From NCBI GenBank assembly GCA_037039925.1, contig JAXRKP010000470.1, positions 65,001 through 129,000 on the forward strand: 64,000 nucleotides of DNA, in the 5' to 3' direction. The position numbers were made by a program, and so were the translations under genes. Of this stretch, positions 1 through 64,000 are shown in pieces. The first letter of the stretch is position 1, and each line of letters begins with the position of its first letter. Origin of the DNA: Doris montereyensis. Its lineage: Eukaryota; Mollusca; Gastropoda; Nudibranchia; Dorididae. Under the pieces are notes generated by a model. The model was not told the origin of the DNA and did no database searches. It saw nothing but the letters and a program-made list of their open reading frames with translations.

Positions 1-159
1 GTTTTGGTTGCATAAGATAATTATGTCATCTGTTTAATTCTCGACGATTTATTTTCTGGGATTAAAATTTGTTGGCATTATATTAAAAACTCTAACAGTA
101 TCCAATTATTATACTTACAACATTTCATTGTGTAATGGGTTTACAAAAAAAATGTACGA

Positions 160-1035
160 GGTGTATAGTTATAAGAAGAAATGTATAGTCACACATCTTA
201 AGATGTGTTGATAGATTAAGTCAAAGTTAATACATTTATACCAACGAGCAAAGTTAACGTAGTCAAAGTCTTCTAGAAGCGACATCTCCAACCTGTCGTC
301 AGCTAAACACTCGAATGACAGGTAAGAATGCAACAGTTCTGACAATGTAGTCTTTACTTTTGTTAACGTGAATGACCCAGACTTGCGTGAGACTGCATCT
401 AAAGCACAGACTTGTATAAGGCGGCCCCAGACTTCGGTGAGACTGCATCTAAAGCACAGACTTGTATAAGACTCTACATCTAAGACACACACTAGCATAA
501 GATCATACATTTAAAGCACAGACTTACATCTTTTACATACTCTACATAATACTTTATATCCAAAGCGCAAACTTCCATAAGACTACATCTAAAGAGAAGA
601 CATGCATAATAATATGCCTCTAACGAACAGACTTGCATAGCACTTTACATCTAAAGAGAAGACATGCATAATAATCTGCCTCTAACGAACAGACTTGCAT
701 AGCACTTTACATCTAAAGAGAAGACATGCATAATAATCTGCCTCTAACGAACAGACTTGCATAGCACTTTACATCTAAAGAGAAGACATGCATAATAATC
801 TGCCTCTAACGAACAGACTTGCATAGCACTTACATCTAAAGAATAGACTTGCATAAGACTCTACATTAAAAAAGCAGACTTGAATAATAATCTGCCTCTA
901 ACGAACAGCCTTGCATGATATTTGACATCTAATGCACACATTTATTGAATACGACTCTACATCAAAACTGCAGACTTGAATGATATTCTACACGTGAAGT
1001 GCAGACTTGCATCATACTACCTAACATCTAGAGCA
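160..1035. repeat. Tandem satellite, about 31-bp monomer (block 1)
   Basis: Degenerate head-to-tail monomers built from the words CATCTAAAG, CAGACTTGCATA and GACTCTA. Between about 590 and 840 the array is organised as nearly identical 62-bp dimers (AAGAGAAGACATGCATAATA followed by CTGCCTCTAACGAACAGACT), which indicates a recent local expansion. The 113-codon reverse-strand open frame here is only the open frame of the repeat. The same monomer resumes after the LINE remnant at about 2.0 kb. Confidence 0.9.
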
Positions 1036-1051
1036 CAGATTTGCATTATAG

Positions 1052-1322
1052 CAGTAGTAGTAGTAGTAGTAGTAGTAGCAGTAGTAGCAGTAGTAGTAGT
1101 AGTAGTAGTAGTAGCAGTAGTAGTAGTAGTAGTAGTAGTAGTAGTTTTAGAAGTAGTAGTAGTAGTAGCAGTAGTAGTAGTAGTAGTAGTAGTAATAGTA
1201 GTAGTAGTTTTAGTAGTAGTAGCAGTAGCAGTAGTAGTAGTAGTAGTAGTAGTAGTTTTAGAAGTAGTAGTAGTAGTAGTAGCAGTAGTAGTAATAGTAG
1301 TAGTAGTAGTTTTAGTAGTAGC

Positions 1323-1354
<32 letters not shown>

Positions 1355-1355
1355 C

Positions 1356-1393
<38 letters not shown>

Positions 1394-1428
1394 CAGTAGT
1401 AGTAGTAGTAGTAGTAGCTTAGTAGTAG
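1052..1428. repeat. (AGT)n trinucleotide microsatellite
   Basis: About 375 bp of AGT/TAG repeats with scattered AGC, AAT and TTT interruptions. It opens poly-Ser and poly-Val frames that are not genes. It sits exactly between satellite block 1 and a LINE remnant, and may have expanded from the 3' tail of that reverse-strand element or from the satellite edge. Confidence 0.97.
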
Positions 1429-1439
1429 TAGTGTGGTCT

Positions 1440-1990
1440 TGCAGTGAATTAAACCTCCTGTCCTATACTGTGTATTCTGACAAATATTGGTCCTACAGTC
1501 TTCAAAGCAAGTAGGTCTCTTTCTGTTTGTAGTTGTGCTGGTATATTTGTGTCTTCTTCATTTAGTTTTCGGTGTTCCTAAGGCTGGGTGTTCGTATATT
1601 GTGTATAGTTGTTGTTTTGTTTAAGTAGTGGTTGAGAGTCGTTAGCAATGATGTCGATGTCCTTCCTCTGTATGTCGGTTCCTCAGTAAAGTACAAATTT
1701 AATGGCAATGCTGTTTGAGCCTGTACTTTCTTATTTTTGCTGATGGTGTGTCCAAATAGTTTCCGCTGCTGTTCTTTGAGCCTTTGGCTAATAGAATAAA
1801 TTCGGCAGTGGTCATATAAATCGTTGTTACTGGTTGTTTAAGGCCAGTGGATCCCACTGACGTTTCGCATGTAATTCCCGTGAATGATGTCTGGACGTCC
1901 AGGTTTGTTGTTGTTAGGCCCCATGTTCCACTGTTGTAAGTGAGAATTGGAATGAGAAGGCTTTTTGTAGAGTTCGCTTCTAGTCTACCT
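1440..1990 (-). mobile_element. Non-LTR retrotransposon (LINE) remnant, C-terminal part
   Basis: The reverse strand encodes, across several frames, the region downstream of the reverse transcriptase in LINE ORF2. An IPILTYNSGTWGLT stretch is followed, in another frame, by a SGIHWP..TSNNDLY segment, then FGHTISKNKK and FTEEPTYRGRTSTSLL. This is the usual order tyrosine/tryptophan block, histidine-containing 'FGH' block, 'YRGR.' block. Stops and frame changes make it a dead copy. It is embedded in satellite, with block 1 and the AGT tract on one side and block 2 on the other. The clade cannot be assigned from this fragment. Confidence 0.75.
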
Positions 1991-1994
1991 TTAA

Positions 1995-3745
1995 ATCGTA
2001 TTCTTTTATAATCTACATCCAAGGCGCAGACTTGCATAAGACTATACATCTAAAGATCAGACTTGCATTATAGTCGACACCCAAAAGCGCAGAGTCGCAT
2101 AGTATTCTTTAAAAAGGGCAGATTTGCATAATAACCTTCATATAAAGCACAAACTTGTATTATAGTCTACATCCAAAACACAGACTTGCATAAGACTCTA
2201 TATTTAAAAGAGCAGACTTGCATTATAGTCGACACCCAAAAGCGCAGACTCACATAATATTCTACAAAGAGCAGACTAGCATAATACCTTTCATATAAAA
2301 CACAAACGTGTATACAAGTCTCCATCCAAAACGCAGACTTGCATAAACTCTATATCTAAAGCATAGACTTGCATTATTGTCTACACGCAAAACGCAGACT
2401 TGCATAAACTCTACATCTAAAGATCAGACTTGCATAAACTCTACATCTAAAGGGCAGATTTGCATGAACTCTACATCCAAAAAGCAAACGTGCATAAATT
2501 ATATATCTAAAGCACATACTTACATTATAGTCTACATGCAAAAAGCAAACGTGCATAAACTATATATTTAAAGCACAGACTTATATTATAGTCTACATGC
2601 AAAAAGCAAACGTGCATAAACTATATATCTAAAACACAGACTTACATTATAGTCTACATGCAAAAAGCAAACGTGCATAACTATATATTTAAAGCACAGA
2701 CTTACATTATTGTCTACATCCAAAAAGCAAACGTGCATAAACTATATATTTAAAGTACAGACTTACATTGTAGTCTACATCCAAAAAGCAAACGTGCACA
2801 ACTATATATTTAAAGTACAGACTTACATTGTAGTGTACATCCAAAAAGCAAGCGTGGATAAACTATATATTTAAAGTACAGACTTACATTGTAGTCTACA
2901 TGCAAAACATAGACTTGCATAAGACTCTACATCTAAAACGGAGATTCACACGACTCTACATCTAAAACGTAGACGTGCATAAAACTCTACATCTCTAACG
3001 GAGATTCGCACAAGACTCTACATCTAAAACGTAGATTTGCATAAGACTGTACATTTAAAACGTAGACTTGCATAAGACTCTACATCTAAATCGTAGACTT
3101 GCATAAGACTCTACATCTAAAACGTAGACTTGCATACGATTGTACATCTAAAACGTAGACTTGCATAAAACTGTACATTTAAAACGTAGACTTGCACAAG
3201 ACTCTACATCTAAAACGTAGACTTGCATAAGACTGTACATCTAAAACGTAGACTTATATAAGACTGTACATCTAAAACGTAGACTTGCATAAGACTCTAC
3301 GTCTAAAACGTAGACTTGCATACGATTGTACATCTAAAACGTAGACTTGCATAAAACTGTACATTTAAAACGTAGACTTGCACAAGACTCTACATCTAAA
3401 ACGTAGACTCACACAAGACTCTACATCTAAAACGTAGACTCACACAAGACTCTACATCTAAAACGTAGACTCACACAAGACTCTACATCTAAAACGTAGA
3501 CTCACACAAGACTCTACATCTAAAACGTAGACTTGCACAAGACTCTAGATCTAAAACGTAGACTTGCATAAAACTGTACATTTAAAACGTAGACTCACAC
3601 AAGAGTCTACATCTAAAACGTAGACTCACACAAGACTCGACATCTAAAACGTAGACTCGCACAAGACTCTACATTTAAAACGTAGACTCGCACAAGACTC
3701 GACATCTAAAATGTAGACTCGCACAAGACTCGACATCTAAAGAGT
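1995..3745. repeat. Tandem satellite, about 31-bp monomer (block 2)
   Basis: Continuation of the block 1 family. About 2,000-2,900 is heterogeneous, with CAAAAAGCAAACGTGCATAA and ATATATTTAAAG variants in a roughly 60-bp dimeric pattern. About 2,900-3,740 is a much more uniform 31-bp monomer: CTACATCTAAAACGTAGACT followed by TGCATAAGACT, with a TCACACAAGACT subvariant homogenised at 3,400-3,720. No gene is supported. Confidence 0.93.
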
Positions 3746-4255
3746 GGACAAATTGGCACCTCCAAAAAGCAACTTTTTCTATATTAGTTTATGTGCATAC
3801 AGGTAAAGTAGATAAAAACAGTGTAATCGATTATTGTCTTACTCATGCACTGATAACAACTGGTGTGTTTTTTTATGTTACGGAGTTAAATAAACGGAAG
3901 TAAAGGCTTGAACTCAAACCCACACTGGACGCATGATAGCAAACGATACCACTACGAACTCATAAGAAAGTTAACACAAGAAAAGTTTTTTTCACAAGTG
4001 TTTAAAGATGTACCTTCTTAAGATGCAAGTATTTTGAAAATTTCACAATTCTCATCAGCAAACACAAGCAAACACATTGGCAGCCTACTTTAAACGCATA
4101 GAAATTTTATGAAAATTATGAAATTTTTAATTGATCTCACAGTAAATTGCAGATTGTATGAAAAAGAAAATGCTGACAAAAACTTACCAAAAAACCCCAA
4201 CAAACTAACTAAAACAACAGGAGAAACAACTCGACCTAACTTTCCATAATTGGAT
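3746..4255. other. Unique AT-rich intergenic sequence
   Basis: No open frame longer than the AT-rich background and no recognisable domain or RNA gene. Around 3,890-3,955 there is a degenerate tRNA-like B box (GGCTTGAACTCAAACCCA) that could be a fragment of a tRNA-derived SINE. Confidence 0.5.
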
Positions 4256-4474
4256 TTAATGATCAAGCATTACAATCAAACAAAATTCCACCTTTACCTG
4301 CACTATCATATCCATCGGTAAAATAAAAATGAAAATAAAAACGCTCACCGAATTTAGACGGGTCCAAAAAATGCGGGGATCAAGAGTGTCGAACGCCGCT
4401 GACAGGTCAAGTAAACGAAGCAATGAAACATTCCCTTTGCCACGTTGATATATGAGTAATAATGAATGAGCCAC
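4256..4474 (-). mobile_element. LINE reverse-transcriptase fragment
   Basis: The reverse-strand 72-codon frame contains LLDLSAAFDTLDP, matching reverse-transcriptase motif A of CR1/Jockey-like LINEs (LDLSAAFDT.D, in which the first Asp is catalytic). It is preceded by the usual SLL.L context and followed by an RL motif. Everything up- and downstream is lost, so it is a short relic. Its downstream end reaches into intergenic sequence with no ORF. Confidence 0.7.
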
Positions 4475-4690
4475 AGTGGAGTGAAGTCAAAGGCGAAATA
4501 TGACAATAAGTGACAACTCCACTAATAAAGACAGAACAAACACTCGACGTTTCGGGTATAACCCTTCGTCAGACAACAAACGAGAAATATTTAGAATCTA
4601 GATTTAAGTACTACCTCAGGCATCACACAATGTTCACACACTGTTATTAGTGGATTGTTACTTATTGTCATATTTCGCCGTTGATTTATG
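4470..4690. mobile_element. MITE-like element with terminal inverted repeats
   Basis: The left end (from about 4,483) reads GGCGAAATATGACAATAAGT followed by GACAACTCCACTAATAA. The right end (to about 4,679) is its near-perfect reverse complement (TTATTAGTGGATTGTTACTT, ATTGTCATATTTCGCC), giving inverted repeats of about 36 bp around a core of about 125 bp without coding capacity. The outer flank GCCACAGTGGAGTGAAGTCA recurs with related copies at about 23.77, 29.35, 48.76-49.45 and 54.02 kb. The core holds GACGTTTCGGGTATAACCCT, shared with the 48.8 kb copy. Confidence 0.75.
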
Positions 4691-4717
4691 ACATCACTCA
4701 TTAAATTTTATGTAAAT

Positions 4718-5310
<593 letters not shown>

Positions 5311-5724
5311 TAAGACTGCATACTGTAAAATGATATGTAGGCCAATTGGTGTTGGTCAATCGGATCGTTTCTTTTGAGATGGTCATGTATATGTAAAAGA
5401 ACAACTTTTTTCTAGAATCTTAGACAAAAAGATCAGGTTATAAATTGGTCTGGAGTTTTTAAAGATGTTCGTCATGGCCAAGATTTTTAAACAAGACGAA
5501 CAGCCATTGCCTAAAAACATGAGGGAACCAAACCAGACGAAAGTGATATGTTCATTATGACAGTGAGAGAGGGGAGAAGTTCATCTAAACATTCAAAAAC
5601 CTAATACTGTAGAGAGTGGGATTTTAAAGACGATTTTAGACACAATAATGAATTTAAACAACACGATATTTGAATGTGTTGGTCTGAAGTCAAAACGTTA
5701 TCAAATTCTAGAATTCACCATGAT
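5311..5724. other. Intergenic sequence, nothing recognised
   Basis: AT-rich sequence with stops in all frames. No tandem structure, tRNA-like box or protein motif was found. Confidence 0.5.
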
Positions 5725-5930
5725 CAAAGCCATAATTTCACCCCTACCACGGTATAGGCCACAGGCAAGATATTTCCATTTTTGTTTCTCACGGAGATAT
5801 TTCTTAGCTCATTCCAGCTGACATCTAGTCTCTTCCGGTTCTTGTCTATAGGTCATACTCCTCTCCATGTGTCTCGTGGCCTACCCTGGTATCGTTTTCC
5901 ATGCGGATTCCAATCTAACGCTTTTAAAAA
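5725..5930 (-). mobile_element. LINE ORF2 C-terminal remnant
   Basis: The reverse strand reads WNPHGKRYQGRPRDTWRG, then a stop, then KRLDVSWNELRNIS. This is the classic tail of many animal LINE ORF2 proteins (W.P.GKR..GRP..TWRR..E......G..W.E....). The TAG after TWRGV shows that it is dead. No 3' tail or target-site duplication is obvious. Confidence 0.7.
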
Positions 5931-6413
5931 AATTCATAGTTGTGAATAACGCCAACTAGAACTGGCAGAGCTAATCTTTAATTTGGCAAAATGCTTATTT
6001 TGACCAGTACACCTAGAGTATCTTCCCTTGATTTGTTTCCTTAAGATCACCGTAAATGGTGGACGAGTTAAATGTCAATGCTTCATTTCTTTGATTTATA
6101 TTAATAAAAATTATACTTTTACCATATCATTCTTAACATTCTTGTTACGAAATCATCTCTACCAGATATTGTGATTCATGCCGTGATGAGGGCTCCGGTC
6201 AACACCGAATGCGATCTCCATGTAACAATAAATAAGTCAACGAAAAAATAAGTGAAAATGAAATGATTAATGAAAATAACAACAACTCAGAATCAAAACA
6301 AAACAAAGCAAACAAAAACATCAGCAACAATCAACGACCAAGGAAGAATAATACAACAAACAGATAGGCAATACTATCGCCAGGTCTAGGAACTTGATCT
6401 TGTAATCCCAGCT
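5931..6413. promoter_or_regulatory. Upstream region of the GPCR pseudogene
   Basis: About 480 bp of AT-rich sequence ahead of the GPCR reading frame. It is A-rich at 6,240-6,360. No convincing TATA element or upstream exon was recognised, and the GPCR family is commonly intronless. Confidence 0.3.
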
Positions 6414-7513
6414 ATGGCGGTATCGGTTGCCCTTGAGAATGTGACACTATACATAAAGCACAGGCAATCCTTTATCAACGATGAATCGTTCTCGCTTCTT
6501 ATGCTTATAAACCCAGCTGTTATAACGTGTACAATTTCAGTAGTTGGCATAGGCGTTAACATCTTGAACATCGCTACGTTCATCAACATGGGATTCAAGG
6601 AAACCATCAACATTTCGCTCTTGGCTCTGGCTGTGGCTGATCTGGCCAGTCTCATCTGCCTTGTCTGGATGTGTCTGTGCTTCAGTCCGTCATTCTGCGA
6701 CCTGTGTGCGACTTCATCGATTTGCCAGCAGTTGAAGAGTTTCTTGAGGCGAACAGCGTTCGTATTTCACAACTGTCGCCGGATGCATCACGTGTGTTAT
6801 TGCGTGCGAACGATGTCTGTGCGTCTTACGACCGTTGCAAGTCAAACTCATTTTAACTAGGAAGAAGCTCATCTCCACAATCGTAGCTATCTACGTTTTG
6901 TCTTTCTTACCATACGCCCCGATCTACTATACAACCCGTATGGTGTGGGTTTTCAACCCGAAGACGAACGGATCTCTCCTAACTCGAACGCACAATGACG
7001 ATATGTATATACTCGACTTTCTGGCCTTTGGGACGGTCATGGCTGTAAACTCACTGACGTTTATAGTCGTCACGGTCTTCACCGCTCTTTATCGTGTGGA
7101 AACTGACGTCCCAGAGCCAGTGGCGTGCAGGCCAAGCCATAGAGCAATCTCGAGCAAAAGGCAGCGGCGACACTGATTTAGAATCAGAAGAAAAACAAAG
7201 CAACAAGAAGAAGGGCTTGTCAGAGAAGGACAAGCGTGCCACAATGACTGTCACTGTGATAGCTGCCATGTACATCGCCTGCTTCTTTCCTGGAAGAGTT
7301 CTGTACTTGGTTATGACCGTTGTACCCGACTTCAACAAGGGAATGTTATATTCTAATCTGTACGATTTCATGTGGTACCTATCGTATGTATTCGAGAGCA
7401 TTTGTTCGAGTACCAATATGATAGTCTATCTGAAGACAAGCACCAAGTTTAAACTGGCCTTTTTCGCTTTGTTTAGCAAAACTGCTGCCGGAAGTTCAGC
7501 CGGGGTTACATAA
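6414..7513 (+). pseudogene. Rhodopsin-class (class A) GPCR, candidate molluscan chemosensory receptor type, frameshifted
   Basis: A complete seven-helix layout is readable without introns, but in three frames. Frame 1 (6,414 to about 6,700) has the N-terminus, helix 1 with GVNILN and helix 2 with LAVADL (conserved Asp). A short second-frame piece (about 6,697-6,757) gives the first extracellular loop. A third frame (about 6,757-7,093) gives helix 3 ending in CERCLCVLRPLQVK (ERC replaces DRY), helix 4 and helix 5 (MAVNSLTFIVVTVF). From 7,094 the frame changes again to give intracellular loop 3, helix 6 (AAMYIACFFPGRVLYLV) and helix 7 (SSTNMIVYLKT). The layout resembles the orphan/chemosensory receptor families described in Aplysia and other heterobranchs; an FMRFamide-receptor-like orphan is the alternative. 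Three frame changes argue for a pseudogene unless they are assembly errors. The last residues and stop lie in the first unit of the adjoining satellite. Confidence 0.8.
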
Positions 7514-8515
7514 AGGACACTGATTCAGCCGGAGTTATATAAAGGACACCCGATTCAGCCGGAGTTATATAAAGGACACTCGTTTCAGCCGGAGTTATAT
7601 AAAGGACACTCGATTCAGCCGGAGATATATAAAGGACACTCGATTCAGCCGGAGATATATAAAAGACACTCGATTCAGCCGGGGTTATATACAGGACACT
7701 CGATTCAGCCGGAGATATATAAAGGATACTCGATTCAGCCGGAGATATATAAAGGACACTCGATTCAGCCGGAGTTATATAAAGAACACTCGATTCAGCC
7801 GGAGTTATATAAAGAACACTCGATTCAGCCGGAGATATATAAAGAACACTCGATTCAGCCGGAGATATATAAAGGACACTCGATTCAGCCGGAGATATAT
7901 AAAGGACACTCGATTCAGCCGGTGATATATAAAGGACTCGATTCAGCCGGAGTTATATAAAGGACACTCGATTCAGCGGGAATTATATAAAGGACATTCG
8001 ATTCAGCCGGAGTTATATAAAGGACACTCAATTCAGCCGGAGATATATAAAGGACACTCGTTTCAGCCGGAGATATATAAAAGACACTCGATTCAGCCGG
8101 AGTTATATAAAGGACACTCGATTCAGCCGGTGATATATAAAAGACACTCAATTCAGCCGGAGATATATAAAGGACACTCGATTCAGCCGGAGTTATATAA
8201 AGGACACTCGATTCAGCCGGAGATATATAAAGGACACCCGATTCAGCCGGAGTTATATAAAGGACACTCGATTCAGCCGGAGATATATAAAGGACATTCG
8301 ATTCAGCCGGAGATATATAAAGGACACTCGATTCAGCGGGAGTTATATAAAGGACACTCGATTCAGCGGGAGTTATATAAAGGACACTCGATTCAGCGGG
8401 AGTTATATAAAGGACACTCGATTCAGCGGGAGTTATATAAAGGACACTCGATTCAGCCGGAGATATATAAAGGACACTCAATTCAGCCGGAGTTATATAA
8501 AGGACACTCGATTCA
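7490..8515. repeat. 30-bp satellite carrying a TATA box in every unit
   Basis: About 34 highly regular 30-bp units: GATTCAGCCGG, then AG(T/A)TATATAAAGGACACTC. Every unit contains TATATAAA, a perfect TATA-box match. Because 30 is divisible by 3, both strands stay open and give the spurious peptides IQPEIYKGHS and SVLYITPAES. The first unit overlaps the 3' end of the GPCR pseudogene and supplies its stop codon. The TTATA and ATATA variants alternate in patches, showing local homogenisation. Confidence 0.97.
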
Positions 8516-9065
8516 CTGGAGACTCGTGATACCATAATGTTATGTCTCTTCTATGTGCCTACATTCCTCCTAGATCCACGTCTTTTTTCTGTGCCTACAT
8601 TCTTCCGAGAGCCATGTCTCTTTTCTGTGCTGTTTAAATTCCTCGTATCGTTGCATCTGGGGTTTTTTTGTGCAGTTTGATTTTATCGTACTGTTACATC
8701 TGTTTTATGTGCTGGTTGAATACAGCGTACTGTTACATCTGTTTTATATGCTGTTTAAATTCATCGTACTGTTACATGTGTTTTAAGAGCTGTTTAAATT
8801 CATCGTACCGTTACATCTGTTTTAAATGCTGTTTGAATTCATCGTACTGTTACATCTGTTTTATGTGCTGTTTGAATTCATCGTACTGATACATTTGTTT
8901 TGTGTGCTGTTTAAATTCAGCGTACTGTTACATCTGTTTTATGTGCTGTTTGAAATAATCGTACTGTTACATCTGTTTTATGTGCTGTTTGAAATAATCG
9001 TACTGTTACATTTGTTTAATATGCTGTTTGAATTCATCGTACTGATACATTTGTTTTGTGTGTTG
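8516..9065. repeat. 39-bp satellite, family A
   Basis: Head-to-tail units of about 39 bp with GCTGTTTGAATTCATCGTAC, then TGTTACATCTGTTTTATGT. The 13-residue periodic translation (LFEFIVLLHLFYV) is a product of the period being a multiple of three, not evidence of a gene. It grades into the next family through shared CGTAC.GTTACGTCTGTTTT words. Confidence 0.92.
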
Positions 9066-10330
9066 TTTAAATTCCTCGTACCTCGTACCGTTACGTCTGT
9101 TTTATGTGATGTGTTCACTCCTCGAAACGTTACGTCTGTTTTATGTGATGTGTTCACTCCTCGAAACGTTACGTCCCTCTGCTGTTATGTTTAAACGAAA
9201 CAAAACGTTACGTCTTTCTACTGTTATGTTTAAACGAAACAAAACGTTACGTCTTTCTACTGTTATGTTTAAACACATCAAAACGTTACGTCTTTCTATT
9301 GTTATGTTTCAAAAAACTATTGTTATGTTTAAACCATCAAAACGTTACGTCTTTCTACTGTTATGTTTAAACACATCAAAACGTTACGTCTCTTTCTATT
9401 GTTATGTTTAAACACATCAAAACGTTACACGTCTTTCTATTGTTATGTTTAAACACATCAAAACGTTACGTCTTTCTACTGTTATGTTTTCAAAACTTTA
9501 CGTCTCTCTACTGTTATGTTTAAACACATCAAAACGTTACGTCTTTCTACTGTTATGTTTCAAAAAACACATCAAAACGTTACGCTCTCTACTGTTATGT
9601 TTAAACCCATCAAAACGTTACGTCTTTCTACTGTTATATTTTAAACACATCAAAACGTTACGTCTTTCTACTGTTATGTTTAAACACATCAAAACGTTAC
9701 GTTTTAAAAACGTTACATCGTTCTATTGTTATGTTTAAACCCATCAAAACGTTACGTCTTTCTACTGTTATGTTTAAACACATCAAAACGTTACGTCTTT
9801 CTACTGTTATGTTTAAACACATCAAAAACTCTTACGTTATGTTTAAACCTATCAAAACGTTACGTCTTTCTACTGTTTTAAACCCATCAAAACGTTACGT
9901 CTTTCTACCGTTATGTTTAAACACATCAAAACTTTACGCTCTCTACTGTTATGTTTAAACCCATCAAAACGTTACGTCCATGTTTCACATGTTATGTTTC
10001 AACCCATCAAAACGTTACGTCCATCTACGTTTAAACCCATCAAAACGTTACGTCTTTCTACTGTTATGTTTAAACACATTAAAAACTTTACGTCTCTCTA
10101 CTGTTATGTTTAAACCCATAAAAACGTTACGTCTCTCTGCTGTTATGTTTAAACACATCAAAACGTTACGTTCTCTACTGTTATGTTTAAACCCATCAAA
10201 ACATTACGTCTCTCTACTGTTATGTTTAAACCCATCAAAACATTACGTCTCTCTACTGTTACGTTTAAACCCATCAAAACGTTACGTCTTTCTAATGTTA
10301 TGTTTAAACACATCAAAACGTTTCGCGTCT
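9066..10330. repeat. 39-bp satellite, family B
   Basis: Units of about 39 bp built from CTACTGTTATGTTTAAAC, ACATCAAAACGTTACGTCTT. The 13-residue frame MFKHIKTLRLSTV repeats with frequent slippage. Unit-internal deletions (9,300-9,320, 9,830, 9,880) break the phase. Related to family A through ACGTTACGTCT. Confidence 0.93.
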
Positions 10331-13300
10331 TCTCTGTATCTAATTTGTTCGTAACATTTCATCTCTTCTGTTTATGTACGCGCCTCATATCGTCACTTCT
10401 CTTCTCTGTGTATAAACTCCTCGCAACATTAGATGTATTCTCTGTGCCTATACTCCTCATATCTTTATGTCTCTTCTTTCTGCAACCTTAACTCCTCCTG
10501 GCGCTATGCTTCTTCTCTGTGCTGCGTAAACTCCTCTCAACGTTATATCTTCTCTCTGTGCCTCAGATCTTTGTAACATTACGTATCTTCTCTGTTCCTA
10601 CGGTCTTTGTAATTCTTCGACTTTTCTTTGTGTCTAAAGGCTTTATAACGCTGCGTCTCTTTCTGTGCCTAGAATTTCCGTAAAGTTACGTCTCTTCTCT
10701 GTGCCTGAAGTCTTTGCAACGTTCTATCGATTCTCTGTGTCTAAAGTTTTCGTACCGTACGTCTCTTTTCCTACGTTTCATCCTTGATCTTAAAGTCGTC
10801 GTAATGTTACATCTCTACAATGTGCCTTAGTTTTCGTAAGGTTACGTCTCTTCTCTGTGTCTAACGTCTTTGCAAGGTTACGTCTCTTCTTTGTGTCTGA
10901 CGTCTTTGTAAGGTTACGTCTCTTCTCTGTGTCCGACGTCTTTTAAGGCTAGGTCTCTCCTTGGTGTCTAACGTATTTGGAAGGCTACGTCTCTTCTCTG
11001 TGTCTGATGTCTTTGTAAGGCTAGGTCTCTTCTCTGTGTCTAACGTATTTGGAAGGCTACGTCTCTTCTCTGTGTCTGACGTCTTTGCAAGGTTACGTCT
11101 CTTCTTTATGCCTGATGTCTTTGTAAGGTTCAATCTCTTCTCTGTGTCTGACGTCTTTGCAAGGTTACGTCTCTTCTTTATGCCTGATGTCTTTGTAAGG
11201 TTCAGTCTCTTCTCTGTGTCTAACGCCTTTGTAAGGCTACATCTATTCTCTATGTCTAACGTTTTGTAACGTCTATTCTATGTGCCTACAATTTTTGCGA
11301 ATTTACATCTATTCTCTGTGCCTTTACTCATCATAACTTTGCGTCTCTTGTCTGTGCCTAAACTGCTTCTAACATTGCGTCTTTCTCTGTGCCCAAAGTC
11401 TTCGTAACGGTATGTTTTCATAATGTTACGTTACTTCTGTGTACCTAAAAGTTTTTTAAAATAAAGTTACGACTTTCCTCTGCGCCTTAAGTCTCCATAA
11501 CGTTACGTCTCTTCTTTATGCCTAAAGTGTTCGGAGCGTTAAGTCTCTGTCCCCAAAGTTTTCACAACGTAGGTCTCTTTCTGTGCCTAGAATTTTTTCC
11601 GTAACGTTAATTCTCTTCTATGTGCCTGAAGTCTTCGCAACGTTCTATTAATTCACTGTGTCTAAAGTTTTCAAACTGTACGTCTACTTTTTGTGCTGTT
11701 TAAGCTACTCATAACGTTATGTCTGTTCTCTGTACGTATACGTCTTCTATCGATACTGTTCCTTCTCACCTTACATCTCTTCTCTCTGTTGCTTCAATTG
11801 CTGACGCTAAGTCTATCCTCTGTGTTGTCTAAACTCCACGTACCATCCTGTCTGTTCTTTCTGCCTTAAACTTGTATCAATTTAGGTCTCTTTCTCTGTC
11901 GAAAGTCTTCGTAACCTGACATCTCATCCTTGTGCCTAAGGCCTTTATAATATCACGTCACTTTCTTGTGCCCAATGATATCGTAAGGTAAGGTTTCTTT
12001 TTTGTGTCTAACGTCTTTGTAAGGTTGCGTCTCTTCTCTGTGTCTAACATCTTTGTAAGGTTGCGTCTCTTCTCTGTGTCTAACATCTTTGTAAGGTGGC
12101 TTCTCTTCTCTGTGTCTAACATCTTTGTAAGGTTACGTCTCTTCTCTGTGTCTAACATCTTTGTAAGATTGCGTCTCTTTTCTGTGCCTAACATCTTTGT
12201 AAGGCTGCGTCTCTTCTCTGTGTCTAACATCTTTGTAAGATTGCATCTCTCTTGTCTAACATCTTTGTAAGATTGTCTCTTTTCTGTGTCTAACATCTTT
12301 GTAAGGTTGCGTCTCTTCTCTTGTCTAACATCTTTGTAAAATTGCATTCTTGTCTGTGTCTAATTGTAACATTGCGTCTCTTTCTGTGTCTAACTCTTTG
12401 TAAGGTTGCGTCTCTTCTCTGTGTCTAACATCTTTGTAAGGTTGCGTCATCTCTTGTCTAAGATTGCGTCTCGTCTCTGTGTCTAACATCTTTGTAAGGT
12501 TGCGTCTCTTTCTGTGTCTAACATCTTTGTAAGTTGACTAAAATCTTTGTCTAACATCAATTTCTGTGTTAACGTCTTTGTCTTAAATTCTTTGTCTAAC
12601 ATCTTTGTAAATTTGCGTCTCTTCCCTGTGTCTAACATCTTTGTAAGGTTGCATCTCTTCGCTGTGTCTAATGTCTTGTAAGGCTATGTCTCTTCTCTAC
12701 TCTTTGAGTCTTTGAAACAGTGCGTATCTTCTCTATGTTAAGAGTCTTTGCAACGTTAGGTCTCTTCTCCGGGACTAAAATCTTTGCAATTTTAGGTTTA
12801 TTCTCTGTGTCTTAAATTATCATAAATTTGCGTCTCTTCTCTGTGCCTAAACTGCTTCTAACGTTACGTCTCTTTAATGTGCCTAAATTCCTTGCAACGT
12901 TCCTGCTCTTTTTTGGGCCTACAGTTTGTAACATACGTTTCTACTATGTAACTAAGCTTCTACGAACAATACATGTCTTCTGTAAGAGTGAATTCCTCGC
13001 AACGATACATCAGTTCTCATGTACTTCATGTACTTAACTTCCTTGTAGCATTACGTATCCTGCCTGTGCCTACACTTCTCATAACGTTATGGCTCTAAGA
13101 TTTTCACAACGTTACGTCTCTTCTCTGTGCCTTAAGTCTTCATAAAGTTACGTTTCTTCTCTGTAGCTAAGTCTTCATTAAAGTTACGTTTCTTCTGTGT
13201 ACCTAAAGTCTTCATCAAGTTACGTCTCTTCTCTGTACCTAAAGTCTTCATGAAGTTACTTTTCTTTTCTGTACCTAAAGTCTTCATAAAGTTACGTCTC

Positions 13301-14790
13301 TTCTCCCTATCTAAAGTCTTCATGAGGTTGCACCTGTTCTCTGAACCTAAGTCTTCATAAAGTTACGTCTCTTCTCTGTTCCTAAAGTCTTGATAAACCT
13401 ACGTCTCTTCTCTGTACGTAAACTCTTCATAAAATTACGTATCTTCTCTATACCTAAATCCTTCATGAAGTTACATCGCTTTTCTGTACGTAAATCCTTC
13501 ATAAAGTTACGTCTCGTCTCTGTACCTAAAGTCATCCTGAAGTTAAATATATTCTCTGTACCTAAGTCTTCATAAAGTCACATTTTTTTTCTGTACCTAA
13601 ATCCTTCATAAAGTTACGTCTCTTCTCTGTACCTAAAGTCTTCATGAAGCTACGTCTCTTCTCTGTACGTAAAGTGTTCTTAAAATTCCGTCTCTTCTCT
13701 GTACCTAAATCCTTCATAAAGTTAGATCGCTTCTCTGTACCTAAATCCTTCATAAAGTTACGTCTCTTCTCTGTACCTAAAGTCTTCATAAAGTTACGTC
13801 TCTTCTCTGTACCTAAAGTCTTCATAAAGTTACGTCTTTTCTCTGTACCTAAAGTCGTCATAAAGTTATGTCTCTTCTCTGTACCTAAATCTTTCATAAC
13901 GTTACATCTCTTGTCTGTACCTAAATCCTTCATAAAGTTACGTCTCTTCTCTGTGCCTAAAACTTTCATAAAATTACGTTTCTTCTCTGTATCTAAAATC
14001 TTCATAAAGTTACATCTCTTCTTTGTACCTAAATCCTTCATAAAGTTACGTCTCTTCTCTGTATCTAAAATCTTCATAAAGTTATATTGCCTCTCTCTAC
14101 CTAAAATCTTTATAAAGTTACATCTCTTCTCTGTGCCTAAAATCTTCTAAAAGTTACATCGCTTCTCTGTACCTAAAATCTTCATAACGTTACGTTTCTT
14201 CTCTGTACCTTAAGGCTTCATTAAGCTCCGTCTCTTCTCTGTACCTAAAGTCTTCATAAAAGTTACGTGTCTTCTCGGTACCTAAAGTCTTCATAAAGTT
14301 ACATCTTTTCTCTGTACATAAAGTCTTCATAAAGTTACGTCTTCTCTCTTAACCTAACATCTTCATAAAGTTACGTCTCCTCTCTTAACCTAAAGTCTTC
14401 ATAAAGTTACATCTCTTCTCTGTACCTAAAGTCTTCATCAAGTTACATCTCTTCTCTGTACCTAAAGTCTTCATAAAGTTACGTTTCTTCTCGGTACTTA
14501 CAATCTTCATAAAGTTACGTCTCCTCTCTTAACCTAACGTCTTCATAAAGTTACGTCTCCTCTCTTAGCCTAAAGTCTTCATAAAGTTACATCTCTTCTC
14601 TGTACCTAAAGTCTTCATAAAGTTACATCTCTTCTCTGTACCTAAAGTCTTCATAAAGTTACGTTTCTTCTCGCTACTTACAATCTTCATCAAGTTACGT
14701 CTCCTCTCTTAACCTAACGTCTTCATAAAGTTACTTCTCTTTTCTGTACCTAAAGTCTTCATAAAGTTACATCTCTTCTTTCTTTCTTTC
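10331..14790. repeat. 36-bp satellite, family C (left part)
   Basis: Long array of about 36-bp units with the core TTACGTCTCTTCTCTGTACC, TAAAGTCTTCATAAAG and its subfamilies. CTGTGTCTAACATCTTTGTAAG dominates at 12.0-12.6 kb (core TCTAACATCTTTGTAAG), TCTGTACCTAAAGTCTTC at 13.2-14.8 kb, and the most diverged units lie at 10.3-11.9 kb. The period is 12 codons, so both strands show long artificial frames (LRLFSVPKVFIK on plus, RRNFMKTLGTEK on minus). No real gene is present. Confidence 0.95.
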
Positions 14791-16290
14791 TTCATCAGCT
14801 CCCATTCTACCTTTCAGTGTATGGGTTTTAGATTCCCGAAATGATCCTTCTCCATGCTGTCCTGTCCTAACATTTCTTGTTTCCTTCCGTGAAAGTTAAA
14901 TTTCTTTGCGTTAATGCCCTTTTGTATCTTCTTCCCACTTTCTCCGAGGTTTGCCTTTTGGTCTTTTACCTTGAGTTTTAGCGCTGTATACTGATTTTGC
15001 TATTCTATTGTCATTCATTTTGTTAACATGTCCCAACCGTCTCAGTTGATTCATTTCTATCTTAGTTTTTGTGATGCTTTCTGCTTTGGTTTGATCTCTT
15101 ATTGTTGTGTTTCTGATTTTGTCTCTTTTAGTTTTCCCTGCTACTCTTTTTAAATATTTTATTTCGGCTGCCTGTACTCTACTGTATTCCCTACTGTCTA
15201 AAATCCAGGTTTCACTGCCATAGAGGAGAGTAGGACAATAAACTGTGATATGTATACAACCTTTTTGGTTTTTGTATAACAATTCTTGTTTACCTACAAA
15301 TGCCTTTCCTAGATGGTTATATATTGCACTTGCCCTTTTGGATTCTCTGGCTAATTTATTCTCTTAGGTTTCCTTCCGAATTAATCATTACTCCTAAGTA
15401 AATGTAGCTTTGAACTTGTTCTAAAATCTCCTGCCTAATTTGAGATTTTGTGTTTTAGCTTCTCTAGTTACTAGCATTGTTTTGGTTTTCTTTGCATTTA
15501 CTCTCATTCCTCTTTTATTTAATTCATTTTTCATTATATTGATATTTGACTGGAGGTCCCTTTCTGATTTTCCAAACAGAACTAAATCATCAGCAAATGA
15601 AACCATTTATACATTTACTGGTTTGAGCTTCCACATACCTACATTCATTTACTTCATGTTTGAGGATGCCTTTGCGACTGAATCCATAAATGTAATAAAC
15701 AAAAGAGGATTTAAAGGATACAACCCTGTTTTACTCCTATATCTACATCAAATTCTTCTGATACATTTCCAGCTACTCTCACTGTTTATTGTAAAACAAA
15801 TTTAATGGCTTCTATTAAATTTTGCTCTACGTTGTGTTCTGTTAAGGTATGCCATAGTTCTTCCCTCCTCACAGTGTCAAATGCCTTTTCTAAGTCAATA
15901 AAACACAGGTGCAAGTCAATGTTTCTCTCAAGGAATTTTTCTATTGATGGTCTAATTGTAAATATGTGATCTTGTACACTTCTTCCTGGTCTAAATCCAC
16001 TCTGGTGTTCTTCAATATGATCCTCTACTCTTTTCCTTAGTCTCATTTCCAGAATCCTGGCATACAATTTTCCTGGTACACTAAGAAGTGATATGCCTCT
16101 ATAGTTTGAGCATTCCATAGTTTATCCTTTCTTGTGTATTGGCACTACTGCTCTCTTATTCCAACCGTCTGGCACCTGTTTTGGACTTTCATGCTTGTTG
16201 ATATATTGCATGTAGTAGTGCCTCTCTCCCTTGAATCATTTCTGGCTAAACTTGATCTGCTCCTGGGGCTTTTCCTTACTTCACTTTCCT
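14791..16290 (-). mobile_element. 5'-truncated LINE (reverse transcriptase) inserted into satellite C
   Basis: A decayed reverse-strand ORF2. From 16,290 downwards it reads VPDGWNKRAVVPIHKKG (ending in a stop), then NYRGISLLSVPGKLYARILE, HQSGFRPGRSVQDHIF and FIDLEKAFDTV (motif A). A broken stretch around 15,610-15,785 retains DIGVKQGC. FADDLVLFGKSE (motif C, FADD) follows at 15,600-15,560. The post-RT domain is TLLYGSETWILDSREYSR and RRLGHVNKMNDNRIAKS, then GKRPKGKPRRKWEED. Order and motifs are those of endonuclease-reverse transcriptase LINEs; the endonuclease half is missing. The 3' end (14,785-14,800) carries a short GAAA-type tail, and family C units resume on both sides, so it inserted into an existing array. 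Frameshifts and stops make it inactive. Confidence 0.88.
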
Positions 16291-19190
16291 TATTGTCTTC
16301 ATAAAGTTACATCTCTTCTCTGTACCTAAAGTCTTCATAAAGTTACATCTCTTCTCTGTAGGTAAAGTCTTCATAAAATCACGTCTCTTCTCTGTACCTA
16401 AATTCTTCATAAAGTTACATCTCTTCTAAGTGCCTAAAGTCTTCATAAAGGTACGTCTCCTCTCTGTACTTAAAGCTTTTGTAAAGTTACATATCTTCTC
16501 TGTACCTAAAGTCTCAGTAAAATTACGTGCCTTCTCTGTACCTGAAGTCTTAGTAAAATTACGTGTCCTCTCTGTGCCTTAAGTCTTCATAAAGTTACAT
16601 GTCTTCTCTGTGCCTCAATTCTTCATATAGTTACATCTCTTCTCTGTGCCTAAAGTCTTCATAAAGTTACATCTCTTCTCTGTGCCTAAAGTCTTCATAA
16701 AGTTACATCTCTTCTCTGTGCCTCAAGTCTTCATAAAGTTACATCTGTTCTCTGTACCTAAGGTCTTCATAACTTACGTCTCTTTTCTGTACCTAAAATC
16801 TTCATAAAGTTACATCTCTTCTCTGTGCCTAAAGTCTTCATAAAATTAGGTCTCTTTTCTGTACCTAAAATCTTCATAAAGTTACATCTCTTCTCTGTGC
16901 CTAAAGTATATAAAATTACGTCTCTTCTCTGTACCTAAAGTCTTCATAAAGTTACATCTCTTCTCTGTGCCTAAAGTATATAAAATTACGTCTCTTCTCT
17001 GTACCTAGAGTCTTCATAAAGTTACATGTCTTTTCTGTGCAGAAAGCCTTTGTAAAGTTACGTAACTTTTCTGGGCCAAACATTTTCATAAAGGTACGTC
17101 TCCTCTCTGTACCTAAAGCTTTTGTAAAGTTACACCTCTTCTCTGTACCTAAAGTCTTAGTAAAATTACGCGTCTTCTCTGTACTTTAAGTCTTCATAAA
17201 ATTACGTGTCTTCTCTGTACCTAAAGTCTTCATAAAGTTACGGAACTTTTCTGTGCATAAAGCCTTTGTAAAGTTACGTAACTTTTCTGGGCCTAAAGTT
17301 TTCATAACATTGCGTCTATTCTCTGTACCTAAAATGTTCATAGCGATGCGCCTGTTCTCTGTGCCTTAAGTCTTTGTAGCGTTTAGTCTTTTGTCTGTGC
17401 CTAAAATCGTCGTAACGGTACACTTCTTCTATATGCCTAACATCATCATAACGTTATGCCTCTTCTCTGTGCCTACATTTCTGTAACGCTGCGTATTTTC
17501 TCTGCGCTTAAAGTCTTTGTAACTCTAGATTTTTGTTCTGTGCTTAAGCCTTCACAACTTTATGTCTTTTCTATGTCCGTAAAATCTTCGTAACGTCATC
17601 TCTCTTTTATGTTCCTAAATCTTCGTAATATTACGTCTCTTCTTTGTCCCTAAAATCTTTGTAACGTCATATCTCTTCTCTGTGCGTAAAATCGTCATAC
17701 CATTACGTCTCTTCTATGTGCCTAACATCTTCGTAATGGTTCATCTTTCTTTGTGCTTACGTCTCTTCTCTATCCTTAAATGTTTCTTAACGTTGCACCT
17801 CTTTACTCTGCCTACAGTCTTCGTAACATTACGTCTCTTCTCTGTGCCTAAAATTTTCATAACGTTATATCTCGTCTCTATTTCTAAAGTCTCCATAATA
17901 CTATGTCTGTTCTCTGTGCTCAAACTCTTTGTAACGCTACGTCTGATATCTATCCATAAACGTCTCCTGACGTTATGTCTGTTCTCTGTGCTCAAAGTCT
18001 GAGGAGTATTTCGTCTCCTCTCTGTGCCTTATGTTTTTAAGGCGTTATGTCTCTTCTATGTGCCTAACATCTTTGTAACTTTACGTATCTACTTTGTGCC
18101 TTAAATATTCGTACCGTTACGTCTTTTTCTGTGTCTAAAATCTTTGTAACGTTCGGTTTCTAGTCTATTAATACATTCTTTGTAACATTACGTCTTTTCT
18201 TTGTCCCTAATGTCTTGATAATTTTACGTCTCTTCTCTGTGTCCAAAATCTTAGTAACATTCTGTCTCCTCTCGTTGTCCAAAGTCTTTGTAACGTTACG
18301 TCTATTCTCTGTGTCTAATGTCTTCATAACGAAACGTCTCTGTTCTGTATCTAATGTTTTCATAACAAAACGTCTCTTCTCTCTGTCGAAAGTCTTCATA
18401 ACGTTACGTCTCTTCCCTGTGTCCAAAGTCTTCATAGCATTACGTCTCTTCCCAGTGTCCAAAGTCTTCATAGCATTACGTCTCTTCTCTGTCTAATGTC
18501 TTCGTTAAATTACGTCTCTTCTCTGTGTCTAATGTATTCGTTTAAATTACGTCTTTTCTCTGTGTCTAATGTCTTCGTTAAAGTACGTCTCTTTAATGTT
18601 CTTAAAATCTTCTTAACCTTGCATCTCTTCTCTCTGTTAAAAGTCGTTGTAACATTACGTCTCTTCTCTGTGTCTGAAATCTTCATAACATTACATCTCT
18701 GCTCTGTATCTAATGTTTTCGTAACAAAACGTCTCTTCTCTCTGTTGAAAGTCTTCGCAACGTTACGTCTCTTCGCTGTGTCCAAAGTCTTCGTAACATT
18801 ACATCTATTCTCTGTGTCTAATGTCTTCATGAAATGGCTCTTCTTTCTGTGGAAAATGTTTCTAATGTTACGTCTCTTCTCTGTGTTCAAAGTGTTTCTA
18901 ACGTTACGTTTCTTCTCTGTGTTCAAAGTGTTTCTAACGTTACGTTTCTTCTCTGTGTTTAAAGTGTTTCTAACGTTACGTTTCTTCTCTGCGTTCAAAG
19001 TGTTTCTAACGTTACGTCTCTTCTCTGTGTTCAAAGTGTTTCTAACGTTACGTTTCTTCTCTGCGTTCAAAGTGTTTCTAATGTTACGTCTCTTCTCTGC
19101 GCTCAAAATCTTCGTACGGCTAAGTTTTTTCTCTGTGCTTAAAATCTTCTTAACGTTAAGTCTCTTCCTTGCGTTCAAAGTCAGGTACCG
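16291..19190. repeat. 36-bp satellite, family C (right part)
   Basis: Same unit as on the other side of the LINE. At 18,860-19,090 there is a young block of near-identical units (GTGTTTCTAACGTTACGT, TTCTTCTCTGTGTTCAAA). At 18,290-18,500 the unit is CCAAAGTCTTCATA-rich. The array ends near 19,190 in CAAAGTCAGGTACCGTGAGT. Long frames on both strands (up to 250 codons) are periodic artefacts. Confidence 0.95.
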
Positions 19191-20115
19191 TGAGTCATCG
19201 TCTACCGATACGTGGAGATTAAAAGATCTGGCAGATTTAATTTGTTAATATCTGTTCATAATGTATATTGTACTATTGAATTGCTTGTTTACAAAATCAA
19301 TATATAATATAAACATAATAATAATATGTCAACTCACTGTTATGAGATTGTTATTATATTCATTATTACTTTTTCGGTATGAATAAATATATAACCATTG
19401 CTACGAATGTCCAAATGCTATTTTGTCGGATCGTAAACAATTAATTAAACGGCATAAAATTAAATGATACCAGTTCTTGGCAGACTAAGATGATTTCTTA
19501 CTTCAGTGGTGACTGCCTGTTGGAATGAATAAAACATATCATGTCAACATGTTAAGTAGTGATACATGCAGTCTCAAAAATGCCCTTGCAATATGGCAAA
19601 TCTCAACAACAAAATATTAAGTCTTACATTATCCCTCTACGCAACCGACCCCCATCCTTCCCCTCGACACCCCCCCCCAGTCCTTAACATCAACTAGATT
19701 GGTTTGTTTTGCTCACCGGTCCCTGGCACACTGACAACAAAAACCAACAACTGCCGGTCCGCAATATCAGGCAGTTTGAGAATCAGTTCTCTAGAGGCTT
19801 TTAGTTTCTTGTTTGTTGTTGTCCTTCACACTTCTTTCCGTACTCGCCTTTGCGATGTTCTAGAGTAGGTCAGCTCTTTTCATAACACTATGACCAAGCG
19901 TTGTTGGGTGTACATGTATTCTTCATCATGATCTTATTGAAAAGTGTCGCCCCCCCCCCTTTCTTTGTTTCTTTTCATTACTAGTGCTTAATTTTTCTTT
20001 TTTAGTTGTGCATGGGATTTTTAGGATTTGTCTTTAAAAAAAAAACACAACTAAACAAAAACAACAACCCAGATTTATTCAAGCCGCCGATATTGTTTCC
20101 ATTGTTTTATTTAGG
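19191..20115. other. Unique AT-rich spacer
   Basis: No coding signal. It contains poly-C (19,668-19,679 and 19,949-19,958) and poly-A runs. No recognisable repeat family or RNA gene was found. Confidence 0.5.
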
Positions 20116-20398
20116 GCATATTGTATATTCATTGTTCACGTCTCACAAGCATAAATCAGAATAGGTTCTGCATATTGTATAATATAGCCATGCGATGTTC
20201 ACGTCTCACAAGCATAAATCATAATAGGTTCTGCATATTGTATAATATAGCCATGCGATGTTCACGTCTCACAAGCATAAATCATAATAGGTTCTCATAT
20301 TGTATAATATAGCCATGCGATGTCACGTCTCACAAGCATAAATCATGATAGGTTCTGCATAGTCTATAATATAGCCATGCGATGTTCACGTCTCACTT
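20116..20398. repeat. 63-bp minisatellite, about 4.5 copies
   Basis: Nearly identical units TGCGATGTTCACGTCTCACA, AGCATAAATCATAATAGGTT, CTGCATATTGTATAATATAG. The 21-codon period yields the repeated peptide MRCSRLTSINHNRFCILYNI, which is an artefact. One unit has lost a base at about 20,296 and another at about 20,322. Confidence 0.95.
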
Positions 20399-20589
20399 AA
20401 AGAAAGATGGATTTGTAGTCTGTATCCCCGCATAATTGCAGACTCTCCGACTGCACATCATTTATTCCTCAGGCGGCCATTCCATTCAAAGTCCTTCTCA
20501 ATTCCCTGGGGAGCATACACTACCGGTACAGTAGCCGGTTAGGTACTTCGTACTAACGCTCTTATAATAACTTTCTTTATCTATAGCGT

Positions 20590-20765
20590 GGTGCTCATTC
20601 ACACATGAGTCAAGATAGGAAAGCAGATTGAATTACCTTTCCTGAGACAAGAGTAAAACGTTGTGAACAAACGCATGGGCCACCAGTATGGTTTGAACCA
20701 GTGACGTCGTGATTACAAACTCACAATGCTACCGTTTCGCTACAACGCCTGCCTGCAAGTTATTA
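20590..20765 (-). mobile_element. tRNA-derived SINE remnant (family 2)
   Basis: On the reverse strand the sequence starts GGCGTTGTAGCGAAACGGTAG (A-box-like), followed by ACTGGTTCAAACC (B box), then a non-tRNA body. It resembles the element at 37.94 kb in its GGCGYTGTAGC start. Only a partial copy is seen. Confidence 0.5.
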
Positions 20766-21640
20766 ATAGGCATAACCTTTGTTTTTATCTAATTTTTTTT
20801 AATGATGTCTTCTTTGCTTAGTCTATTCTTACTTTGATCTCTGTCCCACATCTTCCATTTGAAATACGCTGCTTAATGTTCATGCATATTATTTGAACTT
20901 GTCTTCTTGACTTATGTCTTTTGTGTGTGGGGGGTTGGCGGGTGTTGCTGGTAGGTCCTATTTATTTCCTTTCACTTTTTACTATTCTCTTCTTATCTTT
21001 GATTTTACTGTTTCCTATTAAATACCTCTGAGATCACCGGTTATGGTGGATCAGGAAATTCCCATAAACAGAACGAGCAAACGCTTTTTCTTTCGATTGT
21101 TTACTGCAGGTTGCATGGTGGGATGGCCTTCTTTCGTGTGAGGTGACCACCGGCATCTCTATTCTGTTACAAATGCTATGAAAATATCTAGGTCTTAGTA
21201 TGTTTCCCAACTTCTTCCTATATGAGATGGAAATTTCATGACTAGATAATTTGGAAAGACTTCTAGTATATGATATTCTATCTTTTATATAACATGTCCT
21301 ATTTCATTCCAAACCATGACTTATCACTGTCTCTAGTCATTCATTGTGACAAAATGATCTTAAATCAATAAATGTGTTTCCCTTTACATTTCCGTCCTTT
21401 TCCGCTTAATTCACCATTTCAAAATGGAATGGCTTTGCAAAAAGTGTTGACCATTGTGCGCCTGTTTCATTGTCGTATTCTTATAACTTATACAGCAGTC
21501 GCCGCCCAAGTGCACGGTGGTTGGGAGCAAGTTTAAGCGTACACTTGGGTGAAGCATGCACACGATATCATGAACTTAATTAATATGAGTTTACATAGCG
21601 AAATATTGGTCAGAACGAAAACGCATGAGCTTGGGCAAAA
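20766..21640. other. Intergenic sequence with a short interspersed repeat
   Basis: Mostly unique and non-coding. About 20,930-21,075 contains GGTAGGTCCTATTTATTTCC, GTTTCCTATTAAATACC and GAGATCACCGGTTATGGTGG. This is a copy of a short repeat also seen at about 26.9, 32.5, 44.4, 44.8, 46.9, 47.2 and 53.95 kb (shared words: TCCTATTTCTTTC, CACCCTGAGATCACCGC, GGTGGATGGGGTAAATTTCA). Confidence 0.6.
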
Positions 21641-21780
21641 CGTGCACTTGGGTGGCGTGCACTTGTGAGGCATGCACTTGTGAGGCGTGCACTTGTGGGG
21701 CATACAGTTGTGAGGCGTGCAGTTGTGATGCGTGCACTTGGACAGTGTGCATTTGTGAGGCGTGCACTTGGGCAGTGACT
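21640..21780. repeat. 15-bp minisatellite
   Basis: About nine tandem copies of GTGCACTTGTGAGGC with substitutions (GTGCACTTGGACAGT, GTGCAGTTGTGATGC). ApaLI-like GTGCAC words recur every 15 bp. No coding function is apparent. Confidence 0.9.
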
Positions 21781-21922
21781 ACTCATCTTTATTAACGATG
21801 GCTATATGTAAATTATTACTCACACTTACCATTGTTATACTATAACTAGTATAACCTCAGATAAGCATTGTGTTTGTAAAAAAAAAGTAGTTTTTATTAC
21901 AGTGAATGTTTATTATTACATT

Positions 21923-21924
<2 letters not shown>

Positions 21925-21956
<32 letters not shown>

Positions 21957-21957
21957 C
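21925..21957. repeat. (ATT)n microsatellite
   Basis: Short perfect trinucleotide tract in non-coding DNA. Confidence 0.95.
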
Positions 21958-22077
21958 ATGAAACAATTTAATTAAGTCGATATAAAAAAAAAAAACAATT
22001 CTCGCACATCTACAATTCACTCTCTTCAATACATTCATCCAATACATCCAATTACAACGCTTTTGAGGTCCAGAGAC

Positions 22078-22152
22078 CGATTTGATCTGACCTGATTTGA
22101 CCTGATTTGACTTGATTTGATTTGACTTCATTTGATTTGACCTGATTTGATT
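22078..22152. repeat. TTTGACCTGA decanucleotide repeat leading into an interspersed element
   Basis: Seven or so copies of TTTGA(C/T)(C/T)TGA. The tract lies directly against the start of the interspersed repeat at 22.13 kb, and a similar 'TTTGATTTGATT' start precedes the copy at 22.62 kb, so it probably expanded from the element terminus. Confidence 0.85.
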
Positions 22153-22480
22153 TGGATTTAACCCACATCTATACCTAAGATAATCTCTGGATTTTCGGTG
22201 GAATCTGCTTTTTGTTTGTGCTCTGACTGTCCTGCAATGAAATAGCCAAAAGCTCTTGAGCGTCTACAGTGTTGTGATTTGCACATCGGACTTTCGTTTT
22301 ATTGTTCGCTTCCAATGGGACTAGGTGTCCTTTTACATGCCTGTACCAGGGTGGTGGTGGTGGAGGTGGGAGTTATTCGGAGACTCGAGAAAGATTTTCA
22401 ACCGTCGGAGCACGAACTCATGACCTTTTGGTTTGAGAGGACGAGACCTTGACTCTAGACCACCAAGTCTTCAAAGACCA
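22135..22480 (+). mobile_element. Interspersed repeat family 'R1' copy (SINE-like)
   Basis: About 345 bp. Ordered landmarks: ACCCACATCTATACCTAAG, ATCTCTGGATTTTCGGTGGA, GTGTTGTGATTTGCACAT, CAATGGGACTAGGTGTCC, then AACTCATGACCTTTTGGTTT, ending in ACCACCAAGTC. The end resembles a reverse-oriented tRNA-like B-box region ('CGAACTCATGACC'). Other copies are at 22.63, 24.39 (reverse), 33.27 (partial), 35.60 and 42.31 kb (reverse). Confidence 0.7.
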
Positions 22481-22619
22481 ATAAAGTATCGCATTCTTTG
22501 TGTTTGTGTGTATTTACTCTTTTTGCCACCAACAATGGTAGCTTACTTACTGCTTGAATGATTCAATAAGTACACCGATAGCAACTGATGGCATTACATT
22601 ACAACAAGTACAAGGTTGA

Positions 22620-22965
22620 TGGTTTTTATTTGATTTGATTTTACCCATATCCATAACTAAGGTGATCTCTGGGCTTTTGGTAGAATTTTTTAAATTTTGC
22701 TCTGACTTTCCTATAAACAGCAAAAGGATCTTTAACGTGCACAGAATGTTGTGCGATATGTGCATGGGACCTCCTTCTCATCGTTCGTCTTCAATGAGAC
22801 TAGGTGTCGATCAACCTACCTGAACAAAGTGACGTGTTACAAATATAATGTACTAAAACAAACCTCAAGAAGACCTTTCAACAACTTTCCAGGTTTTTTT
22901 GGTTGCGGCCAACACCTTGCCTCAGGACTACCGAGTCCACATACAAATACAAGGTTAAGGAGATA
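22620..22965 (+). mobile_element. Interspersed repeat family 'R1' copy
   Basis: Second copy of the R1 family, about 500 bp after the first: TTTTACCCATATCCATAACT, GGTGATCTCTGGGCTTTTGG, CAATGAGACTAGGTGTCGAT. It is diverged at the 3' end. The three short frames across it are not genes. Confidence 0.7.
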
Positions 22966-24385
22966 ATTTTAAAAGCATCCAGACAGTTTGTCACTTTCTT
23001 CAATAACAATGGATTATCTATTACATAATATTGTACTTACTAAACTGGATTAACACCAACAATATCGCGAGACGTGTAGAAAATAAATGTTTGGATTTCA
23101 ACGATTTTTGTTTGTGCCTGACCAGTGGTCGAAATCATTCAAATTAATTTGTTTTAGTTTAAGCTCTCACAACGCGTTATTGCTCATGTGGCCTGTCTCC
23201 TTCTGTACCACTACCAGTAAATCGTAACTCGTGAATATTCCTTGTGTGTGTGTGTGTGTGTGGTGAAGTCAATTATTGTATTATTGCTTTGTTGATTTCA
23301 GGGCAATTTTAAAAAAAGGAAATCCTACCAAGAACCCAGAGATCACACTGGTGCCGATCAATGTTACACTTAAAAACTGAAACTAACAATTGTTCAAAAC
23401 ACAACAAAGTGAACTAATACTATCATGAGTATATTGTATTATGTTATAAAAACAATTTATTCCAGTAAATGAAGCTTTGGTGAAGAAAATACATTTTTTG
23501 AGAAACATCAAACTTTAGCACTTCATAAAAATACATTTTTTGAGAAATATCAAACTTTAGCACTTAAGAAAATACATTTCTTGAGAAATATCAAAATTGA
23601 TTCAAAACAAAATCATAAAAAATCTTATGTCAATGACAAACTGTCTCATAAGCAAGAAGCGAAAGCAAAGATAAATCGACAAATATCTATATCTTTCAAA
23701 TTTGGTGGAAAGAGAGTTAAAACAAAAACCATAAGATGAATAGTCTTGTAGCATTAGGACACAAATGAGCCACAGCGGAGTAAAGTTAAAAGTGATAAAT
23801 AAACAATAAATGACAATTCGTGAAAAAAAGGGATTAGAAGTAGCAAGTTGTCAAATACAGCAATTCTGTAAAAATGAGCATGAAATTACATAAAACTGTA
23901 ACAATAAAAAAAATACACCGAAACGTATAGTATAAATCAAAAGATTTTTTTATCTGGTTCCCAATAGCACCCTGTTATTTCATTTACAAAAGGAAAAAAG
24001 TGTTTGGCATTCTATTTCACGGGCGATGCGTGAGAAAGCATAGAAATAAAAGAAATCATGAATGAACCACCGATATAATTCTATCTAGGTCCGTGAGAAA
24101 ATCAAACTTGAGACCTATGAGGAATGTCTAGTCAACAGGACTGCGGATAAAATGTATTGTAATAAAAATTATTTTATTTTGACAAACATGTAAAAAACAA
24201 AAACAATACAACATTTTGGCACTGTCTTCGGATTTCGTAGTTAAAAATCTATATCAATTTCAGGTACCCATACATTGTAATAGTTAAATGAACACTTGAA
24301 ACTGTGGGAGAACACCAGTACTAAACCATGTCAGTCTATCGTAAAGGGGCGAATACACTACTACTGATATGCATACTACCTATCA
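22966..24385. other. Intergenic sequence with a (GT)n tract and a 42-bp triplicate
   Basis: Holds a short (GT)n at 23,244-23,261. At about 23,487-23,600 there are three copies of a unit of roughly 42 bp, ATACATTTTTTGAGAAA, CATCAAACTTTAGCACTT. At 23,767-23,825 there is a half-copy of the MITE-like element (GAGCCACAGCGGAGTAAAGT). No gene was found. Confidence 0.6.
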
Positions 24386-24389
24386 ACCC

Positions 24390-24595
24390 AAAGGTCGTGG
24401 ACTCAAGCCCTGCCAACGGTTGAAAAGTTTGTACAATCTACCTCTCCCACTCTCGTCCAGGTTGGTGGATCGACACCTAGTCCGATTGGAGATGGACGAT
24501 AAAAAGGAGGTCCAGTAAGCATATCACAACACTCTGTGCAGATTAAAAATCCCGTGGTTGTTTACAGGGCAGTCCGGGCAAAATAAAACATCCTA
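24390..24595 (-). mobile_element. Interspersed repeat family 'R1' copy
   Basis: Reverse-oriented R1 copy. AAGGTCGTGGACTCAAGCCC is followed by GGTGGATCGACACCTAGTCC, CATATCACAACACTCTGTGC and CAGGGCAGTCCGGGCAAA. The far end is truncated. Confidence 0.65.
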
Positions 24596-24689
24596 TCAAA
24601 ATCCTTGATATGCGTTGTTCTTATCTAACTATGTTCATCAATACCGTAAGTAAGATAAAAGTTCCTGCTGGTTTCTATAGCATGAACTG

Positions 24690-24880
24690 AAAAAGGAGAC
24701 AATACATGATCCCCTAGATAGGACACTTATCTGCTGCAAGTCTTATTCCCCCGTAGACACTAGTACAAGTGGTGCCCATTTGCCCCTGAATCGAAAGGGG
24801 GAGAGTTCATGTCAAGTGTCCTTCCCATGGAACACAACGCCAAACCTGTTCATCAACGGTCATGCGAACACCCCCCCACC
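24690..24880 (-). mobile_element. tRNA-derived SINE (family 1), body fragment
   Basis: Shares ACACTAGTACAAGTGGTGCC and CAAGTGTCCTTCCCATGGAA with the bodies of the SINEs at 26.5 and 53.2 kb, on the reverse strand. The tRNA-like head is degraded. Confidence 0.55.
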
Positions 24881-25134
24881 CCAGCTACACAGATGCTTTC
24901 CCGCTCTAATATCCACATACTAAAAATAACATAACATCCTAAACATCAGACTAAAGATTGCACACCTTTTAACAAATGTCTAATAATTTCACTAATTATT
25001 ATTTATACCAGTCCACCCACTGATGCTAGCCTAAAGTCGATTGAATGCGAATGAAAACATATTCAAATTTGTCCAATCTCAGGTCTCAAAATGTCCACAG
25101 GGTTACGAGAAATGGATGAAGTTTTTCTTTAAAA

Positions 25135-25440
25135 TTGATTGACAATGACATGTTCACATTAAATCAATGAAAATTTCAAATGTAGATAACATGACAATGA
25201 TATGTTCACATTAAATAAATAAAAATATCAAATGTAGATAAGATACCAATGACATGTTCACATTAAATCAATGAAAATACCAAATGCAGATGAGATCATT
25301 TTTCTTGATATGACAATGACATGATAAAATCAAATCAATGAAAATACCAAATGCAGATGAGATCATTTTTCAATGAAAATAAGATGACAATGACATGCTC
25401 AGATCAAATCAATGAAAATATTGAATGTAGATCAGATGGT
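25135..25440. repeat. About 52-bp minisatellite, 5 copies
   Basis: Units run TGACAATGACATGTTCACAT, TAAATCAATGAAAATACCAA, ATGCAGATGAGA. The third and fourth units carry an extra TCATTTTTC insertion. It lies close to the outer edge of the left palindrome arm. Confidence 0.85.
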
Positions 25441-26439
25441 AGTTCTAAATGTTTTAATCAAACAAAATCTGTACCTGTTATAACAGTTTGTAGAATTAAA
25501 TATTATAAGAGTCCGGTTCAAAAGCCTGTCCGAATTACATGATCCTCCCTACTACTCTTTTAGCATAATTTTCGGCACCAGTTTTATTTTTTTGTTTGTT
25601 TAAAAAAAAGAGACACAAAATGTGTCATTGCAATTTCATATTTACAATATAATTTTTTTTAGCAAATAAATAAAATTGAAATACAATAACCCTGAAGTAT
25701 GGAAAAATTTGTTTTGAAGGAAATACATTTTACATAAATTTACTCGTAGCAGATAAACTGATACATGAATACTTGACTACGAAGAAGCACACATACATCG
25801 TTTAAAATGCACGAAAACTTACCAGACAACTTTTCCTTTTAAAAAATAAACAAATAATTTTTTTTTTTTCAGAACAAATTTTGAATTTTTAAGGGAGGGA
25901 GGGGGAGGGGGTTTCCCTTGTTGTGGTAGCCCCGTTACTTATGTAAATAGGATTATAAATCTAAGTTTTGATGTGGACTGTTGTGAAAACAGACGTCGAA
26001 ATGACCAGTTTTTTTTCCTTCCCCTCTATATCCTATGCTTGTGCGCGTGTTTACATACACACTGATGCACAACGCCTCGTATACAACACAGCGATGGGAG
26101 ACGTGCAGATCATCGTCGGGCAAATGAGGTCAAATATCGTGTGCTGCCACATTTGGCGATTAACCGCCAATATACAGGTTTTTACTGCCATTTTCTCAGA
26201 ATCTCAGTCAGTGTTAGGGTAATTTACGTCAAAATTTTGACTGTTTTTACCTACTTTTGCCTACAAAATATTTTGTAAAAACAAATTATACGTCATATGG
26301 ACATTTTTCTGCCATGAACTTGTAGATAAATGATCGTTCTACCCGAATATGCAAAGAACAGAAAATCAACCTTTTTTAGCCCTCTAAAAAAAACATAAAA
26401 CAGAAACAAAGTAAAAAATAAAAATAAAATAAAAAGTTC

Positions 26440-26757
26440 TTTCAATGCTGTTACGGCCCATAGAGCCAGAGCTTAGTAAGTTCCTTCAAGGCCCTTTAGG
26501 CCTATAGAGCCGGAGCTTATCCCGGTTTCTATAGAGTGAAGCGGAACAAGTGACAATAATCACAGGACGCTAGTCTGACGCAGGTTTTTACTCCCAAGCT
26601 AGTGCTTGTACCAATTTGCACCTGGCTAGAGTGGGGAAAATGCCTGTTAAATGTCTTTCCCAAGGACACAACGCCGCCCATGGTTTTGCTAGGATTCGAA
26701 CTCGGGACCTCATGATCCCGTCCTCAGCCTAACCGCTCGGCCACCGACGCCACGAGC
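26440..26757 (-). mobile_element. tRNA-derived SINE (family 1), full-length
   Basis: Reverse-strand element of about 310 bp. The tRNA-like head contains an A box TGGCCGAGCGGTTAGGC and a B box GAGTTCGAATCC, resembling a Ser/Leu-type tRNA. The body holds TGGGAAAGACATTTAACAGG, AGACTAGCGTCCTGTGATTA and CTATAGAAACCGGGATAAGC. The 3' part reads GGCCTAAAGGGCCTTGAAGG. The head keeps both internal pol III boxes. No claim is made for a functional tRNA. Confidence 0.8.
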
Positions 26758-26905
26758 CAGAGTTTATCCTGGTTTCAATAGTGTGAAGCTGAACAGGTGA
26801 TAATAATTCACCTCCTGGACATGACACTAGTCTGATACAGGTCTTTACTCCCAAGCTAGCTTTTGCATCCGTTTGCACCTGGGTTGAGTGGGGAAATTTG
26901 CTTCT
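26758..26905 (-). mobile_element. tRNA-derived SINE (family 1), headless copy
   Basis: Directly abuts the full-length SINE and repeats its body and 3' part (CACTAGTCTGATACAGGTCT, AAACCAGGATAAACTC on the reverse strand). It lacks the tRNA head, which suggests either a tandem insertion or a dimeric SINE. Confidence 0.7.
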
Positions 26906-27080
26906 TTGAAATTTACCCTGTCCGCCATTGCAGTGCTCTCAGGGTGAATTAAGAGGAAACAGAAAGATGCAAGATAAAAGAAAAAGGAAAGAAATGAAAG
27001 ACGTAGGGCCTACCAGCATCCCCCAACAACCGCCTGGGAAAAATGCATGTAACGTGTCTTTGCACGGAACATAATCTTGA
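26906..27080 (-). repeat. Short interspersed repeat 'R2' copy
   Basis: Contains, reversed, the words of the R2 family listed at 20.93 kb (CTCAGGGTGAATTAAGAGGA, GTAGGGCCTACCAGCATCC). Confidence 0.55.
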
Positions 27081-28850
27081 CCTAGGTTAACCAGGACTCA
27101 GACCCAGGACAAAGAAAACAAATATAACACCCTTTTACAAGTATGAAGCAAATGTAAAAAATAATTCTGAATACGCGGAAGATTCATAAAAATATCAATC
27201 TTTGTTAAGATTCCCTTGTTTCTGTAGAAATAAATAGGATTGAGTATTATAAATTAAATCATTTAAAAATTAACGTAAAATGTATTAAAATCATCTTACA
27301 GTTTTACACAGTTTATCTCATAAGCTGTTTACAAGTGTGTACAAATCAGTGTAGAGTGCTGTAACTAGTATGACACCGGTGGTGAGCTAAAAAAACAAGC
27401 TTATTGTCATCTGAACACATAGAATAAAATAATAGACAAAATTTATATAACACATACTCAACGTTTATCTGATGCTCTATGTGTTTTACAATGCCATGGA
27501 TAATAATTTGTTATAAAATAAACATAATATATTAGACATACATAAAAATCGTAATGCACAATACGTGAACATTGTACAATGCTTTGGAAAATCAAACACT
27601 GAAAATCGTAATACACTATAAGTGAACATTGTACAATGTTTTGAAATCAAACCGTGAAAGTATCATTGCATGAGGTAATATGGTTAATATCATAATATGG
27701 ATAATGTGTGTAGTATGAACTTGCTTGTCGCATGGACGAAATCCTTAAATGCAAGACTCTATGGAACTATATGTTCAACCTGAGATACAGTTTAAAAAAA
27801 CAAAAATAGTTAATGTTATCATTGCAAGCAGAAAAGTTCCTGCCATTGTTATTATTTTATCAAATGCATATCGAAAATCATTTGTTAAGCACATCTTATT
27901 AGACTACAAAATCGTATCCTAAATATTGATATGACAGTGTCTGTATAGATACAATGTGGCTACAGATTTCTGGGATTCTTTCATGCTCATTTCTTAAAAC
28001 CCTGATCGATTTTTCAAAGTGAAAATTCTATTCAATCAACAGAACTATTAAAAAATTGAGATTTGAAGAATACATTTAAAATCAATCAAATTAATTACCG
28101 TCCTCAAGTAAATGCTCAGCAAAAGAAATGTCCTACCGAATTTTAAAAATAAATACACAGTTCTGAGCTCCGCAAAGAGGCACGCTCACAAATCTTACAA
28201 CATTTATTCAGTTACCCACATACGGGTCAGATCATTGACAACTCTTCCCAACTCATTGAGGCGTTGCTAGATCTCCTGTTAAGCTTAGCATTCTAACCAT
28301 TTGTCAATGGCCTTCTTAACTGTTACTCTGTTAGCCAAGTGCTCCATCATGATTGCGTAGAGGTGTGATTGCCCCACTGAGCAAATTCAATTGGTGACTT
28401 ATTCAATGTTAACAGGAATGAGAGCAAAAAAATTAATAAATACAATGTCCAATATGTATTGCTTATATATCCTGTAAAACTTTGTTGCATTGCTCAGTAA
28501 GTTCAATATTTTTTAACCATTGCTCTGTTGCTCAGAATCATGAAGGTTAATAAAATCTAACAATTAAATAGTTCTTACTGTTTCGTGATTGGAACAGGCT
28601 GAAGACAACCCAAGAACAGATGACTTTGCATTGGGTGGGAACTGGTCAATGTTACCTCTCAATTTTTTTTAGTCTGTGTGCAGAGTTTGACGAAAGAACC
28701 TGATTGTGCACGGTGTGCATGAAAATGAACGTCAGTCAAGCTTGTGGCTTAGCTCTACGCTATAACTATACCATACCCAAGGTGAGAAAAATGACCACTG
28801 AGTCACTGTGACCTACAAGGAGTGGGTTCCTCCTAGTCAACGCCATGACG
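27081..28850. other. Left-arm 3' flank of the OSTM1 pseudocopy
   Basis: Non-coding. 27,540-27,655 is a two-copy direct repeat of about 57 bp (CGTAATGCACAATACGTGAA). From about 28,200 upward it matches the right arm at 50,550-50,900, for example GCTCAGAATCATGAAGGTTA against the mirrored site at 50,560. This conserved mirrored 3' flank shows that the duplication extended well beyond the gene. Confidence 0.6.
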
Positions 28851-28854
28851 TTGA

Positions 28855-29010
28855 CTTGATAGACAATTGATTACACTTAAAGAGGAAGAACTAAAGATTA
28901 ACTACACTTAAAGAGGAAGAGGATTGTACTTTAAAGAGGAAGAACTAAAGATTAACTACACTTAAAGAGGAAGCACTAAGGATTAATTACGCTTAAAGAG
29001 GAAGAACTTA
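28855..29010. repeat. About 30-bp minisatellite, 5 copies
   Basis: Units of CTTAAAGAGGAAGAACTAAA, GATTAACTACA in the left arm. The mirrored right-arm site (49,590-49,810) instead carries two copies of a unit of about 92 bp containing the same TCTTTCTTTAACTTTAAG words, so the two arms diverged by different tandem expansions. Confidence 0.85.
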
Positions 29011-29349
29011 GCAGGACTACGATACCGCAAGAAGCGCATTTTAAATGTCCTGGCTATAGGGTTTGGGGAGAATACCAGAGTTTTGGCTGTGAAACGTTTT
29101 TCACCTTTTCTATTTCTTTTCCCATATCTATCACTGCTACATGTGTCAACAATCAACTGGCTATACACAAGCAGGTCAGGAAGGAGAGAAAGGTTGAATA
29201 AGAAAATTCTCAAAAGAAGATGCGGTGATGAGGAAAGACTTTGGAAGAGAAACAAGAGGCTCAGAAGGGTGTCAGCCGTCAGATATAAAGATACACCGTG
29301 GTTACATAGCCAACAGTACGACACCATCTGCTGTACAGCCAAATAACAC

Positions 29350-29620
29350 AAACGAGGCACAGTGGAGTGAAGTCAAAAGAGATCACGACCATAAGCGACA
29401 CCTCCACAAAAGAGAATAGCGCTTCTCTGCTCTGCTTGCCCCTTCATTCGTCCTCCTTCCTGGGTTTTTTTTTTCCTTTCTGACATTACACTGTGTGATG
29501 CCTGTATAAGTGTGTAGATATTCCTCGTTTGCTGTCTGACGAAGGATCATACCCAAAATGTAAAGTGTTGTCCTGTCCTTACTGGTGGAGTTGACACTTA
29601 TTGGCCTTTATCTTTGTACA
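29350..29620. mobile_element. MITE-like element, left-arm copy
   Basis: Begins GCACAGTGGAGTGAAGTCAA with inverted-repeat words (GACCATAAGCGACACCTCCA) and ends with the complement (TGGTGGAGTTGACACTTATT). It lies just beyond the stop of the OSTM1 pseudocopy on the reverse strand. The mirrored right-arm element (48.76-49.45 kb) is the same insertion, so it predates the duplication. Confidence 0.75.
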
Positions 29621-31139
29621 GGCATGTACACTTCCTGTCAGAATTATGAAGAAGATGCACCGCTGCTGGTGCCAGGAATACTGGTATATTCACCCCGCGA
29701 CAACTGAGCACTGATTCTTGCTGACGCAAGACGTTTTTCTGTGAAAGAGAATGAAAGATGAAAAATGAAAATTCATGAGTTGCATGCACACACACACACA
29801 TATATATATGTGTGTGGACATATGCATATGTGTGGATCCGATGAAACCTGTCGTAAGGTGAAAGGAGTTCAAACTGAAAGAAGAGGGGCATTGTGAACTG
29901 AAGTCAATCATTATGAAAAATTATTTTTTATTGCATTTCCAGTTAAATTAATCTTACGAATACCCTGATGAAATATTATGCCTTCAAATTTACTAAACAT
30001 GTGTTTAAAATGTGTTCTTCTAGCACATAAATGGATATTTCTTTTTAAACAAAAGAAAATCCTTCAACGCAATGTTTTCGATAAGAGGCTTCTTCATGCA
30101 TTCTTGAAATTCTTCTTACAAAAAAGTTGTACCTTCGTCACAATTCCACCAATTTTTATCAAATAAAGTTTTAAATTCTCATAACATATTACGCTATCAG
30201 TTTACGCAAAACAAGGCATTTTGAAGATTTCAACTTACGACGACTTTTGTCAGTTCAACACATACAAACATACACACACAAAAGAAATAAAAAGGAGTTA
30301 AAAACTTGACACATGAAAAAGTCTTTCAGAAATAAATAAAAGAAAACACAGAGGCATGGAAAAACCCAACAACTATTACTTAATATTATTTTCTAAAAAC
30401 CAAATGCTTCCATAAGACCTGCAGATATTTGGAATTGCATCAAAATATATGTTAGTTTTAATAAACTTACGCTTCACGACCTTTGACCGTTTCTCTTTGC
30501 CCATGAATCCTAAGATACCGTAGAATGCGAGAGGCAGTGGGGGCGATGATCGCTGCTATCAAGATGACCGCCGACAATCACCGGACCTATAGCTGCAGCC
30601 AAATACATAACTCCAGATCAAACGTGTGTGGTTCATCTGTGGCAAAAACAATATTTTCATCCGTATTAGTTTTAACCAGGGGATTCTCACATTGCGGGTC
30701 ACGGCTCCCAAAGGGATCATGAGCCTTTGTCTGCATGTCATGGGGGGGGGGGGGGGTCACACTACATGCACATATTGATATGCTTGTCTCAAAAAAAGCA
30801 AATAAATACACCCTTCTCATTAAAATGCATGATTAAACCAATTCTTGTTAATAAACATCAATAAACAATCTGTTATTGCAGTCTTTGCTTTAATTATTCT
30901 TTTAAATTTCTAAAGAATATAAAGACACAATCAAAAAAAATATAGGTCTAAAGGTTCATTAAAATCTAGGCCGTCCAACAATGCCGTGTTCTCAGCCCTG
31001 TAGAAAAAATGAGTAAAAATAAGCTTTTAGCAATATCAGGAATTCCTTTCCATGTCCATCAATTGTTGAGCAGAGGTGTTCATATTTACAAATATAGGCT
31101 ATATATGGAAAAACAACAAAAAAAATAACCATATGTGTA

Positions 31140-32040
31140 TGGCCAGACTTACCCTATCAACAATGTGTACCAGCCTATCAACTGTAGAAAGCAATGTATG
31201 GTTGAACAGTTCAACAAAATAAGCTTTTAGCAATATCAGGGAATTACTCTTCAACCATGTCCATCAATTGTTGAGCAGATTGAGAGGACTTATCCTATCA
31301 ACAAATGGGATAACAGACTTATCCTATCAACAATGGTATGGAAACAGACTTATTCTATCAACAATGTGTATGGCATAACAGACTTACTCCTATCAACAAT
31401 GTGTATATTACAGACTTACCCTATCAACAATGTGTCAACAATGGTATGGGATAACAGACTTACTCTATCAACAATGTGTATGGCATAACAGACTTACCCT
31501 ATCAACAATGTGTATGGGATAACAGACTTACCCTATCAACAATGTGTATGGCATAACAGACTTTACCCTATCAACAATGTGTATGGGATAACAGACTTAT
31601 CCCTATCAACAATGTGTATGGGATAAACAGACTCACTCTCATCAACAGATAACTTACCCTATCGACAATGTGTATGGGATAACAGACTTATCCTATCAAC
31701 AATGTGTATGGGATTACAGACTTTCAACAAATGGGATAAGACTACCCTATCAACAATGTGTATGGGATAACAGACTTACCTATATCAACAATGTGTATGG
31801 GATTTTAACATGTGTATGGGATTACTTACATCCTATCAACAATGTGTATGGGATAACAAACTTACCCTATCAACAATGTATATCAACATTGTGTATGGGA
31901 ACAGACTTATGCTGGGATTCAGACTTACCTATCAACAATGTGTATGGGATTTACTAACAATTTGACCTACTCCATGCAATGTGTATGGGATTACAGACTT
32001 ACCCTATCAACAATGTGTATGGAATAACAAACTTACTCTA
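31140..32040. repeat. 34-bp splice-donor minisatellite, intron 4 of the left-arm OSTM1 copy
   Basis: About 25 degenerate units of AACAGACTTACCCTATCAAC, AATGTGTATGGGAT on the plus strand. Read in gene orientation, each unit contains TTGTTGATAGGGTAAGT, a copy of the exon 4 end plus the intron 5' splice site. The array starts exactly at exon 4. Some units are truncated. Confidence 0.9.
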
Positions 32041-32479
32041 TCGACAATGTCCATGCAGGCGTTCCCGTTCATTGAGTCTGAAACGTCCTGATAATGGTTG
32101 TTCAAATCTCTGTACTCCGCCAGCATTTGGTACACACCGACTTGTTTGTTTTGTCATCTTCCACTGGAAATTGCCACCATCGGATGCTGGTGTCCTAAAG
32201 GAGGCACAGAAAAAATATGACAGACCAGTCATGGATGGCCGGGTTTCAAAATGCGTACAGGTCCAACAATACCATTAACAAAAGATATCTGTGTGGTCTT
32301 ACATTTATATTCTACTGAAAAGCTGAAAATGGAAAACAACAAGAGTGAAATAGGATGGAGGGGGGTAAGCTAAACCACATACAAAAGTCGTTTTTATCTA
32401 TCCACTTCACCCGACAGGCATTAACATGGAACCTGAAGAGCCTCCGAAAGAGGAGAAAGAACACAATTACATTCAAATT

Positions 32480-32640
32480 TAGAGCTCCACCATGCGCTGA
32501 TCTGAGGGTGAAGTAGGAGGAGGAAATAACAAGACGAAGGGGAAGTGAATGAGTGAAAGGAAAGAAGTAGGAGCTGCCAGCAGAGCTCACTAACTGCCCA
32601 TGGGGAAGAGCACAGAACACATGGGAGACAACTGGATACA
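32480..32640 (-). repeat. Short interspersed repeat 'R2' copy, left arm
   Basis: Matches the right-arm copy at about 44,330-44,500 in mirrored position, including GCTCCTACTTCTTTCC in gene orientation. It was therefore present before the duplication. Confidence 0.65.
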
Positions 32641-32779
32641 GACATGACAGAGACATGGGGAAGACTTTGAAGAGAGGTGGAAGAGATAGCACAAGACGGA
32701 ATCGCTGGAAATGTCTTGTTGACGACTGTGACCCCACAAGGCATGATGAAAGTGCTGATCTATCTACTCGTATCATAAT

Positions 32780-33218
32780 TGTAACATAGTTTTGTAAGAG
32801 ATTACGCTGTAAACGAAAGCCTATGATGTAATCAATTTTAGTTCATGCAAAACCTCTATTTGAGTTTGAGACGTAATCATTTTGGTGTGCCCTAATATCC
32901 ATTCGTTTATATCTGGAAAGGTTAAGAATGTTGTAGAATAATGTCGAAATGTTTAAAATGGTGGGGAAATTTCCGTTGTAGAAATATCTTAGTTTTCGAC
33001 TATATATAACGGAAGAGGGAATGAAAAAGAACTTACAGTAGATTCTACCTCATTTTATGCCAGCTTACATTAAATATAGCTGTACTTATTTCATCCATTG
33101 ATTGTGAGTATAATAAACAGCCTTGTTAATGTTATAATCATTAATCAGGCCTTTGCTGCTACTAGTGTCTATTTCTACCTCTAGATCTAGTGCCTTGCTT
33201 CATTTTTACCTTTGTAAC
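32780..33218 (+). mobile_element. Possible solo LTR, left arm only
   Basis: A segment of about 439 bp bounded by TGTAACATAG and CTTTGTAACA. It contains a TATA-like ACTATATATAACGG (about 33,000) and a downstream AATAAAC signal (about 33,111). The flanks are ATAAT and ATTAT, not a clean duplication. The right arm lacks it: its sequence runs through CACAACCTAATAATGATGATACAAG (about 44,205-44,225) where the left arm is interrupted. No internal retrotransposon genes are seen. Confidence 0.5.
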
Positions 33219-33269
33219 AATTATTATCATAATTGTCAAGTTGTATACTTAACTCAATAAATAAGAGCC

Positions 33270-33390
33270 ACTAAAAAACACCAAGGAAACGCTTCACCCT
33301 GGTCGGGGCTTAAACCCACGACCATTTGGTTCAGATGCTGACCCCTTGCCTTTGGATCTGACCACCAAGTCCCCCTCATGTAAGGAAGAG
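33270..33390 (+). repeat. R1-like tRNA-end fragment
   Basis: Carries GGGGCTTAAACCCACGACCA and ACCACCAAGTCC, the terminal words of family R1. Only the end of the element is present, in intron 3 of the pseudocopy. Confidence 0.5.
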
Positions 33391-34121
33391 TAAGGAAAAT
33401 TCAAACAAAAACGAAAGCAGTTTTACTTAAAAAACAATTCATTTCCTATCAGATGCTCTATGAATTATGAGGCAAGTGACTTTAAAGACAGCTAGGTGTC
33501 AAATCTGAGCATCCATTCTTACCTCCAAAGACACCTTTCAGACACAGCGATAAATTCCTGAACTTGTCCATGAAGTGCACAACTTCATCTGGTATGGTGT
33601 AATTCACAGTTTCTGAACAGCTGTGAATTTCAATGTCTTGAGTGCAAGCTGGAAATTCAAAGCCATAAATCAATAAAAACATCTCTCAAAATTTGGAAAA
33701 TTGGACAAATCTTTTAAAAAATGCAAAATTTGATCAAAACAAACACGACAACTTCCTTCTACGTCACGATTAAAGGAAAAAATGACAAAGAAAAAACTCA
33801 GTAATTACACTTTAGAAGTTTCCTGACATCTTTAAAAAAGTTTTAAACTAAAATGTTGTAAAAATCTCTTCAGTAATATTTGGGTTTGACCAACAAAGCA
33901 AAAACTAGAAATAAGCATCTGCAATCATCATCTCAAATGAAAAAAAACAACTTCTTAATGAAGTAAATAACAATGAACCAATGCTACAAAATAGAAAATG
34001 AATCACCTGCACAGGCAGCTCTGACCAAACACCTTCAATGAAGGCCTGCATCAACGGGATAATTTGAACCCGATTTTCCCTCATGTACTTGATGCGATTG
34101 TCTCTTAGTTTTCTTCATGGC

Positions 34122-35590
34122 CTAAATAATTTCATAATAACAAAGAGAAACTTAGGAATGAGCCGTGAAGAACATGAATCAAATCAAACAAAAGGATTAT
34201 ATTAAAATTAATGAAAATGTATTTTACCATGTTGAGCTACTTTCTGTCTCTCTGTCTTTGGATGTGTAATTTAACAATGACAGTTAACTCAGACATGAAC
34301 AATTGTTAAAGGTCAAGGCCATAAATGAGGTTAAGCCATAGAGTACGTTGATATATTTAATATATTATAATATAAGATGACTTCATTTTTTCCATAGGTG
34401 TCCAGGAAAAGGTCAACTTAAAATTTTCTACATGAATGGAACGATCCTTCCTGGGAAATGAAACAGCCCCATGCTGCCAATAAAACCCTGGGAAAAGCAT
34501 ATATACATGTGCTGCCAAACAAAACCCAAAAATCTGACATGGATATATTTAAACAATTTCATAAGCTCAATGAAGAAAAAGTTCAATTTAAATTGTAATT
34601 GAACAGCTTTTTATTTCTGTTATAGGTCATTGAAGTGGAATGATATCAAAATGACATTAAAAGTTCTGTTTTAGATTATTTATAGTTCATAATTTTTTAC
34701 CACCAGACCTCCATATATGCCATTGTATTTCTTCTACCCGATCTATATGACCCAAGCATGAAAAGTTTGACGCATAGCTAACTTTGCAACCTTGCTGAAC
34801 ACCCTGGGTGCATAATACACATAAAACACACATACACACACACACATCCGTGCACACCCCCATCTTCTATCCGAGACACGATGATACTATTCATATATAT
34901 GTATACATGTAAAAGAATAAAATCATCTGTGTGCTAACATTTTGGTGGTTTTGAGAAAAATGAAGGAAACTCTTTGGCCTGACCTCAGCCAGTGATATAC
35001 ATACACCGTGTAGGACAAAATGATACGTCAGTGATAACTCAGGAATACCTCAACGCATTTTATCCTCATTCATTTTTGACTGATAGATCATAGAATGAGG
35101 AGTGAAAATAAATCATTTTCATTCTGGCCTCAGTAAGACCTAGTTAGACTATACATTAGCACACTGCCGGAAAAAAACCCAATTTTGTGCGAATAGTTAG
35201 AGAAAAAGAGCGTATGTTATGATCCATCAATTTAAACATGAATTACATAGATAATTCGTTTACAGACTGTCATTGGTGATAGGTTGACTCTCAATCAAAA
35301 CCTATCAAATTTGACTTATAAATGTTTTGGGAGCAAAACGCATTTTCTTCAAAGTTAACAATTTACAGTAGTAACAAAATATACACAGGCACTTATCTAA
35401 CATGCTACAACAGTGAGTATAAATCTGGTGTCATATCTGTGACATACGATGGACTTTGTTTCTTTTTAGCAAAACCCTGTGCACCATGGTGGTGATCTCG
35501 CAAAACTGACAGTAGGTTCCTTTCATGACGGTGATTTTCCTTCAAATCGTGTGCTAGATCCGATTTCGTGTCTAGAGTGGATAATAATTA
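34122..35590. other. Intron 1 of the left-arm OSTM1 copy, unique part
   Basis: AT-rich intron with no nested ORF. A short (CA)n lies at about 34,830. No RNA gene was recognised. Confidence 0.5.
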
Positions 35591-35594
35591 CATA

Positions 35595-35896
35595 TTTTTA
35601 AAATTTGATTTTACCCACATCCACAACTAGTGAAATTCGGGCTTTGGCTGGATTTTTAATTTTGCCCAGATATTCCTGTAAACAGCGAAGGGATCTTCAA
35701 AGTAGACAGAGAGTTGTGATATCCACACGGGGCCTCTTGTTATGATCCATCTTCAATAAGACTAGGTCTGGATCTACCTACCTGGACAGGGGGGGGGGGG
35801 TTGGGTTTTACTTAAAAAAAAAGGGCAGGAAATTTCTAAACTGTCTCGGCTTGAATCCACAACCTTTTGGTTGAGAGGCTAACACCACCGCCCATT

Positions 35897-35933
<37 letters not shown>

Positions 35934-35935
35934 GA
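35595..35935 (+). mobile_element. R1 element and (TA)n tract, left arm
   Basis: R1 copy with CCCACATCCACAACTAG, AATAAGACTAGGTCTGGATC and CACAACCTTTTGGTTGAGAG, followed by a (TA)n tract at 35,899-35,931. The right arm has the mirrored pair (TA tract 42,232-42,265, R1 42,310-42,580), so both predate the duplication. Confidence 0.75.
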
Positions 35936-36725
35936 CAAGAACATCCTGACTTCAATCTTAAAAAATACTGTATAAGTATAAAACTAATATATATATCGGT
36001 ACATATTATATGATAACAAATGTATCAGTTTTACATAGCACCTTGAATTATTAGACATTTTTGTTTTCTTTAAAACTAGATAGTAATCAGAAGGAAAAAA
36101 TACTTACAACAAAGTTGCTATATGTAACTGATGTTAATTGATGTTCAACGATGCATTCATTACATATTCTAAAGGGTCTTGAGTGTTTCAACTCACAGTC
36201 CGTAAATTCTCCTGCATAATGAATGTAAGCCTTATAATATGCCTGGCATTTTTCTATGATAGCACTCTCGTTGTATGTGCCGTTACGGCTGGTGTTTTGC
36301 GGAAATATTGCTCCTGGTGAACACTGTGCAGGAAAACTGTAACTCACATTCAGTCCAGATGCAAGATTCTGATCCCATGCTACACCACAGTACATGAGGC
36401 ACATGAGGAAAAGGACGATATCAAAATCTGAGTTCATCATTTTGCTCTTGATTTTCTTTCTACTCTGACTTTAATGAGCAAGCTTAAAATCTACTGATCT
36501 TAATCTAAATCTACAAAAATATGGAATCTACTTGTTCACTGTGGGCAGGAAGACCTTTTGAAGGTAGATCAATATCCTTATAGTTGACCACCTTCTTTAT
36601 GTTCACTACGAAATCCCACAATGCTTCAACATATACTTGGTTGTGTAGTAAAAAGAAAAAGTCACTAAAATAACATTATTTCTTTTGAAACAATTTTTGA
36701 TCTCTTTCATGACATGCTGGATGCA

Positions 36726-36735
36726 CCTGAGGAAG
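36726..36735 (-). promoter_or_regulatory. Conserved 3' splice site of an upstream non-coding exon, left copy
   Basis: In gene orientation CTTCCTTCCTCAG precedes GTGCATCCAGCATGTCATGA. The right arm has the mirrored CTCTCCTCAG and GAGCGTCAAGCATGTCATGA (41,545). Conservation of a polypyrimidine-AG at both places supports a spliced 5' UTR. Confidence 0.5.
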
Positions 36736-37659
36736 GAAGAAGAAAATAAGAAAATTCACTGTCTAGCAAATAAAAATAAGAGAAGTTTTATAGACTTATT
36801 TCAGAATAATCAAACCTCAGGGATGTAAAGCAACTAATGAAATAAAGACACGCTATTGCTAAAACCAATCTTTCGTGATAAACCCATGAAAACCAAAATA
36901 ATAAAAAAGAACATTATATTATATATTATACTGCTTTAGAGGCCATTTACTTTTAAATGATCAACAAGTAGTAATACTGTACGATTCATAGCTGCCAACC
37001 TTTTCACGTGAAAAAACAGACTCAACAAAAGCAAATCAACTCAACCTCCAACGCCCCACAATATTACAGAAAACATTGATTATTTTCTTTAAAATTATGA
37101 AGTGACTATTCGTCATTATGACGAACATCTGAGAGAAAAATGCTATTTGTCGATAGTTTTGAATCTATTTTATTGCCAATGACGGTTGACGATTTTGACT
37201 ATCGCTTTGGTAATCGAGTACTCTCTCGCGGTAAGCTCATCATTTTATTTTCCTCATTCATTAATTGATTTCCGAGCTGACCGCTTCACCAGTGACAACG
37301 TCCGTCAATCTTGCCACAGGGTCCACTTTTACAACGATTTCTTACAGGAAATCTAGACATTAGCTCTAGATCTAAGTACTTCGCAAGACATAAATACAGA
37401 GGGAAGGACAGAAACACAAGACCAAGAAAGACAAGTAGAAGGAGAGTGACACACATACATGTGCAAGATACAAAGAGAGAGACACACACACATACATATC
37501 TTCAGATCAAATCACACATGCCCCATAGATCTTGACTTAATGTTTAATCATGACACAAGACCAAGAAAGATAGAAGGAGATAGAGATACACGTGACACAA
37601 GACAGAGAGAAAGGATAAGGCCAAGAAAGATAGGAGGAGAGAGACACACCATATACACA

Positions 37660-38155
<496 letters not shown>

Positions 38156-39700
38156 AGAAATTGTGTGTATTGTACTGTATGTTCCCACCGGGAAAGAAAT
38201 GGCCTGCTGGGGGATACACAATGTACAGTCAGTGAGCCTGCATCATACGAACTATAAGTCCAGTTTTATCTTCATCTTTATTCACACTCAGTTTCATTTA
38301 AATTCACACTAAGCTTTATCATTCCTATTTACATTCAGTTTCATCATCGACATCCATACTCCGTTTCATCATTGGCATTCAGTTTCACCCTTCATACTCA
38401 GTTTCACCATCACCACCAGCATAGATGCTGGAATCTATTTTCAGACATACATGGTTTTGCGAGTGTTAAAAACTAGACCCAATGGGGATAGTGGATATAA
38501 TATATATTATACCGATTGCTTATTTATATGATTGTTATACAGGTGTCTATTGGTTTTTGTGCCACGGAATCCTAACTAGACTAAGCATAGGGGCTCCCTA
38601 CTGTTAAAAAGCGAAATATCACGGTCTCAGAGTAAGACAGAGTAAAGGGGACCAAGGAGCATGGGCCTTGTGGAGCCCAATCAGTGGAGAAAGAATGAGA
38701 GAGCCTACAGTGATCGCACTCGGCACCGCCAATGTTTCATGCCACACTCTTTCCTGAGGCTAGCAGTGGAGAGGGGATTATGGTAGATCTACGTCACAGT
38801 CAGTTGGCTTGAAGGAGAGATCGCACTGTGTGTTTTTCGAGTGAGTTGAGTCCGAGATAAACCATGAATAGTATAATATTTTTTAAATTTTGTAATAAAG
38901 CTTAAGTGTGATAATGCTGACTAGCTACCGTAAATCAAACCTCCGGCAGCCCTACCATTCCCAAACCAAGGACTTCACAGCAGTTTTCACATGGGTTCAG
39001 TGTGTGTGTTATATTAGGCCCAGACGGGTGTAAGTGTAAACGTCTGTACAACTGGTCAGGTCTGTTTCAAGTTTTGATGTGTCCGAATTCTCTTTATTTC
39101 AATAAAAGTTTTTTTCAATTTAAACAATAAAAATAAATGTTGCATGTTCCATACTTCAATGACTATTCTAGATCTAAAAAAAATTTGTTGTGATAATGTT
39201 GTCTTCTAGTCGGTGGTCGTACTGCTATTTGTCACCAATGTCGTTAGATTGATGTTAGTTAGAGTAGAGCAGCGTTGAGTATTGATGAAATTTAAAGGAA
39301 ACTTTAGACATTCCATTACATCAATTAATGAAAATGCTCAGTTCTAACAAATGAGTCAAATCGTATATATTTTTTTTTATTACAAGATGGACAGTCTTTA
39401 GAACTAGATCTAGATCTAGAATAGGATCTAGATTCTAGCTTATAATAAAAACGCCATGCCATTGTAATCATTCATAGTAAATGATATATTGAGACAAAAA
39501 GTAAATAGATTTCTATGTACCTTTCTTTACTTCTAATTCTAGTCCTTAAGTAGCCATGAGAAAAACAAATTAGGACAAGATCTGAATTTATAGATTCTAT
39601 CTCGAGATCTAACCATGAAAAATACAGCACACGTGTATAGATTTCTAGATCTTGACCACTCTAGATTAGTAACATTGAGATCTGAAAAAGATCTAGATTA
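38156..39700. other. Left-arm-specific block near the palindrome centre
   Basis: Not matched in the right arm as far as can be seen. 38,280-38,410 has tandem TTCA(T/C)-rich words (CAGTTTCATC, ACTCAGTTTCACC). 38,570-38,900 is a more GC-rich stretch with CCACACTCTTTCCTGAGGCT and an AATAAAG near 38,890; an LTR fragment is possible but unproven. Scattered AGATCT words occur from 39,400 on. Confidence 0.45.
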
Positions 39701-39790
39701 GTCTAAAGCAAGCTAGATCTAGATCTGGATTCAAATCTAAAGCTTCAGAAATCTATATAGATCTAGATCTTTATCTAGATCTAGATTCTA
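39402..39790. repeat. AGATCT-rich low-complexity cluster, left side of centre
   Basis: Many overlapping palindromic AGATCTAGATCT words at about 39,405-39,430, 39,650-39,725 and 39,755-39,790. The right side has the mirror image at 40,310-40,420. Confidence 0.85.
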
Positions 39791-39796
39791 GTTATT

Positions 39797-39990
39797 TGGC
39801 AACAAATCAAACATGCTGTCTTTCCTTAAAAAAGGATTACCTTTCAAATCGTTGGTGTCGCTCCGTATCATTTCAGTCTTCTTTCTTTTGTGTACAAAAA
39901 TTGTGTTGATCATGTGACAAAACGATGAAATCGAAAGAAGAAAATCCGATATAAAAAGTTCGAATGGCTACTTTGGTTATGGCAATGTTT
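39797..39990 (-). promoter_or_regulatory. Inner palindrome arm, putative promoter and 5' exon of the left OSTM1 copy
   Basis: The reverse complement matches 40,110-40,305 (AAACATGCTGTCTTTC, TCAAATCGTTGG, AATCGAAAG, TTCGAATG are shared). In gene orientation CCAACGATTTGAAAG is followed by GTAATCC, a plausible 5' splice site at 39,840. An E-box ATCATGTGAC lies at 39,909-39,918. A leftward transcription start within this arm is inferred. Confidence 0.5.
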
Positions 39991-40109
39991 TTGACATTCT
40001 ATTGAGTAGTGTTCAGTGTTCATTCCGCTCAGGCGCCAAGCTGCACATTGTAACAATCCGATTGGTGTCTATTTCCAGTGACAAGAATTTTCTCGCATTA
40101 GAATGTAAA

Positions 40110-40305
40110 AAGTCAAGATATGGTAGTCATTCGAAGTTCGTCTTTCGGATTGTTGTATACTTTCGATTCCATCGTCGTCACGTGAGCAATACAATTGTGT
40201 ACAAGATCGGTGAGGAAGAGCACGGAAATGAAAGAATGGAACCAACGATTTGAAGGGGTAATAAGTTTTACTGAAAGACAGCATGTTTGATCTGTTGTCA
40301 ATTTT
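40110..40305 (+). promoter_or_regulatory. Inner palindrome arm, putative promoter and 5' exon of the right OSTM1 copy
   Basis: Mirror of 39,797-39,990. Contains GTCACGTGAG (40,177-40,186), which is nine of ten bases of the vertebrate CLEAR element (GTCACGTGAC) bound by TFEB-type factors at lysosomal genes. Vertebrate OSTM1 encodes a lysosomal protein, so the motif is apt. CCAACGATTTGAAGG is followed by GGTAATA, a possible donor at 40,258, pairing with the acceptor before 41,545. Function is inferred. Confidence 0.5.
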
Positions 40306-41350
40306 AACTAGATCTAGAAGAGCTAGATATAAATCTCTGTAGCATTAAATTTTAATGCAGATTTAGATCTAGCTCTAAATCTATCTAGATCTAGAACTAA
40401 AATCTAAATCAGAGGATCTAAATTGGGCCTGGATATAGTGATATAGATTAAAGGAAGTGGTTATTCGGACCCGGGTCCCAATAAACACCCACACTGTTCG
40501 GACATGCTAGTCCTATTAGGACACAGACTATTTATGTAAAATGACGTCATATCCTAACCTAAACTGTGCATGCCCAGAACAATATTATTAGATCTATTGT
40601 TTAAGTGCCGATACCACCCATGTCCCAAAATCCAATAACTTTCCCGGTAGCCTACTCCATAACATTAATAACGTAGTGTAGCACCTACTGGGATATTCAC
40701 CTATTAAAAAATATTTAAAATGGGTAATAAAAATCGCGACCCGTGCTCCCGAAAATGAGTTCACCGGAAAATATGAAAGGTTTCCGTTTACTTTTTTTTC
40801 CGAACGAAATATGACCGCAAGAGATAGAAGTCGACTTCGCTCAAGGCCGTCAAGATGGCCTTACTTCGCTACGATGGAAACTGAAATTACGTGTCTTCAA
40901 CTTCAATTCTCTAAAATATATTTTTAGACAGATTCTAGATCTGTGTGTCCCAATAAAAACCTGGGCTAGATTTTTTTAAAAACAAGCGTTTTTGCAATCT
41001 ATAAATAAACTATGAAGATAAAATCATAATGCACCATTGTCTCCGCGTATACTTAAATATTAATATATTACATTAAAAGATGAGTTACAAGTTATTATAC
41101 ATACTCACTGATACAGACGATACGTGTTTTAGACCTACACATGGTATATACAAGTGCACATCTATATGATGTATACAAGTTTACATTCTTGTCTCTTCTC
41201 CTCTCCTGTCTAATTTGTTAGTCTACGAAACAAAAACTGTCAGGAAACACCCGCAATTCATACAGCAGCGTTTGACAAAAAACAGCCTATCGTAAGCACG
41301 AGTAGAAGCGATTGGCACTCGAATGGTTTTTAATAGACACTAATGCAGTA
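40306..41350. other. Right-side 5' intron or upstream region
   Basis: AGATCT cluster at 40,310-40,420, then unique sequence. It includes a GC-richer patch at 40,790-40,880 with CAAGATGGCC (a YY1-like word). No ORF with coding character was found. Confidence 0.4.
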
Positions 41351-41831
41351 TAATAAATATTTTATTTTGGTAAGTTTGTGCCTTCATTTTTTCATGAAAG
41401 ATTAATGTTTTTGGCAATGTTATTATATGTCTTTATTTCCTTTCATCCCACGGGTTTAATTATTCTGAATTAGGCCTTAACTTCTATTATACTTGCTTGA
41501 TCAAGAGTGAAAAGAAATTTATTGTTTTCTTTTTCTCTCCTCAGGAGCGTCAAGCATGTCATGATAGAAGATCAAAATTGTTTCAAAAGCAAGGAGATTA
41601 TTCTAGTGACTTCTTTTTTACTACTTCAAGTGCATGTTTTAGGTTTCATGTGATTTCATCCCAACTCATTTTTCTGCCTACAGCGAACAAGTAGATTCCC
41701 TATTCTGTAGATATAGATTAATAATAAGATCAATAGGTACTAAGCTGCCTTGTTAAAGTGGAAGAAAGAAGAAATCAAGGGCAAAATGATGAACTCAGAT
41801 TTTGCTATCAGTCTTTTTCCTCATCTGCCTC

Positions 41832-42225
41832 ATGTACTGTGGTGTAGCACGGGATCAGAATCTTGCATCGGGACTGACCGTCAATTACAATTTTGCTGCA
41901 CAGTGTTCACCAGGAGCAATATTTCCGCAAAACACTAGCCGTCACGGCACATACAACGAGAGTGCTATCATAGAAAAATGCCAGGCGTTTTATAAGGCTT
42001 ACATTCATTATGCAGGAGAATTTACAAGCTGTGAACTGGAACACTCAAGACCCTTTAGAATATGTAACGAGTGCGTTGTTGAACATGAGTTAGCATCTGT
42101 TACATATAACAACTTTGTTGTAAGTATTTTTTTCATCTGATTACTTTTTAGTTTTAAAGAAACCAAATGTTTTATGATTCAAAGAAATGTGTAGATATTA
42201 TGCATTTGTCATTTAAGTACTGGTA

Positions 42226-42267
<42 letters not shown>

Positions 42268-45200
42268 TGTATAGAGAGCTGTTATTAAAGATCACACTCA
42301 GGGTTTGATTGTAATGCAAGGGGAAGGTGGCCCAGAGGCATGGTGTCAGCCTCTCAACCCAAAGCCCAGATGTGTGAACAATTTTCTCTTCTTTTGAGCC
42401 GAATCCACACACACGCAAACCTCCCCCCTCCCCCCTTCTGGTCCAAGAAGGTGGACCAACACCCGTGTCCACATCACACCACTCTGGGCACGTCCCATGG
42501 CTGTTTACAGGACCGTGCAGGCAAAGTTAAAAATCTTTCCAAAATACCCGAAATCACCTTAGTTGTGGTTGTGCGTAACTTAGAGTCAAGAAGTCTATCA
42601 AATGCACTCTGAAACACAAGGTCAGATCTTGAGGGATACGAGTAGCAAGGAAATTACTCTCATGAAAGGAAAGGAACTGACTATCAATTTTATGAGATCA
42701 CAGTCAAGGCGGACAGGGTTTATCTCAAGTCACTTTTTGGCTTGCAGCATGTCAAAATATATGTATCTTTTTTTTTAATTTACTTGGCAAGTTGTAAACT
42801 TTGAAACGTTGAACTTTGCTTCCAAAATTGAGGTCGAATTTGATGAATTTTGGTTGAGCGGGACGAAGAGTCTAACAAGCCAACCTATCATCGACAACAG
42901 TCTGTAAACAAATTGTTTATGACATGCATTTCCAAGTATTTTAATATTCTTTTGTTTTGATGCATGTTCTTCACGTTGCATTCCTACGTCTCTCTTTGTT
43001 ATAAAATTGTTTAGACTGATCAAGATCTTCGAGATTGTCGCATCAAGTACATGAGGGAAGACCGGGTTCAGATCATTCCGTCTATGCAAGCCTACATTGA
43101 TAGTGTTTGGTCTGATGCTGCCTGTGCAGGTGATTAATTTTCTAGTTTATAATATAGTGTTGTTTCATTGTTATTTATTTCATCAAGAAGATCTTGTTAG
43201 TGCGAATCAGGTTTTGAATAGATTTATAATAGAAACGCAACAGTGGTGGGATTGCACAACAAGAAATTGGGAAACAAATGAAAAGCGTGTCAGCTCTTGA
43301 GACAATGTTAATGGATGTTTTTCCTTTGCTTGCTTTGTTGAACAAACCAAAATTTTACTGAAGAGATTTTACAACTCTAAGGGAAAACAATTTTAAAGAA
43401 TGAAAAATCAAGAGTGACTTGGGGTTGGGGAGGGGGTGTCTTAGAATGAAGTTGTCATCTTTATTTTGCAGTGGCTCATGTTTTAGATTTGTCAAACTTT
43501 ACTTTTTAAATTTTTTTCCGATCTTTAAGTTTGTTGAGGAACGTGTTTATGAGTTTATAACTTTGATTTTCCAGCTTGCACACAAGATGTTCAAATTCAC
43601 AGCTGTTCAGGAAATGTGAATTACACCATACCAGATGGAATTGTGCACTTCATGGCCCGTTTTAAGAATTTATCGCTGTGTCTGAACATGTCTTTGGAGG
43701 TAAGAATGGATGCTCTGATTTAATGCCTAACTGTCTTTAAAATGACTTGCCTCATAATTCATAGAGTATTGGATTAGGAATTGAATTGCTCAAGTAGCAC
43801 TGCTTTTGCTTTTGTTTAAATTTCCCCTGCTTTTCCTTACTGAATAATCATAGGACACTTACATTCTGATGAGGGAAGGGATTGAACATTTATCAGATGC
43901 CATGTACGCGTCCAAAATTAGGGAGCAATCTATCAAGTCCTGTATACTTGAAGGGGAAATTTTAATTTTAATTTATTTATAAAATGGAGTAAGGAAAGAG
44001 TGAAGTGTGAGGTTGAGGGATTGTGTGTGTGTGTTTCACAATTTTACACCCTTTTCTTTTTATGTTGTGAAGGAAATATTTAGAATGTGCATGGGAAGGA
44101 CAGGATTAGAGGTGAACACGTTTTTCTGCATTTTAGAAATGTTTCTAAGTTTGTTTGAAAGCAGGGGGAAAGGGGTGCTATTTATTTAATCAGTTTAATA
44201 CACAACCTAATAATGATGATACAAGTAGATAGATCATCACTATCATCATCATACCTTGTATTCCCTTGTGAGGTGACGGCCGTCAACAAGAGATTTTCAG
44301 TGATCCCTCTTCCTTCCCATCTCCTTCATGTCTGTACCCAGTTGTCTCCTACATGCTCTGTGTTTTCCCCCGTGGGCAGTTGGTGAGCTGTTCTGGCAGC
44401 TCCTACTTCTTTCCTCTCACTCATTCACTTCTCCTCCATCTTGTTATGGCCTCTTAATTCACCCTGAGATCACTGCGTACGATTGGTGGAGGGCTAAATT
44501 TCAATCTAACTGTGTTTTTCCCCTCTTTCTGTGGCCCTTCAGATTCCATGATAACGCCTGTCGGGTGAACGTTAGAAAGGTAAGCCAAATGACTTTTGCA
44601 TTTGGTTTGGCTTGCCCTCTTCAACCTTTTCCACTCTTGTCGTCAGTTATTTAGTAAAATATATAACTGTAAGACTACGCAAAAACAAGAACAGCATTTG
44701 TTAATGGTAATGACGGACCTGTACCAATTTGAAAACCTGGCCATCCATGGCTGGCCTGTCAGTGGGTGGTTGGTGGGCGCCACTGATAAGTCCTACTTTT
44801 ATTTCTCTCTATTACTTAGCTTTCATCTTGCTATTTCTTCTCAATTCAGCTTGAAATCATCACCACATAGTGTGGATGGGGTAGTTTCAATGAAACAAAC
44901 AACCTGGTCAGTCATACTTTTTCTGTGCCTCCCTTAGGACACCGGCATCAAAATATGGCAATTCCATGTGGCAGATGGCAAAACGAACACGTCCATATGC
45001 ACCCAATGCTTAGAGGAGTACGTTGATTTGAATGACCATTATGAACACATTTCTGACTCCATGGATGGGAACACCTGTATGGACATTGTTGATAGAGTAA
45101 GTCTGATATTGCATACACATTGTTGATAGAGTATGTCTGATATTCCATACACATTGTTGATAGAGTAAGTCTGATATTGCATACACATTGTTGATTATAG

Positions 45201-48200
45201 TGTAAGTTTGATATGGCATACACATTGTTGATAGAGTAAGTCTGATATTGTATACACATTGTTGATAGAGTAAGTCTGATATTGCATACACATTGTTGAT
45301 AGAGTAAGTCTGATATTGTATACACATTGTAGATTGAGTAAGTCTGATATTGCATACTACATTCTTGTTAGAGTATGTCTGTTATCCCATACACATTGTT
45401 GATAGAGTAAGTCTGATATTGTATACACATTGTTGATAGAATAAGTCTGATATTGCATACACATTGTTGATAGAGTAAGTCTGATATTGTATACACATTG
45501 TAGATTGAGTAAGTCTGATATTGCATACTACATTCTTGTTAGAGTATGTCTGTTATTTCATACACATTATTGATAGAGTATGTTTGTTATTTCATACATG
45601 TTATTGATAGAGTATGTTTGTTATTTCATACATGTTATTGATAGAGTATGTCTGTTATTTCATACACATTATTGATAGAGTATGTCTGTTATTTCATACA
45701 CATTATTGATAGAGTATGTTTGTTATTTCATATACATTATTGATAGAGTATGTCTGTTATTTCATACACATTATTGATAGAGTATGTTTGTTATTTCATA
45801 CACATTATTGATAGAGTATGTCTGTTATTTCATACACATTATTGATAGAGTATGTCTGTTATTTCATACACATTATTGATAGAGTATGTTTGTTATTTCA
45901 TACATGTTATTGATAGAGTATGTTTGTTATTTCATACATATTATTAATAGAGTATGTCTGTTATTTCATACACATTATTGATAGAGTATGTTTGTTATTT
46001 CATACATGTTATTGATAGAGTATGTCTGTTATTTCATACACATTATTGATAGAGTATGTCCGTTATTTCATACACATTGTTGATAGAGTAAGTCTGTTAT
46101 TTCATACACATTATTGATAAAGTATGTCTGTTATTTCATACACATTATTGATAGAGTATGTCTGTTATTTCATACACATTATTGATAGAGTATGTTTGTT
46201 ATTTTATACATGTTATTGATAGAGTATGTCGGTTATTTCATACACATTATTGATAGAGTATGTCCGTTATTTCATACACATTGTTGCTAGAGTAAGTCTG
46301 TGATATTCACTTGTGGACGTACAAGGCACTGCATCAAGAGAGGTAACTAAAAAAAATATAAATAGCATCATGTAGTTGTGTCCCTTGTGTAATCTGAGAA
46401 ATGCTTAATCTGAGAAGAAATGTCTAGTCCGACGAGTTTCGTATTAAGCATTTTCGAGTGTTCATCATAATAGGATTTGCATTTTTGGCTCCAAAACCTT
46501 GGGAAATAATTCACCACACTTTGAAGTAAATGCTTTGTGCCACCATACACGATGTTGTAAAGATGCACCTTTTTTGGGCGAACATTGTGAAAGTGAAAGC
46601 AAGCCACTGATTTTTTTATGATCAAAAGTGAAGCAATATAAACAATACAGTGCAAGATAAAGATATAGCAGATGTTAAGAAAAAGTGAATCTTTTCACAA
46701 AGATTTTAAAATTTCGATGATATCCTCGAGCAAAGAATTCAGGGTCAGGTAATGAATTCATCTTCTTCGGAAATCGCAACGTGGCCGTCATGTGAAGGTT
46801 TAAACACAGTCACTGTTACGGTAGTAAGGCCGACCACAGAATCACAATACGTTGTTGAACCAGGCCATGGGCGATCATCGGGTGCTACTGGTAGGTCCTA
46901 TTTCTTTCTTATCATGCTTGCACTTATGTTTCCCTTCCATCTTGCTGTTCCCTATGAATTCAATTTGAGATCATCGCAAATGGGGAGCGGGATAAATTCG
47001 ATTAAAGAGACAATAATGAACCAGGCCTCCATGCATCCTACAAACTATAATTAGAAGTACAGAATATGTTAAGGGTGGAGGTGGATATAGGCAAGAATAC
47101 TTGGGAAATTACTTTGCTTTATATTCATTAGTATTTTCAGTGATTAGACCTGAGCATGACGGGCGTTGCTTGTAGGTCTTACTCATTTCCTTTCCTTCTC
47201 TTTTCATTTATCTTTTGATCTTGCTGTTTCCTCTCAATTCACCCTGAGATCACCGCAATGGTGGATGGGGTAAATTTCAAAGAAACAAACCTGAGCATGT
47301 ACATTTCTCTAGATTTAAAAACTAGGATCGGCCGAGTTTGAATTTGTCTTAGCTCGTGTTCAATCAGCTGAGTAGGCTAGCATAGATGGCTAGACTAATA
47401 TTCAATGTGCGTGCTTGCTTGCAGTCTTCATTTTTATCTAATGACACATATCATCCGTTTAGAAAAGGCTTTCCCAAACGTTTCCAGTGCGTGACCCCTT
47501 TCAGTTGTACCAGACCTACTATGAGTTCCACCTTTATGAGCCTTCTGAAAACATACTTAGTTTCTAATATCGCAGATATGCTATTTTGGAATTTAACAGA
47601 TTAATTACAGCAGAGAGAGCAATAACAATAGACAATGTTTATTATTGTTTAATAACATTTATTAATGCTCATTAAAAAGGACTGATTTAACCTTGTGTTG
47701 TAATTAGAAGAATGTATTTAGTTGCTTTTTTGACTCACGCAAATCAATATGTACATGCAGAGAAAGGCCCATGATCCCTTTTGGGGTCACGACCCGCAGT
47801 GAGAGAACCCCCTGGTTTAAAACATAACATGTACTGATGAAAGTCTTGTTTTTGCCACAGATGAACCACACACGTTTGATCTGGAGTCATGTATTTGGCT
47901 GTAGCTATAGGTCCGGTGATGCTGGGCCAATCATTTTGATAGCCATGTTTATCGCCCCACTGCCCCTCGCATTCTATGGTATCTTGCGATTCATCGGCAA
48001 AGAGAAAAGATCAAAGGTCGTGAAGCGTAAGTTGATTGAATTAACATACTTTTTTGGTTCAATTTATATTATTTCCTTGTATTTGCAAGTCTTATAATGG
48101 AAGCATTTGTTTCTCTGTTTATTTAACTAATTTTCTTTCTTTTCGTATGCATGTGTGTATATTTGTATGTATACGTGTGGGTCTAACATTACCCGTTGTT

Positions 48201-48733
48201 AGTTGAACATCTTCAAAATGTTTTTGCATTAAATGATAGCCTTATATGTTCTGGGCATTTTAAACTTTATTTAATGAAAATTAGTAGAATTTTGACAAAG
48301 GTACACATACTTTTGTAAAAAGAATTTCAAGAATACAGAAAGTCTCTTTTAGAGAATGTCGCGTTTTTCTTTAGATTCAAGAGAAGTGTCCAGCTATGTG
48401 CTAAACAGTACCATTTAAACACATACATAGGCACTTTCATGGCAAAATATTTCATCTGGGTCTTTGTAAAAGATCAAAAATGAAAACAATTGACCTCAGC
48501 TCACATTTTCCCTCTTTCTCGGTTCTAACCCCTTTCACCTTACATGTTTCATCACATTCACACACATATATGTGTGAGTGTGTGTCCAATTCACGAAGTT
48601 CATTGGGTTTTTTTTTTATCTGTCTTTCTCTTTCACAGAAAAACGTCTTTCATGTGCAAGAACCAGCAGTCGGATGTCGGTGGGTGAATATATCGGTGTT
48701 CCTGGCACCAGCAACAGTACATCTTCTTCCTAA
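41832..48733 (+). CDS. OSTM1: OSTM1 ortholog, right-arm copy (six coding exons; start region uncertain)
   Basis: OSTM1 is a glycosylated lysosomal type I membrane protein that acts as beta subunit of the ClC-7 chloride/proton exchanger. Exons: 41,832-42,119, 43,015-43,129, 43,575-43,699, 44,938-45,096, 47,861-48,026, 48,639-48,733. All introns are GT-AG and the phases fit (0, 1, 0, 0, 1). From the in-frame ATG the product is 315 residues (human 334). Exon 1 has CELEHSRPFRICNEC, the family's Cys-rich ARP.R.C..C block. Exon 2 has EDRVQI..... W.DAAC. Exon 3 has NYTIPDG and NLSLCLNMS. Exon 4 has CTQCLEEYVDLNDHYEHI and C.MDIVDR. Exon 5 has MNHTRLIWSHVFGCS and one membrane span (about residues 252-271) followed by basic EKRSKVVKQKR. 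Exon 6 is a short Ser-rich cytosolic tail. Several N-glycosylation sequons are seen. The expected ATGATGAACTCAGAT start at 41,786 is out of frame because of a T5 run (41,814-41,818; T4 in the left copy), so the signal peptide is disconnected. Confidence 0.85.
42230..42580 (-). mobile_element. (TA)n tract and R1 element, right arm, intron 1
   Basis: (TA)n at 42,232-42,265 followed by a reverse R1 copy: CAGCCTCTCAACCCAAAGCC, GTGGACCAACACCCGTGTCC, CTGTTTACAGGACCGTGCAG. It mirrors 35,595-35,935. Confidence 0.75.
44280..44600 (+). repeat. Interspersed repeat 'R2' copy, right arm, intron 3
   Basis: Carries CTCCTACTTCTTTCCTCTCA, TTAATTCACCCTGAGATCAC and GATTGGTGGAGGGCTAAATT. The same element lies mirrored at 32,480-32,770. 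A second partial copy follows at 44,750-44,890. The short frames here are not genes. Confidence 0.65.
45083..46310. repeat. 34-bp splice-donor minisatellite, intron 4 of the right-arm OSTM1 copy
   Basis: About 35 tandem units of ATTGTTGATAGAGTAAGT, CTGATATTGCATACAC. The first half-unit is the coding end of exon 4 (ATTGTTGATAGA, residues IVDR) with its donor GTAAGT. Units up to about 45,540 mostly keep GTAAGT; those beyond mostly read GATAGAGTATGT with TTATTTCATACAC. Every unit is a credible 5' splice site. Confidence 0.93.
46311..47860. other. Intron 4, distal part
   Basis: Two R2 copies (46,880-47,000 and 47,160-47,285). An interspersed element, spanning AGTACAGAATATGTTAAGGG at 47,057 to GGCTAGACTAATATTCAATG near 47,400, recurs at 52,560-52,810. 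At 47,480-47,520, CCAAACGTTTCCAGTGCGTG and at 47,760-47,815 CCCTTTTGGGGTCACGACCC resemble a second reverse-type tRNA/hAT-like repeat; the left arm has the mirrored GGTCACGGCTCCCAAAGGGA at 30,700. No nested gene was found. Confidence 0.5.
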
Positions 48734-48756
48734 TTCTGACAGGAAGTGTACACACG

Positions 48757-49455
48757 TGTACAAAGATAAGCGACAATACGTGACAAATCCACCAAGACAG
48801 AACAAACATGTGACAGTTCGCGTATAACCCTTTGTCAAACAACAAACAGGGAATATCTACACACTTGACTTATGCAACCGGCAGGACGCAGTGTGATGTA
48901 AGAAGAAGAAAACCCAGAAACGAGGAGGAAAGACGGGGCGAGTAGAGGCGACAAAGGAAGACGGAGCGAGTAGAGAAGACAAGAGGCGACAAAGGGAAGA
49001 CGGAGAGAGTAGAGAAGACAAGAGGCGACAAAGGGAAGACGGAGCGTAGTAGAGAAGACAAGAGGCGACAAAGGAAAGACGGAGCGAGTAGAGAATACAA
49101 GAGGCGACAAAGGAAAGACGGAGCGAAGAGAGGACAAGATGTGACAAAGGGAAGACGGAGCGAGTAGAGAAGACAAGATGTGACAAAGGGAAGACGGAGC
49201 GAGTAGAGAAGACAAGATGTGACAAAGGGAAGACGGAGCGAGTAGAGAAGACAAGATGTGACAAAGGGAAGACGGAGCGAGTAGAGAAGACAAGATGTGA
49301 CAAAGGGGAAGATGATGATGATAACAATGAGTATAAGGGGAGAGAAAAAAGTAGAGAGAGAAAAGGGGCAGATAAAGCTTTGTTCTGTCATTATTGATGG
49401 AGGTGTCACTCATTGTCTTTTATCAATTTTGACCACTCCACTGTGGCTCTTTTGT
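48757..49455. mobile_element. MITE-like element with internal minisatellite, right arm
   Basis: Starts just after the OSTM1 stop with AGATAAGCGACAATACGTGA, CAAATCCACC and ends with GGAGGTGTCACTCATTGTCT, TTTATCAATTTTGACCACTC, CACTGTGGC. The termini are inverted repeats like those of the 4.48 kb element. About 48,925-49,310 is about ten copies of a 39-bp unit (GAGTAGAGAAGACAAGATGT, GACAAAGGGAAGACGGAGC), absent from the left-arm copy. It probably lies in the 3' UTR or just downstream. Confidence 0.8.
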
Positions 49456-49589
49456 GTTATTGCCTGTACAGAGGGTGTCGTACTGTTGGATACCTACCAC
49501 AGTGTGTCGTTATTTTCGATGGTCAATGCACTTCTTAGCCTCTGTTTCTGTTCCAAAAGTCTTTCCTCATCATTTGCATCATAACATGT

Positions 49590-49810
49590 GACTTTTTCTT
49601 CAAAAAGGTGAAAATTTCTCTCATCCATAACTCCATTATTTCCCCAAAACTCTATAGCCAAAATATTAAAGACGCTTCAATTCATCCTCTTTCTTTAACT
49701 TTAAGTGTAACTCATCCATAACTCCATTATTTCCCCAAAACTCTATAGCCAAGATATTAAAGACGCTTCAGTTCATCCTCTTTCTTTAACTTTAAGCGTA
49801 GCTAATCATC
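49590..49810. repeat. 92-bp direct repeat, two copies
   Basis: CTCATCCATAACTCCATTAT, TTCCCCAAAACTCTATAGCC, ATTAAAGACGCTTCA and TCTTTCTTTAACTTTAAG occur twice in a row. This is the mirror position of the 30-bp minisatellite at 28.86 kb. Confidence 0.85.
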
Positions 49811-51062
49811 TTTCAAGTCGAGGTTATTGGGAATCATCCCTGCATAGGTCACATTGACTTGGTCGTAATTTCTCTCATCTTTGATGTGTTATAGCAGAGA
49901 GCTAAGCCACATTGAGTGATTTCCTCTTTTCATCAATTTGATATTATAGTTTCGTTTCACTGTTTCAAGAAAGCTGTGTGTTTGTTTCTATGCTGTTTGC
50001 TTTGTGAGATGTATGACGCTGAACAAAGCTTTCAATCCTTGATATTTCTCTTCATAACCATGTTTGATCTGTGGTCCACGTGATATTATTTATGCCAATG
50101 CTTCACCGATTTTGTTGGGGTTTTTATTTGTATTTTCAAAGGTATTGTGTTTCATGACAACCTGTGAAACTATCAAAATCCCCCAAAATGCACATGAAAA
50201 TTGATTTTTGTCTTGTTGTCTGAGCAGTTTTTAGTATGATAGCATATTATAGCAGTTTTAATATTCCCTCTACGCAGTGTGCGCATGCACGCACCTTACG
50301 AACAGAGAGAAAAGGCAGAGTCAAAAAAAAAGAAAGAAAAAAGCGTCTATTGTCTAACATTCATTCTCATCCACACAGCTCACATGAATGGGATTCTTTT
50401 GTCAAACTGCACAAAACCAAAATTGCACACACACACACACACAGTCTTGAAACATTAGAAGTAACATTGACCAGTTGCCACCCAATGCAAAGTCATCTGT
50501 TCTTGGGCTCTCTTCAACCTGTTCCAACTATAAAAGTACTATTGAATGTTAGATTCTATTAACCTTCATGATTCTGAACATCAGAATAGTGATTAAAAAT
50601 ACTGATTTTACTGTTGTACATGATATCAATAGATAAGAAATACATTTTGGGCGCGTTGTCTGTATTACTTTTTGCTTTCATTCCTGTCAACACTGACTAA
50701 ATTACACATTGAATTTGTTCAACGGAGCAATCATACTTCTACGCAGTTATGAATGAGTACTTGGCTAGCAGTTGAGAAGAACATTGACAAGTGGCTAGCA
50801 TGATATACTTAATAGGGGGAGCTAACAACGCCTGAGTGAGTTGGGAAGAATTGTGAATGATCTGACCCGCAGGGGAGTAACTGAATAAATGCTGTAAGAT
50901 TTGTGAGCCTGCCTTATTGCAGAGATCAGGACTTTGTATTCGTTTTAAAAATTCAGTCAGGACATTTCTGTGACTGAGCATTTACTTGAGGTATGGAATT
51001 AATTTTTTATTGATTTTAATGTACCCTTCAAATCTCAATATTTTGATAGCTTGAGTAATAAA

Positions 51063-51098
<36 letters not shown>

Positions 51099-52480
51099 AA
51101 TACTACTATTACTACTAATAATAATATTAATAATAATAATACTACTACTACTAATAATAATAGTAACAATAATACTAATACTTATAATTATAATAATAAT
51201 AATGATAAAAATAAAGGCTTGGCAGTCACAATGGACACTTGCCCTAAACTGTGTAGGCTAGCATGGTGGTCTTAATCACATCTCTGAATAATTGAATAGA
51301 ATAAAATTTAATATTCTTTTCTAACAATTTAGCAGGTTTTTAAAGAAATGAGGATGGAATGGCCACATATATACAGATGTTGTCATATCAATATCTAGGG
51401 CATGATTATGTAACATCCTATCGCAATGATGGAATTTCAGTTATTTTATTATTTTTGCAAACTGTATCTCAGGTTCAGCCCGTAGTTCCAGGGAGAGTCT
51501 TGAATTTGTATTTTATCGGCTTGGATGGATTTCATTTACGCAACATGCGAATTCTTATTCTATGTGTGTCACGATGACAATGAGAGGTTTCTAGCTTACC
51601 ACCTGTGTCATACTGGTCACAACACTCTCAACTGTTTTGTACACATTTATAAACTGATTATTAGATACACTGTAAAACTGAAATAATAGTAATACAATGC
51701 GTGTGGATTAAATAATGTAATTTTACAATACTCCTATTTATTCCTACACTATTTATTCCTACTGAAAGAGGAATCTTATCAAAGTTAGGGGGGTTTTATG
51801 AATCTTCCGCTGAATCAGAATTATTTTTATATTTATTTTATGCTTGTTGAATGGTATGACTGCCTTATCCCAAGATATTTGCTCTGGGGATAAAAAGGAA
51901 TTATAATTTATTTGTGAAAATCCTATTGCGATGCTATGAATAAACCTGTGTATTTTTATTTATTTGAATTTACAATTTGACTTATTTAATACTCAAATCC
52001 TTACAATAGTGTTTTGTATGACGGGCTTGGGGAGAATTTAAAATTTGATCTGTGGTCTATGTAAAAACTTTGATTATGATTGTGTTTGCAGACTGAAGTA
52101 AAAGGTGATCCTAACTGCTGTCCTCTATTTTAGTTGAGCAAATTTTAGATTTGTTATCGACTCAAAAACAGTAAGGAATAAGTAAATACGTTTTAAAGGA
52201 AAACTTCAAGTCAACTGATGTGCAGGAAATGTATTTATGTATTGTAAGATTTGTATGTATGCTTTTTTTGTAGTCAATAAGTATTCATGTATCAGTATTT
52301 CTACTACAAACAAATTTATGTAAAATGTGTTCCTTCAACGCAAACTATTCCATACTTCAGTGTCATTGTATTTCATTTATCGGCTTCGTTATGTTATAAA
52401 ATAGCGGTATGACGTTATAAGGACATATTTTATGTCAACCTATTTGAAAATAAAAACAAAACATGGTGCTGAAAATTAAA
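49811..52480. other. Right-arm 3' flank of OSTM1
   Basis: Non-coding mirror of the left arm from 25.6 to 28.8 kb. Contains an (AAT)n/(ACT)n microsatellite at 51,048-51,215, absent from the left arm, and a (CA)n at about 50,427. The 50,550-50,900 segment is the best-conserved part of the flank. No ORF with coding character. Confidence 0.6.
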
Positions 52481-53132
52481 CTAAATGGAAGTTAGGACAG
52501 TCGTGTAAATACGATAGAATTTTAAATGAGACTTCCATAAATTCTCCAAATTCTTAGAACAAATACAGAATATATTAAGGGTAGACATGGACATAGTCGA
52601 AACATTAAGAAAAATTATCTTATCCACATTGAATATTTTTGGTGATTAGATCTGAACATGTCAACTTAATACAAAAGTTTTACCCTTTCTCTTAATTCTA
52701 TGGGAAATAAAAAAACTGAGATCGGACAAGTTTGAATTGTCTTTGTTCGAGTTCAATCGACTGTAACTGTAGGTAAGCATCAATGGGTAGACTAGTATGA
52801 ATAATAATGAGCGGAATTAGACATGTAAAGAGTACAATCTTTAGTCTTGACATTTAACTCGCTATATAAAAATATTCCCTAGTGCGTGAATGTTAGCGGA
52901 GGAGAGCATCTGATTCACAAGATTGTTGATGAAAAAACAGGTTCGACTATGTATTCTTCATGAAAGCCTATGGACACGCATGCCTTCTCTCGATACATGG
53001 CAAACGGGTAGCCCTGGTACAGAGTTTCTGCTATGGAATAAGACCTGCAACAGACTAGCGTCCCTATCCAGGGATCACATATCGTCTCCCTTTTTCACTT
53101 CATGCTGTAGAAACTGGGACAACTCTATTGAT
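52481..53132. other. Sequence beyond the right arm, with repeat copies
   Basis: 52,560-52,815 is a second copy of the element at 47,057-47,410. 52,960-53,130 is a headless SINE-like fragment (AGACTAGCGTCCCTATCCAG, TGTAGAAACTGGGAC) directly before the next SINE. Confidence 0.55.
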
Positions 53133-53392
53133 CGAGATGGCTGAGTGGTTAGGCTGTCGGACTTTGGATCATGAGGTCTCGGGTTTTAATCCTAGCAAAG
53201 TAAGTCTGATATTTTGCATTTTGTCCCTTGGGAAAGACACTTAACACGTATTTTTCCTACTTGTGAGTAAAAACCTGCGTCAGACTAGGGTCATGTCCAG
53301 GAGGTGAATATTATCACATGTTCCCTTCAATCTATAGAAACAGGGATAAGCTCCAGCTCTATGAGCCATAATGGCCTTGAAGGAATTTTGAT
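53133..53392 (+). mobile_element. tRNA-derived SINE (family 1), full-length
   Basis: Head with A box ATGGCTGAGTGGTTAGGC and B box GGGTTTTAATCC (degenerate), then GGGAAAGACACTTAACACGT, ACCTGCGTCAGACTAGGGTC, AACAGGGATAAGCTCCAGCT and 3' ATGGCCTTGAAGGAATTTTG. The same family lies at 26.44 kb. A headless copy abuts it, as at 26.76 kb. Confidence 0.78.
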
Positions 53393-54470
53393 TCTTTTCT
53401 TTTTTTGTTTTCTTTCTTTTTTTCCGCTTTATTGGTGAACAGAGTAAAATAAAAACAGAGTATATCAAATGCAGTATATAATATTCACACACAGGTTTAG
53501 TGATGTTTTACCATAATTTCAAATGTTCATTTACCTATTGCAGTGCATTGCTAACTGAAAGTGAGGTAGAATTTTAATTACTAATTCTGAACTGTGCCAT
53601 ATATGTTCATAGCATTTTGTTTGTTTATAAATAAAAAATAATATTTCTTTCAATAAATTTTGCTTCAATTTTTATAAATTTCAAAAGAGTTAGAAAAAAT
53701 GGTTTACGTTATTTTCAAGCATGGATTAAAACATTGCAAGGGGAAATTGACATTATTTCAATTATATTATATCTATATGTTTTTTATGTTTTGGTCACCT
53801 GTGTACAGAAGGGATCAAAATTTTAAGAAGTCTGTTTTATTGATATGCCATGACAGATGTATACATGTGTGTCATAATGGCATTTTATTGCATGAGTGAT
53901 GTCAATGCGTTTCTGTCGGATATTGGTTATCGTTCATCTTGCTGTTTCCTCTCCTACTTCATCCTGAAATCACCGCATATGGTGGATTAGGAAAAATTTC
54001 AAAGAAATTATCAAACAAACCTGTCTTCTTTTGACGAGTTGTACCTATTGTCGTTTATCACTTTTGACTTTACTCCATTGTGGCTCCCTTTATCTTCCAC
54101 AACTGATAGATCTTATGCTTTTTAAAACTTTCTTTCCACCAAATTTGGAAAGTGAGAATATTATTGTGGTTGATTTATCTTTGATTTTGCTTCTGACTTA
54201 TTTGACAGTGACAGTATTAGCAGTGCGACTTTTATGCAAGTTTTTCATGGAGAAAAGAATATCTCATTTTGTTTTGAATTCGTGTTTAAGAATTTAAGTG
54301 CTAAGATTTGATTATTCCTCAAGAAATATTTTTCCTTCACTGAAAATGCATTTTCATGTACATGAATAAATTATTTTTATGACATAAATATACTATACTT
54401 TTGTTAGTTCAATTTGTTGTGTTTTGAACACGTCATGAATTTCAGGGGTGCAATTGTAACATAGATTGGC
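53393..54470. other. Intergenic sequence with R2 and MITE fragments
   Basis: 53,935-54,020 is an R2 fragment (CTGTTTCCTCTCCTACTTCA, GCATATGGTGGATTAGG). 54,040-54,085 is a half MITE-like terminus (TTGTCGTTTATCACTTTTGA, CTCCATTGTGGCTCC). An open frame at 54,100-54,297 could encode a hydrophobic segment, but nothing else supports it. Confidence 0.5.
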
Positions 54471-54479
54471 AAATGAGAT

Positions 54480-54872
54480 TCTGGAACCATTCAGATTATA
54501 TTACAACTATAATACACAGTTTGAATCTTTGAGATTATATTATAATTATAATACACAGTTTGAATCTTTGAGTTTATATTACAATTATAATACACAGTTT
54601 GAATCTTTGAGATTATATTACAATTATAATACACAGTTTGAATCTTTGAGTTTATATTACAACTTTAATACACAGTTTGAATCTTTGAGATTACATTACA
54701 ATTATAATACACAGTTTGAATCTTTGAGTTTATATTACAATTATAATACACGGTTGGAATCTTTGAGATTATATTACAATTAAAATACACAGTTTGAATC
54801 TTTGAGTTTATATTACAATTATAATACACAGCTGGAATCTTTGAGGTTATATTACAACTATAATACACAATA
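54480..54872. repeat. 39-bp minisatellite
   Basis: Ten units of TTGAGATTATATTACAATTA, TAATACACAGTTTGAATCT. The 13-residue period (LRLYYNYNTQFES) is an artefact of the unit length. It joins directly to the 38-bp satellite at ACACAATAAACAACTTTCC. Confidence 0.95.
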
Positions 54873-57800
54873 AACAACTTTCCTATAGACATCTAGTTTC
54901 TCATACAGTAAACAACTTTCCTATAGACATCTAGTTTCTCATACAGTAAACAACTCTCTCATAGACATCTAGTTTTTTCATACAGTAAACAACTCTCTTA
55001 TAGACATTTAGTTTCTCATACAGTAAACAAATTTCCTATAGACATCTAGTTTCTCATACAGTAAACAACTCTCTTATAGACATCTAGGTTCTCATACAGT
55101 TAACAACTCTCTTATAGACATCTAGGTTCTCATACAGTTAACAACTCTCTTATAGACATCTAGTTTCTCATACAGTAAACAACTCTTATATAGGCATCTA
55201 ATTTCTCATACAGTAAACAACTCTCTTATAGACATCTAGTTTCTCATACAGTAAACAACTCTTATATAGGCATCTAGTTTCTCATACAGTAAACAACTCT
55301 CTTAAAGACATCTAGTTTCTCATACAGTAAACAACTCTTATATAGACATTTAGTTTCTCATACAGTAAACAACTCTCTTATAGACATCTAGTTTCTCATA
55401 CAGTAAACAACTCTCTTATAGACATCTAGTTTCTCATACAATGAACAACTCTCTCATACTCATAGACATCTAATTTATCCTACAGGGAACAACTTACTAT
55501 AGACATCTTCTCATACAGTGAACAACTCTCCTATAGACATCTAGGTTCTCCTAAACAACTCTCCTATAGACATCTAGGTTCTCCTAAACAACTCTCCTAT
55601 AGACATCTAGGTTCTCCTAAACAACTCTCCTATAGACATCTAGGTTCTCCTAAACAACTCTCCTATAGACATCTAGGTTCTCCTAAACAACTCTCCTATA
55701 GACATCTAGGTTCTCCTAAACAACTCTCCTATAGACATCTAGGTTCTCCTAAACAACTCTCCTATAGACATCTAGGTTCTCCTAAACAACTCTCCTATAG
55801 ACATCTAGGTTCTCCTAAACAACTCTCCTATAGACATCTAGGTTCTCCTAAACAACTCTCCTATAGACATTTAGGTTTCTAAACAACTCTCCTATAGACA
55901 TTTAGGTTCTCCTAAACAACTCTCCTATAGACATTTAATTTCTCTATAAACTACTATTATAGATATCTAGTATCTCATAAACAACTGTCCTATAGGCATC
56001 TAATTTCTTATAAACAACTCTCCTATAGACATCTAGTTTCTCATAAACAACTCACCTATAAACATTTAGTCTCTCATAAACAACTCTCCCATAGAATCTA
56101 GTTTCTCATAAACACATCTCCTATAAATATTTAGTTTCTCGTACATTGAACACATCTACAATAGATATCTTGGTTTTCATACAGTGAAAAGGTCACCTGT
56201 AGCCATGTAATTTCTCATAGTGACCACAACTCCTATAGACATCTAGTTTCTCATTTAGTGAAAACGTCTTTTATAGACATCTCGCTTCTCATACAGTAAA
56301 ACCGCCTTCTACACACATGTAGTTTCTCATACAGTGAACACGTCTCCTATAAACATCTAGTTTCTCTTGCAGTGAACATGTCTCCTAATAACATCTATTT
56401 TCTCATACTGTTTAACGCATCTCCTATTAACATCTAGTTTGTCATACAGTGAACATGTCACCTATATACATCTAGTTTCTCATGTAGTGAGCACGTCTCC
56501 TATATACATCTGGTTTCACATACAGTAAACACGTCTACTGTACACATCTAGTTTCTCACAGAGTGAACAAGTCTCCTATAAACATCTAGTTTATCATACA
56601 GTGAACATTTCTCCTATATACATCTAGTTTTCTTGTACAGTGAACATGTTTCCTTTAGACATCTAGTTTCTCATGCAGTGAACACGTCTTCTGTAGACAT
56701 CTAGTGTCTCATACAGTGAATCTGTTTCCTATAAACATCTAGTTTCTCATACAGTAAACGCGTCTCCTATATACATCTAGGTCTTTATGCAGTGAACACG
56801 TCTCCTGTAGACATCTAGTTTCTCATACAGTGAACACGTCTCCGGTAAACATCTTGTTTTTCATACCATGAACACATCTCTATAGACATCTAGTTTCTCA
56901 TATAATGAACACGTTTCCTGTTGACATCTAGTTTCTCATACAGTGAACACATCTCCCATAGACATTTACTTTGTCATCAAATGAACACGTCGTCAATAAA
57001 CATACAATTTTCGTACCGTTAACAACTCTCCTATCGACCTCTAGTACATCAAACAGTAAACATGTCCCCTGTGAACATCTAGTTTCTCATGCAGTGAACA
57101 ACTCTCCGATAGACCTGCAAGTTCTCATACAGTAATCAACTCTCTTATTAAAATAATAATAATAAATCTTTATTGTCCTTTTCAGGCAATCCATGTGAGG
57201 TTCACATTATGGAAATCTAGTTTCGCATACAGTGAACAACTCTCTTATAGACATCTAGGTTCTCATACAGTGTACAACTCTCATATACAGATTTAGTTCC
57301 TCATGCAGTGAACAACTCTCTTATGTAAAATATAGTTTCTCGTTTAGATTCTCATACAGTTAACAACTATAGACATCTAGTTTCTGAGTGAACAACTCTC
57401 TCATAGACGTTTAGATTCTCACTAAACAACTCTCAGTTTCTTAACAGTGAACAACTCTCGTTTAGATTATCATACACTGAACAACTCTGACCTTTAGTTT
57501 CTCATACAGTTAACAACTCTCCTATAGACATTTAGATTCTCATACAGTGAACAACTCTCCTATAGACATTTAGTTTTCATAGTCATACACTGAACAACTC
57601 TCTTATAGACATTTAGTTTCTCATACAATGAACAACTCTACAGTGACAAGTCATTTTAGTTTCTCATACACTGAACAACTCTCTTATAGAAATAAAGTTT
57701 CTCATACAGTAGAACATCTATGGTTTCTCATACAGTGAACAACTCTCCTATACAGACATTTAGTTTCTCACTGAAAAAGTCATAGACATGTAGTTTTTCA

Positions 57801-60800
57801 TGCAGTAAACAACTCTTATGGACATCTAGTTTCTCATACAGTGAACAACTCTCCTATAGACATCTAGTTTCTCATACAGTAAACAATTCTCTTATGGACA
57901 TCTAGTTTATCATACAGTGAACAACTCCTATCGTGTCCCTCATACTCTGAACAACTCTTATGGACATCTAGTTCTCAGAAACAACTCTTATGGACATCTA
58001 GTTTCTACAGTAAACAACTCTCTTATGGACATCTAGTTTCTCATACAGTAAACAACTCTCCTAGTTTCTCAGACATGAAAAACTTTTTCATACAGTGTAA
58101 ACAACTCTTATGGACATTTAGTTTCTCATACAGTGAACAACTCTCTTATAGACATCTAGTTTTTCATACAGTAAACAACTCTTATGGACATCTAGTTTCT
58201 CATACAGTGAACAACTTCTTATAGACATCTAGTTTCTCATACTGAAAAAGTAAACAGTTCTCTCTCTTATGGACATCTAGTTTCTCATACAGTAAACAAC
58301 TTTCTTATAGACATCTAGTTTCTCTACAGTAAACAATCTTATGGACATCTAGTTCTCATACAGTAAACAACTCTCTATGGACATCTAGTTTGTCATACAG
58401 TAAACAACTTTCTTATAGACGGAATTTCTCATACAGTAAACAAATCTTATAGACATCTAGTTTCCCACAGTAAACAACTCTCTTATAGACATCTAATTTC
58501 TTATACATTAAACAACTCTCTTATAGACATCTAGTTTCTCATACAGTAAACAACTCTCTTATAGACATCTAATTTCTTATACAATAAACAACTCTCCCAT
58601 AGAGATCTAGTTTCTCATACAAGGAACAACTCTCCTATAGACATTTAGTTTCTCTTCTAAACAACTCTCCTATAGACATCTAGTTTCTCATAAACAACTA
58701 CTATTATAGACATCTAGTTTCTCATAAACAACTTTCCTATAGACATCTAATTTCTTATAAATAACTTTCCTATAGACATCTAGTTTTTCATAAACAACTC
58801 GCCTATAAACAATTAGTCTCTCATAAACAACTCTCCCATAGACATCTAGTTTCTCATTAAACACATCTCCTATAGACATTTAGTTTTCTCAAGGTACAAT
58901 TCAACACGTCTACAATAGATATCTTGGTTTTCATACAGTGAACAGGTTACCTGTAGCCATGTAATTTCTCATACTCATAGTGACCACAACTGCCTATAGA
59001 CATCTAGTTTGTCCTTCAGTGAACAGGTCTTTTATTATAGACATCTCGCTTCTCATACAGTAAAAACGCCTTCTACAAACATGTAGTTTCTCATACAGTG
59101 AACATGTCTCCTTTAAACATCTAGTTTCTCATACAGTGAACAAGTCTCCTAATAACATCTAGTTTCTCATACAGTGAACGAACATCTCCTATTAACATCT
59201 AGTTCTCATACAGTGAACACGTCTCCTATATACATCTAGTTTCTCACAGAGTGAACGCATCTCCTATTAACATCTAGTTTCTCATACAGTGAACACGTCT
59301 TTTTGTAGACATATAGTTCTTTATACAGTGAAAACGTCTCCTGTAGACATTTAGTTTCTCATACAGTGAACACGCCTTCTATCAACATCTAGTTTCTAAT
59401 ACAGTGAACACATCTCCTGTAGACATCTAGTTTCTCATATAGTGAACACGTCTCCTGGTGATATCTAGTGTCTCATATAATAAACACGTTCCCGTTGAGA
59501 TCTTGTTTCTCATACAGTGAACATGTCACCGATAGTGAACATACAGTGAACACATCTCCCATTGACCTTAAGTTACTCATAAAGTGAACACGTCTCTTCT
59601 AGACTTTTAGTTTCTCATCATGTGAACGCGTCGTCCATAGACATATAATTTTTTCGTACGTTAAGAACTCTGATATTGACGTCTAGTTGATCAAACAGTG
59701 AACGTCCCCTGTTGTCATATAGTTTCTCATGCAAGGAACAACTCTCTCATAGACATGGAAGTTCTCATACAGTCAACAACTCTCCTATAAACATCTAGGT
59801 TCTCATACAGTCAACAATTCTTCTATAGACATCTAGGTTCTCATACAGTGAACAACTCTCTTATAGACGTTTAGATTCTCATACAGTGAACAACTCTCTT
59901 ATAGACGTTTAGATTCTCATACAGTGAACAACTCTCTTATAGACGTTTAGATTCTCATACAGTGAACAACTCTCTTATAGACGTTTAGATTCTCATACAG
60001 TTAACAACTCTCCTATAGACATCTAGCTTATCATACTGTGAACAACTCTCTTATAGACGTTTAGATTCTCATACAGTGAACAACTCTCTAATAGACGTTT
60101 AGATTCTCATACAGTGAACAACTCTCTAATAGACGTTTAGATTCTCATACAGTGAACAACTCTCTTATAGACGTTTATATTCTCATACAGTGAACAACTC
60201 TCTTATAGACGTTTAAATTCTCATACAATGAACAACTCTTTAATAGGCGTTTAGATTCTCATAGAGTTAACAACTCTCCTACAGACATCTAGGGTATCAT
60301 ACAGGGAACAACTCTCCTATACACATCTAGTTTCTCATACAGTGAACAAGACCCTTATAGAAATTCAGTTTCCAATACACTGAACAACTCTCCTATACAC
60401 ATGTAGTTTCTCATACAGTAAACGACTCTCCTATAGACGTTTAGTTTCTCGTACACTGAACAACTCTCCTATAGACATGTAGTTTGTCATACAGTGAACC
60501 ACTCTGCTATAGACATTTAGTTTCTCATACCCTGAACAACTTTCTTATAAACATATGGTTTCTCATACAGTAAATAACTCTCTTACGGACAACAAGTTTT
60601 CTCATACAGTAAACACCTCTCTTATAGACATATAGTTTCTCATACAGTAAATAATCCTCTTATAGACGTAATTTCTTATAGTGACCACAACTCCTATAGT
60701 TTCTCATACAGTTAACAACTCTCTTATAGACATCTATTTTCTCATACAATCAACAACTCTCCCATAGACATCTAGTTTTTCATACAGGGAACAACGCTCC

Positions 60801-63800
60801 TACGGACATCTACTCATATAGTAAACAACTCTCTTATAGACATCTAGTTGCTCACACAGTAAACAACTCTCTTATAGACATTAAGTTTCTCATACAGTGA
60901 AAAACTCTCATATAGACATCTAGTTTCTCATACAATAATCAACTATCTTACAGACATCTAGTTTCTCATCCATTAAAAACTCTTCCAGCTTAATCTAGTT
61001 TCTCATACAGTGAACACCTCTCTTATAGAAATCTAGTTTCTCATACACTGTACAACTCTCTTACGGAAATTCTAATTTCTCATACAGTGAACAACTCTTT
61101 TATAGAAATCTAGTTGCTCATACAGTGAACAACTCTCCTATCGACATCCAGTTTCTCATACAGTGAACAGCTGTCCCACAGAAATTAGTTTCTCATGCAG
61201 TAAACAACTCTCTGATATAAATCTAGTTTCTCATACAATGAACAACTCTCTTATATAAATCTAGTTTCTCATACACTGAACAACTTTCTTACGGAAATCT
61301 AGTTTCTCATACAGTGAACAACTGTACTATAGATATTTAGTTTCTCATACACTGAATAACTGTTTTCTAGAAATCTAGTTTCTCCTACAACGAACGACTC
61401 TCATATAGACATACTTTCTCATACTGAATAACTCTCTTATAGACATGTAGTTTTATAATATGCTATAAATTTCTAGTTTCTCATACAATGAACAACTCTC
61501 CCATAGAAATCTAATTTCACATATAGTGAACAACTCTCTTATAGAAATCTAGTTTCTCATATAGTGAACAACTGTCCTATAAAAATGTAGTTTCTCATAC
61601 ACTGAACAACTTTCATATAGAAATCTAGTTGCTCATACAGTGAACGACTCTCCTATAGTCATGTAGCTTCTCATAAACTGAAGGACTCTCTGATAGACAT
61701 ATAGTTTCTCATACAGTGAACAATTTTCCTATAGACATATAGTTCTCGTAAAGAGCCAACTCTCTTGTAGAAATCTAGCTTCTCTTATAGTGAACAACTC
61801 TCCTATAGACATCTCGTTCCTCATACACTGAACAACTCTGCTGTAGAAATCTAGTTTCTCATACAGTGAACAACTCTCCTATAGACATTTAGTTTCTCAT
61901 ACAGTCAACAACTATCCTATAGACATTTAGTTTCTCATACAGTCAACATTTAGACATTTAGTTTCTTATGCACTCTACAACTCTCCTATAGACATCTAGT
62001 TCGCATAAACATCTCACCTATAGACATTTTGTTTCTCATAAACAACTCTCCCATAGACATCTAGTTTCTCATAAACAACTCCCGTATAGACATATGGTCT
62101 ATCATACAGTGAACAAATCTCCTATAGATGTTTGGTTTCTTGTATATTAAACACGTCTGCAATAGATATCTTGGTTTTTATACAGTGAAAAGGTCACCTG
62201 TAGCCATGTAATTTCTCATAGTGACCACAACTCATATAGACATCTAGTTTCTCCTTCAGTGAATGAGTCTTTTATTATAGACATCTCGCTTCTCATACAG
62301 TAAAACAGTCTCCTATAAACATGTAGTTTCTCATACAGTGAACAGTCTCCTATAAACATCTAGTTTCTCATACAGTGAACATATCAACTATATACATCTA
62401 GTTTCTCATACAGTGAACACGCCTCCTGTACACACCTAGTTTCTCATACAGTGAACACGTCTGCTATATACATCTAGTTTCTCATACAGTGAACACGTCT
62501 AGAGTAGACATCTAGTTGCTCATACAGTGAACACGTCTCCTTTACATTCAATTTCTCATACAGTGAACACATTTACTATAAACATCTAGTTTCTCGTACA
62601 GTGAACACGTCTCTTCTAAACATCTAGTTTCTCATACAATGAACACGTCTTCTGTAGACATTTAGTGTCTTATACAGTGAACATGTCTCCTATCAACATC
62701 TAGTTTCTCATACAGCAAACGCGTCTCCTGTAGACATCTAGTTCTTGATACAATGAACATGTCTCCTGTTGACATCTATTGTCTCATACAGTGAACACGC
62801 CTTCTATCAACATTTAGTTTCTCATACAGTCAACACATCTCCTGTAGACATTTAGTTTCTCATACAGTGAACATGTCTCCGGTAAACATCTTGTTTTTCA
62901 TACAGTGAACACGTCTCTGGTAGACATCTTGTTTCTCATACAGTGAAGACGTCTCCGGTAGACATCTTGTTTCTCAAACAGTCAACAGGTCTCCTGTAGA
63001 CATTTAGTTTCTCATATAGTAAACACGTCTCCTTTACACATTTAGTTTCTCATACACTGAACAACTCTCCTATAGACATGTAGTTTATCATACAGTGAAC
63101 GACTCTCCTATAGACATTTAGTTTCTCATACACTGAACAACTCTCTTCTAGACATATATTTTCTCATACAGTGAACGACTCTCCTATAGACATTTAGTTT
63201 CTCATAGTCTGAACAACTCCCATATAGACATGTAGTTTCTCATACAGTGAACAACTCTCATATAGACATATGATTTCTGATACAATGAACAACTCTCCTA
63301 CAGAAATATAGTTTCTCATACAGTGAACAACTCTCCTATAGACATTTAGTTTCTCATACAGTGAACAACTCTCCATTTAGTTTGTTACACTTAACAACTT
63401 CCTATAGACATTTAGTTTCTCATACAGTGAACAACTCTCCTATAGACATTTAGTTTGTCATACACTTAACAACTAACAACTCTCCTATAGACATTTAGTT
63501 TCTCATACACTGAACAACTCTCCTATACACATGTAGTGTCTCATATACTGAACAACTCTCTTACACACATCTAGTTTCTCATACACTGAACAACTCTCTT
63601 ATAAACATCTAGGTTTTCATACACTGAACAACTCTCTTATAGACATCTAGTTTGTCATACACAGAACAACTCTCTTATAGACATCTAGTTTGTCATACAC
63701 AGAACAACTCTCTTATACACATCTAGTTTCTCATACACTGAACAACTCTCTACACACATCTAGTTTCTTAAACACTGAACAACTCTCTTATAGACATCTA

Positions 63801-64000
63801 GCTTCTCATACACTGAACAACTCTTTTTATAGACATCTAGTTTCTCATACACTGAACAACTCTCTTATACACATCTAGTTTGTCATACACAGAACAACTC
63901 TTTTATAGACATCTAGTTTCTCATACATAGAACAACTCTCGTATAGACATCTAATTTCTCATTCACAGAACAACTCTCTTATAGACATCTAGTTTCTCAT
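54873..64000. repeat. 38-bp satellite with higher-order structure, runs off the window
   Basis: More than 9 kb of head-to-tail units ACAGTGAACAACTCTCCTAT, AGACATCTAGTTTCTCAT. At 55,540-55,930 a 33-bp deletion variant (CTATAGACATCTAGGTTCTC, CTAAACAACT) is tandemly amplified about a dozen times. A characteristic run of diverged units (TTGGTTTTCATACAGTGAA, GTAGCCATGTAATTTCTCAT, AGTGACCACAAC, ACATCTCGCTTCTCATACAG) appears at about 56,165, 58,920 and 62,160, giving a higher-order period of about 2.8-3.2 kb. At 59,820-60,250 AGACGTTTAGATTCTCAT units are homogenised. Confidence 0.95.
57146..57210. mobile_element. Short foreign insertion within the 38-bp satellite
   Basis: AATAATAATAATAAATCTTT, ATTGTCCTTTTCAGGCAATC and ATGTGAGGTTCACATTATGG interrupt a unit and match nothing else in the array. 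An A/T-rich simple end next to it suggests a LINE 3'-end fragment. It is the only clear insertion in the array. Confidence 0.55.

Follow-up and report, generated by a model that had tools for sequence, protein, structure and literature searches.

The human gene IFI6 (6-16, G1P3) is said to carry a minisatellite at a splice donor, reportedly described by Turri, Cuin and Porter in 1995 (NAR 23:1854), with a unit of 12 bp and more than one upstream donor in use. So-called mirages are known from amphioxus, in the globins BflGb6 and BflGb9 and in the Adh3 genes of Branchiostoma floridae and B. lanceolatum, where the units measure 10-72 bp; the authors' data suggest that regular splicing is unaffected (PMC3087553). 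Edge units that escape homogenisation, length instability and somatic polymorphism are further marks of mirages. In human segmental-duplication genes, internal tandem repeats have been described whose units measure about 30 bp; part of them lie at exon-intron borders, and they can alter splicing. These repeats are recent, belong to primate-specific duplicates and are short, with 4 repeats on average (PMC2812944).

Here we present an OSTM1 gene (A) of Doris montereyensis with a minisatellite at its exon 4 donor, located in a window of 64,000 nucleotides, which is the whole stretch of DNA analysed, together with arrays at the same donor in two further OSTM1 paralogues, B and C. The unit of 34 bp sets the A array apart from that of IFI6, for which 12 bp is reported. 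In the first-pass annotation no described counterpart was known, a view that has to be abandoned because both the amphioxus mirages and the human IFI6 donor minisatellite precede it. Repeats of this type are known from lancelets and from one human gene, and the OSTM1 array adds a striking and old case. As in the mirages, the A unit spans the exon-intron border of a real gene and is of minisatellite size. Many mirage repeats retain splice signals, which holds for A, where GT is kept in 34 of the 35 downstream copies, but not for C, where the donor place reads GAAAGT in 12 of 14 units and GAATGT in the other 2. Unlike the mirages (PMC3087553), the OSTM1 case comprises 36 units at a donor, and each of three paralogues has an array at this border. 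With regard to the cephalochordate setting of the mirages, searches for the GFP family (PF01353), which amphioxus has, and for molluscan haemocyanin (PF14830) gave no match, and neither of them gave one in any control genome. With the human segmental-duplication repeats (PMC2812944) it shares a unit of about 30 bp and the position at a border of a duplicated gene, but it appears to be older than its paralogues.

The OSTM1 A gene and its donor array

OSTM1 A bears two marks of its family, the OSTMP1 domain and a DxxDxMNxTRxxWS region like that of human OSTM1, and its joined exons 3-5 match Pfam OSTMP1 (PF09777) with an E-value of 1.9e-25. Splicing of exon 4 to exon 5 via the first donor gives the junction MDIVDR-MNHTR, which aligns with human OSTM1 (CIDVEDAMNITR, 7bxu; E 7.5e-13) free of gaps at the junction, gaps being present elsewhere in the alignment; an end of exon 4 elsewhere than at 45096 is ruled out by this homology. 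A protein search (5.8 billion sequences, 45 candidates) delivered 1 protein below E 1e-3, a homologue of 301 aa with 39% identity. The features of A are as follows.

41786..42119, plus strand: exon 1; frame broken once in the assembly relative to B, borders by eye
43015..43129, plus strand: exon 2; borders by eye
43575..43699, plus strand: exon 3; borders by eye
44938..45096, plus strand: exon 4, its last 14 nt (45083-45096) being the exonic part of the first unit; supported by its translation and by matches to PF09777 and human OSTM1
45083..46309, plus strand: 34-bp minisatellite repeating the exon end and the donor, 36 units; from TRF and unit census
45097..45102, plus strand: authentic donor of exon 4, GTAAGT; joins exon 5 in phase 0, with gap-free homology at that junction
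45124..45126, plus strand: first in-frame stop, TGA, upon use of any downstream donor; intron positions +28 to +30, within the first added unit
47861..48026, plus strand: exon 5, encoding the membrane span; from homology, donor read from sequence
48639..48733, plus strand: exon 6, ending with the stop codon; start deduced from its acceptor

TRF reports the array in the window at 45083-46309, with a period of 34, 35.9 copies and 91% matches. The first unit begins 14 nt upstream of the donor, and the unit, which is within the minisatellite range, consists of 14 nt of exon 4 and 20 nt of intron 4. The first-pass annotation was thus right that a minisatellite starts with the last bases of exon 4 and repeats its donor, and its figure of about 35 near-copies behind the authentic 5' splice site agrees with our census of 36 units, in which the exon's own is counted. 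Spacing is 34 nt, except for one interval of 37 and two of 35. The last unit is diverged (0.18 to its nearest), and the first is identical to others (0.0). Allowing up to 3 mismatches, the unit head ATTGTTGATAGAGTAAGTCTG has 43 matches in the window, where 0.01 are expected; 11 of these matches are on the minus strand at 31144-32048, inside and just past the array of paralogue B, which the first-pass annotation had not mentioned. The window as a whole is very rich in minisatellites according to TRF.

The donor hexamer is GTAAGT in 12 units, the authentic one included, GTATGT, the commonest, in 23 and ATAAGT in 1. The authentic nine-mer is common to 8 of the 35 downstream copies, and when scored against a human weight matrix, 8 downstream sites score equal to the authentic donor, none higher and the rest lower; the first-pass annotation had called the donors equivalent, which does not agree with this scoring. 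Its prediction that any downstream donor leads to a premature stop at a TGA inside the first added unit is borne out, and this stop precedes the membrane span of exon 5. Its claim that all downstream donors are out of frame does not hold, since three units of 34 nt add 102 nt, or whole codons, and spacings of 35 and 37 also occur, but all are still stopped by the same TGA. Concealment of the later donors by RNA structure was ruled out: in the predicted local structure the authentic site ranks only 4 of 36, with all sites mostly paired.

Paralogues B and C

Paralogue B lies inverted in the same window and C on another contig of the same assembly; in both, an array occupies the same exon 4 border as in A. 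The features of B are as follows.

29644..36440, minus strand: paralogue B from exon 1 through exon 6, oriented head to head with A; from homology
32037..32194, minus strand: exon 4 of B, frame disrupted in the assembly; its end ...GATAGA is followed by GTAAGT; from homology
31287..32050, minus strand: donor array of B, homologous to that of A and at the corresponding exon border, 23 units by our own segmentation; several TRF rows with periods of 31-35

The TRF consensus units of B and C agree at 28 of 34 positions and those of A and C at 27 of 34; among 20,000 shuffled C units the best agreed at 24 positions and none at 28. Because of this agreement of C with A and B the array is probably older than the OSTM1 duplications. 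Within their own array, the units have been homogenised separately: the nearest neighbour of a unit is found there for 36 of 36 units in A (unit A36 being an apparent tie with B), 20 of 23 in B (two of the three misses being apparent ties with A) and 12 of 14 in C. Plus-strand blastn between A and C (E up to 1e-3) matches the exons, the array, an array relic at C2854:129282-129330 and one stretch of 39 bp. The two genes are separated by a dS of 0.72 and a dN of 0.29 (185 codons). The frame of B is disrupted in the assembly, and those of A and C are also broken, in exon 1; dN/dS between A and B is 0.25 (162 codons compared, frame-shifted stretches left out). A firm contrast of B as a pseudogene with a working A was therefore dropped, and B is not to be cleanly dismissed as a dead copy.

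Scored with the same human matrix, C has no site of at least 4 bits in about 520 bp behind its donor, where 200 shuffles average 5.0 and reach at most 12. B has 9 downstream sites that outscore its authentic donor; its 13 sites of at least 4 bits do not exceed its shuffles (mean 8.9, maximum 16), but its 10 sites of at least 7.2 bits do (mean 1.6, maximum 5). These stronger sites speak against a general rule of weakened decoys, and as the units within one array are not independent, the arrays amount to only three observations. A stop codon begins at +25 or +28 behind the donor in A, B and C.

Origin of the arrays and alternative readings

We consider it quite probable that the array is a boundary-spanning, mirage-type minisatellite of pre-duplication origin, with later copies that became intronic and were homogenised per paralogue, and with the first donor mainly used. 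In an ancestral OSTM1, 14 nt of exon 4 and 20 nt of intron 4 would have been tandemly duplicated before the three paralogues parted. The first copy would have remained under coding and splicing selection, while those behind it would have become intron, changing in number by slippage or unequal exchange and becoming homogenised separately in each paralogue. The spliceosome, we infer, mostly picks the first donor, aided by the preceding exon and by the weaker copies behind it, which read GTATGT in A and GAAAGT in C and which selection may have acted against as decoys. Occasional use of a later copy would include the TGA-bearing stretch and lead to nonsense-mediated decay (NMD) or to a lumenal OSTM1 fragment without the membrane span.

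A neutral reading keeps the same origin and anatomy but has no splicing effect and no selection on decoys, the weakening in A and C being chance fixed by homogenisation. It is a possibility to be taken seriously, at somewhat below an even chance; it overlaps with the mirage-type explanation, from which it differs only on the decoys, and the likelihoods given to the two are not mutually exclusive. Concerted evolution can fix one substitution throughout an array, and there are only three arrays, with strong copies in B; that no downstream donor is stronger than the authentic one in A or C points the other way, but is suggestive only.

A working regulatory device, in which a bank of poison donors sets the ratio of membrane OSTM1 to NMD or a secreted lumenal fragment and is kept for that purpose, is very improbable. 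Persistence of the array in three paralogues across the A-C distance, the retention of GT in A and the occurrence of a stop at +25 or +28 in all three are consistent with it, as is the secretion of OSTM1 in vitro upon loss of its membrane domain, reported in PMC7460669; but the donor is not conserved in C, and the many GT sites of A can stem from the copying of one unit. The fuller proposal, that such a device is older than the duplications, that a chain of U1 sites tunes membrane OSTM1 against an NMD-targeted or secreted product and that array length is a quantitative expression trait, is a shade less probable still.

Independent origin of the arrays at the same donor in each paralogue is very unlikely. 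The exon end and the donor are common to all by descent in any case, and the roughly 60 bases directly behind the C donor form no clear unit, but the intronic 20 nt of the A and B units agree with C at 15-16 positions and the main TRF rows of all three have a period of 33-34.

That a dispersed repeat family landed at the donor, or that the array is an assembly artefact, is the least credible reading, favoured by the abundance of minisatellites in the window and by one array on contig C224 that weakly matches that of A (E 5.3e-7), but opposed by the array's presence in three divergent paralogues and by the absence of C224 from 10 OSTM1 exon matches; a mobile or dispersed family was rejected, as 11 of the 12 genome matches listed to the A array are in the A, B and C arrays and 1 is on C224.

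A genome-wide scan for AGGTAAGT arrays, which is no test of enrichment, gave 864 matches against 3668 in the reversed control, and many of the matches listed (contigs C4 to C601) are AGGT microsatellites. Kinase exons were surveyed in 53 of 139 PF00069 matches, comprising 29 of 30 cut loci and 24 matches in 20 stretches; locus L041, whose flank is cut by a contig end, was left out. A TRF array (unit of at least 8) lies near the match edge in 11 of the 53, and an array starting at the exon's donor was found in 1 of 53, although some matches overrun stops and hence do not end where the exon does, and an array at a donor of this kind may have escaped notice.

The locus offers a natural experiment on donor choice, in which a single exon precedes a long series of donors that vary in strength and stand at a nearly fixed spacing of 34 nt. 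The three sister genes differ in the strength of their decoys: those of A never exceed the authentic donor, some of those in B do, and in C all stay below 4 bits. The arrays suggest that a minisatellite at an exon border can persist after gene duplication, here over a synonymous distance of about 0.7. The OSTM1 array shows an intermediate of the kind proposed for intron gain in the amphioxus globin paper (PMC3087553).

OSTM1 and the exon 4 donor array

The source genome assembly comprises 513 Mb in 3500 contigs, the window being contig C2914:65001-129000. Two of three OSTM1 paralogues, A and B, lie in the window, and the third, C, on contig C2854. Features of A and B are listed below in window coordinates.

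41.8-48.7 kb, + strand: OSTM1 paralogue A, located by translated-exon homology
44938-45096, + strand: exon 4 of A
45083-46309, + strand: 34-bp minisatellite of A (TRF: period 34, 35.9 copies)
47861 (start), + strand: exon 5 of A, encoding the membrane span
29.6-36.4 kb, - strand: OSTM1 paralogue B, with the end of exon 4 at 32037
32050 to 31287, - strand: array of B directly behind exon 4, ~34-bp units (TRF)

Translated exons 3-5 of A match Pfam OSTMP1 (PF09777, E 1.9e-25) and, in the PDB, human OSTM1 (7bxu, E 7.5e-13). At the exon 4/5 junction (...ATT GTT GAT AGA / ATG AAC CAC ACA...) there is no gap against human CIDVEDAMNITRKLWS, and because the junction codons align gap-free the donor at 45097 was taken as the authentic one. 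Each unit of the array consists of ACATTGTTGATAGA, which is the last 14 nt of exon 4, and 20 nt headed by the donor; TRF span and unit composition thus bear out the first-pass annotation, which had the repeat begin with the last bases of exon 4 and its donor.

The 36 units, including the authentic donor, carry GTAAGT (12), GTATGT (23) or ATAAGT (1), with GTAAGT in 10/13 of units 1-13 and GTATGT in 21/23 of the later units. Scored with a human donor matrix, the authentic donor reaches 7.21 bits and is equalled by eight of the 35 downstream sites and exceeded by none, so the supposed dozens of equivalent donors are not found; the common form AGA/GTATGT scores 4.23 bits. Sites of at least 4 bits number 34 in the A region, versus a mean of 6.05 and a maximum of 16 in shuffles. 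Predicted local RNA structure did not distinguish the first donor of A from the later ones.

A large inverted duplication, which the first-pass annotation had not noted, makes up the window, with scattered matches of 23352-36947 to 54471-41332; inside it A and B are arranged head-to-head. Between the two genes lies a self-inverted stretch (39711-40374, 68% identity), and both window ends are largely minisatellite with units of ~30-39 bp (583-3741, 7495-19167 and 54493-64000). In the assembly the frame of B is broken in at least three exons (3, 4 and 5), and those of A and C in exon 1 (A: 41786-42119; C: C2854 near 119.6 kb). The broken frames in all three copies may be residual sequencing indels or may mark pseudogenes, and B is not clearly a dead copy.

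Paralogue C and the age of the arrays

The A array has at least 12 matches in the genome: nine on C2914 (arrays of A and B), two on C2854, behind exon 4 of C, and one on C224. Ten exon matches were obtained with the OSTM1 protein, seven on C2914 and three on C2854, with no OSTM1 exon on C224 among them. The C224 site (C224:443363-443547; stretch L010, 4385-5314) is a 36-bp array with weak resemblance to the OSTM1 unit. A pattern of exon end plus donor gave 29 matches versus 3 for the reversed control; the two exact matches correspond to exon 4 in B and in A, and exon 4 of C heads the list of one-mismatch matches. Features of C are given in coordinates of L009 and L031, stretches from C2854.

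L009 4982-5424: array of C, period 33-34
L009 4605-4778: two-copy 84-bp tandem duplication around the exon 4 acceptor
L031 8760-9012: 26-bp array, ~10 copies, immediately behind the exon 3 donor

At the donor place the units of C read GAAAGT (12/14) or GAATGT (2/14), and many units of the 26-bp array contain GTAAAA. A solitary relic of the 34-bp unit is located past a 22-bp array in intron 4 (L009 6806-6837); from this relic, the ancient array may have shrunk from a greater length.

In a common register the TRF consensus units are identical at 28/34 positions between B and C and 27/34 between A and C (15-16/20 in the intronic part); among 20000 shuffled C units none reached 28, the best being 24. 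A and C proteins share 114/185 residues (dS 0.72, dN 0.29), and A and B differ by dS 0.48 and dN 0.12 (162 codons). Plus-strand blastn of A against C (E up to 1e-3) recovers the exons, the array, an array relic (C2854:129282-129330) and, at A 42326-42364, a single stretch of 39 bp. Because the units agree although A and C are far diverged, a single array was probably born in the common ancestor of A, B and C, rather than three separately. Nearest-neighbour units fall within the own array for 36/36 units of A (one apparent tie), 20/23 of B (two of the three misses being apparent ties) and 12/14 of C; the units within each gene have evolved in concert.

Probable origin of the array and predicted effect of later donors

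Unit composition suggests an origin by tandem duplication over the exon 4-intron 4 border. Further border duplications in C stand beside it, namely the exon 3 donor array and the 84-bp duplication, perhaps a nascent border repeat of a 3' splice site. Thereafter the exon copy would be constrained by coding and splicing, while the remaining, intronic copies would turn over freely, and the first donor would presumably be used most. By the human matrix, decoys stronger than the authentic donor number none in A and nine in B, and C has no decoy of at least 4 bits. The pattern in A and C would fit selection against decoys, a reading weakened by B, which has nine stronger decoys and is not clearly dead.

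The earliest in-frame stop past the authentic donor is a TGA at +28 in A and B and +25 in C, upstream of exon 5 and hence before the membrane span. The first-pass annotation expected any downstream donor to be out of frame and to meet TGA. The stop does precede the effect of all later donors; the frame claim does not hold throughout, since unit spacing in A is 34 except for one 37 and two 35, and some later units add whole codon numbers. According to a review, OSTM1 without its membrane domain is secreted in vitro, and the first disease-linked human mutation leads to skipping of exon 5 in human numbering, which may differ from that used here (PMC7460669).

Recurrence and known counterparts

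Of 139 matches found in a kinase-exon survey, 53 were examined; 11/53 have a tandem array near the match edge, and in one of the 53 the array begins at the donor itself.

C1177:58061-58192, - strand: L080, kinase exon ending ...SYMA, 64-bp unit, 3.2 copies, unit start GTAAGT

We take the L080 exon to be MAP2K-like from its motif. Its units additionally contain a pyrimidine-rich GTAG and resemble a miniature intron together with a miniature exon. Among the matches listed, minisatellites with AGGTAAGT in successive units of ~22-43 bp occur on C25, C46, C63, C265, C337, C357, C425 and C601. The array-at-donor arrangement thus recurs within this genome, with L080 as a further case and these other arrays as candidates.

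The first-pass annotation knew of no counterpart, which is not upheld: human IFI6 (6-16) reportedly has a minisatellite at a splice donor (Turri, Cuin and Porter 1995), and amphioxus has mirages. A paper on amphioxus globins describes these mirages as minisatellite-like tandem duplications of exon-intron borders, earlier reported from Adh3, where the units measure 10-72 bp; according to its authors the clusters are unstable in length, at Adh3 even somatically, and the Adh3 data and the authors' RT-PCR suggest that regular splicing is undisturbed despite AG/GT in many repeats (PMC3087553). For recently duplicated human genes, a survey describes tandem repeats located at exon-intron borders (PMC2812944). 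The OSTM1 donor array therefore belongs to an already described kind of border minisatellite. Notable, if true, would be how many donors a single exon has (36 units, of which 35 keep GT), the shared position of the array in three paralogues at a synonymous distance of ~0.7, and decoy donors in graded states across the paralogues.
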